A stretch of DNA of 64,000 nt from Rhynochetos jubatus (taxonomy: Eukaryota > Chordata > Aves > Eurypygiformes > Rhynochetidae). Within the stretch, counting starts at the first letter, position 1. Each line of letters begins with the position of its first letter. The stretch spans positions 248,001 to 312,000 of the forward strand of contig CM050677.1 of assembly GCA_027574665.1 (NCBI GenBank), given 5' to 3'. The position numbers and the translations under genes are program-made. Positions 1-64,000 of this stretch are shown here, in pieces. The notes under the pieces are model-generated. The model did no database searches, was not told the origin of the DNA, and worked only from the letters and a program-made list of their open reading frames with translations.

Positions 1-1139
1 GACGGGAAGAACTCCCCCTCCGCAGCCCACCCGGGGGAAAACCGCGCTCCCGCGGTGAAATCGCCCGCCCCGCCGCCTGCTCGGCCGGGGCGCCCCCCCG
101 GGGACACCGCCAGTGGGGAGGGGGGCGGTTTGCGGAGCTCTGGGTTGAGTTTTGAGGAAGGGAAAGCACCGCTGGGGGGGGTGGGAGGTGTGAAAATGGG
201 GCGGGGGGGGGTAAAGTGGGTTTCTAGCGATCGGATGCGTTCGCTAGCCAACTCCAGGCTGGGGGGGGAGCACCAGACGGCAAATTGGAATCCTAAACGG
301 GGTAAAATCAAGGAAAAAGGACAATTAACCGTGAACCAAGTGGCTACGCCCGACAGGGGGGCTTTCTGGCGCGAGCGGGTCGTGCCGGCGGAGCGCTGCT
401 CTCCCCAGGCTATCCCAGGGCAGGGTTTTCCCACCGGCCCCCTTCCCGCGGGGGCAGGGATCCCGCTCCGCTTTTCCCTGGAGTTCAGCGATTTTTGGGC
501 CGGACGACCCGTTTTCGCTGGTCCCCCGCGCGCGAGGGCTGCGGCAGCGCCGAGGCCGGGCTCCCCTCAGAGCCGCGGCCGCGCGCAGAGGCCGTCGGAA
601 CCGGGCGCTTAACGCTCGCGCGGACGTTCAGCGCCGACGGGCTGGGAGGAAACGCCTCCTTACCCCGGCATCGCACCCTCGGCAACACGGGATTCCGCCC
701 GAAGGACCCCCAGGGGACCGAGCTCTGCGCCGCAGAGCGGGAGGCAGCAACCAAGGAACCAGAGCACGGCGGGGCCGCGGTCGGACAGCGCGGGCCAGGG
801 CGGAAGGCAGGAACGCTCACCCCGGTTTTGTGTTTTCCACCCAGCTGGGGGGCGGTTTGGGGTGTTTTCTTCCAGGATGGTAACAAATCTGTTGTCCCCG
901 TTTGGAAAGGGGGAAGAGGGATCCCTTCAGCCCGCTCCCGGCCGCAATGGGGGCAAACCCACCCCCCGCCATCCCTCAAATCGGCGGGTTTAAGCGCCCT
1001 TTCTGCCGAGCGACGCTCTCCAAGGGTTACCTGCTCACAGCCCCAAGATCTCCCGGGAACGCGCCGGCCCCAGCCGCCAGTTCCGACCAGGTTAGCTCCT
1101 TCCCTCTCCTACCCGAATCCTTTCGGGGAACCCTGACAT
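1..1139. other. GC-rich non-coding start of window
   Basis: A CpG-rich stretch with several G runs. The open frames on both strands are low-complexity, rich in Pro, Arg and Gly, and show no domain I recognise. In the human order ZC3H4 lies upstream of SAE1 on the opposite strand, so a 5' region of such a gene was looked for, but no matching peptide was found. I see no gene here. Confidence 0.5.
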
Positions 1140-2165
1140 CCTCGCTGCCACGGCGCGGCTGATGGCATGGCACGGCGGATGACGGCATGGCACAGCGGAT
1201 GCCACGGCGCAGCTAATGCCGCCACGGCACGGCTGATGCCACAGCACGGCTGATGCCACCATGGCACGGCTGATGTCACGGCACGGCTGATGCCACGGCT
1301 GATGGCACAGCTGATGCCACAGCGCGGCTGATGCCACGGCACGGCCAATGCCGCCACGGCGTGGGTGATGTCACGGCACGGCTGATACCACCAAGGCGCG
1401 GCTGATGCCACCAAGGCACGGCTGATGCCACGGCACAGCTGATGCCACCAAAGCACGGCTTATGTCATGGCACGGCTGATGCCACCAAGGCATGGCTGAT
1501 GCCACGGCACGGCTGATGCCACCAAAGCACGGCTGATGTCACGGCATGGCTGATGCCACCACGGCACCGCTGATGCCACGGCACAGCTGATGCCACCACG
1601 ATGCGGCTGATGCCACCATGGCACGGCTAATGCCACGGCACGGCTGATGCCACGGAATGGCTGATGCCACCATGGCACGGCTAATGCCACGGCACGGCTA
1701 ATGCCACGGCACGGCTGATGCCACGGAATGGCTGATGCCACCATGGCACGGCTGATGCCACAGCGCGGCTAATGCCGCCACAGCACAGCTGATGCCGCCA
1801 CGGCGCGGCTGATGCCACCAAGGCACGGCTGATGCCACGGAATGGCTGATGCCACCATGGCACGGCTGATGCCACCAAGGCACGGCTGATGCCACGGAAT
1901 GGCTGATGCCGCCACGGCGCGGCTGATGCCACCGAGGCACGGCTGATGCCACGGAATGGCTGATGCCACCACGGTGCGGCTGATGCCACCAAGGCACGGC
2001 TGATGCCATCACGGCGTGGCTGATGCCGCCATGGCGCGGCTGATGCCACAGCACGGCTGATGCCACGGCGCGGCTGATGCCATCACGACGCGGCTGATGC
2101 TGCCATGGCGCGGCTGATGCCACGGCACGGCTGATGCCAGCGCGGCGCAGCTGACGCCACGGCAG
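1140..2165. repeat. Minisatellite with GGCTGATGCCAC core
   Basis: About 1 kb of tandem copies of an 18-24 base unit built on GGCTGATGCCAC followed by variable GGCAC, CACCATGGCAC or CACCAAGGCAC segments, roughly 45-55 copies. Open frames on the minus strand reading Trp-His-Gln-Pro-type repeats are by-products of the period being near a multiple of three. Confidence 0.9.
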
Positions 2166-2920
2166 CGGGATACATCCCAGGCCGTGGGAAGAACGCAGGC
2201 CGGCGGGGTGTGGGGATTTGCTTTAGCCCTTCCTTTGAGCCGGTACAACAAAGCGTCGCGCCACGCCAGGAGCCTCAGCCCAACAATCGCGCCCGGAGTT
2301 AAAGACCAGACCTCAACAGCCCCGGAAACAATTCCTGGCCGGGGCTTTGCTTCGCTCCCAGGGCTTGCTCCGGTTTTTCCCGGGAGCCGCTCGCGGTACC
2401 ACGGCCGGCAAACCGGGAGCGGCGGCGGAGGGGGCTAAGGCCCATGGAAGATGGGTGGGGGGAGGCAGAGCGCGAGGGAAAGCCCCAGCTGGGAAGTCGG
2501 GGGGCTACGGCTGACAACCGACCACGCAGGAACCACGCTCCCGGCCCTACGCGACCCGACGACAGTCCCTGCGCACCCGGCGAGCGCTGATCCCGGCGAG
2601 CTCCCGGCGAGCTCCCGGCACGCCGGCAATTCCCGTTCCCTCCGTCCCGCTCCGACGCCAGCGGCCTGCCCGCGGCCTGGCGGCTGCTCCGTGTGTCCCT
2701 GGGCCCCGCTCGGGCTCGGCGGGGACCGCAGCCAAACCCCACCCGCGCCGGCAGCAGGGAGAACCGAACCCCCGGCCCGGTCAGCCCGGGACCAGGACCA
2801 CGCGGGGTCCGTGGGATAACGCCAGCAGTGAAAGGATAGTGTGTGCGGGGAAAGAAGAGGGGGGTCCAGGGTAAGAACAGGGGGGTCCAGTGAGGGAACA
2901 CCTATGTTGGGGAACATCAT
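2166..2920. other. Unique GC-rich spacer
   Basis: Non-repetitive GC-rich DNA between two minisatellites. No splice-bounded exon, RNA gene or promoter motif could be supported on either strand. Confidence 0.4.
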
Positions 2921-4735
2921 ACGGAGAGTGAGTGAAGTAACGCCAGAGTTAGTGAAAAAATACGAATATCTAGTGAAAAAACCTGTATATTGGGTAAAAT
3001 AATGCGTGTATTTAGTGAAATAACGCCAGAGTTAGTGAAAAAATACGAATATCTAGTGAAAAAATATGTATATTGGGTAAAATAATGCGTGTATTTAGTG
3101 AAATAACGCCAGAGTTAGTGAAATAATACGAATATCTAGTGAAAAAATACGTATATTGGGTAAAATAATGCGTGTATTTAGTGAAATAACGCCAGAGTTA
3201 GTGAAATAATACGTATATCCAGTGAGATAACACGTATGTTGGGTGAAATACTACTGTATTTGGTGAAATGCTGTGTATATCTAGTAAAATTGACGTGTAT
3301 TTAGTAAATTAATAGCTGTATTCAGTGAAATACTACTACGGTTAGTGAAATAACAGGTATACCCAGCAAGACAACACGTGTATTGAGTAAAAGAGTACGT
3401 ATATCTGGTGGAATAACAGGCGTATATAGTAAACCTTTAGGTATATTTAGTGAACTACTACTATGTTTAGTGAAATATTACGTATAGCTGGTGAAATCAT
3501 CCATATGTTTAGTGAACTACTACGTATCACGAGTGAAATACTACGTATCTCGAGTAAAATAATACGTGTGTTGAGTAAAACCTGTACAATCAGCGCAATG
3601 GTGCTGTAGTTAGTGAAACGTTACGTGTGTCTGGTAAAAGCATACGGATATTGAGTAAAATACTACGGATATCTAGTAAAAGAATATGTATAATTAGTAA
3701 ATTGATGCGTATGTTGGGTGAAATGCTACCACATTTAGTGAAACAATACGTGTATCTAGTGAGATACTACATGTATCTAGCGCAATAGTACGTATGTTGA
3801 GTAAAATAATAGGTATGTTGAGTAAAATAATACCTACATCGAGTAAAATAATATGTACATTGAGTAAAATGTGTGTATTTAGTGAAATGATACACGTATT
3901 TAGTAAAATAACACGTATATTGAATAAAATACTATGTATATTGAGTAAAATAATGCCTATATTGAGTAAAAGATACGTATCTTGAGTAAAATATTATGTA
4001 TATTAAGTAAAATAGTACGTATATTGAGTAAAATAATACGTATATTTAGTGAAACAATCCGTATATTTGGTAAAATATTCTGTATATTGACTAAAACAAT
4101 GCGTATATTGAGTAAAAAATACATATCTTGAGTAAAATACTATGTATATTGAGTAAAATACTACGTATCCTGAGTAAAATATGCGCATTTAGTGAAATAA
4201 TACATATATTTAGTGAAACAACACGTATATTGAGTAAAATATTATGTATATTTAGTGAAACAATGCGTATATTGAGTAAAAAATACGTATCTTGAGTAAA
4301 AAAATATGTATACTGAGTAAAAAGATACGTATCTTGAGTAAAAGACCACGCATATTGACTGAAGTAATACATACATTGAGTAAAATATGTGTATTTAGTG
4401 AAATAATACACGTAGTTAGTAAAATGTTATGTATGTTTAGTGAAACAATGCGTATATTTAGTAAAAAATACGTATCTTGAGTAAATAGATGCGTATATTG
4501 AGTGAAATAATGCGTCTATTGAGTAACAAAATATGTATCTTGAGTAAAATACTACGTATATTGAGTGAAATAATGTGTATTGAGTAAAATATGTGTATAT
4601 TTAGTAAAATAATAGATGTATTTAGTAAAATATTAGGTATATTGGGCAAAACAATACCTATAGAGTGAAATATCACGTATCTTGAGTGAAAAAATACCTA
4701 CATTGAGTAAAATCTGTGCGTGTAGTGGAGTAACA
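2921..4735. repeat. AT-rich minisatellite, TTTAGTGAAATAATACGTA family
   Basis: About 1.8 kb of diverged tandem copies, unit about 19-21 bases, alternating tttagtgaaata and ttgagtaaaata halves with acgtat spacers. It is strikingly AT-rich within a GC-rich window. The left part (2921-3790) is more diverged, and the right part (3790-4735) is dominated by the TTGAGTAAAATA variant. It grades into the GTGAGTAAAA array that follows, suggesting a shared origin. Confidence 0.9.
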
Positions 4736-5420
4736 TGTAGTGAGTACGGTATGGCGCGTGTTCCGTGGGACAGCACCCGGCGTGAGTACAATACACCTGG
4801 TGTGAGTACAACACACCCGGCGTGAGTACAATACACCTGGTGTGAGTAAAATACACCTGGTGTGAGTGAGTAAAATACACCTAGTGTGAGTAAAACACAC
4901 CCGGCGTGAGTACAATACACCTGGTGTGAGTAAAATACACCTGGTGTGAGTGAGTAAAATACACCTAGTGTGAGTAAAACACACCCGGTGTGAGTACAAT
5001 ACACCTGGTGTGAGTAAAATACACCTGGTGTGAGTGAGTAAAATACACCTAGTGTAAGTAAAACACACCCGGCGTGAGTACAATACACCTGGTGTGAGTA
5101 AAATACACCTGGTGTGAGTGAATAAAATACACCTAGTGTAAGTAAAACACACCTGGTGTGAGTGAGTAAAATACACCTAGTGTGAGTAAAACACACCCAG
5201 CATGAGTACAATACACCTGGTGTGAGTGAGTAAAATACACCTGGTGTGAGTAAAACATACCCGGTGTGAGTGAGTAAAATACACCTGGTGTGAGTACAAC
5301 ACACCCGGTGTGAGTACAACACACCCGGCGTGAGTAAAATACACCCGGTGTGAGTAAAATACACCTAGTGTGAGTAAAATACACCTAGTGTGAGTGAGTA
5401 AAATACACCTGGTGTGAGCG
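4736..5420. repeat. Minisatellite with GGTGTGAGTAAAATACACCT unit
   Basis: About 35 near-identical 19-20 base copies, some with an extra GTGA. Each unit is bounded by short inverted arms (GGTGT and ACACC). Each copy contains GTGAGTAAAA, a strong match to a vertebrate 5' splice-site consensus on the plus strand. Confidence 0.92.
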
Positions 5421-7860
5421 AAACGAGGCACCGGGGGCGCGGGGGGAGCGGGCCGGGGGCAGCTCGGGGGCTCGGCCCCCCTCTCGCGGCGTGGGCCCGG
5501 CCGGTAATGGCCCGGGCTCTGCCGGTGACCCCGGGGGGTGATGCAGGGACCACCCCCCCCGGGGGCCCGAGCCGGTGAGGAGGAGCCGCCAGGGGCTGGT
5601 GGAGACCCCCCCGCTCTCCCGGGGTGCAACCGGAGGGGTCGTAAAACACCCCCGCCCCCCCCAACAAGCCGCGCTGGGCTCGCGGCCACGGCCCCCCGTC
5701 CCCGGGGGGGTCGGAAGCGCCGCGGCCAACGGTTGGGGCGTGCTTGGGGGCAACGCCGGGGGGCCCACCCGGGAACGGAGTCGAACCCGGGGGGGGGGGG
5801 ACACGTGCACCGGTTTGGCCTGGGGGGGGCGGCAAACCCCAACCCCCAAGCCAAGAACGGGCTGGGCCGGGGGGGTCTCGCGTCCGGGGCTGGCCCTGGG
5901 GACACCGGGGGGGACGGGGAGACCCCGGGGGGGTGCGGGGGGGTTGTTACTGACCGGGTGCTTGTACTGTACGTCCTCCCCCCCCGGCAGGAGGCTGTCC
6001 GGGGTGGGGGGTGTGCGATGACCTTTGGGGGGGGGAGGGGAGGGGGACACGGTGCTTTTTTTGCCACCTTTTTTGTCTTTTTAGTTGTTTTTTTGTTGTT
6101 TTTTTGACACTTTGGAGTCGGTTTAACGCAACTTTCGAACCCTCTTTTTGGGTCGTTTTCTGCTTTTAACGGGCAAAACCCACGGGCGCCCGCTTCGGCG
6201 CTCAACGAGGCCGGAGCCAACGGGTCCGGGGGGGGGCGGGGGTCACCTTCACCTGGAAAACGTCACAATATTTTTTTGGGGGGGGGGGGGGGGGGTGGAA
6301 ATTGTGTGCTTCTGTGACTTGGTACCGGGGGGAGGGGGGAGCGGGGGGGGGTGGGTTTCCGCTTGGGTCCGACACCACACGGCTTATCGACTTACGCTCG
6401 ACCGCGGGGCATCTCGGGGGGGGGAGAGGAGGGGGTTTATGTGGCGGTGAGGGGGGTGGGGGGCAATGGGGGGGGGTGGGAAAAAGGTGTAAATGAAGGA
6501 AGTCAATAAAAGAACGAACTTACCAACCCAACCCCGCGTCACACGGAAAAGAAAACCGCCTCCGAGGCAACAGCAGCCCCCTGCCCCGCGCGCCAGCCCC
6601 CCCCCCGGGGGGGTGGGGGGTCAGGGGGGGTCGGGGGGGGGGGCACAGCCCCCCTGGGTGGAGGGCCTGGGGTTGGTTTTGCCGCGCGGAAGGGCTGAAG
6701 CTGTTTGTCTTAACGTGGTTTCAACTAAACAAACCGAAAGGGGGGGGGGGGGGGGCAGAAAAAAGGGCTAAACAACGGCTAAAGGGTATTTTGGGGGGGG
6801 GGTGGGGGGGGTGCTTGACGTCTGAGGGTAAAAAGGGGGGTCCCCGGGGGGGTCTCTCTGTCTCTGTTTTGAACTCTGAGTGCCTGGGAGCACTGGAGGG
6901 GAGCCTTGATCCATGGGGGGGGGGGGGGGGAGGCTATCGCCCCCCCCCCCCCCGACCCCCCCCAGCCCTCGGAACCTTCCTGCCCCCCCCCCGCGCTCCC
7001 CCGGGAGCCACAGGAGGGGGGTTGGGAGGCGGCAGGGAGACAAAAGGGGGACGTTAATGAGGCCAGCAACGTCATTCCTCATTAAGGACCCCCCCCCCCC
7101 CCCCCCCCCAAAGAAAGCACCTAGGACACCCCCCCCCCCTCGCCCTGGCCTCCTTCCCCCCCTCGCTCCTCTCCCCCCCTCCCATGGTACCCCAGGCCCT
7201 GCGCTGCCCCCGGGGCCCGGCCCAGGCCGCGGCCCCCTCCTCCTCCTCCTCCCTCAGGCCTCCTGCTCTACCCAGGACCCCCCCCCCTCCCCAAATACTC
7301 CCCGCTGCCTCTGTCCCGCTTCCTCCTCCTCCTCGCAGCCCCCCCACCCCCCCCCAACACACTCCGCACCCCGCTCCCCCCCCCCCAAAGCCGGGCCTAC
7401 CCCCCCCCCCGCCCGCCTCAGGCCTGCGCCCTGGCTCACCTCACCCCCCCCCAGCCCCCTCCCCACCGGCCGCCCCGCGTCCCCCGCCCCCCCCCCCCAA
7501 ACCTGGTCCGGCGAGCCGGACAGACAGACACAGACAGACAGAGAGGCTCTCGGGAGAGGCGGTTACTGGACCTTTCGTCCGGGCCGTGGTGGTGGTGGAG
7601 CGGCGGCGGCGGCCGGGGGAGGCTGCAGCTGCCGCTGTCGTGGTGGTGGCAGGACGGAGATGGGGGGGTGGAGTGCGGGCTGGGGGGGGAAGCGGCGGCG
7701 GCGGGGGGGACACTCGGGCTCTCCACGGCCATGGGCAAGAGGGGCGGGGGGGCGAACAAGGGGGTCACAGTTGACTGTACAGCGTTAGGGGGGGGGGTCG
7801 GCTCGGAACGGCACGGCCCGACCCGGCTTATCCGCCCGCCCGCCCCGCGCCTCACGGGCA
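5421..7860. other. G/C homopolymer-rich tract upstream of SAE1
   Basis: About 2.4 kb dominated by G runs, then C runs, of 8-22 bases (for example 6281-6296 G, 6938-6962 C and 7088-7110 C). Open frames on both strands are Pro/Gly/Arg-rich and composition-driven. An inverted repeat TTAATGAGG/CCTCATTAA occurs at 7054-7085. No exon of a neighbouring gene could be recognised. It may include distal promoter sequence of SAE1 or of an opposite-strand neighbour outside the window. Confidence 0.5.
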
Positions 7861-7867
7861 GGCAAAC

Positions 7868-8150
7868 AAAATGGCGCCCGCCCGCACGCAGCCGCGCCGA
7901 GGCGGAAAGGGCCGAGCGGCGGCGGAAAGAGCCGAGAGAGTCCGGAAAGAGCCGAGCGGCGGCGGGAAGGGCCGAGAGGGGTCCGGGAAGGGCCGAGCGA
8001 ATCCGGAAAGAGCCGAGCGACGGCGGGAATGGCCGAGCGCGTCCGGAAAGAGCCGAGCGCGTCCCGGGAAGAGCCGAGCGAGTCCGGAAAGGGCCGAGTG
8101 GTGTCCGGAAAGGGCCGAGCGGGGCCGGGAAGGACCGAGCGCCCCCCCCC
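7868..8150. repeat. GGAA-core tandem array before SAE1
   Basis: About 11-12 imperfect copies of a 24-26 base unit of the form AGAGCCGAGCGNGTCCGGAAAG. Most copies carry CCGGAAA, CGGAAAG or CGGGAAG, which resemble the ETS-factor core (GGAA). The array lies 400-680 bases upstream of the SAE1 start codon and is promoter-proximal. Confidence 0.75.
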
Positions 8151-8548
8151 GCTGACTCAGCGAAAGGGGCCGGAGGTTGCCGAGGGTGGCCGGGAGGTGG
8201 CGGCCCGGCCCGGAAGGAGCCGGGGAGGTGAGGGTAGGACGAGCCCACCCCGGCGCGGGGTCGGGGAGAGGGGTGCGCGACCGAAGGCCCGGCGGGGGCC
8301 GGTCTGCAGGCTGAGCTGTGCGGCCGCACGCCCCCGTGCGGGGAGAAAACGCGGGGAGGAGCCGCTCGAAGCGGCTCTGCCGTGGGACTGCGAGGGATTT
8401 CCGTGCCGGGGGGGGTGGCTCATCCGTATTTCCACACACCCCGCCCCCCTCATCCCCCCCCGCGCCTCAGCCCCGGTGGACGCGGAGCGGGGCCGCGCCG
8501 GCCGCCAGGGGGCGCTGCTGTCGCCGTGAGGCCGCCGTAGCGGCGGGG
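8151..8548 (+). promoter_or_regulatory. SAE1: SAE1 proximal promoter and 5' UTR region
   Basis: A CpG-rich region directly before the SAE1 start codon. It has no TATA box but has further GGAAGGAG and GC-rich motifs, consistent with a housekeeping CpG-island promoter. The transcription start cannot be fixed from sequence. The ATG at 8549 sits in GCGGGGATGG, with G at -3 and +4. Confidence 0.55.
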
Positions 8549-11500
8549 ATGGTGGAGAAGGAGGAGGGAGGCCCCGGCGGCATCAGCGAGGAGGAGGCGG
8601 CACAGTATGACCGGCAGATCCGCCTGTGGGGGCTGGAGGCCCAGAAGCGGTCAGTGAGGCTGGGGTCTGCGAGGGAGGCCGGGGGGTACCTTAGTGGGGT
8701 TCGGGGGGGGAGGGGTCTGGGGACCCTGCGGCCTGTGAGGGACCCTGTAGGAGCCTATGGGGGTGCCATAGGGCCTGGGAGGGGCTTCTGGGGGACCCTG
8801 TGGGGGCTCCACGGCCTGTGAGGGACCCTGTAGGAGTTTCTGGGGGCCCTATAGGGCGTTGGCTGGGCTTCTGGGGGACCCTGTAGGGGCCTGGATGGAC
8901 TTAGGGGGCTCTACAGTCTGTGAGGGACCCTGTAGGAGCTTCTGGGGGCACTATAGGGCTTTGGAGGGGCTTCTGGGGGACCCTGTGGGGGCTCCACGGC
9001 CTGTGAGGGACCCTGTAGGAGTTTCTGGGGGAGCCTGTAGGGGCCTGGATGGACTTAGGGGGCTCTACAGTCTGTGAGGGACCCTGTAGGAGCTTCTGGG
9101 GGCGCTATAGGGCCTGGGAGGGGCTTCTGGGGGACCCTGTGGGGGCTCCACGGCCTGTGAGGGACCCTGTAGGGGCTTATGGGGACCCTATATGGTGTTG
9201 GCGGGGCTTCTGGGGGAGCCTGTAGGGGCCTGGATGGACTTATCAGGGCCCTGTAGGAGCTTCTGGGGGCCTTATAGGGCCTTGGAGGGGCTTCTGGAGG
9301 ACCCTATGGGGGCTCCACGGCCTGTGAAGGACCTTGTAGGAGCATATGGGTGCACTATAGGGCCTGGGAGGGGCTTCTGGGGGACCCTATGGGGGCTCCA
9401 CGGCCTGTGAGGGACCCTGTAGGGGCTTATGGAGGCACTATAGGGTGTCGGAGGGGCTTCTGGGGTACCCTATAGAGGCCTGGATGGACTTAGGGGGGCT
9501 CCACAGCCTGTGAGGGACCCTGTAGGAGCTTCTGGGGGCTCTACAGGGTGTTGGGGGGGCTTCTGGGTTACCCTATAGGGGCCTGGATGGACTTGTGGGG
9601 GCTCCACAGCCAGTGAGGGACCCTGTAGGGGCTTATGGGGGGCCTGGACGGGCTGTGCAATATTGGGGAGACCTTGCAGGAGCTAGTGGGGGGCCTATAG
9701 GGGTCTGGAGAGGCCCTGCAATTCGAGAAGGGCCTTGGAGGGGCTTTATGGGGGCGTTGCAGGAGCTTGTGAGGGCCGTGGAGGGGCTTTGCAACATGAG
9801 GGGGGGCCTTGGAGGGCCGTACAGGGGTGCACGGGGGCTTGTGGTGGGCCGTGTAAGGGCCTGGGGATGGAGCCTACAGTATGCAGGGAGCTTGGGGGGA
9901 GGCTGTAGATGCCTAGAGGCTTGTGGGGGTGTTACAGAGGCCTGGGGGGGCCCTGTAATGCGAGGGGACGCTATAGAAGCTGGGGCTGGAGGGACCCCTC
10001 AATGGGAGGAGGCCTTGGGGGGGCTTATGGGGGCCCTGTAGGAACGGGTGGTGGCCTGTGGGGACCCTGCGTGGGTACAGGAGGGCCCTGTAGGGGCTTC
10101 CGTGGCGCCCGCAGCTGATGCGGGGGGTCCTCGCGGGCTCCGGAGGGCTGTCGGAGAGGGGCGGGCGGTGGGTCCGTAAACATATAGGGTCTCTGGGGGC
10201 TTGCGGGGGTCTCTGCCGGACCCTGCGCGGAACTCAGGCTCGTCGTAGCGCGCGTTTGGGTGCTCGCGGGGAAGCAGCGCCGGGGTTGGTTTGAAGAACC
10301 CCGACGTGCCAAGGCTGGGGCGCGGATGAAAACGAGCGTGAAGATAGGCCAGGAAAGCAGGAATCTGCCGTGGAGAGCCCGGGTTAGCGCTGGTGGAGGT
10401 GGTTTTGTCGGAAGAGGGGCACGAAGCCCGCAGCAACAGACTCCCCGGGCGGGGGAACTACGTCCAGGTGACGGAACCCGAGGAAGCCGCGTCGGCCGGT
10501 TGTAGCGCCAAGCGAACGCTCGGGCGGGCGAATCAACGTGCGCCAAAACGTATTCATTTTCCGTTAATTACAGTTTCGCCACAGCCTGGCGCAGTACCTC
10601 GGCCCTTTTTTGGGGGGAGCTGGTAGGAACCCCGAAGCGTGTCGTAACGAACCTGCGGCCTCCCCCGCCCCGTTTGCCGGAGAACAGCGCGACGCTTGGG
10701 GGTCGTTCCCTCTTCCAAAGCTGCAAACGCTCTTTTGCCTGTGAATTCTCCTGAGTTCCCCGTTCCGAACGGCCTGCCTGTTTCCCTCCTGGCTTCCCCG
10801 TCGGGTTAACCCTGCTTTTCCCCCGGCAGGGATGCCGAGAAGCGGGGCTTTCCCCTCCGGCCCGGCTCACCCGCCGTGTTTTCCCTCCCGAGTGCCCTTG
10901 CCCCTTCGCCCCGACCCTCGGGGGATGCTCCGGCCGCGCCGTTAACGCTGACCGGGCGTTTCTGCCGCAGGTTACGAGCTTCCCGGGTGCTGCTGGTGGG
11001 GATGAAGGGTCTCGGAGCGGAAGTGGCCAAGAACCTCATCTTGGCGGGGGTCAAAGGCTTGACCATGCTGGACCATCAGCAGGTGAGGACCTCGCGGCTT
11101 CTCTGGGCTGCGGTGCTGGGGGTTGACAGCTCCCCCCCCCCGCCCCGGGGTGCCGTACGGTGCCAAGGCTGGCGGACTCGCTCGCTGCTTGTTGGGAGGG
11201 AACGATCTGCTTGGGGTGGGGTTATTCCACTCTGGGGCCGGTGGAGTTGGCCTTCCCAGTCGTTTGCGTGGCAGCTAAGACCCAGGCTGCGCCCCTCGGC
11301 GCGCTCTCCGGCTGGGGGCTGAACCGCAGCCGCCCCCGTCCCTTTCGGGGCGTCCTGGGGTGCTACACCCCGCCCTGAGAAGCCAGCTTATTCCTGGGGC
11401 CACGTGGCTCTGGCGTTAGCAGCTCTCCACCCCGTCTGCCTCCATCGGGGTAGCGCCTCCCCGCGTCGATCTGGGGCTGGCAGGCGCGCGTGAAGCGGAC

Positions 11501-14500
11501 GTGGGGCTCAAAGCTCCTGCCGCGAGGCCCGTGGACCCCAGAACCGCCCCCCCCCCCCCCCCCCCCAGCCTCTGCCGGGGGTTTCAGTTCCCGAGCCGGA
11601 GCTCCCCGCTGGCCTGAGCGCGTTTCTCGGGCGGACGTGGCCTCCGGGTCACGGCGCGGCGTCTCCTCGGGCGCAAGAGGGAGCTGCGAGCTCGGGAGCG
11701 GGGAGCTGCGGCGCCGTGAGCGACTGAGCAATCGCACGGCGTGACCGGAGGATCCTTCTTTCCCCCCGGTTGTCCCGCCGTGAGTTTCCCTGTGGCGAGG
11801 CCGGCGCCGCTTACCTGTTCCCACCCAGGCCCGCGTTCCTGCTTGCGCGCCGCCCGCGGTAGTTCTCCCGGGGGGGTGTTCCCGCCCTGCCCGAATCCCT
11901 GGAAAGGCTAATCTCTCCTTTTTCTCTCCCCTCTCAGGTTTCCCAAGAGGACACGCGAGCTCAGTTCCTCATCCCTGGGGGTTCCTTGGGCCGCAACAGG
12001 GCCGAAGCCTCGCTGGAGCGGGCGCAGAACCTCAACCCCATGGTGGACGTCAAAGCCGACCCCGAGAGCGTGGAGAGCAAACCCGAAGAGTTCTTCACCC
12101 AGTTCGACGCGGTAGGTACCGCTGGGGGGGAGAGAAAGGGCGGGGGAGAAGGGCTTTCTGGGCTTCCTGCTCCGTCTCCTCGAGCCGCCGGCAGCTGCCC
12201 GTCGGTCTCCTCCGTTAGTGGCGTCCGGCCGCGCCCGCCTCTTCCCTGCTGGGGTTTTTTGGGGTGTAACCGGGCCGGTAGCGACGGGAGCCGCAGCCCA
12301 CGTGGCTTCTCGGTTCGGCATTCCTGCTGGGGGTGGAAAAACCCGAGGGGAGGAGCGGGAAGGCAGCCGGGTGTTACTGCTCCCGCGGCTCTCCTGCCTG
12401 AAGGGGCAGGAGCGTGGATGGGGGGAGCCGCCCCGCTCTGCTCCCGCACAGGCAGGCCCGGGGGTTTAAAACTGCCCGTGTTCCGCTTCATCCCCCAACT
12501 CCCACGGAAATTATCCCGCACACCGTATCCCCAAACCTCTTAATTATCCCCGGAGCGACGGCTGCTGGGATTAGCCCTTGTGACGAGATGGGGGGGGGGG
12601 GAAATTGATAATTGCCCTGAGCGCTGCACCCTGCTGTGAGTGAAACATCCCCCCCACCCCGGGCCCCGGAACCTTCCCCGCTGCGCCGGGGCTACCTCCC
12701 CCACCGGCAGGGAGGGAATAAACGGGGAATTGCTGCCGGCAGGTCTGCCTGACCTGCTGCCCCCGCGACGTCATGGTGAACATCGACCAAATCTGCCACA
12801 AGAACGGCGTCAAGTTCTTCGCCGGCGACGTCTTCGGTTACCACGGATACACGTTCGCAGACCTCGGGGAACACGAGTTCGTGGAGTGAGTGGGGGGACG
12901 GGGGGGGGACGGGAGTCCTGCGGGGGTTGGGGTTTCTCGGAGCCGGCTCAGTGTTACCGTTTTTCCCTCCGTCCTTAGGGAGAAAACCAAAATTCCCAAG
13001 GCCAGCCCGGGCGTGGAGGACGGGCCGGACACCAAAAAGGCCAAACTCGACTCGTCGGAGACCACCATGGTGAAAAAGGTGTGTGGAACTGCCCCCCCCC
13101 GGCCCCCCTGGGGGCTGTCCCGCTGCCTCTCCTTCCCTGTACTGGTAGGAAGCGCTTTCATACTGGTTTGGGGGGGGTTACAGCCCGAGCCAGCTCCCAC
13201 GGAAGCTCCGAACCAGCTCCCACGGAAGCTCCGTGTCCGCTGGGAGCGTGGGGGGGTGAAGGTTTTCGCTCTCCCTTTATTTGGGGTGTGAAATTCCGCT
13301 CCCGGCGAAGCCTTTTCGCATGGAAATGCCCCCGGCCTGGGCATTGTTTCCGCTCCCAGCTGGAAACTTAACCCGAGGAGTGGAAATCCCCGGGCTGAGC
13401 CAGCAGATGAACCCCCCTCGGTGGCTTGTGCCCCCCCCCAGCATCCCGAGGCCCGGGGGTATGCCCGGCGTGCCGACGGAACCACCTGTCGTCCTCCCGC
13501 GCTTCGTCGGCGTGACGATTCCGAAGGCGATGCGGCCGGCTGGGACGGATTCCTCCGGATCCGTTTCCGAGATGCCGGACCCTGGGGGGGGGGGGGGGCC
13601 ACGGCCGAGCCTCCCCGCGGGAAGAGTTTGACCCCCGCGGGCAGTACCGCCGCTCCGGAGCCCGGCGACTCCGGAGTTGATGCTCCCCCGTCCCACGGAA
13701 GCCCCGACGCTGGGGGTTGTTGGGGGTTATTGGCATCGCCTTAACGAGTTTTAATTAAGGGGGGGGGGGGGGGCTATTAGCATTAACCCTTTAATTAAGG
13801 GAGCGGGTCACACGCTGCCCCCCCCGAGGGGACGGGAAGCACCTTCCCGATGCTCATCCGCTCACCTTGCCACCCACCGCTGGGATTTGGGGGGTGGCGG
13901 GGGGGTGGCGCTTCCCTGGCGGCCCCCCCGCCTCAGCGCCTTCTTCCCCCACCCCCCCGCAGCGCGTGGGGTTCTGCCAGCTGCGGGACGCCCTGGCCGT
14001 CGACTGGCGCGGGGAGAAGGCGAAGGCGGCCCTCAAACGCACCGCTCCGGATTACTTCCTCCTCCAAGGTAAAGCCCTGCCCTGCCCCGGGACCGCTTCC
14101 GGGCGGGATTTGGGTCGTCGTTACTGTCGGGTTTGGGGTGTTTCACCCCCTTTTTGGGTATTTTTTCCCCTGGGTCGGAAGCGGCCCGGGCTCCGCGCTC
14201 TCCCGTGCCGCCAGGTGACGGAGCCGAGCCGCCCCGGCGCGTTCCGGAGTCCCTCGGGAAGGCAGCGGGGGGCTTTCCCGACCCGGTTCCGCGCTCGCTC
14301 CGGGCTGGAGAGCTCCCGCAAAAGGCTTGTCCCGAACAGCCGGCGCCGCTCTCCCTCCCTTTCCCAGTGCTGTTGCAGTTCCGGACGGACAACGGCCGGG
14401 ATCCTTCGCCCCCCAGCTACGCCGAGGACTCCGAGCTGCTGCTCCGGACCCGCCGCGACGTCCTGGAGTCGCTGGGGGTCGGCGCCGACCTGGTGCCGGA

Positions 14501-15215
14501 GGAATTCGTCAGGTGCGCCGATTCCCCACGCCGCACGCGGCCCAGCCTTCGCCCCCCCCCCCCCACCCCGGGCGTGTCCCCGGTTTTCCACCCTCGCCGG
14601 GACGAGCCGCCGGGCTCCGCCGCCTTCCCGAGGCCTTGACGCGGGGCCGGATCCCGAGCGATCCAGCGGGACCGTGGCACCGCGACGGTGTGGAGACCCA
14701 CCCCCCCCACCCCAGACCCACCGGGAACTCCCACTCCCACCCCGCTGCCCACCGGGAATGGCGGGAATGTGGCACCGGGAATGCCGGGGGCGGGGGGGTT
14801 ATTTTTAGCAGGGTGCCACGGAGCACGCGGGGGGTTGGCCCTGGCCCCGCCGGCCCCTGTTTGGGGTTAAACTCTGGTGTTTTAGGGCTGGGGGGGGGGG
14901 ACACGGACACGCGCAGCGCGTCCCCTCCCAACTTTCCCGTTGGATTCCCCCCCCCAGCTACTGCTTCTCTGAGATGGCTCCCGTCTGCGCCGTGGTCGGA
15001 GGCGTCCTGGGCCAGGAGGTGGTCAAGGTAACACCCGGGGGGGTTATTTTGGGGAAGGGGGACACACACACACACACCCCCCCCCGCCACAGCTCCTCTT
15101 TGCCCCCCCCCGCCCCCCCCAGGCCCTGTCGCAGCGGGATCCCCCCCACAACAACTTCTTCTTCTTCGACGGCATCCGAGGCAACGGGGTCGTGGAGTGC
15201 CTGGGCCCCAGCTGA
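8549..15215 (+). CDS. SAE1: SUMO-activating enzyme subunit 1 (AOS1), nine exons
   Basis: SAE1 is the non-catalytic half of the SAE1/UBA2 SUMO E1, which adenylates SUMO and passes it to UBC9; it is mainly nuclear. Coding exons: 8549-8649, 10971-11082, 11938-12111, 12743-12885, 12979-13078, 13963-14068, 14368-14512, 14958-15027, 15123-15215. All have GT-AG borders and matching phases, giving 347 residues (human 346). The N-terminus (MVEKEEGGPGGISEEEAAQY, then DRQIRLWG) and VLLVGMKGLGAEVAKNLILA of the ThiF/Rossmann fold are near-identical to the mammalian protein. DVFGYHGYTFADLGEHEFVE, the acidic/lysine linker ending SSETTMVKK, and the C-terminal HNNFFFFDG also match. As expected for this subunit, it lacks the catalytic Cys domain of UBA2. 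Intron 1 (2.3 kb) holds a minisatellite. One small change is Ser instead of Arg at the exon 7/8 junction (FVS-YCFSEM). Confidence 0.97.
8690..10120. repeat. Minisatellite in SAE1 intron 1
   Basis: Tandem G-rich copies, unit about 90-130 bases with internal 30-40 base sub-repeats, based on GGGACCCTGTAGGAGCTTCTGGGGG and CCACGGCCTGTGAGGG. The array starts about 40 bases after the exon 1 donor and decays toward 10.1 kb. The rest of the intron (10121-10970) is unique. Confidence 0.85.
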
Positions 15216-15312
15216 GCTGGGGAGGGGGCCGGGGGGGGGCCAGCCCCCCCACTTTAGCGGTGGTGGGTACCTCTGGGGTGTGGCGGCACCCCCCCAGTTG
15301 GGGGAGGGGTTT

Positions 15313-15318
15313 AATAAA
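15313..15318 (+). terminator. SAE1: SAE1 poly(A) signal AATAAA
   Basis: A canonical AATAAA about 100 bases after the stop codon of SAE1, in TTAATAAAACG, giving a very short 3' UTR. No competing signal is seen before the downstream C-rich array. Confidence 0.85.
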
Positions 15319-15429
15319 ACGTTTCTACAAAAAGTGGTTTATTTGAGGGTGGGAGCGGAGCTGGTGGTAATGTGGGGGGGGTGGGGGTGCTGCTGGGACC
15401 CCCCCAAAAATCCTGGGGGACCCCCATGG

Positions 15430-17460
15430 AGCCCTAAACCCCACTGACCCCAAACCCTGTCTCCCAAGGAGATGTCCTGCACCCCCAAACCCCACCCCCT
15501 GCAGGCCTCCACCCCTACAGCCCCCCCCAACCCCCAAACCCAACGAAGCCCCCACACCCTCAGCCCCAAACCCTACTGACCCCCCAACCTCATGGACTCC
15601 AGGCCTTGGGGACCCCCCAAATCCCAGGGGACCCCTCCCCCCGGACCTATAGACCCAAAACTCATTGACCCCAACCCTCAGTGGCCACAACCCCTATGGA
15701 CCCCCCCCCAAGCCTCAGACCCCAAACTCTATGGAGCCCCCAAACCTTACAGGTCCCCAAGCCTCATGGACCCCCCAACCCTCATTGACCCCAAACCCTA
15801 TAGACCCCCCCCAACCCTATGGAGCCTCCCCAACCCTACAGCCCCCCAAACCCTATGGAGCCTCCCCAACCCTATAGACCCCCCAAACCTTACAGGTCCC
15901 CAAACCCTATGGAGCCTCCCCAAACCCTATGGACCCCCCAAATCCTATGGACCCCCAAGCCTCAGACCCCAAACCCTATGGACCCCCCCAGTGTTATGGA
16001 CCCTCCACAAACCTCATTGGCTGCAAACCCTATAGACCGCCCCCCCAAACCTTATAGATCCCCAAGCCTCATGGACCCCCCCCAAAGCTCATTGACCCCA
16101 AACCCTATAGACACCCCCCCAACCCTCATTGCCCCCCCCGACCCCAAACCTTATGGACCCTCCACAAGCCTCATTGACTGCAAACCCTATGGGCCCCCCA
16201 AACCCTATAGACCCCTAAGCATTGGACCCTAAACCCTATAGACCCCCAAGAGTCAGACCCCAAACCCTATGGATCCCCCAAACCCTACAGACCCCCAAGA
16301 GTCGGACCCCAAACCCTATAGACACCCCCCAACCTCATGGGTCCCCAAAACCCTATGGATCCTCCACAACCTCATTAGCTGCAAACCCTATAGACCCCCC
16401 CAAACCCCACAGACCCCCCCAAACCCCACAGACCCCAAGCCTCATGGACTGCCGCCCGCCCCAACCCTATAGATCCCCAAAGCCATTGACCCCAAACCTT
16501 ATCGACACCCCTGACCTCATGGTCCCCAAACCCTATGGACCCCCCCCAACCCTTATACATCCCAAGCCATATGGACCCCCCCCAACCCTATAGACCCCCC
16601 AGTCCCCAACCACGATGGACCATCCACAACCCTCATTGGTCACAAACCCTATGGACCCCCCCCCAAACCCTATAGACCCCCCCCAACCCTTATACATCCC
16701 CAAGCCTCATGGACCCCCCCAACCCTCATTGACCCCCCAGACCCCAACCACGATGGATCATCCACAACCCTCATTGGCCACAAACCCTACGGACCCCCCC
16801 CCCAAACCCTATAGACCCCCCCCAACCCTTACACATCCTCAAGCCTCATGACCCCCCCCAACCCTCATTGACCCCCCAGACCCCAACCACGATGGATCAT
16901 CCACAACCCTCATTGGCCACAAACCCTATGGACCCCCCCAAACCCTATAGACCCCCCCCAACCCTTATACATCCCCAAGCCATATGGACCCCCCCAACCC
17001 TCATTGACCCCCAGACCCCAACCACGATGGACCATCCACAACCCTCATTGGTCACAAACCCTATGGACCCCCCCAAGCCATATGGACACCCCCCCAACCC
17101 TATAGACCCCCCCCAACCCTTACACATCCCCAAGCCATATGGACCCCCCCAACCCTCATTGACCCCCCAGACCCCAACCACGATGGACCATCCACAACCC
17201 TCATTGGTCACAAACCCTATGGACCCCCCCAAGCCATATGGACACGCCCCCAACCCTATAGACCCCCCCCCAACCCTTATACATCCCCAAGCCATATGGA
17301 TCCCCCCCCAACCCTCATTGACCCCCGTACCCCAACCATGATTGACCATCCACAACCCTCATTGGCCACAAACCCTATGGACCGCCCCAAACCCTATGGA
17401 CCCCCCCAACCCCTACGGCCCCCCCCCAACCCCCTACGGCCCCCCCCCCCCCCCCCCCCC
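15430..17460. repeat. C-rich minisatellite between SAE1 and BBC3
   Basis: About 2 kb of tandem copies of AACCCTATGGACCCCCC and relatives (CCTCATTGACCCC, CCACAACCCTCATTGG). The second half (16600-17350) has a higher-order unit of about 130 bases. It fills the space between two convergent 3' ends. Long Pro-rich open frames are artefacts of the repeat. Confidence 0.93.
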
Positions 17461-17493
17461 CCAGCACTGCCACGCGCTCCTCCTTCGGTTGGT

Positions 17494-17499
17494 TTTATT
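17494..17499 (-). terminator. BBC3: BBC3 poly(A) signal (AATAAA on minus strand)
   Basis: TTTATT on the plus strand reads AATAAA on the minus strand, inside CAATAAAACC, about 490 bases beyond the BBC3 stop codon. It gives a 3' UTR of roughly 0.5 kb. No other AATAAA occurs on this strand between the stop and this point; the AATAAA motifs near 17840 are on the other strand. Confidence 0.75.
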
Positions 17500-17549
17500 G
17501 AAAACAAACGTACAAAAGGAGTAAGGGATCATATACAGCCGGCCTGCCC

Positions 17550-17660
17550 CACTGTACACCCCCTGTACACCCCCCCGGACACCCCCCCACTGTACACCCC
17601 CTGTACACCCCCCCTGTACACCCCCTGTACACCCCCCCCCACTGTACACCCCTATATACA
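17550..17660. repeat. GTACACCCCC microsatellite in BBC3 3' UTR
   Basis: About nine copies of a 10-16 base unit CTGTACACCCCC within the inferred 3' UTR of BBC3. The rest of the UTR (17661-17986) contains long G and C runs, including about 26 G at 17959-17984, immediately after the stop codon in transcription order. Confidence 0.75.
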
Positions 17661-17986
17661 GCTCCAACATACAGTATATACACAGCGCTGCAGCCCCCCG
17701 CCCCCCCCGTGCCACAGGGGAAGCCAGGCGGGGGCTGCGACCCCCACAGCACCTTGGGGGGGGAGGGGGGGGGGGGGCGTGTGCCCCCCCAGCCCCCCCC
17801 CTACCGCGTGGCGCGCCCCCCCCCGCCCCCCACCCCCCCAATAAATTAAATAAATAGCAAAAAGTGGTGGCGGGGGGGGGGCGATGGCAGAGGCGCGGCG
17901 CTGGGCTTCTCGCTGGTGGTGCGGGGGGGGGGCGTTGGGGGGGGGGTCGCCGTTGATTTTGGGGGGGGGGGGGGGGGGGGGGGGCG

Positions 17987-19397
17987 CTAGTTGGCTGCCC
18001 GCAGGTCGTAACCGGCCCCCAGCAACTGCGAGAGCAGGCGGTAGAGGTGCCCCCAAAACACGCCCCCCCGTGGCTCCCGCTGCGGGCAAAGGGTCTCAGT
18101 TAGTCCGGGGGGGCGTTAATGAAGGGTTGGGGGGGGTTAATTAAGGGGGGGGGGGGGTGTTTAGCCCCCCCCCCTCCGCCGGCGGCTCCCAGCCTCGCAG
18201 CCCCGCTGCTATTTATAGGCTGTGAGTCAGCGGCTGGCTCGCGCGCGCGCGACAGCCCGGCGGCTCCTCTTTTTGGGGGGGGGTCCCTGCTTTATTTGGG
18301 GGTGCCCCCCCCCCAACACCCCTCCCCCCCCCCCCCCCCGAAAGCAATGGGAATAACGCTGGGAATGGGAGGGGGTAACACGGGGAATGAGGGATTTTTG
18401 GGATGCCTCCCCCCCCAAATATCCCTGGGGGAGCATCCCCCCCCCGGGCAATATGGGGGTGCCCCCTCCCACTTCGGGTGTGCCCACCCCCAGTTTGGGG
18501 GTGCCCCCTCCCCAATTTGAACGATGCCCCCCCCCTCCCCAAAAGAACAGCCACCCGCAGTAGGAATAACCGGGAATGGGGGCCGGGGGGGGGGGGGATT
18601 TTGGGGTGCCCACCCCCAAAGTGTCCCACCGCGAGCCCCCCCTCCAGATTTTGGGGTATCCCCCCCCCCCCGTACCTGCTGCTCGTAGGTCTGCTGGAAG
18701 GCGTCGCCCAGGCGGCGCAGGCGGGCGCCCAGCTCCTGCTCCGGGCTGGGGGTCGCCCCCCCCCGGCGCCCCCCACTCTGGGGGGGTCCCTCGTGGTCCC
18801 CATCCTCCGTGGGCTGAAACTCGCCTGGAACGGGGCCGGGGGGGGGGGGAGAGGGAAGGTCAGGCTTGGGACCCCCCCCCCCCCCCAGCACCAGGGTACG
18901 GGGGCTCCCCAACAGGAAAGCCCAGAGCCATTCCCAGCGCTTGGCCGGGGGGCGCCCCCCCCCCGGGACCCCCCCCAAACCACCAGTGGGGGGGCGGGGG
19001 GGGGGGGGTCGCGCCTGCAGAAACGGGAGCAGGCAGCGAGCTGGCTCCGTGGGGATTTGGGGAGAGGGGATGTACCCCCCCCCCCCCCCCCCAGGGCGTG
19101 GGGACCCCCCCCAATGGTGTGAGCCCCCCCCCCCACCCCGGGTGCGAGACCCCCCCCCCCGGGACTCACCGTGGGCGGTGGCGGCTGCGGGGGGTCCCCG
19201 TGTCCCGCAACGATAGAGGACGAAGTGGGGGGGGGGGCGGGGAAGCCCCCGGACAGGCGCAGCTCAGGCGGGGGTGGAGGCGTGGGGCGGGGGGGGGGCA
19301 CGGGCAGGGTCGCCGCCCCCCCCCCCCCGCAGGCAGGGGGTGCAGGCAGGGGGGCTGGCGGCTGGGCGAGGCTCCCTTCCCGCAGCGGTCTGGCCAT
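17987..19397 (-). CDS. BBC3: BH3-only apoptosis protein PUMA, three coding exons
   Basis: PUMA binds anti-apoptotic BCL2-family proteins at mitochondria and releases BAX/BAK. Coding exons on the minus strand: 19397-19170, 18824-18676, 18079-17987. All have GT-AG borders; the last acceptor has a CTAAC branch site. The start reads MARPLREGS (human MARARQEGS). Exon 3 carries the BH3 helix LGARLRRLGDAFQQTYEQQ (human IGAQLRRMADDLNAQYERR). The last exon encodes a hydrophobic tail VFWGHLYRLLSQLLG (human RVLYNLIMGLLP) and stops at 17987. Exons 3 and 4 join in phase 0. Exon 2 in the MARPLREGS frame is one base short of joining exon 3. Adding one C in the C11 run (plus strand G, 19227-19237) restores phase and exposes LYRCGTRGPPAATA, resembling human YLCAPTAPPAVTA. 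The inferred length is about 156 residues (human 193). Its position between SAE1 and CCDC9 on the opposite strand matches human BBC3. BMF is the alternative BH3-only candidate, but synteny and the N-terminus disfavour it. Confidence 0.9.
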
Positions 19398-19794
19398 CGC
19401 ACCCGGGGGGCTCTGCGGTGGGGGGGGGGTGGGTGTCAGCGTGGGGGCACCCACGCGCGGCGGGACACCCCTTCGCCCCCCCCCCCCTCCACGCCGTTGC
19501 GCCACCCCTGCGGCCGCGCGCGCCCGCCAGGGGGCGCCCCCCGCGAGCGGGCGGTGTTTGTAAACAAACCGGGCGGCGGGGCCCGCCGGCCCCACGGACA
19601 CGCGGGGAGGGCGGGGGGGGAGAGCCCACGCTGCCCCCTCCCGTGCTCCGCCGGCCCGCCGAGGGCACCCCCACGCGTGGGGGGGGTGTGTGTGTGGTGT
19701 GTGTGTGCGCGCTGCCCGGACTAACGCGCGTTGTTTCACCCAGACACCCCCGCCCCACCTCCCCGGTTCCCACGCGGGCACCCCACGGAGCGCT

Positions 19795-20130
19795 CCGCTC
19801 GCACCCACGGAGGGCACCCCACGGGGTCCCCACCCCATGGAGGGCACCCCACGGAGTCCCCCTCCCCACCCCACAGGGTCCCCCTCCCCATGGAGGGCAC
19901 CCCACGGGGTCCCCCCCCCACCCCACGGAGGGCACCCCACGGGGTCCCCCTCCCCATGGAAGGCACCCCACGGGGTTCCCACCCCACGGGGTTTCCCCCC
20001 CCCCCCCCCACCGGGGTCCCCACCCCATGGAGGGCACCCCCACGGGGTCCCCCCCCCACCGGGGTCCCCACCCCATGGAGGGCACCCCCACGGGGTCCCC
20101 CTCCCCGTCCCACGGGGTCCCCGTCCCACG
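19795..20130. repeat. Minisatellite in BBC3 intron 1
   Basis: Tandem copies of GGAGGGCACCCCACGGGGTCC with CCCACCCCAT spacers, unit about 27-45 bases, within the inferred first intron of BBC3 (19413-20309). A 912-codon open frame on the minus strand that crosses this repeat and the BBC3 exons is composition-driven, not a protein. Confidence 0.8.
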
Positions 20131-20309
20131 GCGCCCCCCGCCCCGTGCCCCCCCCCCCACGCGTGATTCCCCCATCCCACGCCGCGCGCTCCCGCTGCCT
20201 CCCCCCTTACTCCCGCACCCCCGTGGGTTGGGGGGGGTCCCCACGCCCCCCCACGCTTGCCCCCGCCCCCCCCCTTCACTGTTCTCCCGCGTGGGCGCCC
20301 CCCACTCAC

Positions 20310-20400
20310 TGCAGCTGCATGAACCGTGCGGGGCGGACGCTGCGATCGGCACCGGCACCGGCTCGGTCTGGCAGCGCGCGCCGCGCTGCCCGCTCTGGGC
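20310..20400 (-). other. BBC3: Probable BBC3 non-coding exon 1
   Basis: On the minus strand a strong donor (CTGCA then GTGAGT) ends an exon at 20310, and a good acceptor (CACCGCAG) opens exon 2 at 19412, 15 bases before the BBC3 ATG. The 5' boundary is a guess from the promoter elements just upstream. An ATG at 20320 inside this exon would be out of frame with the PUMA start and could act as an upstream open reading frame. Confidence 0.55.
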
Positions 20401-20420
20401 AGGGCCCCGCCCCCTCCCCG

Positions 20421-20450
20421 TGACGTCACCGCCCCGCCCCGCCCCGCCCC
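20421..20450 (-). promoter_or_regulatory. BBC3: CRE (TGACGTCA) and GC boxes of BBC3 promoter
   Basis: A perfect palindromic CRE/ATF site at 20421-20428, followed on the plus strand by repeated CCGCCCC motifs to 20450, which read GGGGCGG (Sp1-type GC boxes) in the BBC3 direction. Another GC box lies at 20402-20413. The order in the BBC3 direction is p53 site, GC boxes, CRE, GC box, exon 1. Confidence 0.7.
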
Positions 20451-20470
20451 GGACAAGTTCGGGCTTGTGC
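20451..20470 (-). promoter_or_regulatory. BBC3: p53 response element of BBC3
   Basis: Two adjacent decamers with no spacer: GGACAAGTTC (10/10 to RRRCWWGYYY) and GGGCTTGTGC (9/10, one G at a pyrimidine position). Read in the BBC3 direction the site shares its CAAG core and the CTTGTCC end with the known p53 site of the human PUMA promoter. It lies about 1.05 kb before the ATG and an estimated 50-100 bases before exon 1. Confidence 0.8.
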
Positions 20471-21046
20471 GGCGGCGGTCGGGGATCCCCCCACGGGGGG
20501 GGAGGGGCGTTGGCCCCCCCCACGGCCGGGGCGGGTCCCGGGGCGGCCGCAGCCACTCAGCCGCCGCCGCCGTTTCCAGGGGAAGGTTTCGCCGCCGCCG
20601 CCGCCCCGGTAACAGCGGGAAGGGGCCAACCAGGCGCCGCGGATCCCCGCCGCCCCCCGCCCCGACCCGCACCCCGAGTCCTGGCCCCCCCCCCCCCCCC
20701 CCCCCACGCCGTGCCCCCCCGGCTCGGACACCCCCACCCCCCCTCGGGGGTCTCCCCGCTGCCTTGGCCCGATGGCGGCCCCCCCGGAACGGGGCACACC
20801 GGGCCCGCCCGCTGCCCCCGGGCCCCTGCCCCTTGACCCTTGACCTCTGCCCCCCCCTGCCCCGCCGGTCACCCCCGGCCCCGCCCCCGGCCGGGCCCTC
20901 CGGCCGACATCCCCCCGCCCGGCCCGCGCGCTGCCGCCGCCGCGCTCCCATTGGACGGAGCAGCCTCTGTCTCAGCCAATCAGCGCCCGCGGAAGCGCTG
21001 TATCCAGCGGAGCGCGCGACCGTGCGGGAACGGCGGGGCCGAGTGT
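20471..21046. other. CpG island upstream of BBC3
   Basis: Dense CpG and GC boxes. Two oppositely oriented CCAAT boxes lie at 20948-20952 (ATTGG) and 20974-20978 (CCAAT), 21 bases apart, a typical NF-Y arrangement. It is probably distal BBC3 promoter. It could also be bidirectional, but no exon was recognised to its right before the arrays begin. Confidence 0.5.
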
Positions 21047-21900
21047 AGGTGCGGCTGTGGGTGCCCTATAGATAGATACCCTATAGATACCCTATAGGAA
21101 CCGCTATGGGTACCGCTATGGGTGCGGCTGTGGGTACCCTATAGGTACTGCTATAGGAACCGCTATGGGTACCCTATAGGTACCGCTATGGGTGCGGCTG
21201 TGGGTGCCCTATGGGTGCGGCTGTGGGTACCGCTATAGGTGCGGCTGTGGGTGCCCTATAGTTGTGGCTGTGGGTACCGCTGTGGGTACCCTATAGGTAC
21301 CGCTATGGGTGTGGCTGTGGGTACCGCTGTGGGTACCGCAATAGGTACCACTATGGTACCGCTATAGGTGTGGCTGTAGGTACCGCTATAGGTACCACTA
21401 TAGGTGTGGCTGTAGGTACTGCTATGGGTACCGCTATAGGTGCGGCTGTGGGTACCGTTATGGGTACCCCTATAGGTGTGGCTGTAGGTACCACTATGGG
21501 TACCGCTATAGGTGTGGCTGTAGGTACCGCTATGGGTACCGCTATAGGTGTGGCTGTGGGTACCGTTATGGGTACCCCTATAGGTGTGGCTGTAGGTACC
21601 ACTATGGGTACCGCTATAGGTGTGGCTGTAGGTACCGCTATAGGTACCGCTATAGGTGTGGCTATGGGTACCATTATGGGTACCCCTATAGGTGTGGCTG
21701 TGGGTACCATTATGGGTACCCCTATAGGTGTGGCTGTGGGTACCGCTATAGGTACCCCTATAGGTGTGGCTGTAGGTACCGCTATGGGTACCGCTATAGG
21801 TGCGGCTGTGGGTACTGCTATAGGCGTCACTGAAGGTACCACAATAGGTATTGCTATAGGTACCAGCCATAGGTACCAGTACCAGCCATAGGTGCCCCTG
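21047..21900. repeat. GGTACC/CTATAGG minisatellite, family 1
   Basis: Tandem units of 18-24 bases joining palindromic six-mers GGTACC and CTATAG with GTGTGGCTGTGG spacers, for example GGTACCGCTATAGGTGTGGC. A higher-order period of about 66 bases is visible at 21400-21800. No coding capacity is inferred. Confidence 0.93.
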
Positions 21901-22745
21901 TAAGTTCCTGCTACGAGTACCGCTATAGGTGCTGACCATAGGTACCAGCCATGGGTGCCACTCTGAGTGCCAGCCATGGGTGCTGGCCCGATGTACTGCT
22001 ATAGGTACCAGCCATGGGTGCCGCTCTAGGTGCCTGCTATGTGTATGGCTATAGGTGCTGGCCATGGCTGCCAGCCATAGGTGCTGCTATAGGTACCAGA
22101 TGCAGATGCTGGCTATGGGTGCCACTATAGGGATGGGCCATGGGTACCAGCCATGGGCACCACTGTGGGTATGGCCATGGCCACCCGCCATAGCTTTTGG
22201 CTATAGGTTCCAGTTACGCGCACCGGCTGGAGTTACCGCTCTGGGTACTGGCTACGGGTACCAGCTGTAGGTACCGGCCATAGGTACCAGTTATGGGTAC
22301 CGGCCATAGGTACCAGCTATGGGTGCCAGCTATAGGTACCGGCTGTAGGTACCGGCCATAGGTACCAGCTATGGGTACCGGCCATAGGTACCAGCTATGG
22401 GTGCCAGCTATAGGTACCGGCTGTAGGTACCGGCCATAGGTACCAGCTATGGGTACCGGCCATAGGTACCAGCTATGGGTGCCAGCTGTAGGTACCGGCT
22501 GTAGGTACCGGCCATAGGTACCAGCTATGGGTACCGGCCATAGGTACCAGCTATGGGTGCCAGCTGTAGGTACCGGCTGTAGGTACCGGCCATAGGTACC
22601 AGCTATGGGTACTGGCCATAGGTGCCAGCTGTAGGTGCCAGCTATGGGTACCGGCCATAGGTACCAGCTATGGGTGCCAGCTGTAGGTACCAGCTATGGG
22701 TACAGCCAGGTATGAGTGCCAGCTACAGGCTCCGGCTATAGCTAT
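21901..22745. repeat. GGTACCAGCTATGGG minisatellite, family 2
   Basis: A diverged start (21901-22200), then a regular array to about 22720. It alternates GGTACCGGCCATA with GGTACCAGCTATGGG and GGTGCCAGCTGTA, with a higher-order unit of about 90-100 bases. It shares the GGTACC core with the families on each side. Confidence 0.9.
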
Positions 22746-24130
22746 GGCCACAGGTGCCCGCTGTGGGTGCTGCTGTGGGTACAGCTGTACTCGCTATGGG
22801 TACCAGCTGTAGGTACAGCTGTATGTGCCCGCTGTGGGTGCTGCTGTGGGTACAGCTGTATGTGCTATGGGTGCTGCTGTGGGTACAGCTGTACTCGCTG
22901 TGGGTACCAGCTGTAGGTACAGCTGTATGTGCCCGCTGTGGGTGCTGCTGTGGGTACAGCTGTATGTGCTATGGGTGCTGCTGTGGGTACAGCTGTACTC
23001 GCTATGGGTACCAGCTGTAGGTACAGCTGTACGTACCCGCTATGGGTGCTGCTGTGGGTACAGCTGTACCCGCTGTGGGTGCTGCTGTGGGTACAGCTGT
23101 ACCCGCTATGGGTGCTGCTGTGGGTACAGCTGTACCCGCTGTGGGTGCTGCTGTGGGTACAGCTGTACGTACCCGCTATGGGTGCTGCTGTGGGTACAGC
23201 TGTACCCGCTGTGGGTGCTGCTGTGGGTACAGCTGTACTCGCTATGGGTACCAGCTGTAGGTACAGCTGTACCCGCTGTGGGTGCTGCTGTGGGTACAGC
23301 TGTACCCGCTGTGGGTGCTGCTGTGGGTACAGCTGTGCCCGCTGTGGGTGCTGCTGTGGGTACAGCTGTACTCGCTATGGGTACCAGCTGTAGGTACAGC
23401 TGTATGTGCCCGCTGTGGGTGCTGCTGTGGGTACAGCTGTACGTACCCGCTGTGGGTGCTGCTGTGGGTACAGCTGTATGTGCTGTGGGTGCTGCTGTGG
23501 GTACAGCTGTACTCGCTATGGGTACCAGCTGTAGGTACAGCTGTATGTGCTGTGGGTGCTGCTGTGGGTACAGCTGTGCCCGCTGTGGGTGCTGCTGTGG
23601 GTACAGCTGTGCCCGCTGTGGGTGCTGCTGTGGGTGCTGCTGTGGGTACAGCTGTACCCGCTATGGGTACCAGCTGTAGGTACAGCTGTACCCGCTGTGG
23701 GTGCTGCTGTGGGTACAGCTGTACCCGCTGTGGGTACCAGCTGTAGGTACAGCTGTACGTACCCGCTGTGGGTGCTGCTGTGGGTACAGCTGTATGTGCT
23801 GTGGGTGCTGCTGTGGGTACAGCTGTACGTACCCGCTATGGGTGCTGCTGTGGGTACAGCTGTATGTGCTATGGGCGCTGCTGTGGGTACAGCTGTGCCC
23901 GCTGTGGGTGCTGCTGTGGGTACAGCTGTATGTGCTGTGGGTGCTGCTGTGGGTACAGCTGTACGTACCCGCTGTGGGTGCTGCTGTGGGTACAGCTGTA
24001 TGTGCTGTGGGTGCTGCTGTGGGTGCAGCTGTATGTGCTGTGGGTGTTGCTGTGGGTACAGCTGTACCCGCTGGCCGTGGGTGCTGACCGCGAGTGCCGG
24101 TATGGGTGCTGCTATAGGTACCGGCTATAG
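22746..24130. repeat. GTGGGTGCTGCTGTGGGTACAGCTGTAC minisatellite, family 3
   Basis: About 1.35 kb of 32-36 base copies of GTGCTGCTGTGGGTACAGCTGTACCCGCT with periodic GGTACCAGCTGTAGG units, making a higher-order period of about 100 bases or more. It lies between the BBC3 promoter and CCDC9. The unit is 11-12 codons, so all frames stay open for long distances without meaning. Confidence 0.93.
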
Positions 24131-24439
24131 CTATGGCCATTGGTACCGCTCTGGACTGCTGTAGGTACAGCCATAGGTACTGGCTGTAGGTAACAGTTAT
24201 GGGCACAGCTATAGGTGCTGCTATAGGTACCGCTGTAGGTACACCCGTAGGTACCACTCTGGGTACGCCCACAGCCGGGGCTGTAGCTCCTGGTACCGGC
24301 CCATCTATAGGTACCGCCACGAGCCCCGCTGTGGGGATGGCGACAGGTCCATCCATAGGCAGAGCTGTGGGGCCGCGGGCACATCCATAGGTCTGGCTAT
24401 AGGTGCCGCTACGGGCACGGCTGCAGCTCCATCCTTGGG

Positions 24440-24775
24440 TGTGGCGGCAGGTGCACCCCGCCCTAGGTCCCGCCGTAGGTCCCGCCGTAGGTCCCGCCGT
24501 AGGTCCCGCTGTAGGTCCCTCTATAGGTCCCGCTATAGATCCCATTATAGGTCCCTCTGTAGGTCCTGCCATAGGTCCCTCTATAGATCCCTCTGTATGT
24601 CCCGCTATAGGACCCGCTATAGGACCCTCTGTAGGTCCCTCTGTAGGTCCCTCTGTAGGTCCCGCTATAGGTCCCTCTGTAGGTCCCTCTGTAGGTCCCG
24701 CTATAGGTCCCGCTATAGGTCCCGCTATAGGTCCCTCTGTAGGTCCCGCTATAGGTCCCGCTATAGGCTCCGGCC
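24440..24775. repeat. TAGGTCCCGC 12-mer array
   Basis: About 27 copies of a 12-base unit (TAGGTCCCGCTA or TAGGTCCCTCTG). It is the last member of the GTAGG-type series that started at 21047. The unit length keeps frames open on both strands. Confidence 0.9.
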
Positions 24776-25009
24776 CAGGGCCGAGCCCCCGCCAGGCCCC
24801 GCCCCCTGGCGCCGCGCGCCCTGCCCAGCCCAGCCAATCGCCGTGCGCCGCCGCGGCCAGAGCCGCAGCTGCCATGGAGACAGCCGCGGGGCGGGGCGGG
24901 AGAGGGACACGCCCACGCCGCGCCTCCAGCCACGCCCACCTCGAGGGGGATGCGGGAAGCCACGCCTACCTCGGGGGAGGGGGGGAGCGAGAGGAGGAGA
25001 GAGGACACG

Positions 25010-25490
25010 GGGGGGACACGGGGGGAACACGGGGGGGACAGCGGGACACGGACACGGGGTGACACTGACACGGGGACAGGGGGACACGGGGGGACGGGGG
25101 GGACAGGGGGACACTGACACGGGGGGGACAGGGGGACACGGGAGGGCAGGGGGACGGGGCATGGGGGTACACAGGGACTTGGGGGACACTGACACGGGGT
25201 GGAGGGACACGGGGGGACACTGACACGGGGTGGGACACGGGGGACATCGGGGACACTGACACGGGGTGGGGGGACACGGGGTGACACCGACACGGGAAAG
25301 GGGGACGGGGACACGGGGGGGGATGGGGGGACACTGACACGGGGTGGGGGGACACGGGGGACACTGACACAGGGTGGGGGGACACGGGGGACACTGACAC
25401 GGGGTGTGGGGACACGGGGGACACTGACACCGGGGGGACACGGGGGACACTGACACGGGGTGTGGGGACGCGGGGAACATTGGCGCGTGG
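25010..25490. repeat. GACACTGACACGGGG minisatellite
   Basis: Tandem copies of GGGGGACACTGACACGGGGTG with G-rich spacers, unit about 30-36 bases, ending about 300 bases before the CCDC9 start codon. The stretch before it (24776-25009) is unique and GC-rich. Confidence 0.88.
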
Positions 25491-25599
25491 CAGCACGGGG
25501 CCGCAGGGACGTGGGCCATCAGCCAGGGCAGGGGACAGCTCGGGGACAGTCACCGAGGCGGAGCAGGACGGACAGACGTCAGGGAGGGGACAGAGGGAC

Positions 25600-25783
25600 A
25601 GCCACGTGGGGCGACAGACTGCCAGCCCCGCGGCGGGCCCCACCACTCCTACTACCATCGCCCTTTTAACTACCCGCCGTTCCCGTGGCGGAAGCGGAAG
25701 TGGCTCTCACGCTCGGGTGGGCGGGGACAGCCCGTGCCCGCCGGGGGGCCCCGTGCGCGCTCCGGTGCGGCCCCGCCGCCGCC
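25600..25783 (+). promoter_or_regulatory. CCDC9: CCDC9 promoter with paired ETS sites
   Basis: Two abutting ETS-type sites, CGGAAG at 25689-25694 and CGGAAGTG at 25695-25702, lie about 85-95 bases before the CCDC9 ATG in CpG-rich DNA with no TATA box. The start codon context GCCGCCATGG is close to the ideal Kozak sequence. Confidence 0.65.
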
Positions 25784-28700
25784 ATGGTGAGGCCCGGCCC
25801 GGAGACCTCCGCTCCGGGGGGCCGCGTGTTGGCTCCTAGGCCAGCCCGGTGCTTCGGGGGCCCGGCTGGGCCTCTTCGGGGCCCGTGTTGAGGCTCCGGG
25901 GCGCCGGGCCGGCCTGACGTTACCGGGGTGGCCGGGCGGGGGCTCCGGAGGGTCGGGTGGGCGTTGTGGGGGGCGAACTGGAGCTCCGCGGGGGGCGGGT
26001 GAGGGCAGCCTGCCCTGGCTGCGGCTCGGGGGGCGCCGTGCGGGCCCGGTTGGGGCTGGGGGAGGAGCGCTGGGCCCGGTTGGGGCCGTGGCGGGGGGCT
26101 GGGGCCCGGTTGGGGCCGTGGGTGGGGGCGCTGGGGCCCGGTTGGGGGCTGTGGGCGGGGGCTGGGGCCCGGTTGGGGCCGGGGGGGGGGCGCTGGGCCC
26201 CGGTTAAGGCCCCGGGGGGGGGCTGGGGCCCGGTTGGGGCCGTGGGGGGGGGGGCTGGGGCCCGGTTGGGGCCGTGGGGGGGGGGGGGCTGGGGCCCGGT
26301 TGGGGCCGTGGAGGGGGGCGCTGGGGCCCGGTTGGGGCCGTGGGAGGGGGCTGGGGCCCGGTTGGGGCCGGGGGGGGGGCGCTGGGCCCCGGTTAAGGCC
26401 CCGGGGGGGGGCTGGGGCCCGGTTGGGGCCGTGGGGGGGGGGGGCTGGGGCCCGGTTGGGGCCGTGGGGGGGGGGGGCTGGGGCCCGGTTGGGGCCGTGG
26501 GAGGGGGCTGGGGCCCGGTTGGGGCCGGGGGGGGGGGCGCTGGGGCTCGGGGGGGCCGGCTGGGCCTTGCCCGTGGTAAGCCTGGGGCGGTTTGCCCTTG
26601 CTGTGGGGCCGGCCCGGTCTGGGACTCCGGGGGGGGGCCGCGGGGGGGGGGCGGGGGCGGCCGGTGCCCTCTCTCACCCCTCTCCCCTGCCCCCAGTCGG
26701 CCGCGGTGGACCTGAGGTCGAAGAAGGAGAAGGACGCGGAGCTGGACAAGCGCATCGAGGCGCTGCGCAAGAAGAACGAGGCCCTCCTCAGGCGTTACCA
26801 GGTGCGGGGGGGGGGGGGGGGGGGGGCGCTCGGCCCCGCTGCCCCCACCCCGTGGCGGCGGCGAAGGCGCTTACAGCCCCTAATCCCCCCGCTCGAGGCG
26901 GCTTAGCGCGGGGAGGGGGGGCTCAGCGTCACGCCGGGGGGCAGGGGGGGGGGGGCCTGTTCCGTGCCCTTGGCCTGCCCGCGGTGCAGGTGGGGAGGGG
27001 GCGGGGGGCTGGGCCCGGCTCACGCCCGGCTCCCGGCGGCAGGAGATCGAGGAGGATCGGAAGAAGGCAGAGCAGGAGGGGATCGCGGTGACCACCCCGC
27101 ACCGGGCACGGCCCGGCGACGCCAAGCCCGAGGGACGGCGGGCGGACGAAGATCTCTCCGGCACCGTCCAGGTCACGCTCTCCCCCCCGGAGGAGGGGGT
27201 GGGGGGGGGGGATTTGGGGTTCGGGGCAAGGTGGGGGCCCGCCGTGTGCATCACTGACCCCCCCCCCCGGTCTCCTCCCTTCCAGGAGAAGCGCGCGGCG
27301 AAGGAGAAGAAGCCCTCGGGCCCACCTAAACCCGGCGCTGCTTCCCGCGGGCTGGGGCGCTCCCCCCTGCCTGCTGCCGGCCGCGGGGCGCGGGCGGAAC
27401 CCCCCGCCGACCCGTTCGGGGAGGGGGTTGGCGATGCCGCCCCCGGGGAGCGTGGCGGCCGGGGGCGGCGCTCGCGGGGCCGGGGGCTGCCGAGCCGCGG
27501 GACGGAGGGAGACGCCGGCCCCGACCGCCGGTCCAAGGTGGGTGGTTTGGGGGAGGGGGCTGGGGGGGGTTCACCCCGGGGGAGTGTGGGGCCGGGGGCT
27601 GCCGAGCCGTGGGACGGAGGGCGACTCCGGTCCAAGGTGGGTGTTTTGGGGGGAGGGGGCTGGAGGGGTTCACCCCGGGGGAGTGTGGGGCCGGGGGCTG
27701 CCGAGCCGTGGGACGGAGGGCGACTCCGGTCCAAGGTGGGTGTTTTGGGGGGAGGGGGCTGGAGGGGTTCACTCCGGGGGAGTGTGGGGCCGGGGGCTGC
27801 CGAGCCGTGGGACGGAGGGTGACGCCAGTCCAAGGTGGGTGTTTTGGGGGGAGGGGGCTGGGGGGGTTTGCCCCGGAGGCGGCGCTCACGGGGCTGGGGG
27901 CTGACGAGCCGCGGGACGGGGGGAGATGCCGGTCCAAGGTGGGTGTTTTTGGGGGAGGGGGCTGGGGGGGTCGCCCTGGGGGAGTGCGGGGCTGGGGGCT
28001 GCCGAGCCGCGGGATGGAGGGCGACGCTGGCCCCGACCGCTGGCCCAAGGTGGGTGTTTTGGGGGAGGGGGCTGGGGGGCTTCACCCCCGGGCAGCGCAG
28101 GGCTGGGGGCTGCCGAGCCGCAGGATGGGGGGAGACGCTGGTCCAAGGTGGGTGTTTTGGGGGGGGGGGGGCTGGGTGGGTTTGCCCTGGGGGCAGCACT
28201 CACGGGGCCGGGGGCTGACAAGCTGTGAGACGCGGGGAGACGCTGGTCCAAGGTGGGTGTTTTGGGGGGGCGAGGGTGGGGGCCTGGGTGGGTTCACCCC
28301 CGGGGAGCGCAGGGCTGGGGGCTGCCGAGCCGCGGGACGGAGGGCAATGCCGGTCCAAGGTGGGTGTTTTTTGGGGGGGGGGTGGGGGGTTGGGGGGATT
28401 CACCCTGGGGGAGTGGAGGGCCAGGGGCTGACGAGCCACGGGACGGGGGGAGATGCCGGTCCAAGGTGGGTGTTGTGGGGCAGGGGGCCGGGTGGGTTTG
28501 CCCTGGGGGGTTCAGGGGTGGGGTGGGGGCCGCTCTGGGGGTGTTTCCTGCCCCCGGAGGCAGCTGGTTTCTCCCTGCCAGGAGTGGGAAGAGCGCCGGC
28601 GGCAGAACATCCGGAAGATGAACGAGGAGATGGAGAAGATCGCGGAGTACGAGAGGAACCAGCGGGTCAGCGGGGGAAAGGGGGTCGAGGGGTCGCGCCT

Positions 28701-31260
28701 GTCCCCCCCAGGGGTGACGATGTCCCTTTTTTTTGCCCCCCCCCCCCCCCCATCTCAGGACGGGCTTCACGAGAAGAACCCGGTGCGTAACTTCCTGGAC
28801 GACCCGCGGCGCAGCGGCTCCTTCCAGGAGGCGGATCGCAGGGAGGGGAGCCGGCGGCACGTCCGAAACTGGGGAGGGGCCGATTTCGACAAGGTCAAGG
28901 CCGGGATGGAGCGGGAAAAGACCTGGCAGGGTCCCGTACGTACCCCGGTGGGTCCCCCACCTCCCCGCCCCGTGGGGGGTTCTGGGCTGGGCTCGGAGCG
29001 GCTGGACGAGCGCCGGGGTCGCGTCTCGCCGCAGGGCCGTCGGTCCGGCCCGAAGGCCGGGGGCGCCTTGGACATGACGCTGTCCATGACGGGCCGGGAG
29101 CGAGCGGAATACATCCGCTGGAAGAAGGAGCGGGAGCAAATCGACGAGGAGCGCCTGGCGCGGCACCGCAAACCCACCGGGCAGTGGCGGCGGGAGTGGG
29201 ACGCCGAGAAGTCGGACGCCATGTAGGTCCCGGTGCCGGGGGCGGGGGGGGGTGGGGGGCGGGTTTTGGGCCGTCCCCCGTTCCCTGAGGGCCGTTACCC
29301 GTTCCCTCAGGTTCAGGGACGGCTCCGCGGCGGCGCCGGACAGGGAGGAGGGCAAGCGCCCCCCTCCCAAACCTCCCACCCTCGGGGAGTTCCTCGCCCC
29401 GCATCCCGCCCGCTGGGGGAGGAAGAGCGCGGGCCGGGGCGCCGGGGGCAGGCCCTACAGGTGGGTGGGGTCCCAGGGAGGGGTTGGGGGGGTGGGGGGG
29501 CTTTGGGAGCCCTGGGGGGTCTCTGAGCACCAGGATCAGGCCCTGCAGGTGGGTGGGGACCCAGGGAGGGGTTGGGGGGTGTGTGTGGGGGCTTTAGGAG
29601 CCCTGGGGGATCTCTGAGCACCGGGATCAGGCCCTACAGGTGGGTGGGGACCCAGGGAGGGGTTGGGGGTGTGTGTGGGGGCTTTGGGAGCCCTGGGGGG
29701 ATCTCTGAGCACCGGGATCAGGCCCTACAGGTGGATGGGGACCCAGGGAGGGGTTGGGGGTGTGTGTGGGGGCTTTGGGAGCCCTGGGGGATCTCTGAGC
29801 ACTGGGATCAGGCCCTACAGGTGGGTGGGGACCCAGGGAGGGGTTGGGGGTGTGTGTGGGGGCTTTGGGAGCCCTGGGGGGGTCTCTGAGCACCGGGATC
29901 AGGCCCTACAGGTGGGTGGGGACCCAGGGAGGGGTTGGGGGTGTGGGGGGGGCTTTGGGAGCCCTGGGGGGGTCTCTGAGCACTGGGATCAGGCCGTACA
30001 GGTGGGTGGGGTCCCAGGGAGGGGTGGGGGGGGCCTTCCTGAGCCCCCAGGGGGTCTCTGAGCGCTGGGATCAGGCCCTACAGGTGGGTGGGGACCCAGG
30101 GAGGGTTTTGGGGGGGGGGGGTGTCCTTCCTGAGCCCCGGGTGGTCTCCGAGCCCCCGGGGGGTGTTTCCCCTCCAGCATGCACGACAACCGCTGGGAGG
30201 AGAAGGAGCAGGCGGCGCCGGGCGAGGGAGCCGAGACCCAGCAGGTGAAACGCCGCAGGGGGGGCCGGGGGGAGCCGGCGGGCGCTTGGCAGTGCCCGTG
30301 GTGCCCCTTCACCCCCTCTGACCTCCCCCAACCCCGCAGGCGGACGAGGCGCCGAGCGGGGGGGCCCGCGCGGAGCCCTCCCCTTCGCTGAGCCCCGAGG
30401 AGGATGAGGACCAGTGGGAGGACTTCAGCGAGGAGGGGGAGGACGGCAGCCCGGCGGCGGCCAGCGAGGACGAAGCGCCCCGCGGTGCGGCCCCGGAGTG
30501 TCCCCCCCCCAGAACCGGCCAGGCCGCCGGTGGCGGTTGCCGGTCCCAAACTGCTCGAGTCCCCCGGCCTAGGCGCGGTGGGGGAAGGGCTGGACAACCG
30601 CCCCCCCGAACCATTTCTCTCCCCCGCAGGGGGCTGCGGGCCCGTCTCGGACTGGGGCGAGGAGATGGACGTGTCCTCCCCCCGCAGCAGCCTGGGGGAC
30701 GGTCCCCTCCCGGGTCCCGCTGTCCCCAGGGCGCGAGAGGCGTCCGGGGAGACTTCAGGTAAAGGGGGGGGGGGTCTGTCGAATTAGGGCTGGGGGGGGG
30801 GCTTCAAGCTTGGGCTGAGCCCCTTGGATGTGACGGGGGGGGGGGGGGACACGTAGCCAGGGCGGCAGGACGAGGGGCCGAACGAGGGGCTTGACCGTCT
30901 CCTCCCCCCCCGCAGGGCTGAGCCCCCTGGAGCCGTCTGGACCCCCCAGGTGGGCGCAGGACCCCCCCCCCGCGGGAAGAAGCGAGGCCGAAGGCGCAGC
31001 GAGAGCCTTCGGAGAAGCGCCGGGAGGCGGAAGACGGGCTGCGAGGTGGTGAGGGGGACCCGGGGGGGGGACACAAGCACCCCCCCACCCCCCCGGGGTT
31101 GGGGCGGGGGGGTCAGAGCCCGCGTTGTTGATTATTCCCGTTCGCCCCCCCCCCCACCCCCTCAGGAGCCGCAGCGGTTCCCCGCCAGCTGCCCGCGGAG
31201 TCGGCGCCTGGCACGGTGGAGATCACGGACTTCCAGCGGGTGCGTTTCCTTAAGCGCTGA
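25784..31260 (+). CDS. CCDC9: Coiled-coil domain-containing protein 9
   Basis: CCDC9 is an RNA-associated protein reported with the exon junction complex; its molecular role is poorly known. Coding exons: 25784-25786 (Met only), 26697-26801, 27043-27171, 27286-27537, 28582-28665, 28759-28935, 29035-29222, 29311-29460, 30178-30244, 30340-30484, 30630-30758, 30916-31048, 31166-31260. Matches to the human protein in order: DAELDKRIEALRKKNEALLR, an RG-rich segment, EWEERRRQN with EEMEKIAEYERNQR, NPVRNFLDDPRR, DMTLSMTGRER, HRKPTGQWRREWDAEK, PPKPPTLGEFL, an acidic stretch with DEDQWEDFSEE, and PVSDWGEE. Phases agree up to 30758. Exon 12 needs one fewer C in the run at 30962-30971 to join a last exon ending TVEITDFQRVRFLKR, giving about 551 residues (human 531). 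As printed, the other frame stops a few bases earlier, so the C-terminus is uncertain. The 99-base intron 28936-29034 is in frame and stop-free. Confidence 0.92.
25950..26560. repeat. G-rich minisatellite in CCDC9 intron 1
   Basis: About 18 tandem copies, unit about 28-33 bases, of GGGGCCCGGTTGGGGCCGTGGGGG with variable G runs, with a higher-order repeat of about 200 bases. The unit has several G tracts and could form G-quadruplexes on the transcribed RNA. Confidence 0.9.
27538..28480 (+). repeat. CCDC9: Minisatellite in CCDC9 intron that copies the exon 4 donor junction
   Basis: The unit is about 98-111 bases. Each copy contains the last about 45 bases of exon 4 (GCCGAGCCGCGGGACGG to GGTCCAAG) followed by the donor GTGGGTG and the first part of the intron. 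The true donor is at 27538; copies of the junction occur at 27637, 27736, 27835, 27939, 28050, 28148, 28253, 28360 and 28466. The first three junctions are exactly 99 bases apart and the exon 4 frame stays open to 27819, so two extra donors could be used without shifting frame. Confidence 0.9.
29461..30110 (+). repeat. CCDC9: Minisatellite in CCDC9 intron that copies the exon 8 donor junction
   Basis: The unit is about 82-91 bases. Every copy contains the end of exon 8 (AGGCCCTACAG) followed by GTGGGTGGGG. The true donor is at 29461; copies occur at 29549, 29640, 29731, 29821, 29912, 30002 and 30084. The inner part is GGAGGGGTTGGGGGTGTGTG and CTCTGAGCACYGGGATC. CCCTACAG in each copy also resembles a weak 3' splice site. 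Confidence 0.9.
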
Positions 31261-31460
31261 CCTTGTCCGGCCGCTGACCGCCACGGACGCTCCCGCCTCT
31301 GTCCCTTCCCGCCGGACTCCGCCCGGGCCGCTCCCCCCCCCCCCCGCAGCTCTCGCGCTTTGCTGCCGCCGTCTCCGGGCTCGGGACGGGGTTGGGGGGC
31401 GGCGGGCGCTGCCCTTGCCCCGGGGGGGGGGCTGCACGTCTGTACGTCCGTCCGTCCTGC

Positions 31461-31466
31461 ATTAAA
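31461..31466 (+). terminator. CCDC9: CCDC9 poly(A) signal ATTAAA
   Basis: ATTAAA about 200 bases after the predicted stop, in CTGCATTAAACTGC. It is the nearest usable signal and would give a short 3' UTR. Confidence 0.65.
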
Positions 31467-31489
31467 CTGCACCCCGAAACACCCCGCGG

Positions 31490-32940
31490 GATTGGTCTCT
31501 CCCTGTGGCCACGCCGGGGGGGGCCGTGGACCGGGATAGCTCTGGGCTTGGGAATTTTGGGGGGGGGGGGGGGGGGGGGCAAAGCCGCAGCCTCCCTGCC
31601 CCTCCGGCACAATCCAGCCCCACGCCAAGCGCGGGGGCACCCGGCGGCGGGGTTGCGCTGCCCCACGCGCCTGGTGGGGGGGCTGGCGGGGGGTGGGGGG
31701 GGGGCGCGGGCAGGGACTGGACCCCCCCCCCGTCACCCCCTCCCCGCGCCGGCAGCCGCCTTCACGCCGCCTCTCTCCTCCGACAGGACGGCCCCGCGCC
31801 CTGACGGCCCCCGGCGGCCCCTCCGCCACCCGGGTCGATCCCACCGTGACCCCCCCAGCCTTCTGGAGACCCGGCCGGCAGGAAGAACGCGGGGGAGGTG
31901 AGGGGGGGGGCGCGTAAAAACTCACCTGCCTTCCCCACCTCGGGGGTTTGGCCCTTGAGGGGAGGGGGTGTGTGTGTTGGGGAGGGGGATCCCCAAATCC
32001 CTTCTGTACCCGCGGGGGGAGCTGGGTCGAGCCCGGTGCTGTTGGACGTTTAGGAGCGGAGGATGCCAGCGCTGGTGGGGGTCCCCAAAACGGTTTGGGG
32101 GGGAGGGGTTACAGCTGTGCACCCCCAGTTCCTGGGAGCTGCCCTAGAGATTCCTGCCCCTTGCAGGGGCGTTTTGGGGTCCCCTTCTTCCCCTCCTGTG
32201 CCCTGGAGCTGGGCGGGAGAAGTGGGGGGGGGGGGCTTGGACCCTCATCCCACCGGCTCCTTGTGAAATAAATCTCCAAAACCTCGCCGTGCTTGGTCCT
32301 TGCCGCGGGGGGGCGCCCCCTTTTATGCCGCGGGGTGGTGCCCCCTTTTTGCCGCGGGGGGGCGCCCCCTTGCTCCCGGGGGTCTTCCTTTCCTCTTGAG
32401 TATGGGAACGTGGTGTGGGAGGGGGTCCCGGTCCCGTGGGGGGGGTGTCCCTGGTTTTTTGGGGTGAAGCGAGGAGCGTAAGGGCTCTGGAGGAGGTTTT
32501 GGGGTGAAACGAGTGTAAGAGCAGGGGGGGCTCTCCCCAAATTCCCCCCCAGGACCTTGTGCTGTCCCAGGGACCGGTGGGGCCGCAGTGGGTCCCGGTG
32601 GGGGGAGAAGTCCCCTGGCTCCACGCTGGTGCCTGGTGATGCCCCCCACCCCACCCCGGGGGTCCCCACCCGGTGATGGACACTCTGAGGGGTCCCCAGC
32701 ATCACCTTGGAGCCGAAACGAGCCCGACCCCCCTCAAAAAGCACCTTTTTGGGGTCGAGCCCTCCTCTTCCACCTCCGCTGGCTCCCCCTCCTCGGCTCA
32801 GCCCCGACGGGGGGGCTCTGCCTGCGCTCCCCCCGCCCCAACCCGGAGACGGAGCTTTCCCGGCCCCCCCGCCCCTCCCGGTGGCGGCCGCTTCTTCTTT
32901 TTTCGGGCTTCCACCGATGCTCCCTGCCCCCCCCCCTCCC
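31490..32940. other. Spacer between CCDC9 and C5AR1
   Basis: GC-rich unique sequence with several G and C runs. An AATAAA at 32267-32272 on the plus strand (TGAAATAAATC) may be a distal CCDC9 poly(A) signal or end an unrecognised transcript. Human INAFM1 lies between these genes; no single-membrane-span peptide of that kind was found in any frame. Confidence 0.5.
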
Positions 32941-32964
32941 TCCCCCCCTTCCTGTTGGCCGCCC

Positions 32965-33026
32965 TATAAAACCCGCTGCCCGTCCACCCGGCCCAGGGAG
33001 CGCGGCCGCAGCCGGCGAGGACCCAG
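32965..33026 (+). promoter_or_regulatory. C5AR1: C5AR1 TATA box and non-coding exon 1
   Basis: TATAAAA at 32965-32971 places a start near 32995. A short exon then ends at the donor GACCCAG followed by GTGAGC (33026/33027). It would splice to the acceptor TTTCTAG at 34969, 18 bases before the C5AR1 ATG. The exon has no ATG, unlike human C5AR1, whose start codon is in exon 1. Confidence 0.65.
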
Positions 33027-33714
33027 GTGAGCGGCCGGTGGGGCGTGCCGTGGGCCGGACACCCCCGTTGCCCAAAACGCCCCCCCCCCCTCCCTCCCCT
33101 CAAATCCAACGGGGGGGGGGGGCAGAGCCGGGTCTCGGGTGGTCTCCGTGCTCCGGGGATGGATTTTCCCCGCCGTGAGCGCGCCGCGGCCGCTCTCCGG
33201 GCGTTGGGTGGAGGCGCCCTGTCTCTTCTTGCTCCTCGCCGCGCTCCGGCCGGAGGGTCCCAGGCCTTCCCTGGGGTTTCCTCCTTCGGGCTCCTTTTGC
33301 CGCCCCGCTCTGGGTGCCGGTGATGCTCCGGGCACCCAGGGGTTTCTCTTTCCCCCACCCACCCCGGAGGTGCCGGGGAAGCTGCCGGAGCTGCAGCCTC
33401 TCCGGCATTTCCTCATCCGCCGCCTTGCGCCACCGGGCCGGGGACGCTGGGTGAGGAAGTGGGGACGTGCCCATTTCCTTGGTGACCGGGGCGGGGGAGG
33501 GGAGCCGTGAAACTGGGGGGTTGGGGGTGTTCGCTCCACGTGTCCTTGAGGAGCGTCTCGGCGGGACGGTCTTGGAGGAGCTGCCCCGGGGGATGGGGGG
33601 GGAGAGATGACGATGGACGTATGGAAGAGGTGCCCCACGGGGGTGGCGAGGGGCTGGAATGGGTCGCGGGCGCCCCATCTTCAGCGCCACGTTGGACGGG
33701 GCTGGGGGCGTGGG

Positions 33715-34950
33715 CGGGGGGTTGGGTTGGGTCATTTTTGGGGGTCCCTTCAACCCAAACCTTGTGTGAACTGTTGGGGGATTGGGTTGGGTCATCCTTG
33801 AGGGTCTCTTCAACCCAAGTCTTGAGTCATGTGATGGGGGGGTTGGGTTGGGTCATCCTTGAGGGTCTCTTCAACCCAAGTCTTGAGTCATGTGATGGGG
33901 GGGTTGGGTTGGGTGATCTTTGGGGGTCCCTTCAACCCAAACCCTGTGTGATGCAATGGGTGGGGCTTTGGGCACCCTGGGGTGGTAGAGGATGCCCTTG
34001 CCCATGACAGGGGGTTGGGTTGGGTGATCTTTGGGGGTCCCTTCAACCCAAGTCTTGTGTCATGTGACCGCAGGGGTTGGATTGGATCACCTGTGGGGGT
34101 CCCTTCAACCCAAACCTTGAGTTGTGATGGGGTGGGGTTGGGTTGGGACATCTTTGATGATCCCTTCAACCCAAACCTTGTCATGTGATGGGTGAGGCTT
34201 TGGGCACCCCGGGGTGGTAGAGGGTACCCCTGCCCATGGCGGGGGGTTGGGTTGGGTGATCTTTGGGGGTCCCTTCAACCCAAACGTTGAGTCATGTGAT
34301 GGGGGGGTTGGGTTGGGTGATCTTTGGGGGTCCCTTCAACCCAAACGTTGAGTCATGTGGCCGGGGGGGTTGGGTTGGGTGATCTTTGAGGGTCCCTTCA
34401 ACCCAAACCTTGAGTCATGTGATGGGGGGGTTGGGTTGGGTGATGTTTGAGGGTCCCTTCAACCCAAACCTTGAGTCATGTGGCCGGGGGGGTTGGGTTG
34501 GGTGATCTTTGGGGGTCCCTTCAACCCAAACCTTGAGTCATGTGATGGGGGGGTTGGGTTGGGTGATCTTTGGGGGTCCCTTCAACCCAAACGTTGAGTC
34601 ATGTGGCCGGGGGGGTTGGGTTGGGTGATCTTTGAGGGTCCCTTCAACCCAAACCTTGAGTCATGTGATGGGGGGGTTGGGTTGGGTGATCTTTGAGGGT
34701 CCCTTCAACCCAAACCTTGAGTCATGTGGCCGGGGGGGTTGGGTTGGGTGATCTTTGGGGATCCCTTCAACCCAAACCTTGAGTCATGTGGCCGGGGGGG
34801 TTGGGTTGGGTGATCTTTGGGGGTCCCTCAACCCAAACCTTGCGTGATGTGACGGGTGGCACCCGGGGGCGGTAGCCGATGTCCTTGCCCGTGGCGGGGA
34901 GGTCAGACCGGAGGATCCTTGATGGACCCTTCAACCCAAACCCTTGGTCT
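33715..34950. repeat. Tandem array derived from a CR1 3' tail, in C5AR1 intron
   Basis: About 17-18 copies of a 56-60 base unit: GGTTGGGTTGGGTGATCTTT, then GGGGGTCCCTTCAACCCAAACC, then TTGAGTCATGTG. The unit matches the conserved 3' end of avian CR1 LINEs (GATGATCTTT and GGTCCCTTCCAACCCAAACC). The first 700 bases of the intron (33027-33714) are unique. Each unit can fold through TTGGGTTG/CAACCCAA. Confidence 0.88.
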
Positions 34951-34987
34951 AACGGCGTGTGGTTTCTAGGTTGGGAGCTGGTGGAGG

Positions 34988-36040
34988 ATGGACTACCTGA
35001 TGCCCAATTACACCTTTAATTACTCCTACACGGACGGCTACTCCATATTTGACCTCGATGGCTACGAAATCCCGCACAGCTACCGCGCCATCCTGGCGCT
35101 CTACGCCCTCATCTTCCTCCTGGGCGTCTTGGGCAACGGGGCCGTCATCTGGGTGACGGGCTGCGAGCTGCGACGCACGGTGAACGGCGTCTGGTTCCTC
35201 AACCTCTCCGTGGCCGACCTCCTCTGCTGCCTGGCCCTGCCTTTCCTGGCCCTGCCGCTGGCCCGTGACCACCACTGGCCGTTGGGTCGCTTCGCCTGCA
35301 AGCTGCTGCCCTCCCTCACCGTCCTCAACATGTTCGCCAGCGTCCTCCTCCTGACGGCCATCAGCGCCGACCGTTGCGCTCTGGTGACGCGGCCGGTGTG
35401 GTGCCAAAACCACCGGACCCTGGGGCTGGCCCGGGGGGCTTGCGCGGCCGCCTGGTTCCTGGCCGGGCTCCTCACCCTTCCCTCCTTCATCTTCCGCACC
35501 ACCCGCACCGACACCTTCTCCGAGAAGACCACCTGCGTCCTGGACTACGCGGGCGTGGGGCGTCACCAGCACCTCACCGAGCTCGTCACGGCCGTCTCCC
35601 GCTTCGTCTGCGGCTTCCTGGTGCCCTTCGTGGTGATCACGGCGTGCTACAGCCTGCTGCTGGCCCGTGTCCACAGCAAGGGCTTCGCCCGCTCCCGCAA
35701 GGCCATCAAGCTCATCTTGCTGGTCATCGTCAGCTTCTTCGTGTGTTGGCTGCCCTACCACATCGTGGGCCTGATCCTGGCCTCCACCCAACCTCACAGC
35801 GCCTTGTTCAAGGGCGCCCTGGAAGCCGACCCCATCGTGGCCGGCGTTGCCTACGTCAACAGTTGCATCAACCCCATCATCTACGTCATCGTGGGCCAGG
35901 ACTTCCAGGACAAGTTCCGGCGTTCCTGGAGAGCCGTGCTGCGGGGCGTGCTGAGCGATGACCCCACCAGCACCCTGGGGGACAGCAGGATGAAGACCAA
36001 GTCCACCGTGGACGACCACAGCGGCAGCACCACGGTCTGA
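34988..36040 (+). CDS. C5AR1: C5a anaphylatoxin chemotactic receptor 1
   Basis: A seven-helix G-protein-coupled receptor for complement C5a, expected on myeloid cells. It is a single 350-residue coding exon (human 350). The Tyr- and Asp-rich N-terminus has possible N-glycosylation sites at Asn7 and Asn11. Helix 1 carries GVLGN, helix 2 LNLSVADLL, and the Cys104/Cys183 pair fits the usual disulfide. HHWPLGRFACKLLPSLTVLN, PVWCQN, SFFVCWLPYH and CINPIIY follow the C5aR1 pattern, and the tail ends STVDDHSGSTTV (human STVDTMAQKTQAV). The helix 3 motif is Asp128-Arg129-Cys130; human C5AR1 has DRF and C5AR2 has DLC. The Arg is kept, so G-protein coupling is expected. No second, C5AR2-like gene is present before DHX34. 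Confidence 0.96.
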   Translation: MDYLMPNYTFNYSYTDGYSIFDLDGYEIPHSYRAILALYALIFLLGVLGNGAVIWVTGCELRRTVNGVWFLNLSVADLLCCLALPFLALPLARDHHWPLGRFACKLLPSLTVLNMFASVLLLTAISADRCALVTRPVWCQNHRTLGLARGACAAAWFLAGLLTLPSFIFRTTRTDTFSEKTTCVLDYAGVGRHQHLTELVTAVSRFVCGFLVPFVVITACYSLLLARVHSKGFARSRKAIKLILLVIVSFFVCWLPYHIVGLILASTQPHSALFKGALEADPIVAGVAYVNSCINPIIYVIVGQDFQDKFRRSWRAVLRGVLSDDPTSTLGDSRMKTKSTVDDHSGSTTV

Positions 36041-36440
36041 CCGCCAGCGAGGCGGCCCCGGGGCTGGAACGTCGCTTCTCCTGGAGGCCCCGCGGGGAGA
36101 GAGGAAGATGCCTCCATCGCCCCCTTTCCCCTCCGGTTGCCCCGGGTGGCTGCAGGCCGGGGGGAGTTGCGTGCCCGCCCGCGCCCCGGGGCCCTCCTCC
36201 TGGCGTCCGCGGTGGCCTGCCGGAGGCGAGAGGACGTCGTCCCTGCGCGCGGTACCGTGTTCCCCTTCTCCAGCCCAAACGTGGACCCGAACTCCGGCCC
36301 CTCCCCTCCCTCAGCCCCCTAAGAGCTGTGCTGCCCCACAAACCCCTCCCAGCCCCACATCTCCGCCGCCTAGCGAGGTCCAGGAGGTGGGTGAGCCCGC
36401 CCCGTTGATGGGGGGGGCCTGGCTGTTCTTCGCCGGCGCC

Positions 36441-36446
36441 AATAAA
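36441..36446 (+). terminator. C5AR1: C5AR1 poly(A) signal AATAAA
   Basis: AATAAA in GCGCCAATAAATACC, about 400 bases after the C5AR1 stop. The intervening sequence is unique and has no other signal on this strand. Confidence 0.85.
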
Positions 36447-36704
36447 TACCGACGCTCCGTCGAGCCTTGAGCAAGGCCTCGGTCCCTCGGTTCTCCTTTT
36501 CGGTTGTTTATTGGGCAAGAATTTTGCTGACTGGGCGGATTTGGGGCGCGGGGGTGAGGCAAGATGTGCCGCAGCGTTTTCCCCTCCCGGCCGCCGGAAA
36601 GTCTTTGCGGCGAGCGGTAAACGCTGCCCCGCGGTCTTGCTTCACCTCGCGGGGCTGGGAGCTGGCGGGGGGCGGTGGCCGTGATTGGTGGTGCCCAGCC
36701 GGGG

Positions 36705-37480
36705 GGCAGGGATGGTTGGGGACAGTTGGGATGGTTGGGGACAGCTGGACATGGGTGGGGGTGGTTGGGGGTCGGTTGGGGATGATGGGGCCAGTTGGAC
36801 GTCAACGGGGATGGTTGAGGATGGGCACAAAGGGGTGGTTGGGGGCAGTTGGGGATTGACACGGTGGGGACGGTTGGGGACAGTTGGGCACCACAGGGGT
36901 GGTGGGACACAGTGAGGACAGCGGGGATGGAGGGGGACAGTTGGGCACCACGGGGATGGTTGGGGACAGCAGGGACAGTGGGGCATGGCAGGGATGGCTG
37001 GGGACAATTGGGGACAGTGGGGCAGAACAAAGGATTGGTGGGGGACAGTTGGGGACAGGTGGGCACCACGGGGATGGTTGGGGACAGCAGGGACAGTGGG
37101 GCACAGAGGGGATTGGTGGGGGACAGCAGGGACAGTGGGGCACAGAAGGGATGGTTGGGGACAATTGGGGACAGTGGGGATGGAGGGGGACAGATGGACA
37201 CCACGGGGATGGTTGGGGACAGTGGGGGACAGCGGGGGTCGGTGGGGCACAGCGGGGGTCGGTGAGGACCGTGGGGCGTGGTGGGGCACAGCGGGGGTAG
37301 GTGGGGCACAGTGGGGGTCGGTGGGCACAGTGGGGGTCAGTGGGGGCGGTGGGGACAGCGGGGATAGGTGGGGGCGGTGGGGCACAGTGGGGGGCGGTGG
37401 GCACACTGGGGGTCGGTGGGGGCGGTGGGGCACAGTGGGGGTCGGTGGGCACACTGGGGGTCGGTGGGGGCTGTGGGGCA
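36705..37480. repeat. Minisatellite GGGATGGTTGGGGACAG between C5AR1 and DHX34
   Basis: Tandem units of about 30-48 bases, built on GGTTGGGGACAGTTGGG and CAGTGGGGCACA. The last third shifts to GGGGGTCGGTGGGCACAGTG. It ends directly before the DHX34 CpG-island promoter. Confidence 0.9.
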
Positions 37481-37489
37481 CAGCGGTGC

Positions 37490-37734
37490 GCACAGCCCCG
37501 CCCGTCCCGTCGGGCAGCTCCAGGGACGCCCCGCCCCTTGCCCCGCCCCTTGCCCAACCCCGCCCCTTCCCCTCGTGGCGGCGGCGCTCGGGCGCCCTCT
37601 GGCGGCTCCGCCGGTGCATCCCGCCGCCGGGGCCTGGTCGGTGCGAGCGGGCCGGGCCGGGCCGGGCCGGGCCGGGGGCAGCGGCTGGCGGGGAGGCAGC
37701 GGGGCCGGAGAGGGGCCTGCTGGGCCGGGGCCGG
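37490..37734 (+). promoter_or_regulatory. DHX34: DHX34 CpG-island promoter and probable 5' non-coding exon
   Basis: CpG-dense sequence with several CCCCGCCC boxes and a GGGCC repeat at 37649-37675. A plausible donor (GGGCCGG then GTAGGA) lies at 37734/37735, and a strong acceptor (GTCTCCCCCCAG) at 39215, 36 bases before the DHX34 ATG. This implies a 5' UTR intron of about 1.5 kb. There is no TATA box. Confidence 0.55.
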
Positions 37735-37834
37735 GTAGGAAGTCGGGGTCCGGCGGGCCTGGGGCGGTGGGGAGCCGGTCTGGGAGGGGGGATGGGTCTT
37801 GGGGAGCCGGGCCTGGCCCCTGAGGGCTGGGGCA

Positions 37835-39060
37835 GGGTGTGGGGGGGCCCAGGATGCTGGGGGGTCCCAGGGGGCTGGGGTACACGGGGGTACCAGGGGG
37901 CTGGGTGGGGGTCTGTGGGGTCTTAGGGGGCTGGGATGGGGTCGCAGGGGGCTGGGCCAGGGTGCACGGGGGTCCCAGGGGGGTAGATGGGGGTCTGTGG
38001 GGTCCCAGGGGGCTGGGCTGGGTTGTGTGGGGTTTAGGGGGTGGGGCCAGGATGCTTGGGGGTACCAGGGGGGTAGATGGGGGTGTGTAGGGTCCCAGGG
38101 GGGCTGGGCCAGGGTACACGGGAGTCCCAGGGGACTGGGCCGGCGAGCATGGGGGTCCCAGGGGGCTGGGCTGGGTTGTGTGGGGTTCTAGGGGACAGGA
38201 CCGGGATGCTGGGGGATCCCGGGGGGGTGGCCTGGAGTGCGTGAGGTCCCAGGGGGCTGTATGGGGGCCTGTGGGGTCCCAGGGGGCTGGGCTGGGGGTC
38301 CCAGGGATTTGACTGGGGTATGGGAAGGGGTCTGGGTCCATGTGGGGTGCTGGGGGTCCCAGGGGGCTGGATGGGGGTCTGTGGGGTCCCAGGGCTCTGG
38401 GATGGTATGTGTGGGGTTCAGGGGCCTGGACCCGGATGCTCAACGGACCCATGGGGCTGGGCTAGGATGCTTGGGGGTCCCGGGGGCTGGGCCAGGGTGT
38501 GTCGGGGTTCCAGGGGTTGAGCTGGGTTGTGTGGGGGTGCTGCGGGCGTGGTCTGTGTGTGCAGGGGGTCCCAGGGGTCAGGGGCTGGGTTGTGTGGGGT
38601 CCCAGGGGCCTGGGCCAGGATGCTTGTGGCACCCCAGGGGGATGGTCGGGGGTGCACGGGCATCCCAGGGGGCTGGGGCAGGGTGCTTGTGGGTCCCAGG
38701 GGGCTGGATGGGGGTCTGTGGGGTCCCAGGGGATTGGGGTGGTATGCGTGGGGTCCAGAAGCCTGGACCAGGATGCTCGAGGGTCCCAGGGGTCTGGGCT
38801 GGGTTGTGTGGGGTCCCAGGGGGCTGAGCTGGGGGTTCCAGGGGTTCGGTTGGGGTATGGGGGGTGGGTCCGGGCCCATGTGGGGTGCTGGGGGTCCCAG
38901 GGGGCTGGATGGGGGTCTGTGGGGTCCCAGGGCCCTGGGATGGTATGTGTGGGGTCCCAGGGGGCTGGGCTGGGGGTTCCAGGGGTTCGGTTGGGGTATG
39001 GGGGGTGGGTCCGGGCCCATGTGGGGTGCTGGGGGTCCCAGGTGGGGCAGGGCGAGGGCT
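37835..39060. repeat. Minisatellite in DHX34 5' UTR intron
   Basis: About 30 tandem copies of a roughly 40-base unit, GGGGTCCCAGGGGGCTGGGC followed by TGGGTTGTGTG or CAGGATGCTTG. A longer block of about 140 bases is duplicated at about 38820-38945 and 38950-39045. Frames stay open by composition only. Confidence 0.9.
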
Positions 39061-39251
39061 GTGGTGGTAGCGGAGCTCCTCGGTGCGTGGGGGGGGACGT
39101 CGGGGGACCCAGCCAGAGCCGAGCAGGGTGGTCCCGGCTCCCCCAGACCCCCAGGACGAGCCAAGGCTGGGCACAGGCCCCCCCCCCCCCCAACCTGACA
39201 CCGGTCTCCCCCCAGGCCCCCGGCTCCGGAACCAGCTGCCCGGCGGCGGCG

Positions 39252-46436
<7,185 letters not shown>

Positions 46437-46707
46437 CCGGCGCTCGCCGGGACGCTCCCGCCCAGCCGGTGCCGAGCGCCGCGGGGCCGGGGTTCCCCCC
46501 CCACAGTCCCCGGGGAGAAGCAGGGGACCCCCGTAACGAGGGGAACGACCCCCTCCGCTGCTACCGCCGCTGCTCTCCCGTGAGTCTGGCTGGATCCCGA
46601 GAGGGATGTGGTGTTTTGGGGGAATTCTGGCGGCTCCTGCCGCTCGTCGCTGGGGGTGTCGGTCGCCCTCGGCTGGCACCGACCGCGTTTGCCTCCAAAA
46701 CCGTGTG

Positions 46708-46713
46708 AATAAA
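46708..46713 (+). terminator. DHX34: DHX34 poly(A) signal AATAAA
   Basis: AATAAA in GTGTGAATAAATAGA, about 270 bases after the DHX34 stop codon. It is the first such signal on this strand after the gene. Confidence 0.85.
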
Positions 46714-46739
46714 TAGATTTTCGGTAAAAGTCAGCGCCG

Positions 46740-49700
46740 GCTCCGAGCCCGTCGCAGGAGCTTGGGATTCCCCTGCCTGTGCGGCTGCCCGGCTCGGGGT
46801 CTGCACCCCCGGACGCAGCCGGATTGGGAACTGCAGGACAGAGGGGTGTTTCTGGGGGGCTGGGGTGTCTCCTGCCTGCGATGCTGCTTGGTGCAGCACG
46901 GCCAGAGTGTGGCACTGCTATACCGGAGTCATGCCTGCCTCATCCTTTCTTGCTGTATCCCATGGGAAAAGCATCGGAGGGACCCCTGCCAGGATTTTAC
47001 CACCCCCAGGATTTAAAAAACACCCCCAGCCCCCCCCAGATAATTAACAAGTGACCCGAGCATCCTTTCAGAGGATGCTCACACTCATCGCAGCGGGAAA
47101 GCGCTGCCTGAGCGTATGAAGAGCCGCTGCCTAATGAATCCTGGTTGGCTCCGGGGGTTGTTTTTGGGGAGCTGAAAACACCCGGAATAAAAAGAATCCG
47201 GAGCGGTTGGCACCCGCACGCGCCCGGCGGGGGCAAATGCCGCGGGGACGGGAACTCTTCGGCCGCCAAGGCCCCTTTGCAACGCGTCAGCGGTCAGCCC
47301 GGGCGCTGGGCGAGGCTCAGGCGGGGTCGTTAGTGCGGCCCTTTCTAATTAACGCGGGGTGACGGTGTGCTGGGCTCCGTGGCGCGTTGAGTTTCCTTCG
47401 CCGGGCGGAGGAAACCCATAAATAAGGGCGGTTTAACCGCCCTCGTGACGTTTTGGGGTAAGAAACACTGGAGAGTCCTTTCAGACCTTTTTAAACCTCG
47501 AGTTTGCGAACGTTTTGGGCCTTCCTGCGAGGAATTAACGATCGCAGGGGCTCGGCCGCGCGGTGCTGGTGGCGGAGGGGAAACTTAACGAGGGGGAGGA
47601 TTCTGCGTGCTTCCGCCTCCCCTTTTTTTCCTTCTTTCCCCCCGTTTTCCTCCCCGCTCGCCCCCTTTGCGCCTCGCTCTTCATCCTCCCCTTCTTGATT
47701 GGCTTCATCTGCAATTAATTACGGCTCAGGCGCAGGTAATTCCCGGCTGGGGGTGTCGCAGAAATTAATTAAGCCGGGCGGTTTGCTGAGCGGGTTAATT
47801 GAGGCGGGGGGGGGACACACACACGATGCTAATTTGGGCCGTTGCCGCAGGCCCGTCCCTTGGCTCGGCGCGATCCCGACCCACTTTGGGGTGCGGGGAG
47901 AGCTGCCCCCCGCCAGTTTAGCGGCGGGAGGTGTGGGGACGATGCTCCTACCGAATCCCCGTTGCTATGGCAGCGATGGGAGATGCTCCTGCCATGGCAA
48001 CAGGCGCCAGATTGGTTTGGCTTTGCTGTTTTCGGCTCCGGGAGCCCCAGTTCTTTGCCCTCCCCGTTAGGCTGAGCGGTGGAGGGTGAATTAACGCCCG
48101 GCGGATGTTCCTGGGAGCCAGATAACAGCGTTGGCCCGGTCCCACGTGCGTGGGATGCTCTGAAAACCTCTGTTTTCCCCCCAAAAAGCTGGGCTTTGCT
48201 TTCTGGGATCCCAGTGGCGGTTCCTGCGCCGTGGGGCATTGCTCCGGGCTTCCTGACCCCACCCACAACCAGCCTGGACCCCCCTCCCCCCCCGTCAGGG
48301 TTCAATTCCTCAAATCTAGGAACTGAGATTCAAACGCCGGATGTTTAACGCGGCCGTCCCGGTCTCCATCCCGGTGGTAACCCGGGGATGTTTGGGATCG
48401 CGTCGGCCCTCGCTCCCACCCTGGATTTGCTCCTCGGAGGGTAAAACCCACTGGTTACCGGCTGGATGCCGGGGTCGCCTCTACCGTGCCCCGGGGAGAA
48501 GGCTGAGAACAGGATTTAGGAAGGATTTTGAGGGTGAAATTCTGACTTTTCATCTTCCCAGAGAAAGCCAGACCCAGGGCGAGGCCCTAATCCTCGTCAC
48601 GTCACCGTACGGCACCTCTGGAGCGCGCGACACCCCCCGTGACGCCGCGATCCCGCCCTGAGGCCCTAAATCTCCTTTCCCCCTATTTTTGCCTTTGAAG
48701 GGTTGGAATTGTTTTCCCGCCCGGAAAAAGGTGCGTTCGGGTGCCGCGGCTGGAGGGTTTTCTCTCGCTGCCCAACCGCGCCATCCCCGTCCAACTCTTC
48801 CGAAGGTCCTTCCCGAGCGCCCACCCCCCCATCCCGGGCTCAGTCCGTCACCACGAACTTCCAGCAAGAAAACAATTCCCTCTTTTCCCTTTTCACCCAC
48901 CAAACCTGGTACGGAAAGACCCGGCCTAGGGCGGAGACGACGATTTACCGCATCTCCTGGTGGCCTCTTCCAATGGCTAATTACCCTGCGAGCTAATTAC
49001 CCACACGTTTCCATTTGAGGTGGAATCCCTGAGCTTCAAATCCCGCCAACCGGCCTTTGAGCGCTGCCCGTACTGGATAACGGGCCGGTAACGCGGCGAT
49101 GGTTTCTTCGGGAGCCAACGCTCCCTTAATTAGCGATGGAAGAAGGTTGACGATGTGGGAAACCCCCTCCCAGGAGCGGCGTTCCCAAGGAAAGCATCAC
49201 GGGAAATCAACGCCTAACGAGCAGATGAGATTTCCCCTTCCAAACGAGGGATTTTGGCGAGCGGAGGGGGGGTTTATTTCCAATTTAATCTCGATTCGCA
49301 CGTGCCGAGCAATTACCCAGCCGCCCTCTTCGCCCCCGCCGAGCGACCTCGTTCGTCCTTCGCGGTTAATTGTCGCCGTGATGATTATTGCGGTTGTCCT
49401 GGGGGTGGAGGCGAGCGCCGTTCACCTCTAATTGAAACCAACCGCCTGTCGTTGGGGAATAATTAATTGTTTGAGAGGGGAGGGGGCGTCTGTACCGATT
49501 AAACACGAGTTTGGAGCAGGTAGGAGGACGCGGGGGCTCGTCCCCACGCGGCGATGCTCCCCCGGGTCAGCCCAACCCGGTGAAACAGCCCATCCCGCTC
49601 CTCTCGGTGCGTTCTTGGGGCTCCCCAGCATCCGATTTATCCGTAGAAACCCGTCTTCTCTCCTCCGGCCTTAAAAAAATTCCCATTTCCCAGCAGGATT

Positions 49701-52700
49701 TCGCCCCCGCTGCCTGTTAGGGCGTGCTGGGGAAGTGTGTCGTTAATAATGATGTAATTAATGACCGATGACCCAGCGATGGGTGGAAATGCTGACTCGG
49801 CACCCCCACAGGTTGCCCGGTGTGAGGTTTCTCCCTCCCGGATCGGCATCGGCCTTGGGAAATATTGATCCGAAGATGGGAAAAAACCCCTATTCCAGCC
49901 GATTCTGCCCGTTTTGTGCTGATACAGCACAAATATGGATGTATTTTTTAACGGAGGTGTAAATAATTCCCCCCAAAAAACGGGATCTGGGTCCTTCGCC
50001 CATGGCAGATGCTCTCAAGAGGGCACTTCTCTGCTTTCTCCATGCCCTTGGGTGATCCTTCGCGATTACGGGGTGTGAAACGCGGTTATGAGGGGAGGGT
50101 GGGCGGCTCCCGGGACGCTGTGTCGCTCCCGGGACGGCCCCACGTCGCCGCCGGGGCAAAGGGAAGGGTCCCAAGCCCTCCCCAAAGCAAGCCAGACCCG
50201 AGCCTTGCTGTCCCCACCACCCCCCCTCGTTCCGTTCCCAAATCTGCTGGTCGGCTTGTCCCTCCCGATAGTTCCCAAGGGGATTTTTGTTTTGGCTAAT
50301 GAAAATCTATACGCTATTAATGAAATAATTAATTGATTGGCTAATGGCGGTCCTTGAGGGACCCCCCCGGGCTTGGGCTGTCGGAGCCGTGCAAGACCCG
50401 GCCCAGGCGTCTCGTGGCCTGCAGAGAGCAGCCTTTCCCTGATGGAAGCGCCCAGCCTCCTGCTCTTTATTAAAAGGCCAAAAATGGGTCAAAATCCGAG
50501 CATCCCGCACCTTCCCTTATGCTGTGACCCACCCCGGAGGGGTGAGGCTTCCCCCCAGGTCCCCAAATTGTCACACGGGAGATAAGAATTGGGCACGGAG
50601 GGCCGTTCCTTCTCTTTATTGAAATGTCGTGCTTTGCGTTGGGTGGGGCGGGAATAAAAATTCATGTTTTTCAGGGAAAGACGATGTGTGAAAGATCACG
50701 TGACTCCAGAACTTGGGACTTTAGAAAGCACCCGGAGACCTACGACAAAGACATGGTTCCTGCTCACGGTCATTGAAAGGACTCGAGTGAACGAACCAAA
50801 ATCACACGAAACGCGGCAATTTGGGCTAATTGTGCCGCTAATTGGTGATCCGATCCCCTGCCGGTGCCAGGGCGACGTTTCAAGACCGCCGTTGGCTGCT
50901 GGAGTCCCTCCGACCCCACAGACCCTGATGCGTCAGCAATGACCAGCAGCCAGCGCAGCACCGCGCGACCAACGTCTACGGTGGAAGAAGGCTCCGAGGA
51001 GGAGGACGCGGCCGTGATGCTCGGAGAAGGAAGCGGGAGGTGAGCACAGCCACCTCAAGGGGACCTGAGCTTCCCTGGGCACTCGGAGGGCTGAGGGTGG
51101 CCTTCGTTGTCCATAAACGGCTCTACCAGTTGAGTTGGCCAACTGGCCTTCGCTGACATCATCGACAGAAGGAATTCTCTCCCTGAGCGAGCCGGACCAG
51201 CGCGGGGGAAGGTTACGTGTGGCTCAGCCCAACTCATAAAAATGAACCGACCAGCGAGATGAGGCGCTTCGACCCACGTCGTCCTTCCGGTTGACTCGGG
51301 ATGTCCCGCGTCATCTTGGTGAGCATCTAGAGGCGCGTGACGGGAGTCGTTGGGATTCAACCACGCGTTGCGGTTGCTGTGTTGGGGTTTTTTCCGTAGG
51401 CTGCTGACACTTTTCCAAACCAACCCCCCCTGTAACGTCCGACGTTTGCCAACAAACAAATTTGGCGTTAAAACAGCCCCTCCTCGTGCGGAGTAGCTGA
51501 AGGAGCCTGGTTGAAGAGCAACGGACTTGGACGCGCGCCCGTTCAGCTCCGGCCCCCGTGACGGAGCTCCTGGGCCATTCTGTTACCGGGGAGTGATCCC
51601 ACCCCATCCCAGCGGCGCTGTCACGTGGCGGCGATGGGGATAGACGGTGCCGCGGTGTCGCCAGCGTGTCGGGCGGTAGTTTTATTCCCATTTTTCCTGC
51701 GTGACACGCGCACTTGACGGCTCCTCCATCTCCGAAGCGCCCGTTGATGCCGCCGGAGAAGGAGGGAGGACAAGCAGGCGAGGGAGCAGCCTCCGCCAGC
51801 ACCACAGTGGGGGCCAGGAGCCATGTGTTATAGCCCATCCGTGTGCGTGTAGACACGTGGACGCCCTCCCCGTCGCATCCGAAGGGTTGCGCCAGCTCCC
51901 GGCGTCACCTTTCCAGAGCCAACGCTTTGCTGCAAAAATCTACCTTGTTCTCCCCCTTTCCCGCCCCGAAACGGGTCTTGGTTTTGCCAAAATGCCTCCG
52001 CCCCGACTCCAGAAATGCGACCTCCAAGTTAATTACTAATTGCTCGTTTATTGGGTGGGCTGGACCTTGGAAAGCAGCTGGTCGATGTCCCTGCTCTGCG
52101 CAGGGGGCGATGCATGGGGGGGCAGGGGGCAGAGGGAGCAAAACCTTAATGCGAGGTGTTGCCCCTCAGGAGGTCCCTGTCCCCCCAGGGTGGGGAGGGG
52201 TCGATCAGGTTGTCACCCTCCCACACGCTGACTTCATCTGGATCCGGCGTGTCTCAGGGGCTGGCTCCCTGCCAGGCTTCCCAAATCCACTTTTTGGCAC
52301 AAAAAGGAGCTCAGGAAAGACCTTGGGACCTAAGAAAGAGGAATGGGGGACCCCCCCTGCTCCCCCAACCTGGCTGTTGCAGAGGAGGCGGCAGGGCCAG
52401 GCAGTGAATTCCCCTGGGGGGTGACAGGGTCGGTGACCAGAGGGGACGGGGGTGCTCTGTTTCATCCCTGCACCCCAACTCTGCAGCCGCAGGACCCCCC
52501 CTCGGTTCCTCCGCAGCCCAGTGGCCGCAGGGGACCCCCCTGAAGTGTCCTGACCCTTAAAGGAACACCTGGAGGTCACGCCAGTTTTCCAGCTCCGGAG
52601 AGGAGCTTGTCCTATTCGAAGAGCCGGGATTCATCCAAGGCTCAGCCTCGCGCGCCCCAGAATGCCCCTAGAACCAGGTTGTCTTGTTTCTCCCAGACCC

Positions 52701-54010
52701 CTCATCGATCACCCACCCCTCAAACCCCCTCTAGAAGCTTTTCCTTGGCGGGATGGATCCTGCTCTCTCCGCTTCCCGCAGGATTTGGTTTCCCCTGCCT
52801 CGCTCCAGCACCGTGGAGTCCATCCCCAGACCCGCGCTCAGCGCTCGTTAAAGCCTCCTTAGCTCCCTCCTCTTGATTTCGGGTTGTTCCCCGGGTGGGG
52901 AATCAACACCTCTGTTCGGTGGAGGCTCCGCTTTCCCCCTCGGGGTCGATCTGAACACCCGGAGCTCTGCCGAAGCCGAGCGGGGAGTTGGCTCTGCCGG
53001 GGATGAACCCCGGGAGACTCATCTGGGGAGACCACGATGAGCCCAGAAATTAAAACGTGGCTCCCCGGAGCGTCGCGGCCTCAAGCGCGAGGCCGTCCCC
53101 CCCACGTCGCGTCGCCCGCCGTCCTCTCCGCGACCTATCCCGATCCTTCTCACGGGATAAATCCTCCCTTGTCTCGCAGTTTTCCCCGCTGCCAGGATCC
53201 CCATCCCAGGACGAGGAGACGAAAAGACTGGGGGGGGACGAAGGCTGCTGACGGCAACGACGGTCCTGCGGTCCCGCGATGCTCATCCTGGAAGAAAAAC
53301 GCTTGGGAAAGGCTGAGCCTGCGGAAAAGCCCCACCTCCTGCGGCTGAGCAGCCAGGTGAAATGAGATTATGGCACGGGAAACCGATTTGCTCTTCGCAG
53401 GTGATGGGGCGGCACCAAACTGTGACTGCGGCCGGTGGGTTTTAGCTGGTTTTTCCCCCTTTCCTCCTTACAATCCCTCTGCTCAAGGAATTATCGGAGA
53501 GGAGCCCGCTCACCGCACGAGCTTTGCTTGATGCGACGCGCGGCCGGGCTGGCAGAGGTGACGGGGGGCACTCCCTGGGGAAAAGCCCACCCAAACTCAG
53601 GGATTTGGCGCGTGGGGATGCTGCCTGTGAAATGGGGTTTTCTGGAGGTGGCTCAGCGTGGGCTGCCACCCCTCCTCCTCTTCCCGCGCTTCCCCTCCCT
53701 CGGTTTCAATTACAGGGGACTGCTCTCCTCTGAGATGCCCACCTGGCTTCGGGAGGAGGGGGCTTGGCCTTCAGCCCCGTCCCCCTCACCCGGGAGCAAA
53801 GGGAGGGGGAGGATGGAGAGATGAGGGGGTTGGCCTTGAGGTCATGCTCAAGGTCTATGGGGGAAGGAGTTTCTCATCACCCTCAAGAGCCCAGCGCTAA
53901 AGGTCATTATCCCTTCGATTCACAGGCGTTAGGGATTTCTGGGTGGTTTTTTTACAGGATGTGCTGCTCTTACTGCTGTCACCAGGTCCTTTTTCCTCTC
54001 TGATGTCCCC
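46740..54010. other. Long intergenic region, no gene recognised
   Basis: Unique sequence, less GC-rich than the rest. In human the next gene is MEIS3 on the minus strand, but no homeodomain or MEIS N-terminal peptide was found on either strand. Between 47340 and 50360 there are many AT-rich homeodomain-type cores (AATTAATTA at 47714, TTAATTAAG at 47765, AATAATTAATTG at 49459 and 50325). A minus-strand mini-exon with an AATAAA is possible at 52048-52095 (see findings). Open frames up to about 190 codons show no known domain. Confidence 0.5.
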
Positions 54011-54014
54011 TCTC

Positions 54015-55460
54015 TTTTGCTCCATCCGTAGGATGGGCACAGCCCACCCACCTCCTCAGCTCCATCTGCAGGATGGGCATGGCCCACCCACCTCCTCAGC
54101 TCCATCCGTAGGATGGGCACAGCCCACCCACCTCCTCATCTCTGTCTGTAGGATGGGCACAGCCCACCCACCTCCTCATCTCCGTCCGCAGGATGGGCAC
54201 GGCCCACCCACCTCCTCAGCTCCATCTGCAGGATGGGCACAGCCCACCCACCTCCTCAGCTCCATCCGTAGGATGGGCACAGCCCACCCACCTCCTCCTC
54301 ATCTCCATCTGCAGGATGGGCATGGCCCACCCCCTCCTCATCTCCATCCACAGGATGGGCACAGCCCACCCACCCAGCTCCTCAGCTCCATCCGCAGGAT
54401 GGGCACGGCCCACCCACCTCCTCATCTCCATCTGCAGGATGGGCACAGCCCACCCACCTCCTCCTCAGCTCCACCTGCAGGATGGGCACGGCCCACCACC
54501 TCCTCCTCAGCTCCACCTGCAGGATGGGCACGGCCCACCCACCCCCTCCTCAGCTACATCCGCAGGATGGGCTCGGCCCACCCACCCCCTCCTCAGCTAC
54601 ATCCGCAGGATGGGCACGGCCCACCCACCTCCTCAGCTCCATCCGTAGGATGGGCACAGCCCACCCACCTCCTCAGCTCCACCTGCAGGATGGGCACAGC
54701 CCACCCACCTCCTCCTCAGCTCCGTCTGCAGGATGGGCACGGCCCACCCACCTCCTCCTCAGCTCCACCTGCAGGATGGGCACAGCCCACCCACCTCCTC
54801 CTCAGCTCCATCCGCAGGATGGGCACAGCCCACCCACCTCCTCCTCAGCTCCGTCTGCAGGATGGGCACGGCCCACCCACCTCCTCAGCTCCGTCTGCAG
54901 GATGGGCACAGCCCACCCACCTCCTCATCTCCATCCGCAGGATGGGCACGGCCCACCCACCTCCTCAGCTCCACCTGCAGGATGGGCACAGCCCACCCAC
55001 CCACCTCCTCATCTCCATCCGCAGGATGGGCACAGCCCACCCACCTCCTCAGCTCCATCCGCAGGATGGGCACAGCCCACCCACCCCCTCCTCATCTCCA
55101 TCCGTAGGATGGGCACAGCCCACCCACCCCCTCCTCAGCTACATCCGCAGGATGGGCACGGCCCACCCACCTCCTCCTCAGCTCCACCTGCAGGATGGGC
55201 ACAGCCCACCCACCCCCTCCTCATCTCCATCCGCAGGATGGGCACAGCCCACCCACCTCCTCAGCTCCATCCGTAGGATGGGCACGGCCCACCCACCTCC
55301 TCCTCAGCTCCACCTGCAGGATGGGCACAGCCCACCCACCCCCTCCTCATCTCCATCCGCAGGATGGGCACAGCCCACCCACCTCCTCCTCATCTCCATC
55401 CGCAGGATGGGCACAGCCCACCCACCCCCTCCTCATCTCCATCCGCAGGATGAAACCGGG
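54015..55460. repeat. Minisatellite AGGATGGGCACAGCCCACCCACCTCCTC
   Basis: About 33 copies of a 40-46 base unit, GGATGGGCACAGCCCACCCA, then CCTCCTCAGCTCCATCCGCA. Length varies by CTC or CCC insertions. Every copy ends in a pyrimidine-rich stretch with CGCAG or TGCAG, resembling a 3' splice site on the plus strand. No stop codon occurs in any plus frame, so the 513-codon open frame here is not evidence of a protein. Confidence 0.94.
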
Positions 55461-56189
55461 CTCAGAGCCGCTGAGGGCGGGTAACATTTTCCATCGCTGC
55501 GACGTGCCGAATCAGCGCCGCGGCTCACCAGCCCTCAGCGATGGGGAGAACCGTTGGCAGAGCAGGGAAGAGGCAGAACCGGTGTGTTAGGGTGAGCAGC
55601 GGGAAGGGCCGGCGGCTGGAGCGAGACAGCGCTCCTCGGCGCCTTCTCCGAGCAAACCCTTGGATGGACGAATGAATCCATTGGCGATATTCCCCACGGC
55701 TTGCAGAAAGCTCGTTAGAGGCTAACGAGGGGCTCAGGCTTGGGGGGAAAACGCAGGAGCCCCTTTTCCTACAAAAGGTCACGTGGCTTGTGCAGCCGAG
55801 CACCGCGACGGCGCGAGGCGCTCAGGCTCCCCCTGCGTCGCGTACGGAGCGCGGGTCGCCAGCCTCCCCTGCGAGCTAGGCGGCATTTCTGCTCCTCTCC
55901 GTCTCGCATCCCGCATCCCAAACCCAGCCGGTTTACGGCGATGATCCGGGAAAACCGACACCTGTCTGGCATTTACCAGTTTGCACGACAGGGTCGAGCA
56001 TCCTCCCGCTCCGGCAAAGGGCGGGTACCAAGTCGCTGATGAGATTCCTACGGTCTTTTCCACTAAAAAACCCACAGGATTGGGTTCTTCTACGTTCTGC
56101 TTCTCTGGGAGAACCCCCTCCTCTCCTCCCCACCTCCTCGGTGCCGCTGCGGCGCGGCAGCACCGCGCAGTCTGCTGTGGTCAGCCAGG
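55461..56189. other. Unique spacer
   Basis: CpG-containing unique DNA between the minisatellite and a CR1 copy. No exon, RNA gene or promoter could be supported. Confidence 0.4.
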
Positions 56190-56955
56190 ACGTCGGGTTG
56201 GAAACGGGACGGGAACCTCGTGAAGCTGAACGTGGAGAAGGGCCAGGTCCTGCCCCCGAGCAGGAACAAGCCCGTAGCGCCGGTTTGTGCGGGGGGTGGC
56301 GGAGCAGGGCAGCAGCTCAGCTAAGAAGAGCCTGGGGGTGGTAGACACCAAGCTGACCGCGAGCCAGCAAGGTGCCCTCGCTGCGAAGGTCAGCGGTCTC
56401 CTGGGCTGCTTCAGGCGAAGCACCGCCAGCGGGTCGGGGGAGGTGGGACCTTCTCTGTTCAGCACTGGTGAGGCCTTGCCTGGGACCGCGTCCGGGCCCA
56501 GGGTCCCTGGTCGAAGAGAGACATTGACATGCCAACCGATGCCTGGGCTGGATCCAGGGCAGCGTGGCCAGGGGGGCGAGGGAGGGGATTCTGCCCCTCT
56601 GCTCCGCTCCTGTGAGACCCCACCTGCAGTCCTGCCTCCAGCTCTGGGCCCCCAACAGCAGGCGGACACGGAGCTGTTGGAGTGAGTCCAGAGGAGGCCA
56701 CGGGGATGCTCCGGGGGCTGGAGCCCCTCTGCCAGGGGGCCAGGCTGGGGGAGTTGGGGGGTTCAGCCTGGAGAAGGGAAGCTCCAGGGAGATCTCAGAG
56801 CCCCTTCCAGTGCCTGGGGGGAGGCTGCAGGAGAGCTGGGGGGGCTTTTCCCAAGGACAGGGAGTGACAGGACAAGGGGTGACGGGTTTAGACGGAAAGT
56901 GGGGAGGTTGAGATGGGCCATCGGGAAGGAATTCTGCCTGGGGAGGGTGCCGTGT
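56190..56955 (+). mobile_element. CR1 LINE fragment, 3' part of ORF2, degraded
   Basis: The translation across frames shows the CR1 ORF2 C-terminal region: KKSLGVVDTKLTASQQGALA, then LLGCFRRSTASGSGEV, then a frame break, then LRSCETPPAVLPPALGPQQQ and a stop. DNA reading GGCTGGAGCCCCTCTGCCAG and GACAGGACAAGGGGTGACGG matches CR1 copies further on. The copy is broken by several stops and shifts and ends before the usual CR1 tail. Confidence 0.85.
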
Positions 56956-58837
56956 TCTGTAGGAAGCGGCGAGGCATCGCTAACCACCTTCCACCCCAGG
57001 CAACGCCAGGGAGGACGTACACACCCCGACACACAGCAGGCCATGAGTGGTGTGACACGGGCGTGTTGTGACATCCATCCCCTCTCCCAGGGAGCAGCAG
57101 TTACCCTCCGCCAGCGCGGTCCTGCCAGGCGCCCGTCGAACAAAGGCTGCAGGGTACCTGCGTCCCCCTGGCACCAACCCCAGCGCCATCGTCTCCTCCC
57201 ACCGACCTCCCGCCAGCATCCGAGCCCCCCAGATTATCCCTACAGCTGCAGGGGGGCGTTCTGGGTAACACGGTTTCTCCCCCCCCGCGAGGGCGTCCGT
57301 CCCTACCACCCAACGCCTCGGTGGGCGCTACGACACCCCCGGATGCTTTATCGCTCGAAGGGCGCCGAGACAGCTTCGGGTGAGCCTTCTTCGGGGCTCG
57401 CTGCACCTCGGCGAGGGCTGCCCGTCCGTGAGCGGAAGCTTTTGGGCTTCAGACGGTGTTTCCACGCAGGGAACCACCCTGTGTCATTTTTAAATGCACC
57501 TCTCTTTGCGGTTAGGGGCGCACGCGTGCAACTGTCGCCTGCGGAAGCCGCCCCTGAGAGCCTTCTCAGTCCTCAACGGAGAATGAATGCCCAAAGCCGT
57601 AGCAGAAAGCCAACTATGATCCCTCAGCTCCCCAGGGAAAGGTTTCCTGGGCCGGCTGGGACACCAGGGCGTCTTCTTCTCAGCCAACAATCCTCTCTGA
57701 GCTTCACCTGCAGCGAGCTGGGTGTGGGTCAGGCCAACTGAGCTGTGGTTGCTCAGGAGGGATGGCCCTTTGCTCAGGATTCAGGTTTGAGAATAGGAAA
57801 AACCGAGCTCAGGGAAGGTCCCGACCTCAAAAATACCTTACCCGGAGCATAAATACAGTTTAACTGGCTTCCTGAACCGTCCTCCTGCAGCTGCTGGGGG
57901 AAAGCAAGGGAGGTGGAGGGGGCTCTCTGCCTTCCCTGCCCCCAGTGTGGCTATGAGCGAGACGGAGAAATGGTTGAAAAGTCTGAGTTTGGGCTGGATC
58001 CGCTGTTTTCCTACCAAATCTGTTGACAAAACAGGACCAACCCCCCTGGAAAATGCCCGTGCCAGGGGTTTCTCCAGCCAGCAGAGGCACGCGGGGTAGA
58101 CGCTGTGCTCCCCATCGCACCCACCTTGACCAAAGCGTCCGTCACCCAGAGCAAGCCAAGCCGCGAGTGCCGTTTGCCGTTTGCACGGGGGTTCTGCTCC
58201 CCGAACCCTCGTCCCCTCCCTCAACGCCGTGCCTCGCGTCCCATGGTCACGACGAGCCCCGCACCGGCGAGTCTGGGGGGGACCAGAGGGAGTACCCGAG
58301 GTGGTTCCCAAGCTGCCGGCCGCGTCCCGCCAGCGCGCCTTCTCTTCCCGGCGCAGGGCGAGAGCTGAGGAGCGGCGTGGCGGGGCTGGGAGTCGGGGGT
58401 GCAAGCAGGGGAGCCCCTGCCTTCGGGTTTGCTGCGGGAGCGGGTGCAAGAGCTCCGGGGAGCTCACGGAAAAGCACGTGTGCTCGTGCACAGCCCCCTC
58501 CCGCTTTGGGACAGGGCAGCGGGAGCTTCCCATCCTCGCTGTACTGTGCAGCTGAGCAGAACGGGCTCAGGAATAATGTTAATTATTAATCAGTCAGGGG
58601 TTTTTCCTCCCTAGGCTAGGCGGAGACCTCCATCAAATTCACCGGCAGCCTCGTGGGAGGTCGACAGAGACCACTGAGGCAGGTGATAGAGTTGGAATTT
58701 CAGCAGACATCCTTGGTGGGTGCTCCAGGAGGACACGGAGCTCGGAGCTCGTGGCTGGAGGGGCCAAGTCACCTCCGGGGTGACCTCTGCAAGACCCCGA
58801 GCAGCCAGACCGTAACGCGCCGATGTGCGTCATTGGA
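56956..58837. other. Unique spacer
   Basis: About 1.9 kb without recognised genes. Open frames on both strands lack known domains, and no splice-bounded exon stands out. Confidence 0.4.
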
Positions 58838-58935
58838 TCATGGAATGGTTTGGGTTGGAAGGGACCTTAAAGCCCCTCCCTGCCCTTGGAAAAAGCCCCC
58901 ACCTGGCACTGGAAGGGGCTCTAAGGTCTCCCCGG
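58838..58935 (-). mobile_element. Short CR1 fragment, minus orientation
   Basis: GATCATGGAATGGTTTGGGT and GGAAGGGACCTTAAAGCCCC are the reverse complement of a CR1 3' end. The next bases (CACCTGGCACTGGAAGGGGC) are the reverse complement of sequence found about 150 bases inside the adjacent plus-strand copy. The two copies meet head to head. Confidence 0.75.
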
Positions 58936-59385
58936 AGTGAATCTAGAGGAGGCCACGGAGATGCTCCGAGGGCTGGAGCCCCTCTGCCATGGGGCCAGGC
59001 TGGGAGGGTCAGGGCTGTTCAGCCTGGAGAAGGGAAGGCTCCGGGGAGACCTTAGAGCCCCTTCCAGTGCCTGGGGGGGCTACAAGGAAGCTGAGGGGGA
59101 CTTTTCCCAAGGGCAGGGAGTGACAGGACAAGGGGTGACGGGTTTAAATGGGAAGAGGGAGTTGAGATGGGCCATCGGGAAGGAATTCTTCCCGCAGAGG
59201 GTGGGGGGCACCGGGACAGGTTGCCCAGAGAAGCTGTGGGTGCCCCATCCCTGGGAGTGTCCAAGGCCAGGCTGGATGAGGCTGGGAGCAACCTGGGCTG
59301 GTGGAGGGTGTCCCTGCCCATGGCAGGGGGTGGGGCTGGGTGATCTTCCCACCCAAACCGTGCTGGGATTCATTCTGATCCTCCA
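58936..59385 (+). mobile_element. CR1 LINE 3' end, plus orientation
   Basis: Runs from GAGGAGGCCACGGAGATGCT through GACAGGACAAGGGGTGACGG, GGGAAGGAATTCTTCCC and AGGTTGCCCAGAGAAGCTGT to a tail with GGGTGATCTTCCCACCCAAA and an ATTCTGAT-like end. This is the classic CR1 3' portion. It is untranslatable in one frame and lacks the 5' part, as usual for CR1. Confidence 0.88.
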
Positions 59386-60330
59386 GCAGTCCATGCTTCC
59401 GCCAGAGCCCTGGAAACAGGTGAATGACAGGCTGGTGTCCTCCGAAGGGCAAGGAATTGACTCCGCAGGAGGAGGGAACGCAGGTCAGCAGCAAAGGTTT
59501 TATTAAATGTCAGCAGAGAAAGCCACTCACGATTCCCAGCCCCGCGGGCAGAGATGCCACGGCCCAGCGTTCGCAGGGAGGCGAATCTTCGTAACCATGG
59601 CCTGTGACTGCCGCCTGGGCAGGTGAAGAGCAGGGGGCACGTTGCCCAGGTCTGCGTTTCTGCTGTTTCTTTGCGGTGGAAAAGACCGTACCGGGCAGCA
59701 CGGACGTGAAGCGTCGCTCCGGCTGGAGGACCAGCACCAGGCTCATCGTCTTCATGCCCGAAGCGGTGATCTCGCTGTTGTGCTCAGTGCACGCTGGGTT
59801 TTAGGTGCTGGTCCCGCCAGTCCAGTCGGACAAACCTTCTGCCTTCTCAGCAGATAGCGATGATTTCTCAAGAAAAGCCTGTTTTCTTGAGAAAAAAGAA
59901 TTTTCTGAAGAAATAAACTGATGCCACAGTGATAATGATGCCACGTGAAAGCCGATCGGATCCACGAGGGACGATGCAATGTCGTGCCGTCCTTCCAGCA
60001 GCTCCATGCTAAAACCCATCTCTCTTATTTCTGAAGGTTACCACAGCCTCGTTTTGAAAGGTCGAGAGGAAGCCGCGCGCGTTGCTGCAGCAGGGGACGC
60101 GCACGCGTCAAAAAACACCCGGTGTGTTTAATTTTGCGACATCCCAGCCTGCTCCTCCCTCTCTCCAGCGAGCCCACGAGAAAAAACGAACCAAGGGAAC
60201 TCGCAGGAGCCGCCTCCTGCCCTTTGCCGTCAGCGCCCTGCACGGGACGGTGAGAAACCTACGCTAACGAGCGCATCCTTGCTCTGGCCCTGAAACTCCC
60301 AAGCATCCTCACTGTTGCCAGGAATTTTTA
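59386..60330. other. Unique spacer with perfect hairpin
   Basis: Holds a perfect 13-base inverted repeat at 59864-59876 and 59882-59894 (TTTCTCAAGAAAA and its complement) with a 5-base loop. Otherwise no feature is recognised. On the minus strand 59700-59780 reads an open peptide, but it has no recognised family. Confidence 0.5.
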
Positions 60331-60640
60331 TAGAATCACAGGGCGGTTTGGGTGGGAAGGGACCTTTGAGATCATCCAGTCCCACCCCCTGCCATGGGCA
60401 GGGACACCCTCCACCAGCCCAGGTTGCTCCCAGCCTCACCCAGCCTGGCCTTGGGCACTCCCAGGGATGGGGCACCCACAGCTTCTCTGGGCAACCTGTC
60501 CCAGTGCCCCCCACCCTCTCCAGGAAGAATTCCTTCCCGATATCCAATCTAAATCTCCCCACTTTCAATATAAACCCGTCACCCCTTGTCCTGTCCCTCC
60601 CGGCCCATGTAAAACGCCCCCCCCCCCCACTTCCTTGTAG
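60331..60640 (-). mobile_element. CR1 LINE 3' end, minus orientation
   Basis: Begins AGAATCACAGGGCGGTTTGG, GGGAAGGGACCTTTGAGATC and continues through GGGACACCCTCCACCAGCCC, ACAGCTTCTCTGGGCAACCT and GTCACCCCTTGTCCTGTC. This is the reverse complement of the CR1 3' end seen at 58936-59385. The 5' part is missing. Confidence 0.9.
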
Positions 60641-62964
60641 CCCCTTGTAGGGTCGTTCAAAGGACGTTTTCCTCCTTTTTCTTCAGAGGCTTACGAAACC
60701 CACAGTGGGAGAAAACCCCAAAACGCCGGGGAAACGTCACCTTTGAGGAGGGATGTGGCAAACGAGGATGGGCAGTGGCAGAGAGAAGGGCTGGGAGAAG
60801 CAGAGCGTCGCGTACGTTTGCCCGGATCCATCACCAGAAGATGCAGGTTCTGACGTCTGCACCCATTTAACTTTCTTTTTATTCCTCCCCCAATACTAAT
60901 TTGTTTTATCCCCCCTCTCTGCCCGACCCCCTCTTCTTTAATGGTCTTTTAAATACTTTACAGCACAGTTAATGATCCACTTAGCTTACACGCAGCTGAT
61001 ATTTTCATCAGATGATAAAGGGCCTTTTACCTCCGGAGACCAAGGCCGAGGACCGCGGGACGTTCTTCCTTGGCTGCAGCCATTAATTGCGCTTTTTCAT
61101 TTCAAAGCCCCGATAAATCAGCGGAGTTACGGCTGCCCGGAGAAACATTTTGCTTTCTACCCTCCCTGGCGCAGCCCGTGCTGCGGAAAGCCACCCCCCG
61201 GGGCGTGCTGGGAGAGGAGTAACCCAGGTCTGAAGGGAGGGGAAAAGTGTGAGAATGGCAACTTTCTCCTAAATTCTAAACTCTAAACGGGAGCGGGCAC
61301 CGCTCTTCCCGAGCAGCATCCTCAGGATAACCGCCGGCTTGCTCTTCCAGCGGGATGAAGCGGGGCTTGCTTGCCCCCCGCCGGAAGGCGAAGCCTTCGG
61401 AAGACCGTGGGGCGCGTGTGCGCAGACTGAGCGCCACCTCGCTTTGTGGTTTTATTTCAGACTCTGGTTTTTTGGGGCGGTTCGTGGTGGGTTTTTTCCG
61501 CTTTGCAGCACGGCAGGAGGTCTTCTGGAAGCGTAAACCCGGAGGTGCCGTGGATTCGAGGTAATTAACGCTGCCCTCGCGGCTTTTCGTTAAGCACGGG
61601 AGAGCCCTGTGCGTAATTAAGCCGGGATTAATAAAAACTGGTACGAGGGACAGAAATCTGCCGTCCCTGTCATTTTAACTGGCGAATCGCCGTGGGGGGG
61701 TTGAAGCTGCGGACGCTTAATTAGTGACCAGCCCGGTTCAGCTGGAGTCGCCCTGGTCCCTGGCGCAGGCGCGAGATGCTGATGGGAGGGTGGATGTCGC
61801 CCACAAATCCCCTGGAAGTGGGGGGGAAAAAAAGAGGGGAGGGGGCAATTGTTTTTAATCCCCATTTTGCGCTGCTCTCTGGAGGAAGGAAACTCGTGTT
61901 TTGGAGTTGAAACGACCCCGAATTGCGAATTTTCAGGAGTTTTGCCAACGTTTTCAAACTTCACGTGGCACAACGGCCCGAACTCGGGCAGGAGAGCGGC
62001 TGCACGTCCTTTACGCACCTTTTTCCCCAAGGTCCATCCTGATCAGAAAGCTCCAAGAAGCGCTGCCGACCTCTGCTTCCCCGCCCAACGCTAATTCCGG
62101 CGGACGCACGCTCCTCCACAGCTCCCGAGGTTCTGGGGGAGCAAAACACACGTTGAGCCTTCGCTGGGTGTTTGCGGCCAGACTGGGAATGGCAGAGACG
62201 CAGAGTGGGGGTGGAAGGGACATCGTCCTCTTCCTCCCTGGAACACTGCCTCCCAGCGTGCCGTTGCACCGCGCGCTGCCCGTGGATGCGCAACGTCCAT
62301 GTCAAGAGCCAGGGAGGTGCGATGTTCTCCTCGGGAACCGGTTTCCCGGCGTGTTTTGAGCCCGGTGTTCTGGCGAGGGAAGTTTTTCTCACTGGATATG
62401 CTATTTTTTTCCTTCTTTTCCTTGTCATATCGAGTCGGCGCACGGACAAGCTACCTCAGCGGGATGCAGGATGAAGAGACAGCGTCCTCCTCACCGCCTT
62501 GCCTTGCATGTTATGTCGAATCGTTCGGTGCGTAGCGAGCTGTAAGATGAGCCTGAATACTTGCAGTGTGGCTTAAGCTGAAAAAAAAAAACCCTTTTCC
62601 CACCACAAAGATGCTCCTGCGTGAGCTCAGTTCCCCTTATCCACTTCTCCAGCTCATTAAAGGCTGATTCCTCGGCTACTGGAGAGCTTTCCGCCGGCAG
62701 CCTGGAAGCAGCACACCCCCCGGCGGCCCCCCGGCGGCCCCCCGGCAGCCCGGCTTAGCCTTACGCAGACACAAAAAGCATAAATCCGGTTTTAAGTGGT
62801 GGGGGTATTGTGCAGGGAGCAGAGCAGCAAGGGAAATTCCTGGGGGGGCGGGAAAAAAGGATTGCTGGGGGGGGAACGTTTGCTGGTATGGCGGCTGGAG
62901 AAATGGGATGTACAGAGGAGGGTCCCAAGCGGGCAGCAGAAAAACGCTGATGCAGAAATGTTAG
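60641..62964. other. Unique spacer, no gene recognised
   Basis: About 2.3 kb of mixed composition, including AT-rich patches near 60880-61000 and 61560-61740 with TAATTA-type motifs, and an A11 run at 62581. No coding exon or RNA gene was identified on either strand. Confidence 0.45.
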
Positions 62965-63841
62965 TGTGCTGGGTTCTGTCAGGGGGGGGTTAACTCCCTT
63001 TGCTGTGGTTGCCGGGAGGCTGTGTGCCCGGTGGGGTCTCGCTGGCCCTGGGACTGTACGGGGCTGAAGGCCTTTCTGCGCTGCTGACCCCGCAGCTGCG
63101 CTCCCGACCCCGCAGCTGCGCTCCCAGCCCTCGCCCCCTCGCTGCAGGCAGTGCAGGGACACACAGCTCCGACAGCTGACCCCAACTGCCTGAGGGAGTG
63201 TTTCATCCCACAGGACGTCGTGCTGGGGGCACAGGTGGGGAGGGGGCCGGGAGCCATCGCTCTCTCTCTCTGGCTCGTTCACTGCCTGGCACTGCTCACC
63301 CCCCCGACTCCTGCGTTAGCTGCTTTGCCAATTCCTGTGCTGGCTCGTTTGGGAGGGAGTTGGTGGGTTGTTTAGTGTTCCCGGTCGCGCTATCGCTGAT
63401 GGGGTTCGCTTGGAGTCTGCTGTGACCGTGCTTGGGCTCCGGCCCTCGGGCTGTGGTCGCTGTCGGGCTGCGGCTCTCGGGCTGCGATCACTCTCGGGCT
63501 GTGATCGCTCTCGGGCTGCGGCTCTCGGGCTGCGGCTCTCAGTCTCTCTGGCTCTGACTGTCACTTCTCAGCACCTGGGTGTGCGTTGGTCAGTGGGTGG
63601 TGAGAAACTGTGTCATATTGTAGCATATTGCATCATATGTTTTATTTTCTAGCATTTTAATTATTTATTATTAGTAGTATCTGTAGATATTGATTTAGAT
63701 TTAATTAGTAAATAGTTCTTATCTCAATTTTACGAGCTTCCTTATTTATTTTTCCTCTGATTCTCCCCCTCTGCTGGCGAGGGGAGGGGGATCTGAGGGA
63801 GCGGCTCTGTGGTATTTTGCCATCCAGAGTAAACCACGACA
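62965..63841 (+). mobile_element. Solo LTR-like element of an avian endogenous retrovirus
   Basis: Starts TGTGCTGGGTTCTGTCAG with GTTAACTCCCTTTGCTGTGG, and ends AGAGTAAACCACGACA, so it runs TG to CA. Both ends resemble avian ERVL-type LTRs. Flanks GTTAG (62960-62964) and ATTAG (63842-63846) look like a 5-base target duplication with one mismatch. The inside holds a short CTCTCGGGCTGCG repeat and an AT-rich block (63610-63750) that may contain the LTR promoter or poly(A) region. No gag, pol or env sequence is adjacent, so it reads as a solo LTR. Confidence 0.65.
63428..63545. repeat. CTCTCGGGCTGCGG array inside the LTR
   Basis: About eight copies of a 12-18 base unit, CTCTCGGGCTGCGGNT, within the LTR-like element. 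It is probably an internal expansion of the element after insertion. Confidence 0.75.
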
Positions 63842-64000
63842 ATTAGAAACCTGAATTATCCGCTATCAGCAGAGGAAATGCATTATTTTGGGGCATCAAA
63901 ATCTGCAGCAGAAGAGCTTATCCAGGAGAGAGGAGCACGTGGCAAGCGAAAGGCAAGGACCCCCCGGTGCTGGCGGTGCTGGCTTGCCCGAAGAGGTGGG

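Follow-up and report, generated by a model that had tools for sequence, protein, structure and literature searches.

A probable BBC3 (PUMA) orthologue between SAE1 and CCDC9 in Rhynochetos jubatus, with a reading frame that is broken as assembled

Introduction

Have birds kept PUMA, the BH3-only activator of cell death that is encoded by BBC3? The question is raised by a minus-strand gene found in a stretch of 64,000 nucleotides of the Rhynochetos jubatus genome, hereafter the window, which a first-pass annotation had described as a complete avian BBC3. In mammals, PUMA is induced by p53, its hydrophobic tail takes it to mitochondria, and its BH3 helix neutralises BCL-2-type guards, upon which BAX and BAK open the membrane. 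One paper has suggested that the chicken may lack PUMA, and a limited literature search found no printed account of an avian PUMA. In PMC4290089, PMC5470226, PMC8449477 and PMC9974502, four studies of bird genes that had gone missing or were newly found, and in PMC12954441, term searches of the main text found neither BBC3 nor PUMA, a result that pertains to those main texts and says nothing on the gene lists of these works.

Genomic Context

The gene is flanked, as had been proposed, by SAE1 and CCDC9, both of which were matched on the opposite (plus) strand (Table 1). The nine matched stretches of SAE1 are arranged in exon order. The N-terminus of CCDC9 was recovered at 26697-26801 and 27034-27189 with pigeon record P0011 as the query, which is a model fusing CCDC9 and BBC3 parts, and the DUF4594 family of CCDC9 was matched at 29038-29226 (E 6.3e-31). 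The resulting order in the window, SAE1(+), BBC3/PUMA(-), CCDC9(+), C5AR1(+) and DHX34(+), is the one that we take to hold on human 19q (SAE1, BBC3, CCDC9, C5AR1, DHX34); the place and orientation of the gene between SAE1 and CCDC9 are presumably those of mammalian BBC3. Beyond SAE1, a Pfam scan of the minus strand at 1-8000 returned no family. ARAGORN detected no tRNA in the window, and a bacterial promoter scan of the window, a method ill-suited to an avian genome, gave nothing.

Long tandem arrays lie between BBC3 and CCDC9 (21100-24767), including one of period 36 with about 20 copies and one of period 33 with about 26, and intron 1 of BBC3 holds a G/C-rich tandem array with periods of 31-66 (19776-20122). 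The introns of CCDC9 (27526-28509 and 29442-30114) contain repeated units made of an exon end and a splice donor, namely CGCCGGTCCAAG followed by GTGGGTG (10 copies, period of about 99) and CCGGGATCAGGCCCTACAG followed by GTGGGTGG (8 copies, period of about 91). They resemble the 'exon stuttering' that PMC12954441 describes for dot chromosomes of the chicken; according to that paper, local repeat expansions are seen also in some other birds.

Exon Structure and Splice Sites

Most of the layout initially proposed for the gene was borne out. The start MARPLREGS, the BH3 core LRRLGDAF in exon 3 and a last exon that encodes a hydrophobic tail and terminates in TAG are all present, and the three introns (897, 345 and 596 bases) have GT..AG boundaries in 3/3 cases, at exactly the positions first proposed. 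A CTAAC motif that resembles a branch point begins at 18103, ahead of the last acceptor at 18080. A candidate poly(A) signal is also present, an AATAAA at 17499, but it lies outside the interval 17987..20470 to which the gene had been assigned; a further AATAAA is found at 18296, within intron 3.

Two junctions find counterparts in other birds. That at 19170/18824 divides a codon after its first base to give AH-G-EFQPTEDG, to be compared with AHGEFHPTEDG in relatives, and that at 20310/19412 recreates MQLQAPRVRWPDRC, the N-terminus of golden eagle model P0004. A start at an ATG upstream of exon 2, like that in exon 1 of the window, is found in 3/20 named bird models of the family (P0004, P0006, P0021); the ATG in the window shares its frame with the exon 2 piece that contains RLSCACPG. 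No copies of the BBC3 exons were detected in the BBC3 introns by blastn (E 1e-3).

Table 1. Coordinates of the BBC3 locus and of its neighbours in the window.
Feature	Position	Strand	Remarks
SAE1 coding exons, nine matched stretches	8540..15209	+	best match SUMO-activating enzyme subunit 1; convergent neighbour
Candidate poly(A) signal, AATAAA	17494..17499	-	488 bases beyond stop
BBC3 exon 4, hydrophobic C-terminal tail VFWGHLYRLLSQLLGAGYDL, stop TAG	17987..18079	-	tail profile E 4.7e-16
BBC3 exon 3 with BH3 helix PEQELGARLRRLGDAFQQTYEQQ	18676..18824	-	BH3-region profile E 6e-16
BBC3 exon 2	19170..19412	-	start codon 19397; split into three frame pieces
Frame piece 3, HFVLYRCGTRG..	19227-19171	-	match to relatives; correct frame into exon 3
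Second frame break	19227..19237	-	C11 run
Frame piece 2, ..RLSCACPG..	19279-19229	-	match to relatives
First frame break	19289..19328	-	region of G13 (19328-19316) and C10 (19298-19289)
Frame piece 1, MARPLREGS..	19397-19317	-	match to relatives
BBC3 exon 1, 3' part (candidate)	20310..20410	-	donor GTGAGT; contains upstream ATG at 20320
p53 response element (motif) GCACAAGCCCGAACTTGTCC	20451..20470	-	1 mismatch to RRRCWWGYYY x2; 141 bases above exon 1 donor
CCDC9 N-terminal and DUF4594 exons	26697..29226	+	divergent neighbour; gene runs on beyond
C5AR1-like receptor	35090..36028	+	C5a receptor 1 match, E 8.2e-93
DHX34, part (HA2 domains, DHX34-type zinc finger)	43451..46430	+	domain matches

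Relatives in Other Birds

A protein search with a 152-residue reading of the gene (see below) retrieved at least 17 proteins, among which are 15 named proteins from birds, and a profile search retrieved at least 18, of which five were new. Together they yield at least 20 named bird proteins of the BBC3 family from 19 species, a lower bound on account of clustering at 90% and of the 8000 candidates scored in the profile search. A third search, with the BH3 and tail of the emu protein as the query, returned at least nine proteins, all of them bird proteins already found. Mammal or reptile BBC3 was not reached among the matches listed in the three protein searches.

Few of these proteins carry an informative name. 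Only 5/20 are called bcl-2-binding component 3 (potoo, gull, duck and malkoha, and emu with '-like'), while the names given to the other 15/20 are unrelated or uninformative and include splicing-factor-like (3), uncharacterized (4), formin-like (2), collagen-like and, for chicken, 'LGE1-like'. The C-terminal part of this chicken protein (XP_015128536.2, P0015) has the same BH3 and tail as the window, whereas the N-terminus of the model differs and its name is unrelated. The thrush model P0022 lacks the BH3 sequence as translated. Two unnamed ENA proteins (P0016 and P0017) contain the chicken BBC3 BH3 extending into intron-like sequence, and are possibly host DNA in metagenomes.

The 15 relatives that were aligned are 43-73% identical to the 152-residue reading. 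The records named bcl-2-binding component 3 in duck, gull, potoo, malkoha and emu have the start, the BH3 and the tail in common with the window; they differ from it in that exon 3 of the window is without VPNGHLPG, which is present in most relatives, and in the two frame breaks of its exon 2. A 19-row tree places the window among hawks, owl, gull, potoo and bustard (non-passerine Neoaves), with support that is not strong, and apart from passerines and from duck and chicken. The nearest row is Harpia, at 87% over 79 columns.

The Reading Frame of Exon 2

The description of the gene as complete was not confirmed. As assembled, BBC3 is not complete because its frame is broken twice: exon 2 aligns to the relatives in three consecutive frames, and with the proposed junctions the open reading frame that starts at MARPLREGS misses the frame of the BH3. 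The want of an intact frame in the assembled exon 2 bears on whether the gene works, not on its descent.

Judging from the alignments, the breaks would most likely stem from G/C runs that were assembled at the wrong length, an origin that is favoured for both of them because the flanking peptides stay conserved. This conservation of the predicted peptides argues for wrong assembled run lengths or else for very recent changes. Long G/C runs are many across the window. If the frameshifts were instead real, this bird would carry BBC3 as a pseudogene of recent origin or as a null allele that segregates. That two breaks occur within the one exon is in keeping with such a fate, which we nevertheless regard as unlikely: both breaks coincide with homopolymers of G or C that are 10-13 bases long, and the flanking peptides, splice sites, BH3 and stop codon are all conserved. 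Moreover, two RefSeq models of the hawk family (P0001 and P0004) begin in different frames of the same exon, a sign that run lengths may differ from one assembly to another.

One might also conceive of the first coding exon of bird PUMA as a frame switch, operated by changes in G/C run length in a dot-chromosome-like region, through which the dose of PUMA or its N-terminus would vary between individuals or species. Starts at 20320 and 19397, in different frames, would then both reach the same BH3 and tail. We deem this improbable.

Another possibility is that the acceptor in use for exon 3 is the TTTCAG at 18813, which as assembled connects MARPLREGS to the tail in one open frame of 152 codons. 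It is highly improbable, as the chance of such frame restoration is 1/3, the upstream codons GEFHPTEDG are used by relatives, and the conserved middle segment with RLSCACPG and HFVLYRCGTRG would be dropped from the protein. This acceptor was rejected as the true start of exon 3, the relatives supporting 18824 and the breaks lying inside exon 2. Wrong run lengths in the assembly, with exon 3 starting at 18824, remain the preferred reading.

The p53 Element

The predicted p53 site in the promoter was recovered as a motif with one mismatch (Table 1). Of 5000 dinucleotide shuffles of 20311-20810, a span of 500 bases above exon 1, none produced a site with at most one mismatch, and 15 produced one with at most two. 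Over the 64 kb, the single site with at most two mismatches compares with a shuffle mean of 1.51, i.e. it is within chance; since the window-wide count is ordinary, only the place and the quality of the motif are notable. It is identical at 14/20 bases to the human PUMA element as printed in PMC6982142, a likeness to mammalian BBC3. By analogy with mammals, p53 may induce BBC3 in birds, and p53-driven apoptosis in this lineage may, as first suggested, not have to depend on other BH3-only genes.

Family Assignment

Profiles built from 10 bird relatives, with the window sequence excluded, single out the locus among the six frames of the window: the BH3-region profile gave a best E of 6e-16 at BBC3 and a next of 1.1, and the tail profile 4.7e-16 and 0.0053, values that attest locality and conservation in the family but not independence, because the relatives were retrieved with the protein of the window. 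The gene combines a BH3 motif and, in its last exon, a hydrophobic C-terminal tail with a position between SAE1 and CCDC9 on the opposite strand and with a p53 element, as a motif only, in its promoter.

General family models are less specific. Pfam PUMA (PF15826) was matched by 2/10 relatives, duck (E 1e-4) and bustard (E 2.8e-4), both below the 26.4-bit cut-off, and by none of the window's own pieces. The latter matched Bclx_interact only (E 0.017-0.02; 15.2-15.5 bits for a cut-off of 25); Bclx_interact was also matched by 4/10 relatives. BMF was matched by 1/10, the emu protein, at E 0.088 and under the cut-off, and by no piece of the window. Among PDB sequences, the BH3 peptide matched 16, all BH3 ligands except one designed chain; a BIM peptide came first (E 0.026) and PUMA fourth (E 0.14), with three BIM peptides above it. 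No BH3 chain was reached in the PDB with the duck protein, which gave 10 matches, to enzymes that are unrelated and to a regulator (best E 0.012), or with the bird profile, which gave one chance match (E 5.7). Relative to mammalian BBC3, with which it shares a BH3 followed by a hydrophobic tail, the bird gene has a BH3 core that scores closer to BIM and a Pfam PUMA match that is sub-threshold or absent; the gene of the window is also very GC-rich, with long G/C runs.

The BH3 alone is insufficient to fix the family, and the genomic place carries most weight. That another BH3-only gene, BIM or BMF, occupies this place is hardly credible: the core LRRLGDAF does resemble LRRIGDEF of BIM, and the emu protein has its weak match to BMF, but the position, the MARPLREGS start and the p53 site argue otherwise, and the best family E-value among the relatives is that of Pfam PUMA. 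BIM (BCL2L11) was accordingly rejected, its Bclx_interact matches being below the cut-off, as was BMF, for which a single sub-cut-off relative was found. A better match to BMF had been named at the outset as grounds for abandoning the identification; the best family among the relatives turned out to be Pfam PUMA, albeit sub-cut-off.

Conclusions

The minus-strand gene is very probably the bird orthologue of BBC3/PUMA. Its position and orientation, the exon structure, the family profile and the p53 site all lend good support to this identity. In its favour are the gene order, the profiles, the names of five relatives, the Pfam PUMA matches of duck and bustard, the p53 motif and the junctions; counting against it are a Pfam match of the window's pieces to Bclx_interact rather than to PUMA, the few and sub-cut-off PUMA matches of the relatives, the first rank of BIM in the PDB comparison, the want of mammal or reptile BBC3 among the protein matches listed and the broken frame. 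The position, the exon layout, the conservation of BH3 and tail in birds and the p53 motif are matters of observation. By analogy with the mammalian pathway, damage would lead p53 to bind the element at 20451-20470 and to switch BBC3 on. The hydrophobic tail of exon 4 would take the protein of the spliced transcript to mitochondria, and the BH3 helix of exon 3 would fill the groove of BCL-2-type guards and free BAX and BAK. We infer that bird BBC3 may in this way be transcribed, induced by p53, bind its partners and kill.

As a gene, bird BBC3 is not new, since RefSeq-type records of several species are already so named. The value of the present analysis lies in a corrected naming and a testable question: its novelty is small as regards the gene, and it is useful as a correction. 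Because the names of 15/20 bird proteins hide BBC3, studies based on gene lists will overlook it. The locus supplies exact splice junctions and a p53 motif for testing. If birds do keep PUMA, the claims of its possible loss, and the models of bird cell death after DNA damage that are based on them, need revision.
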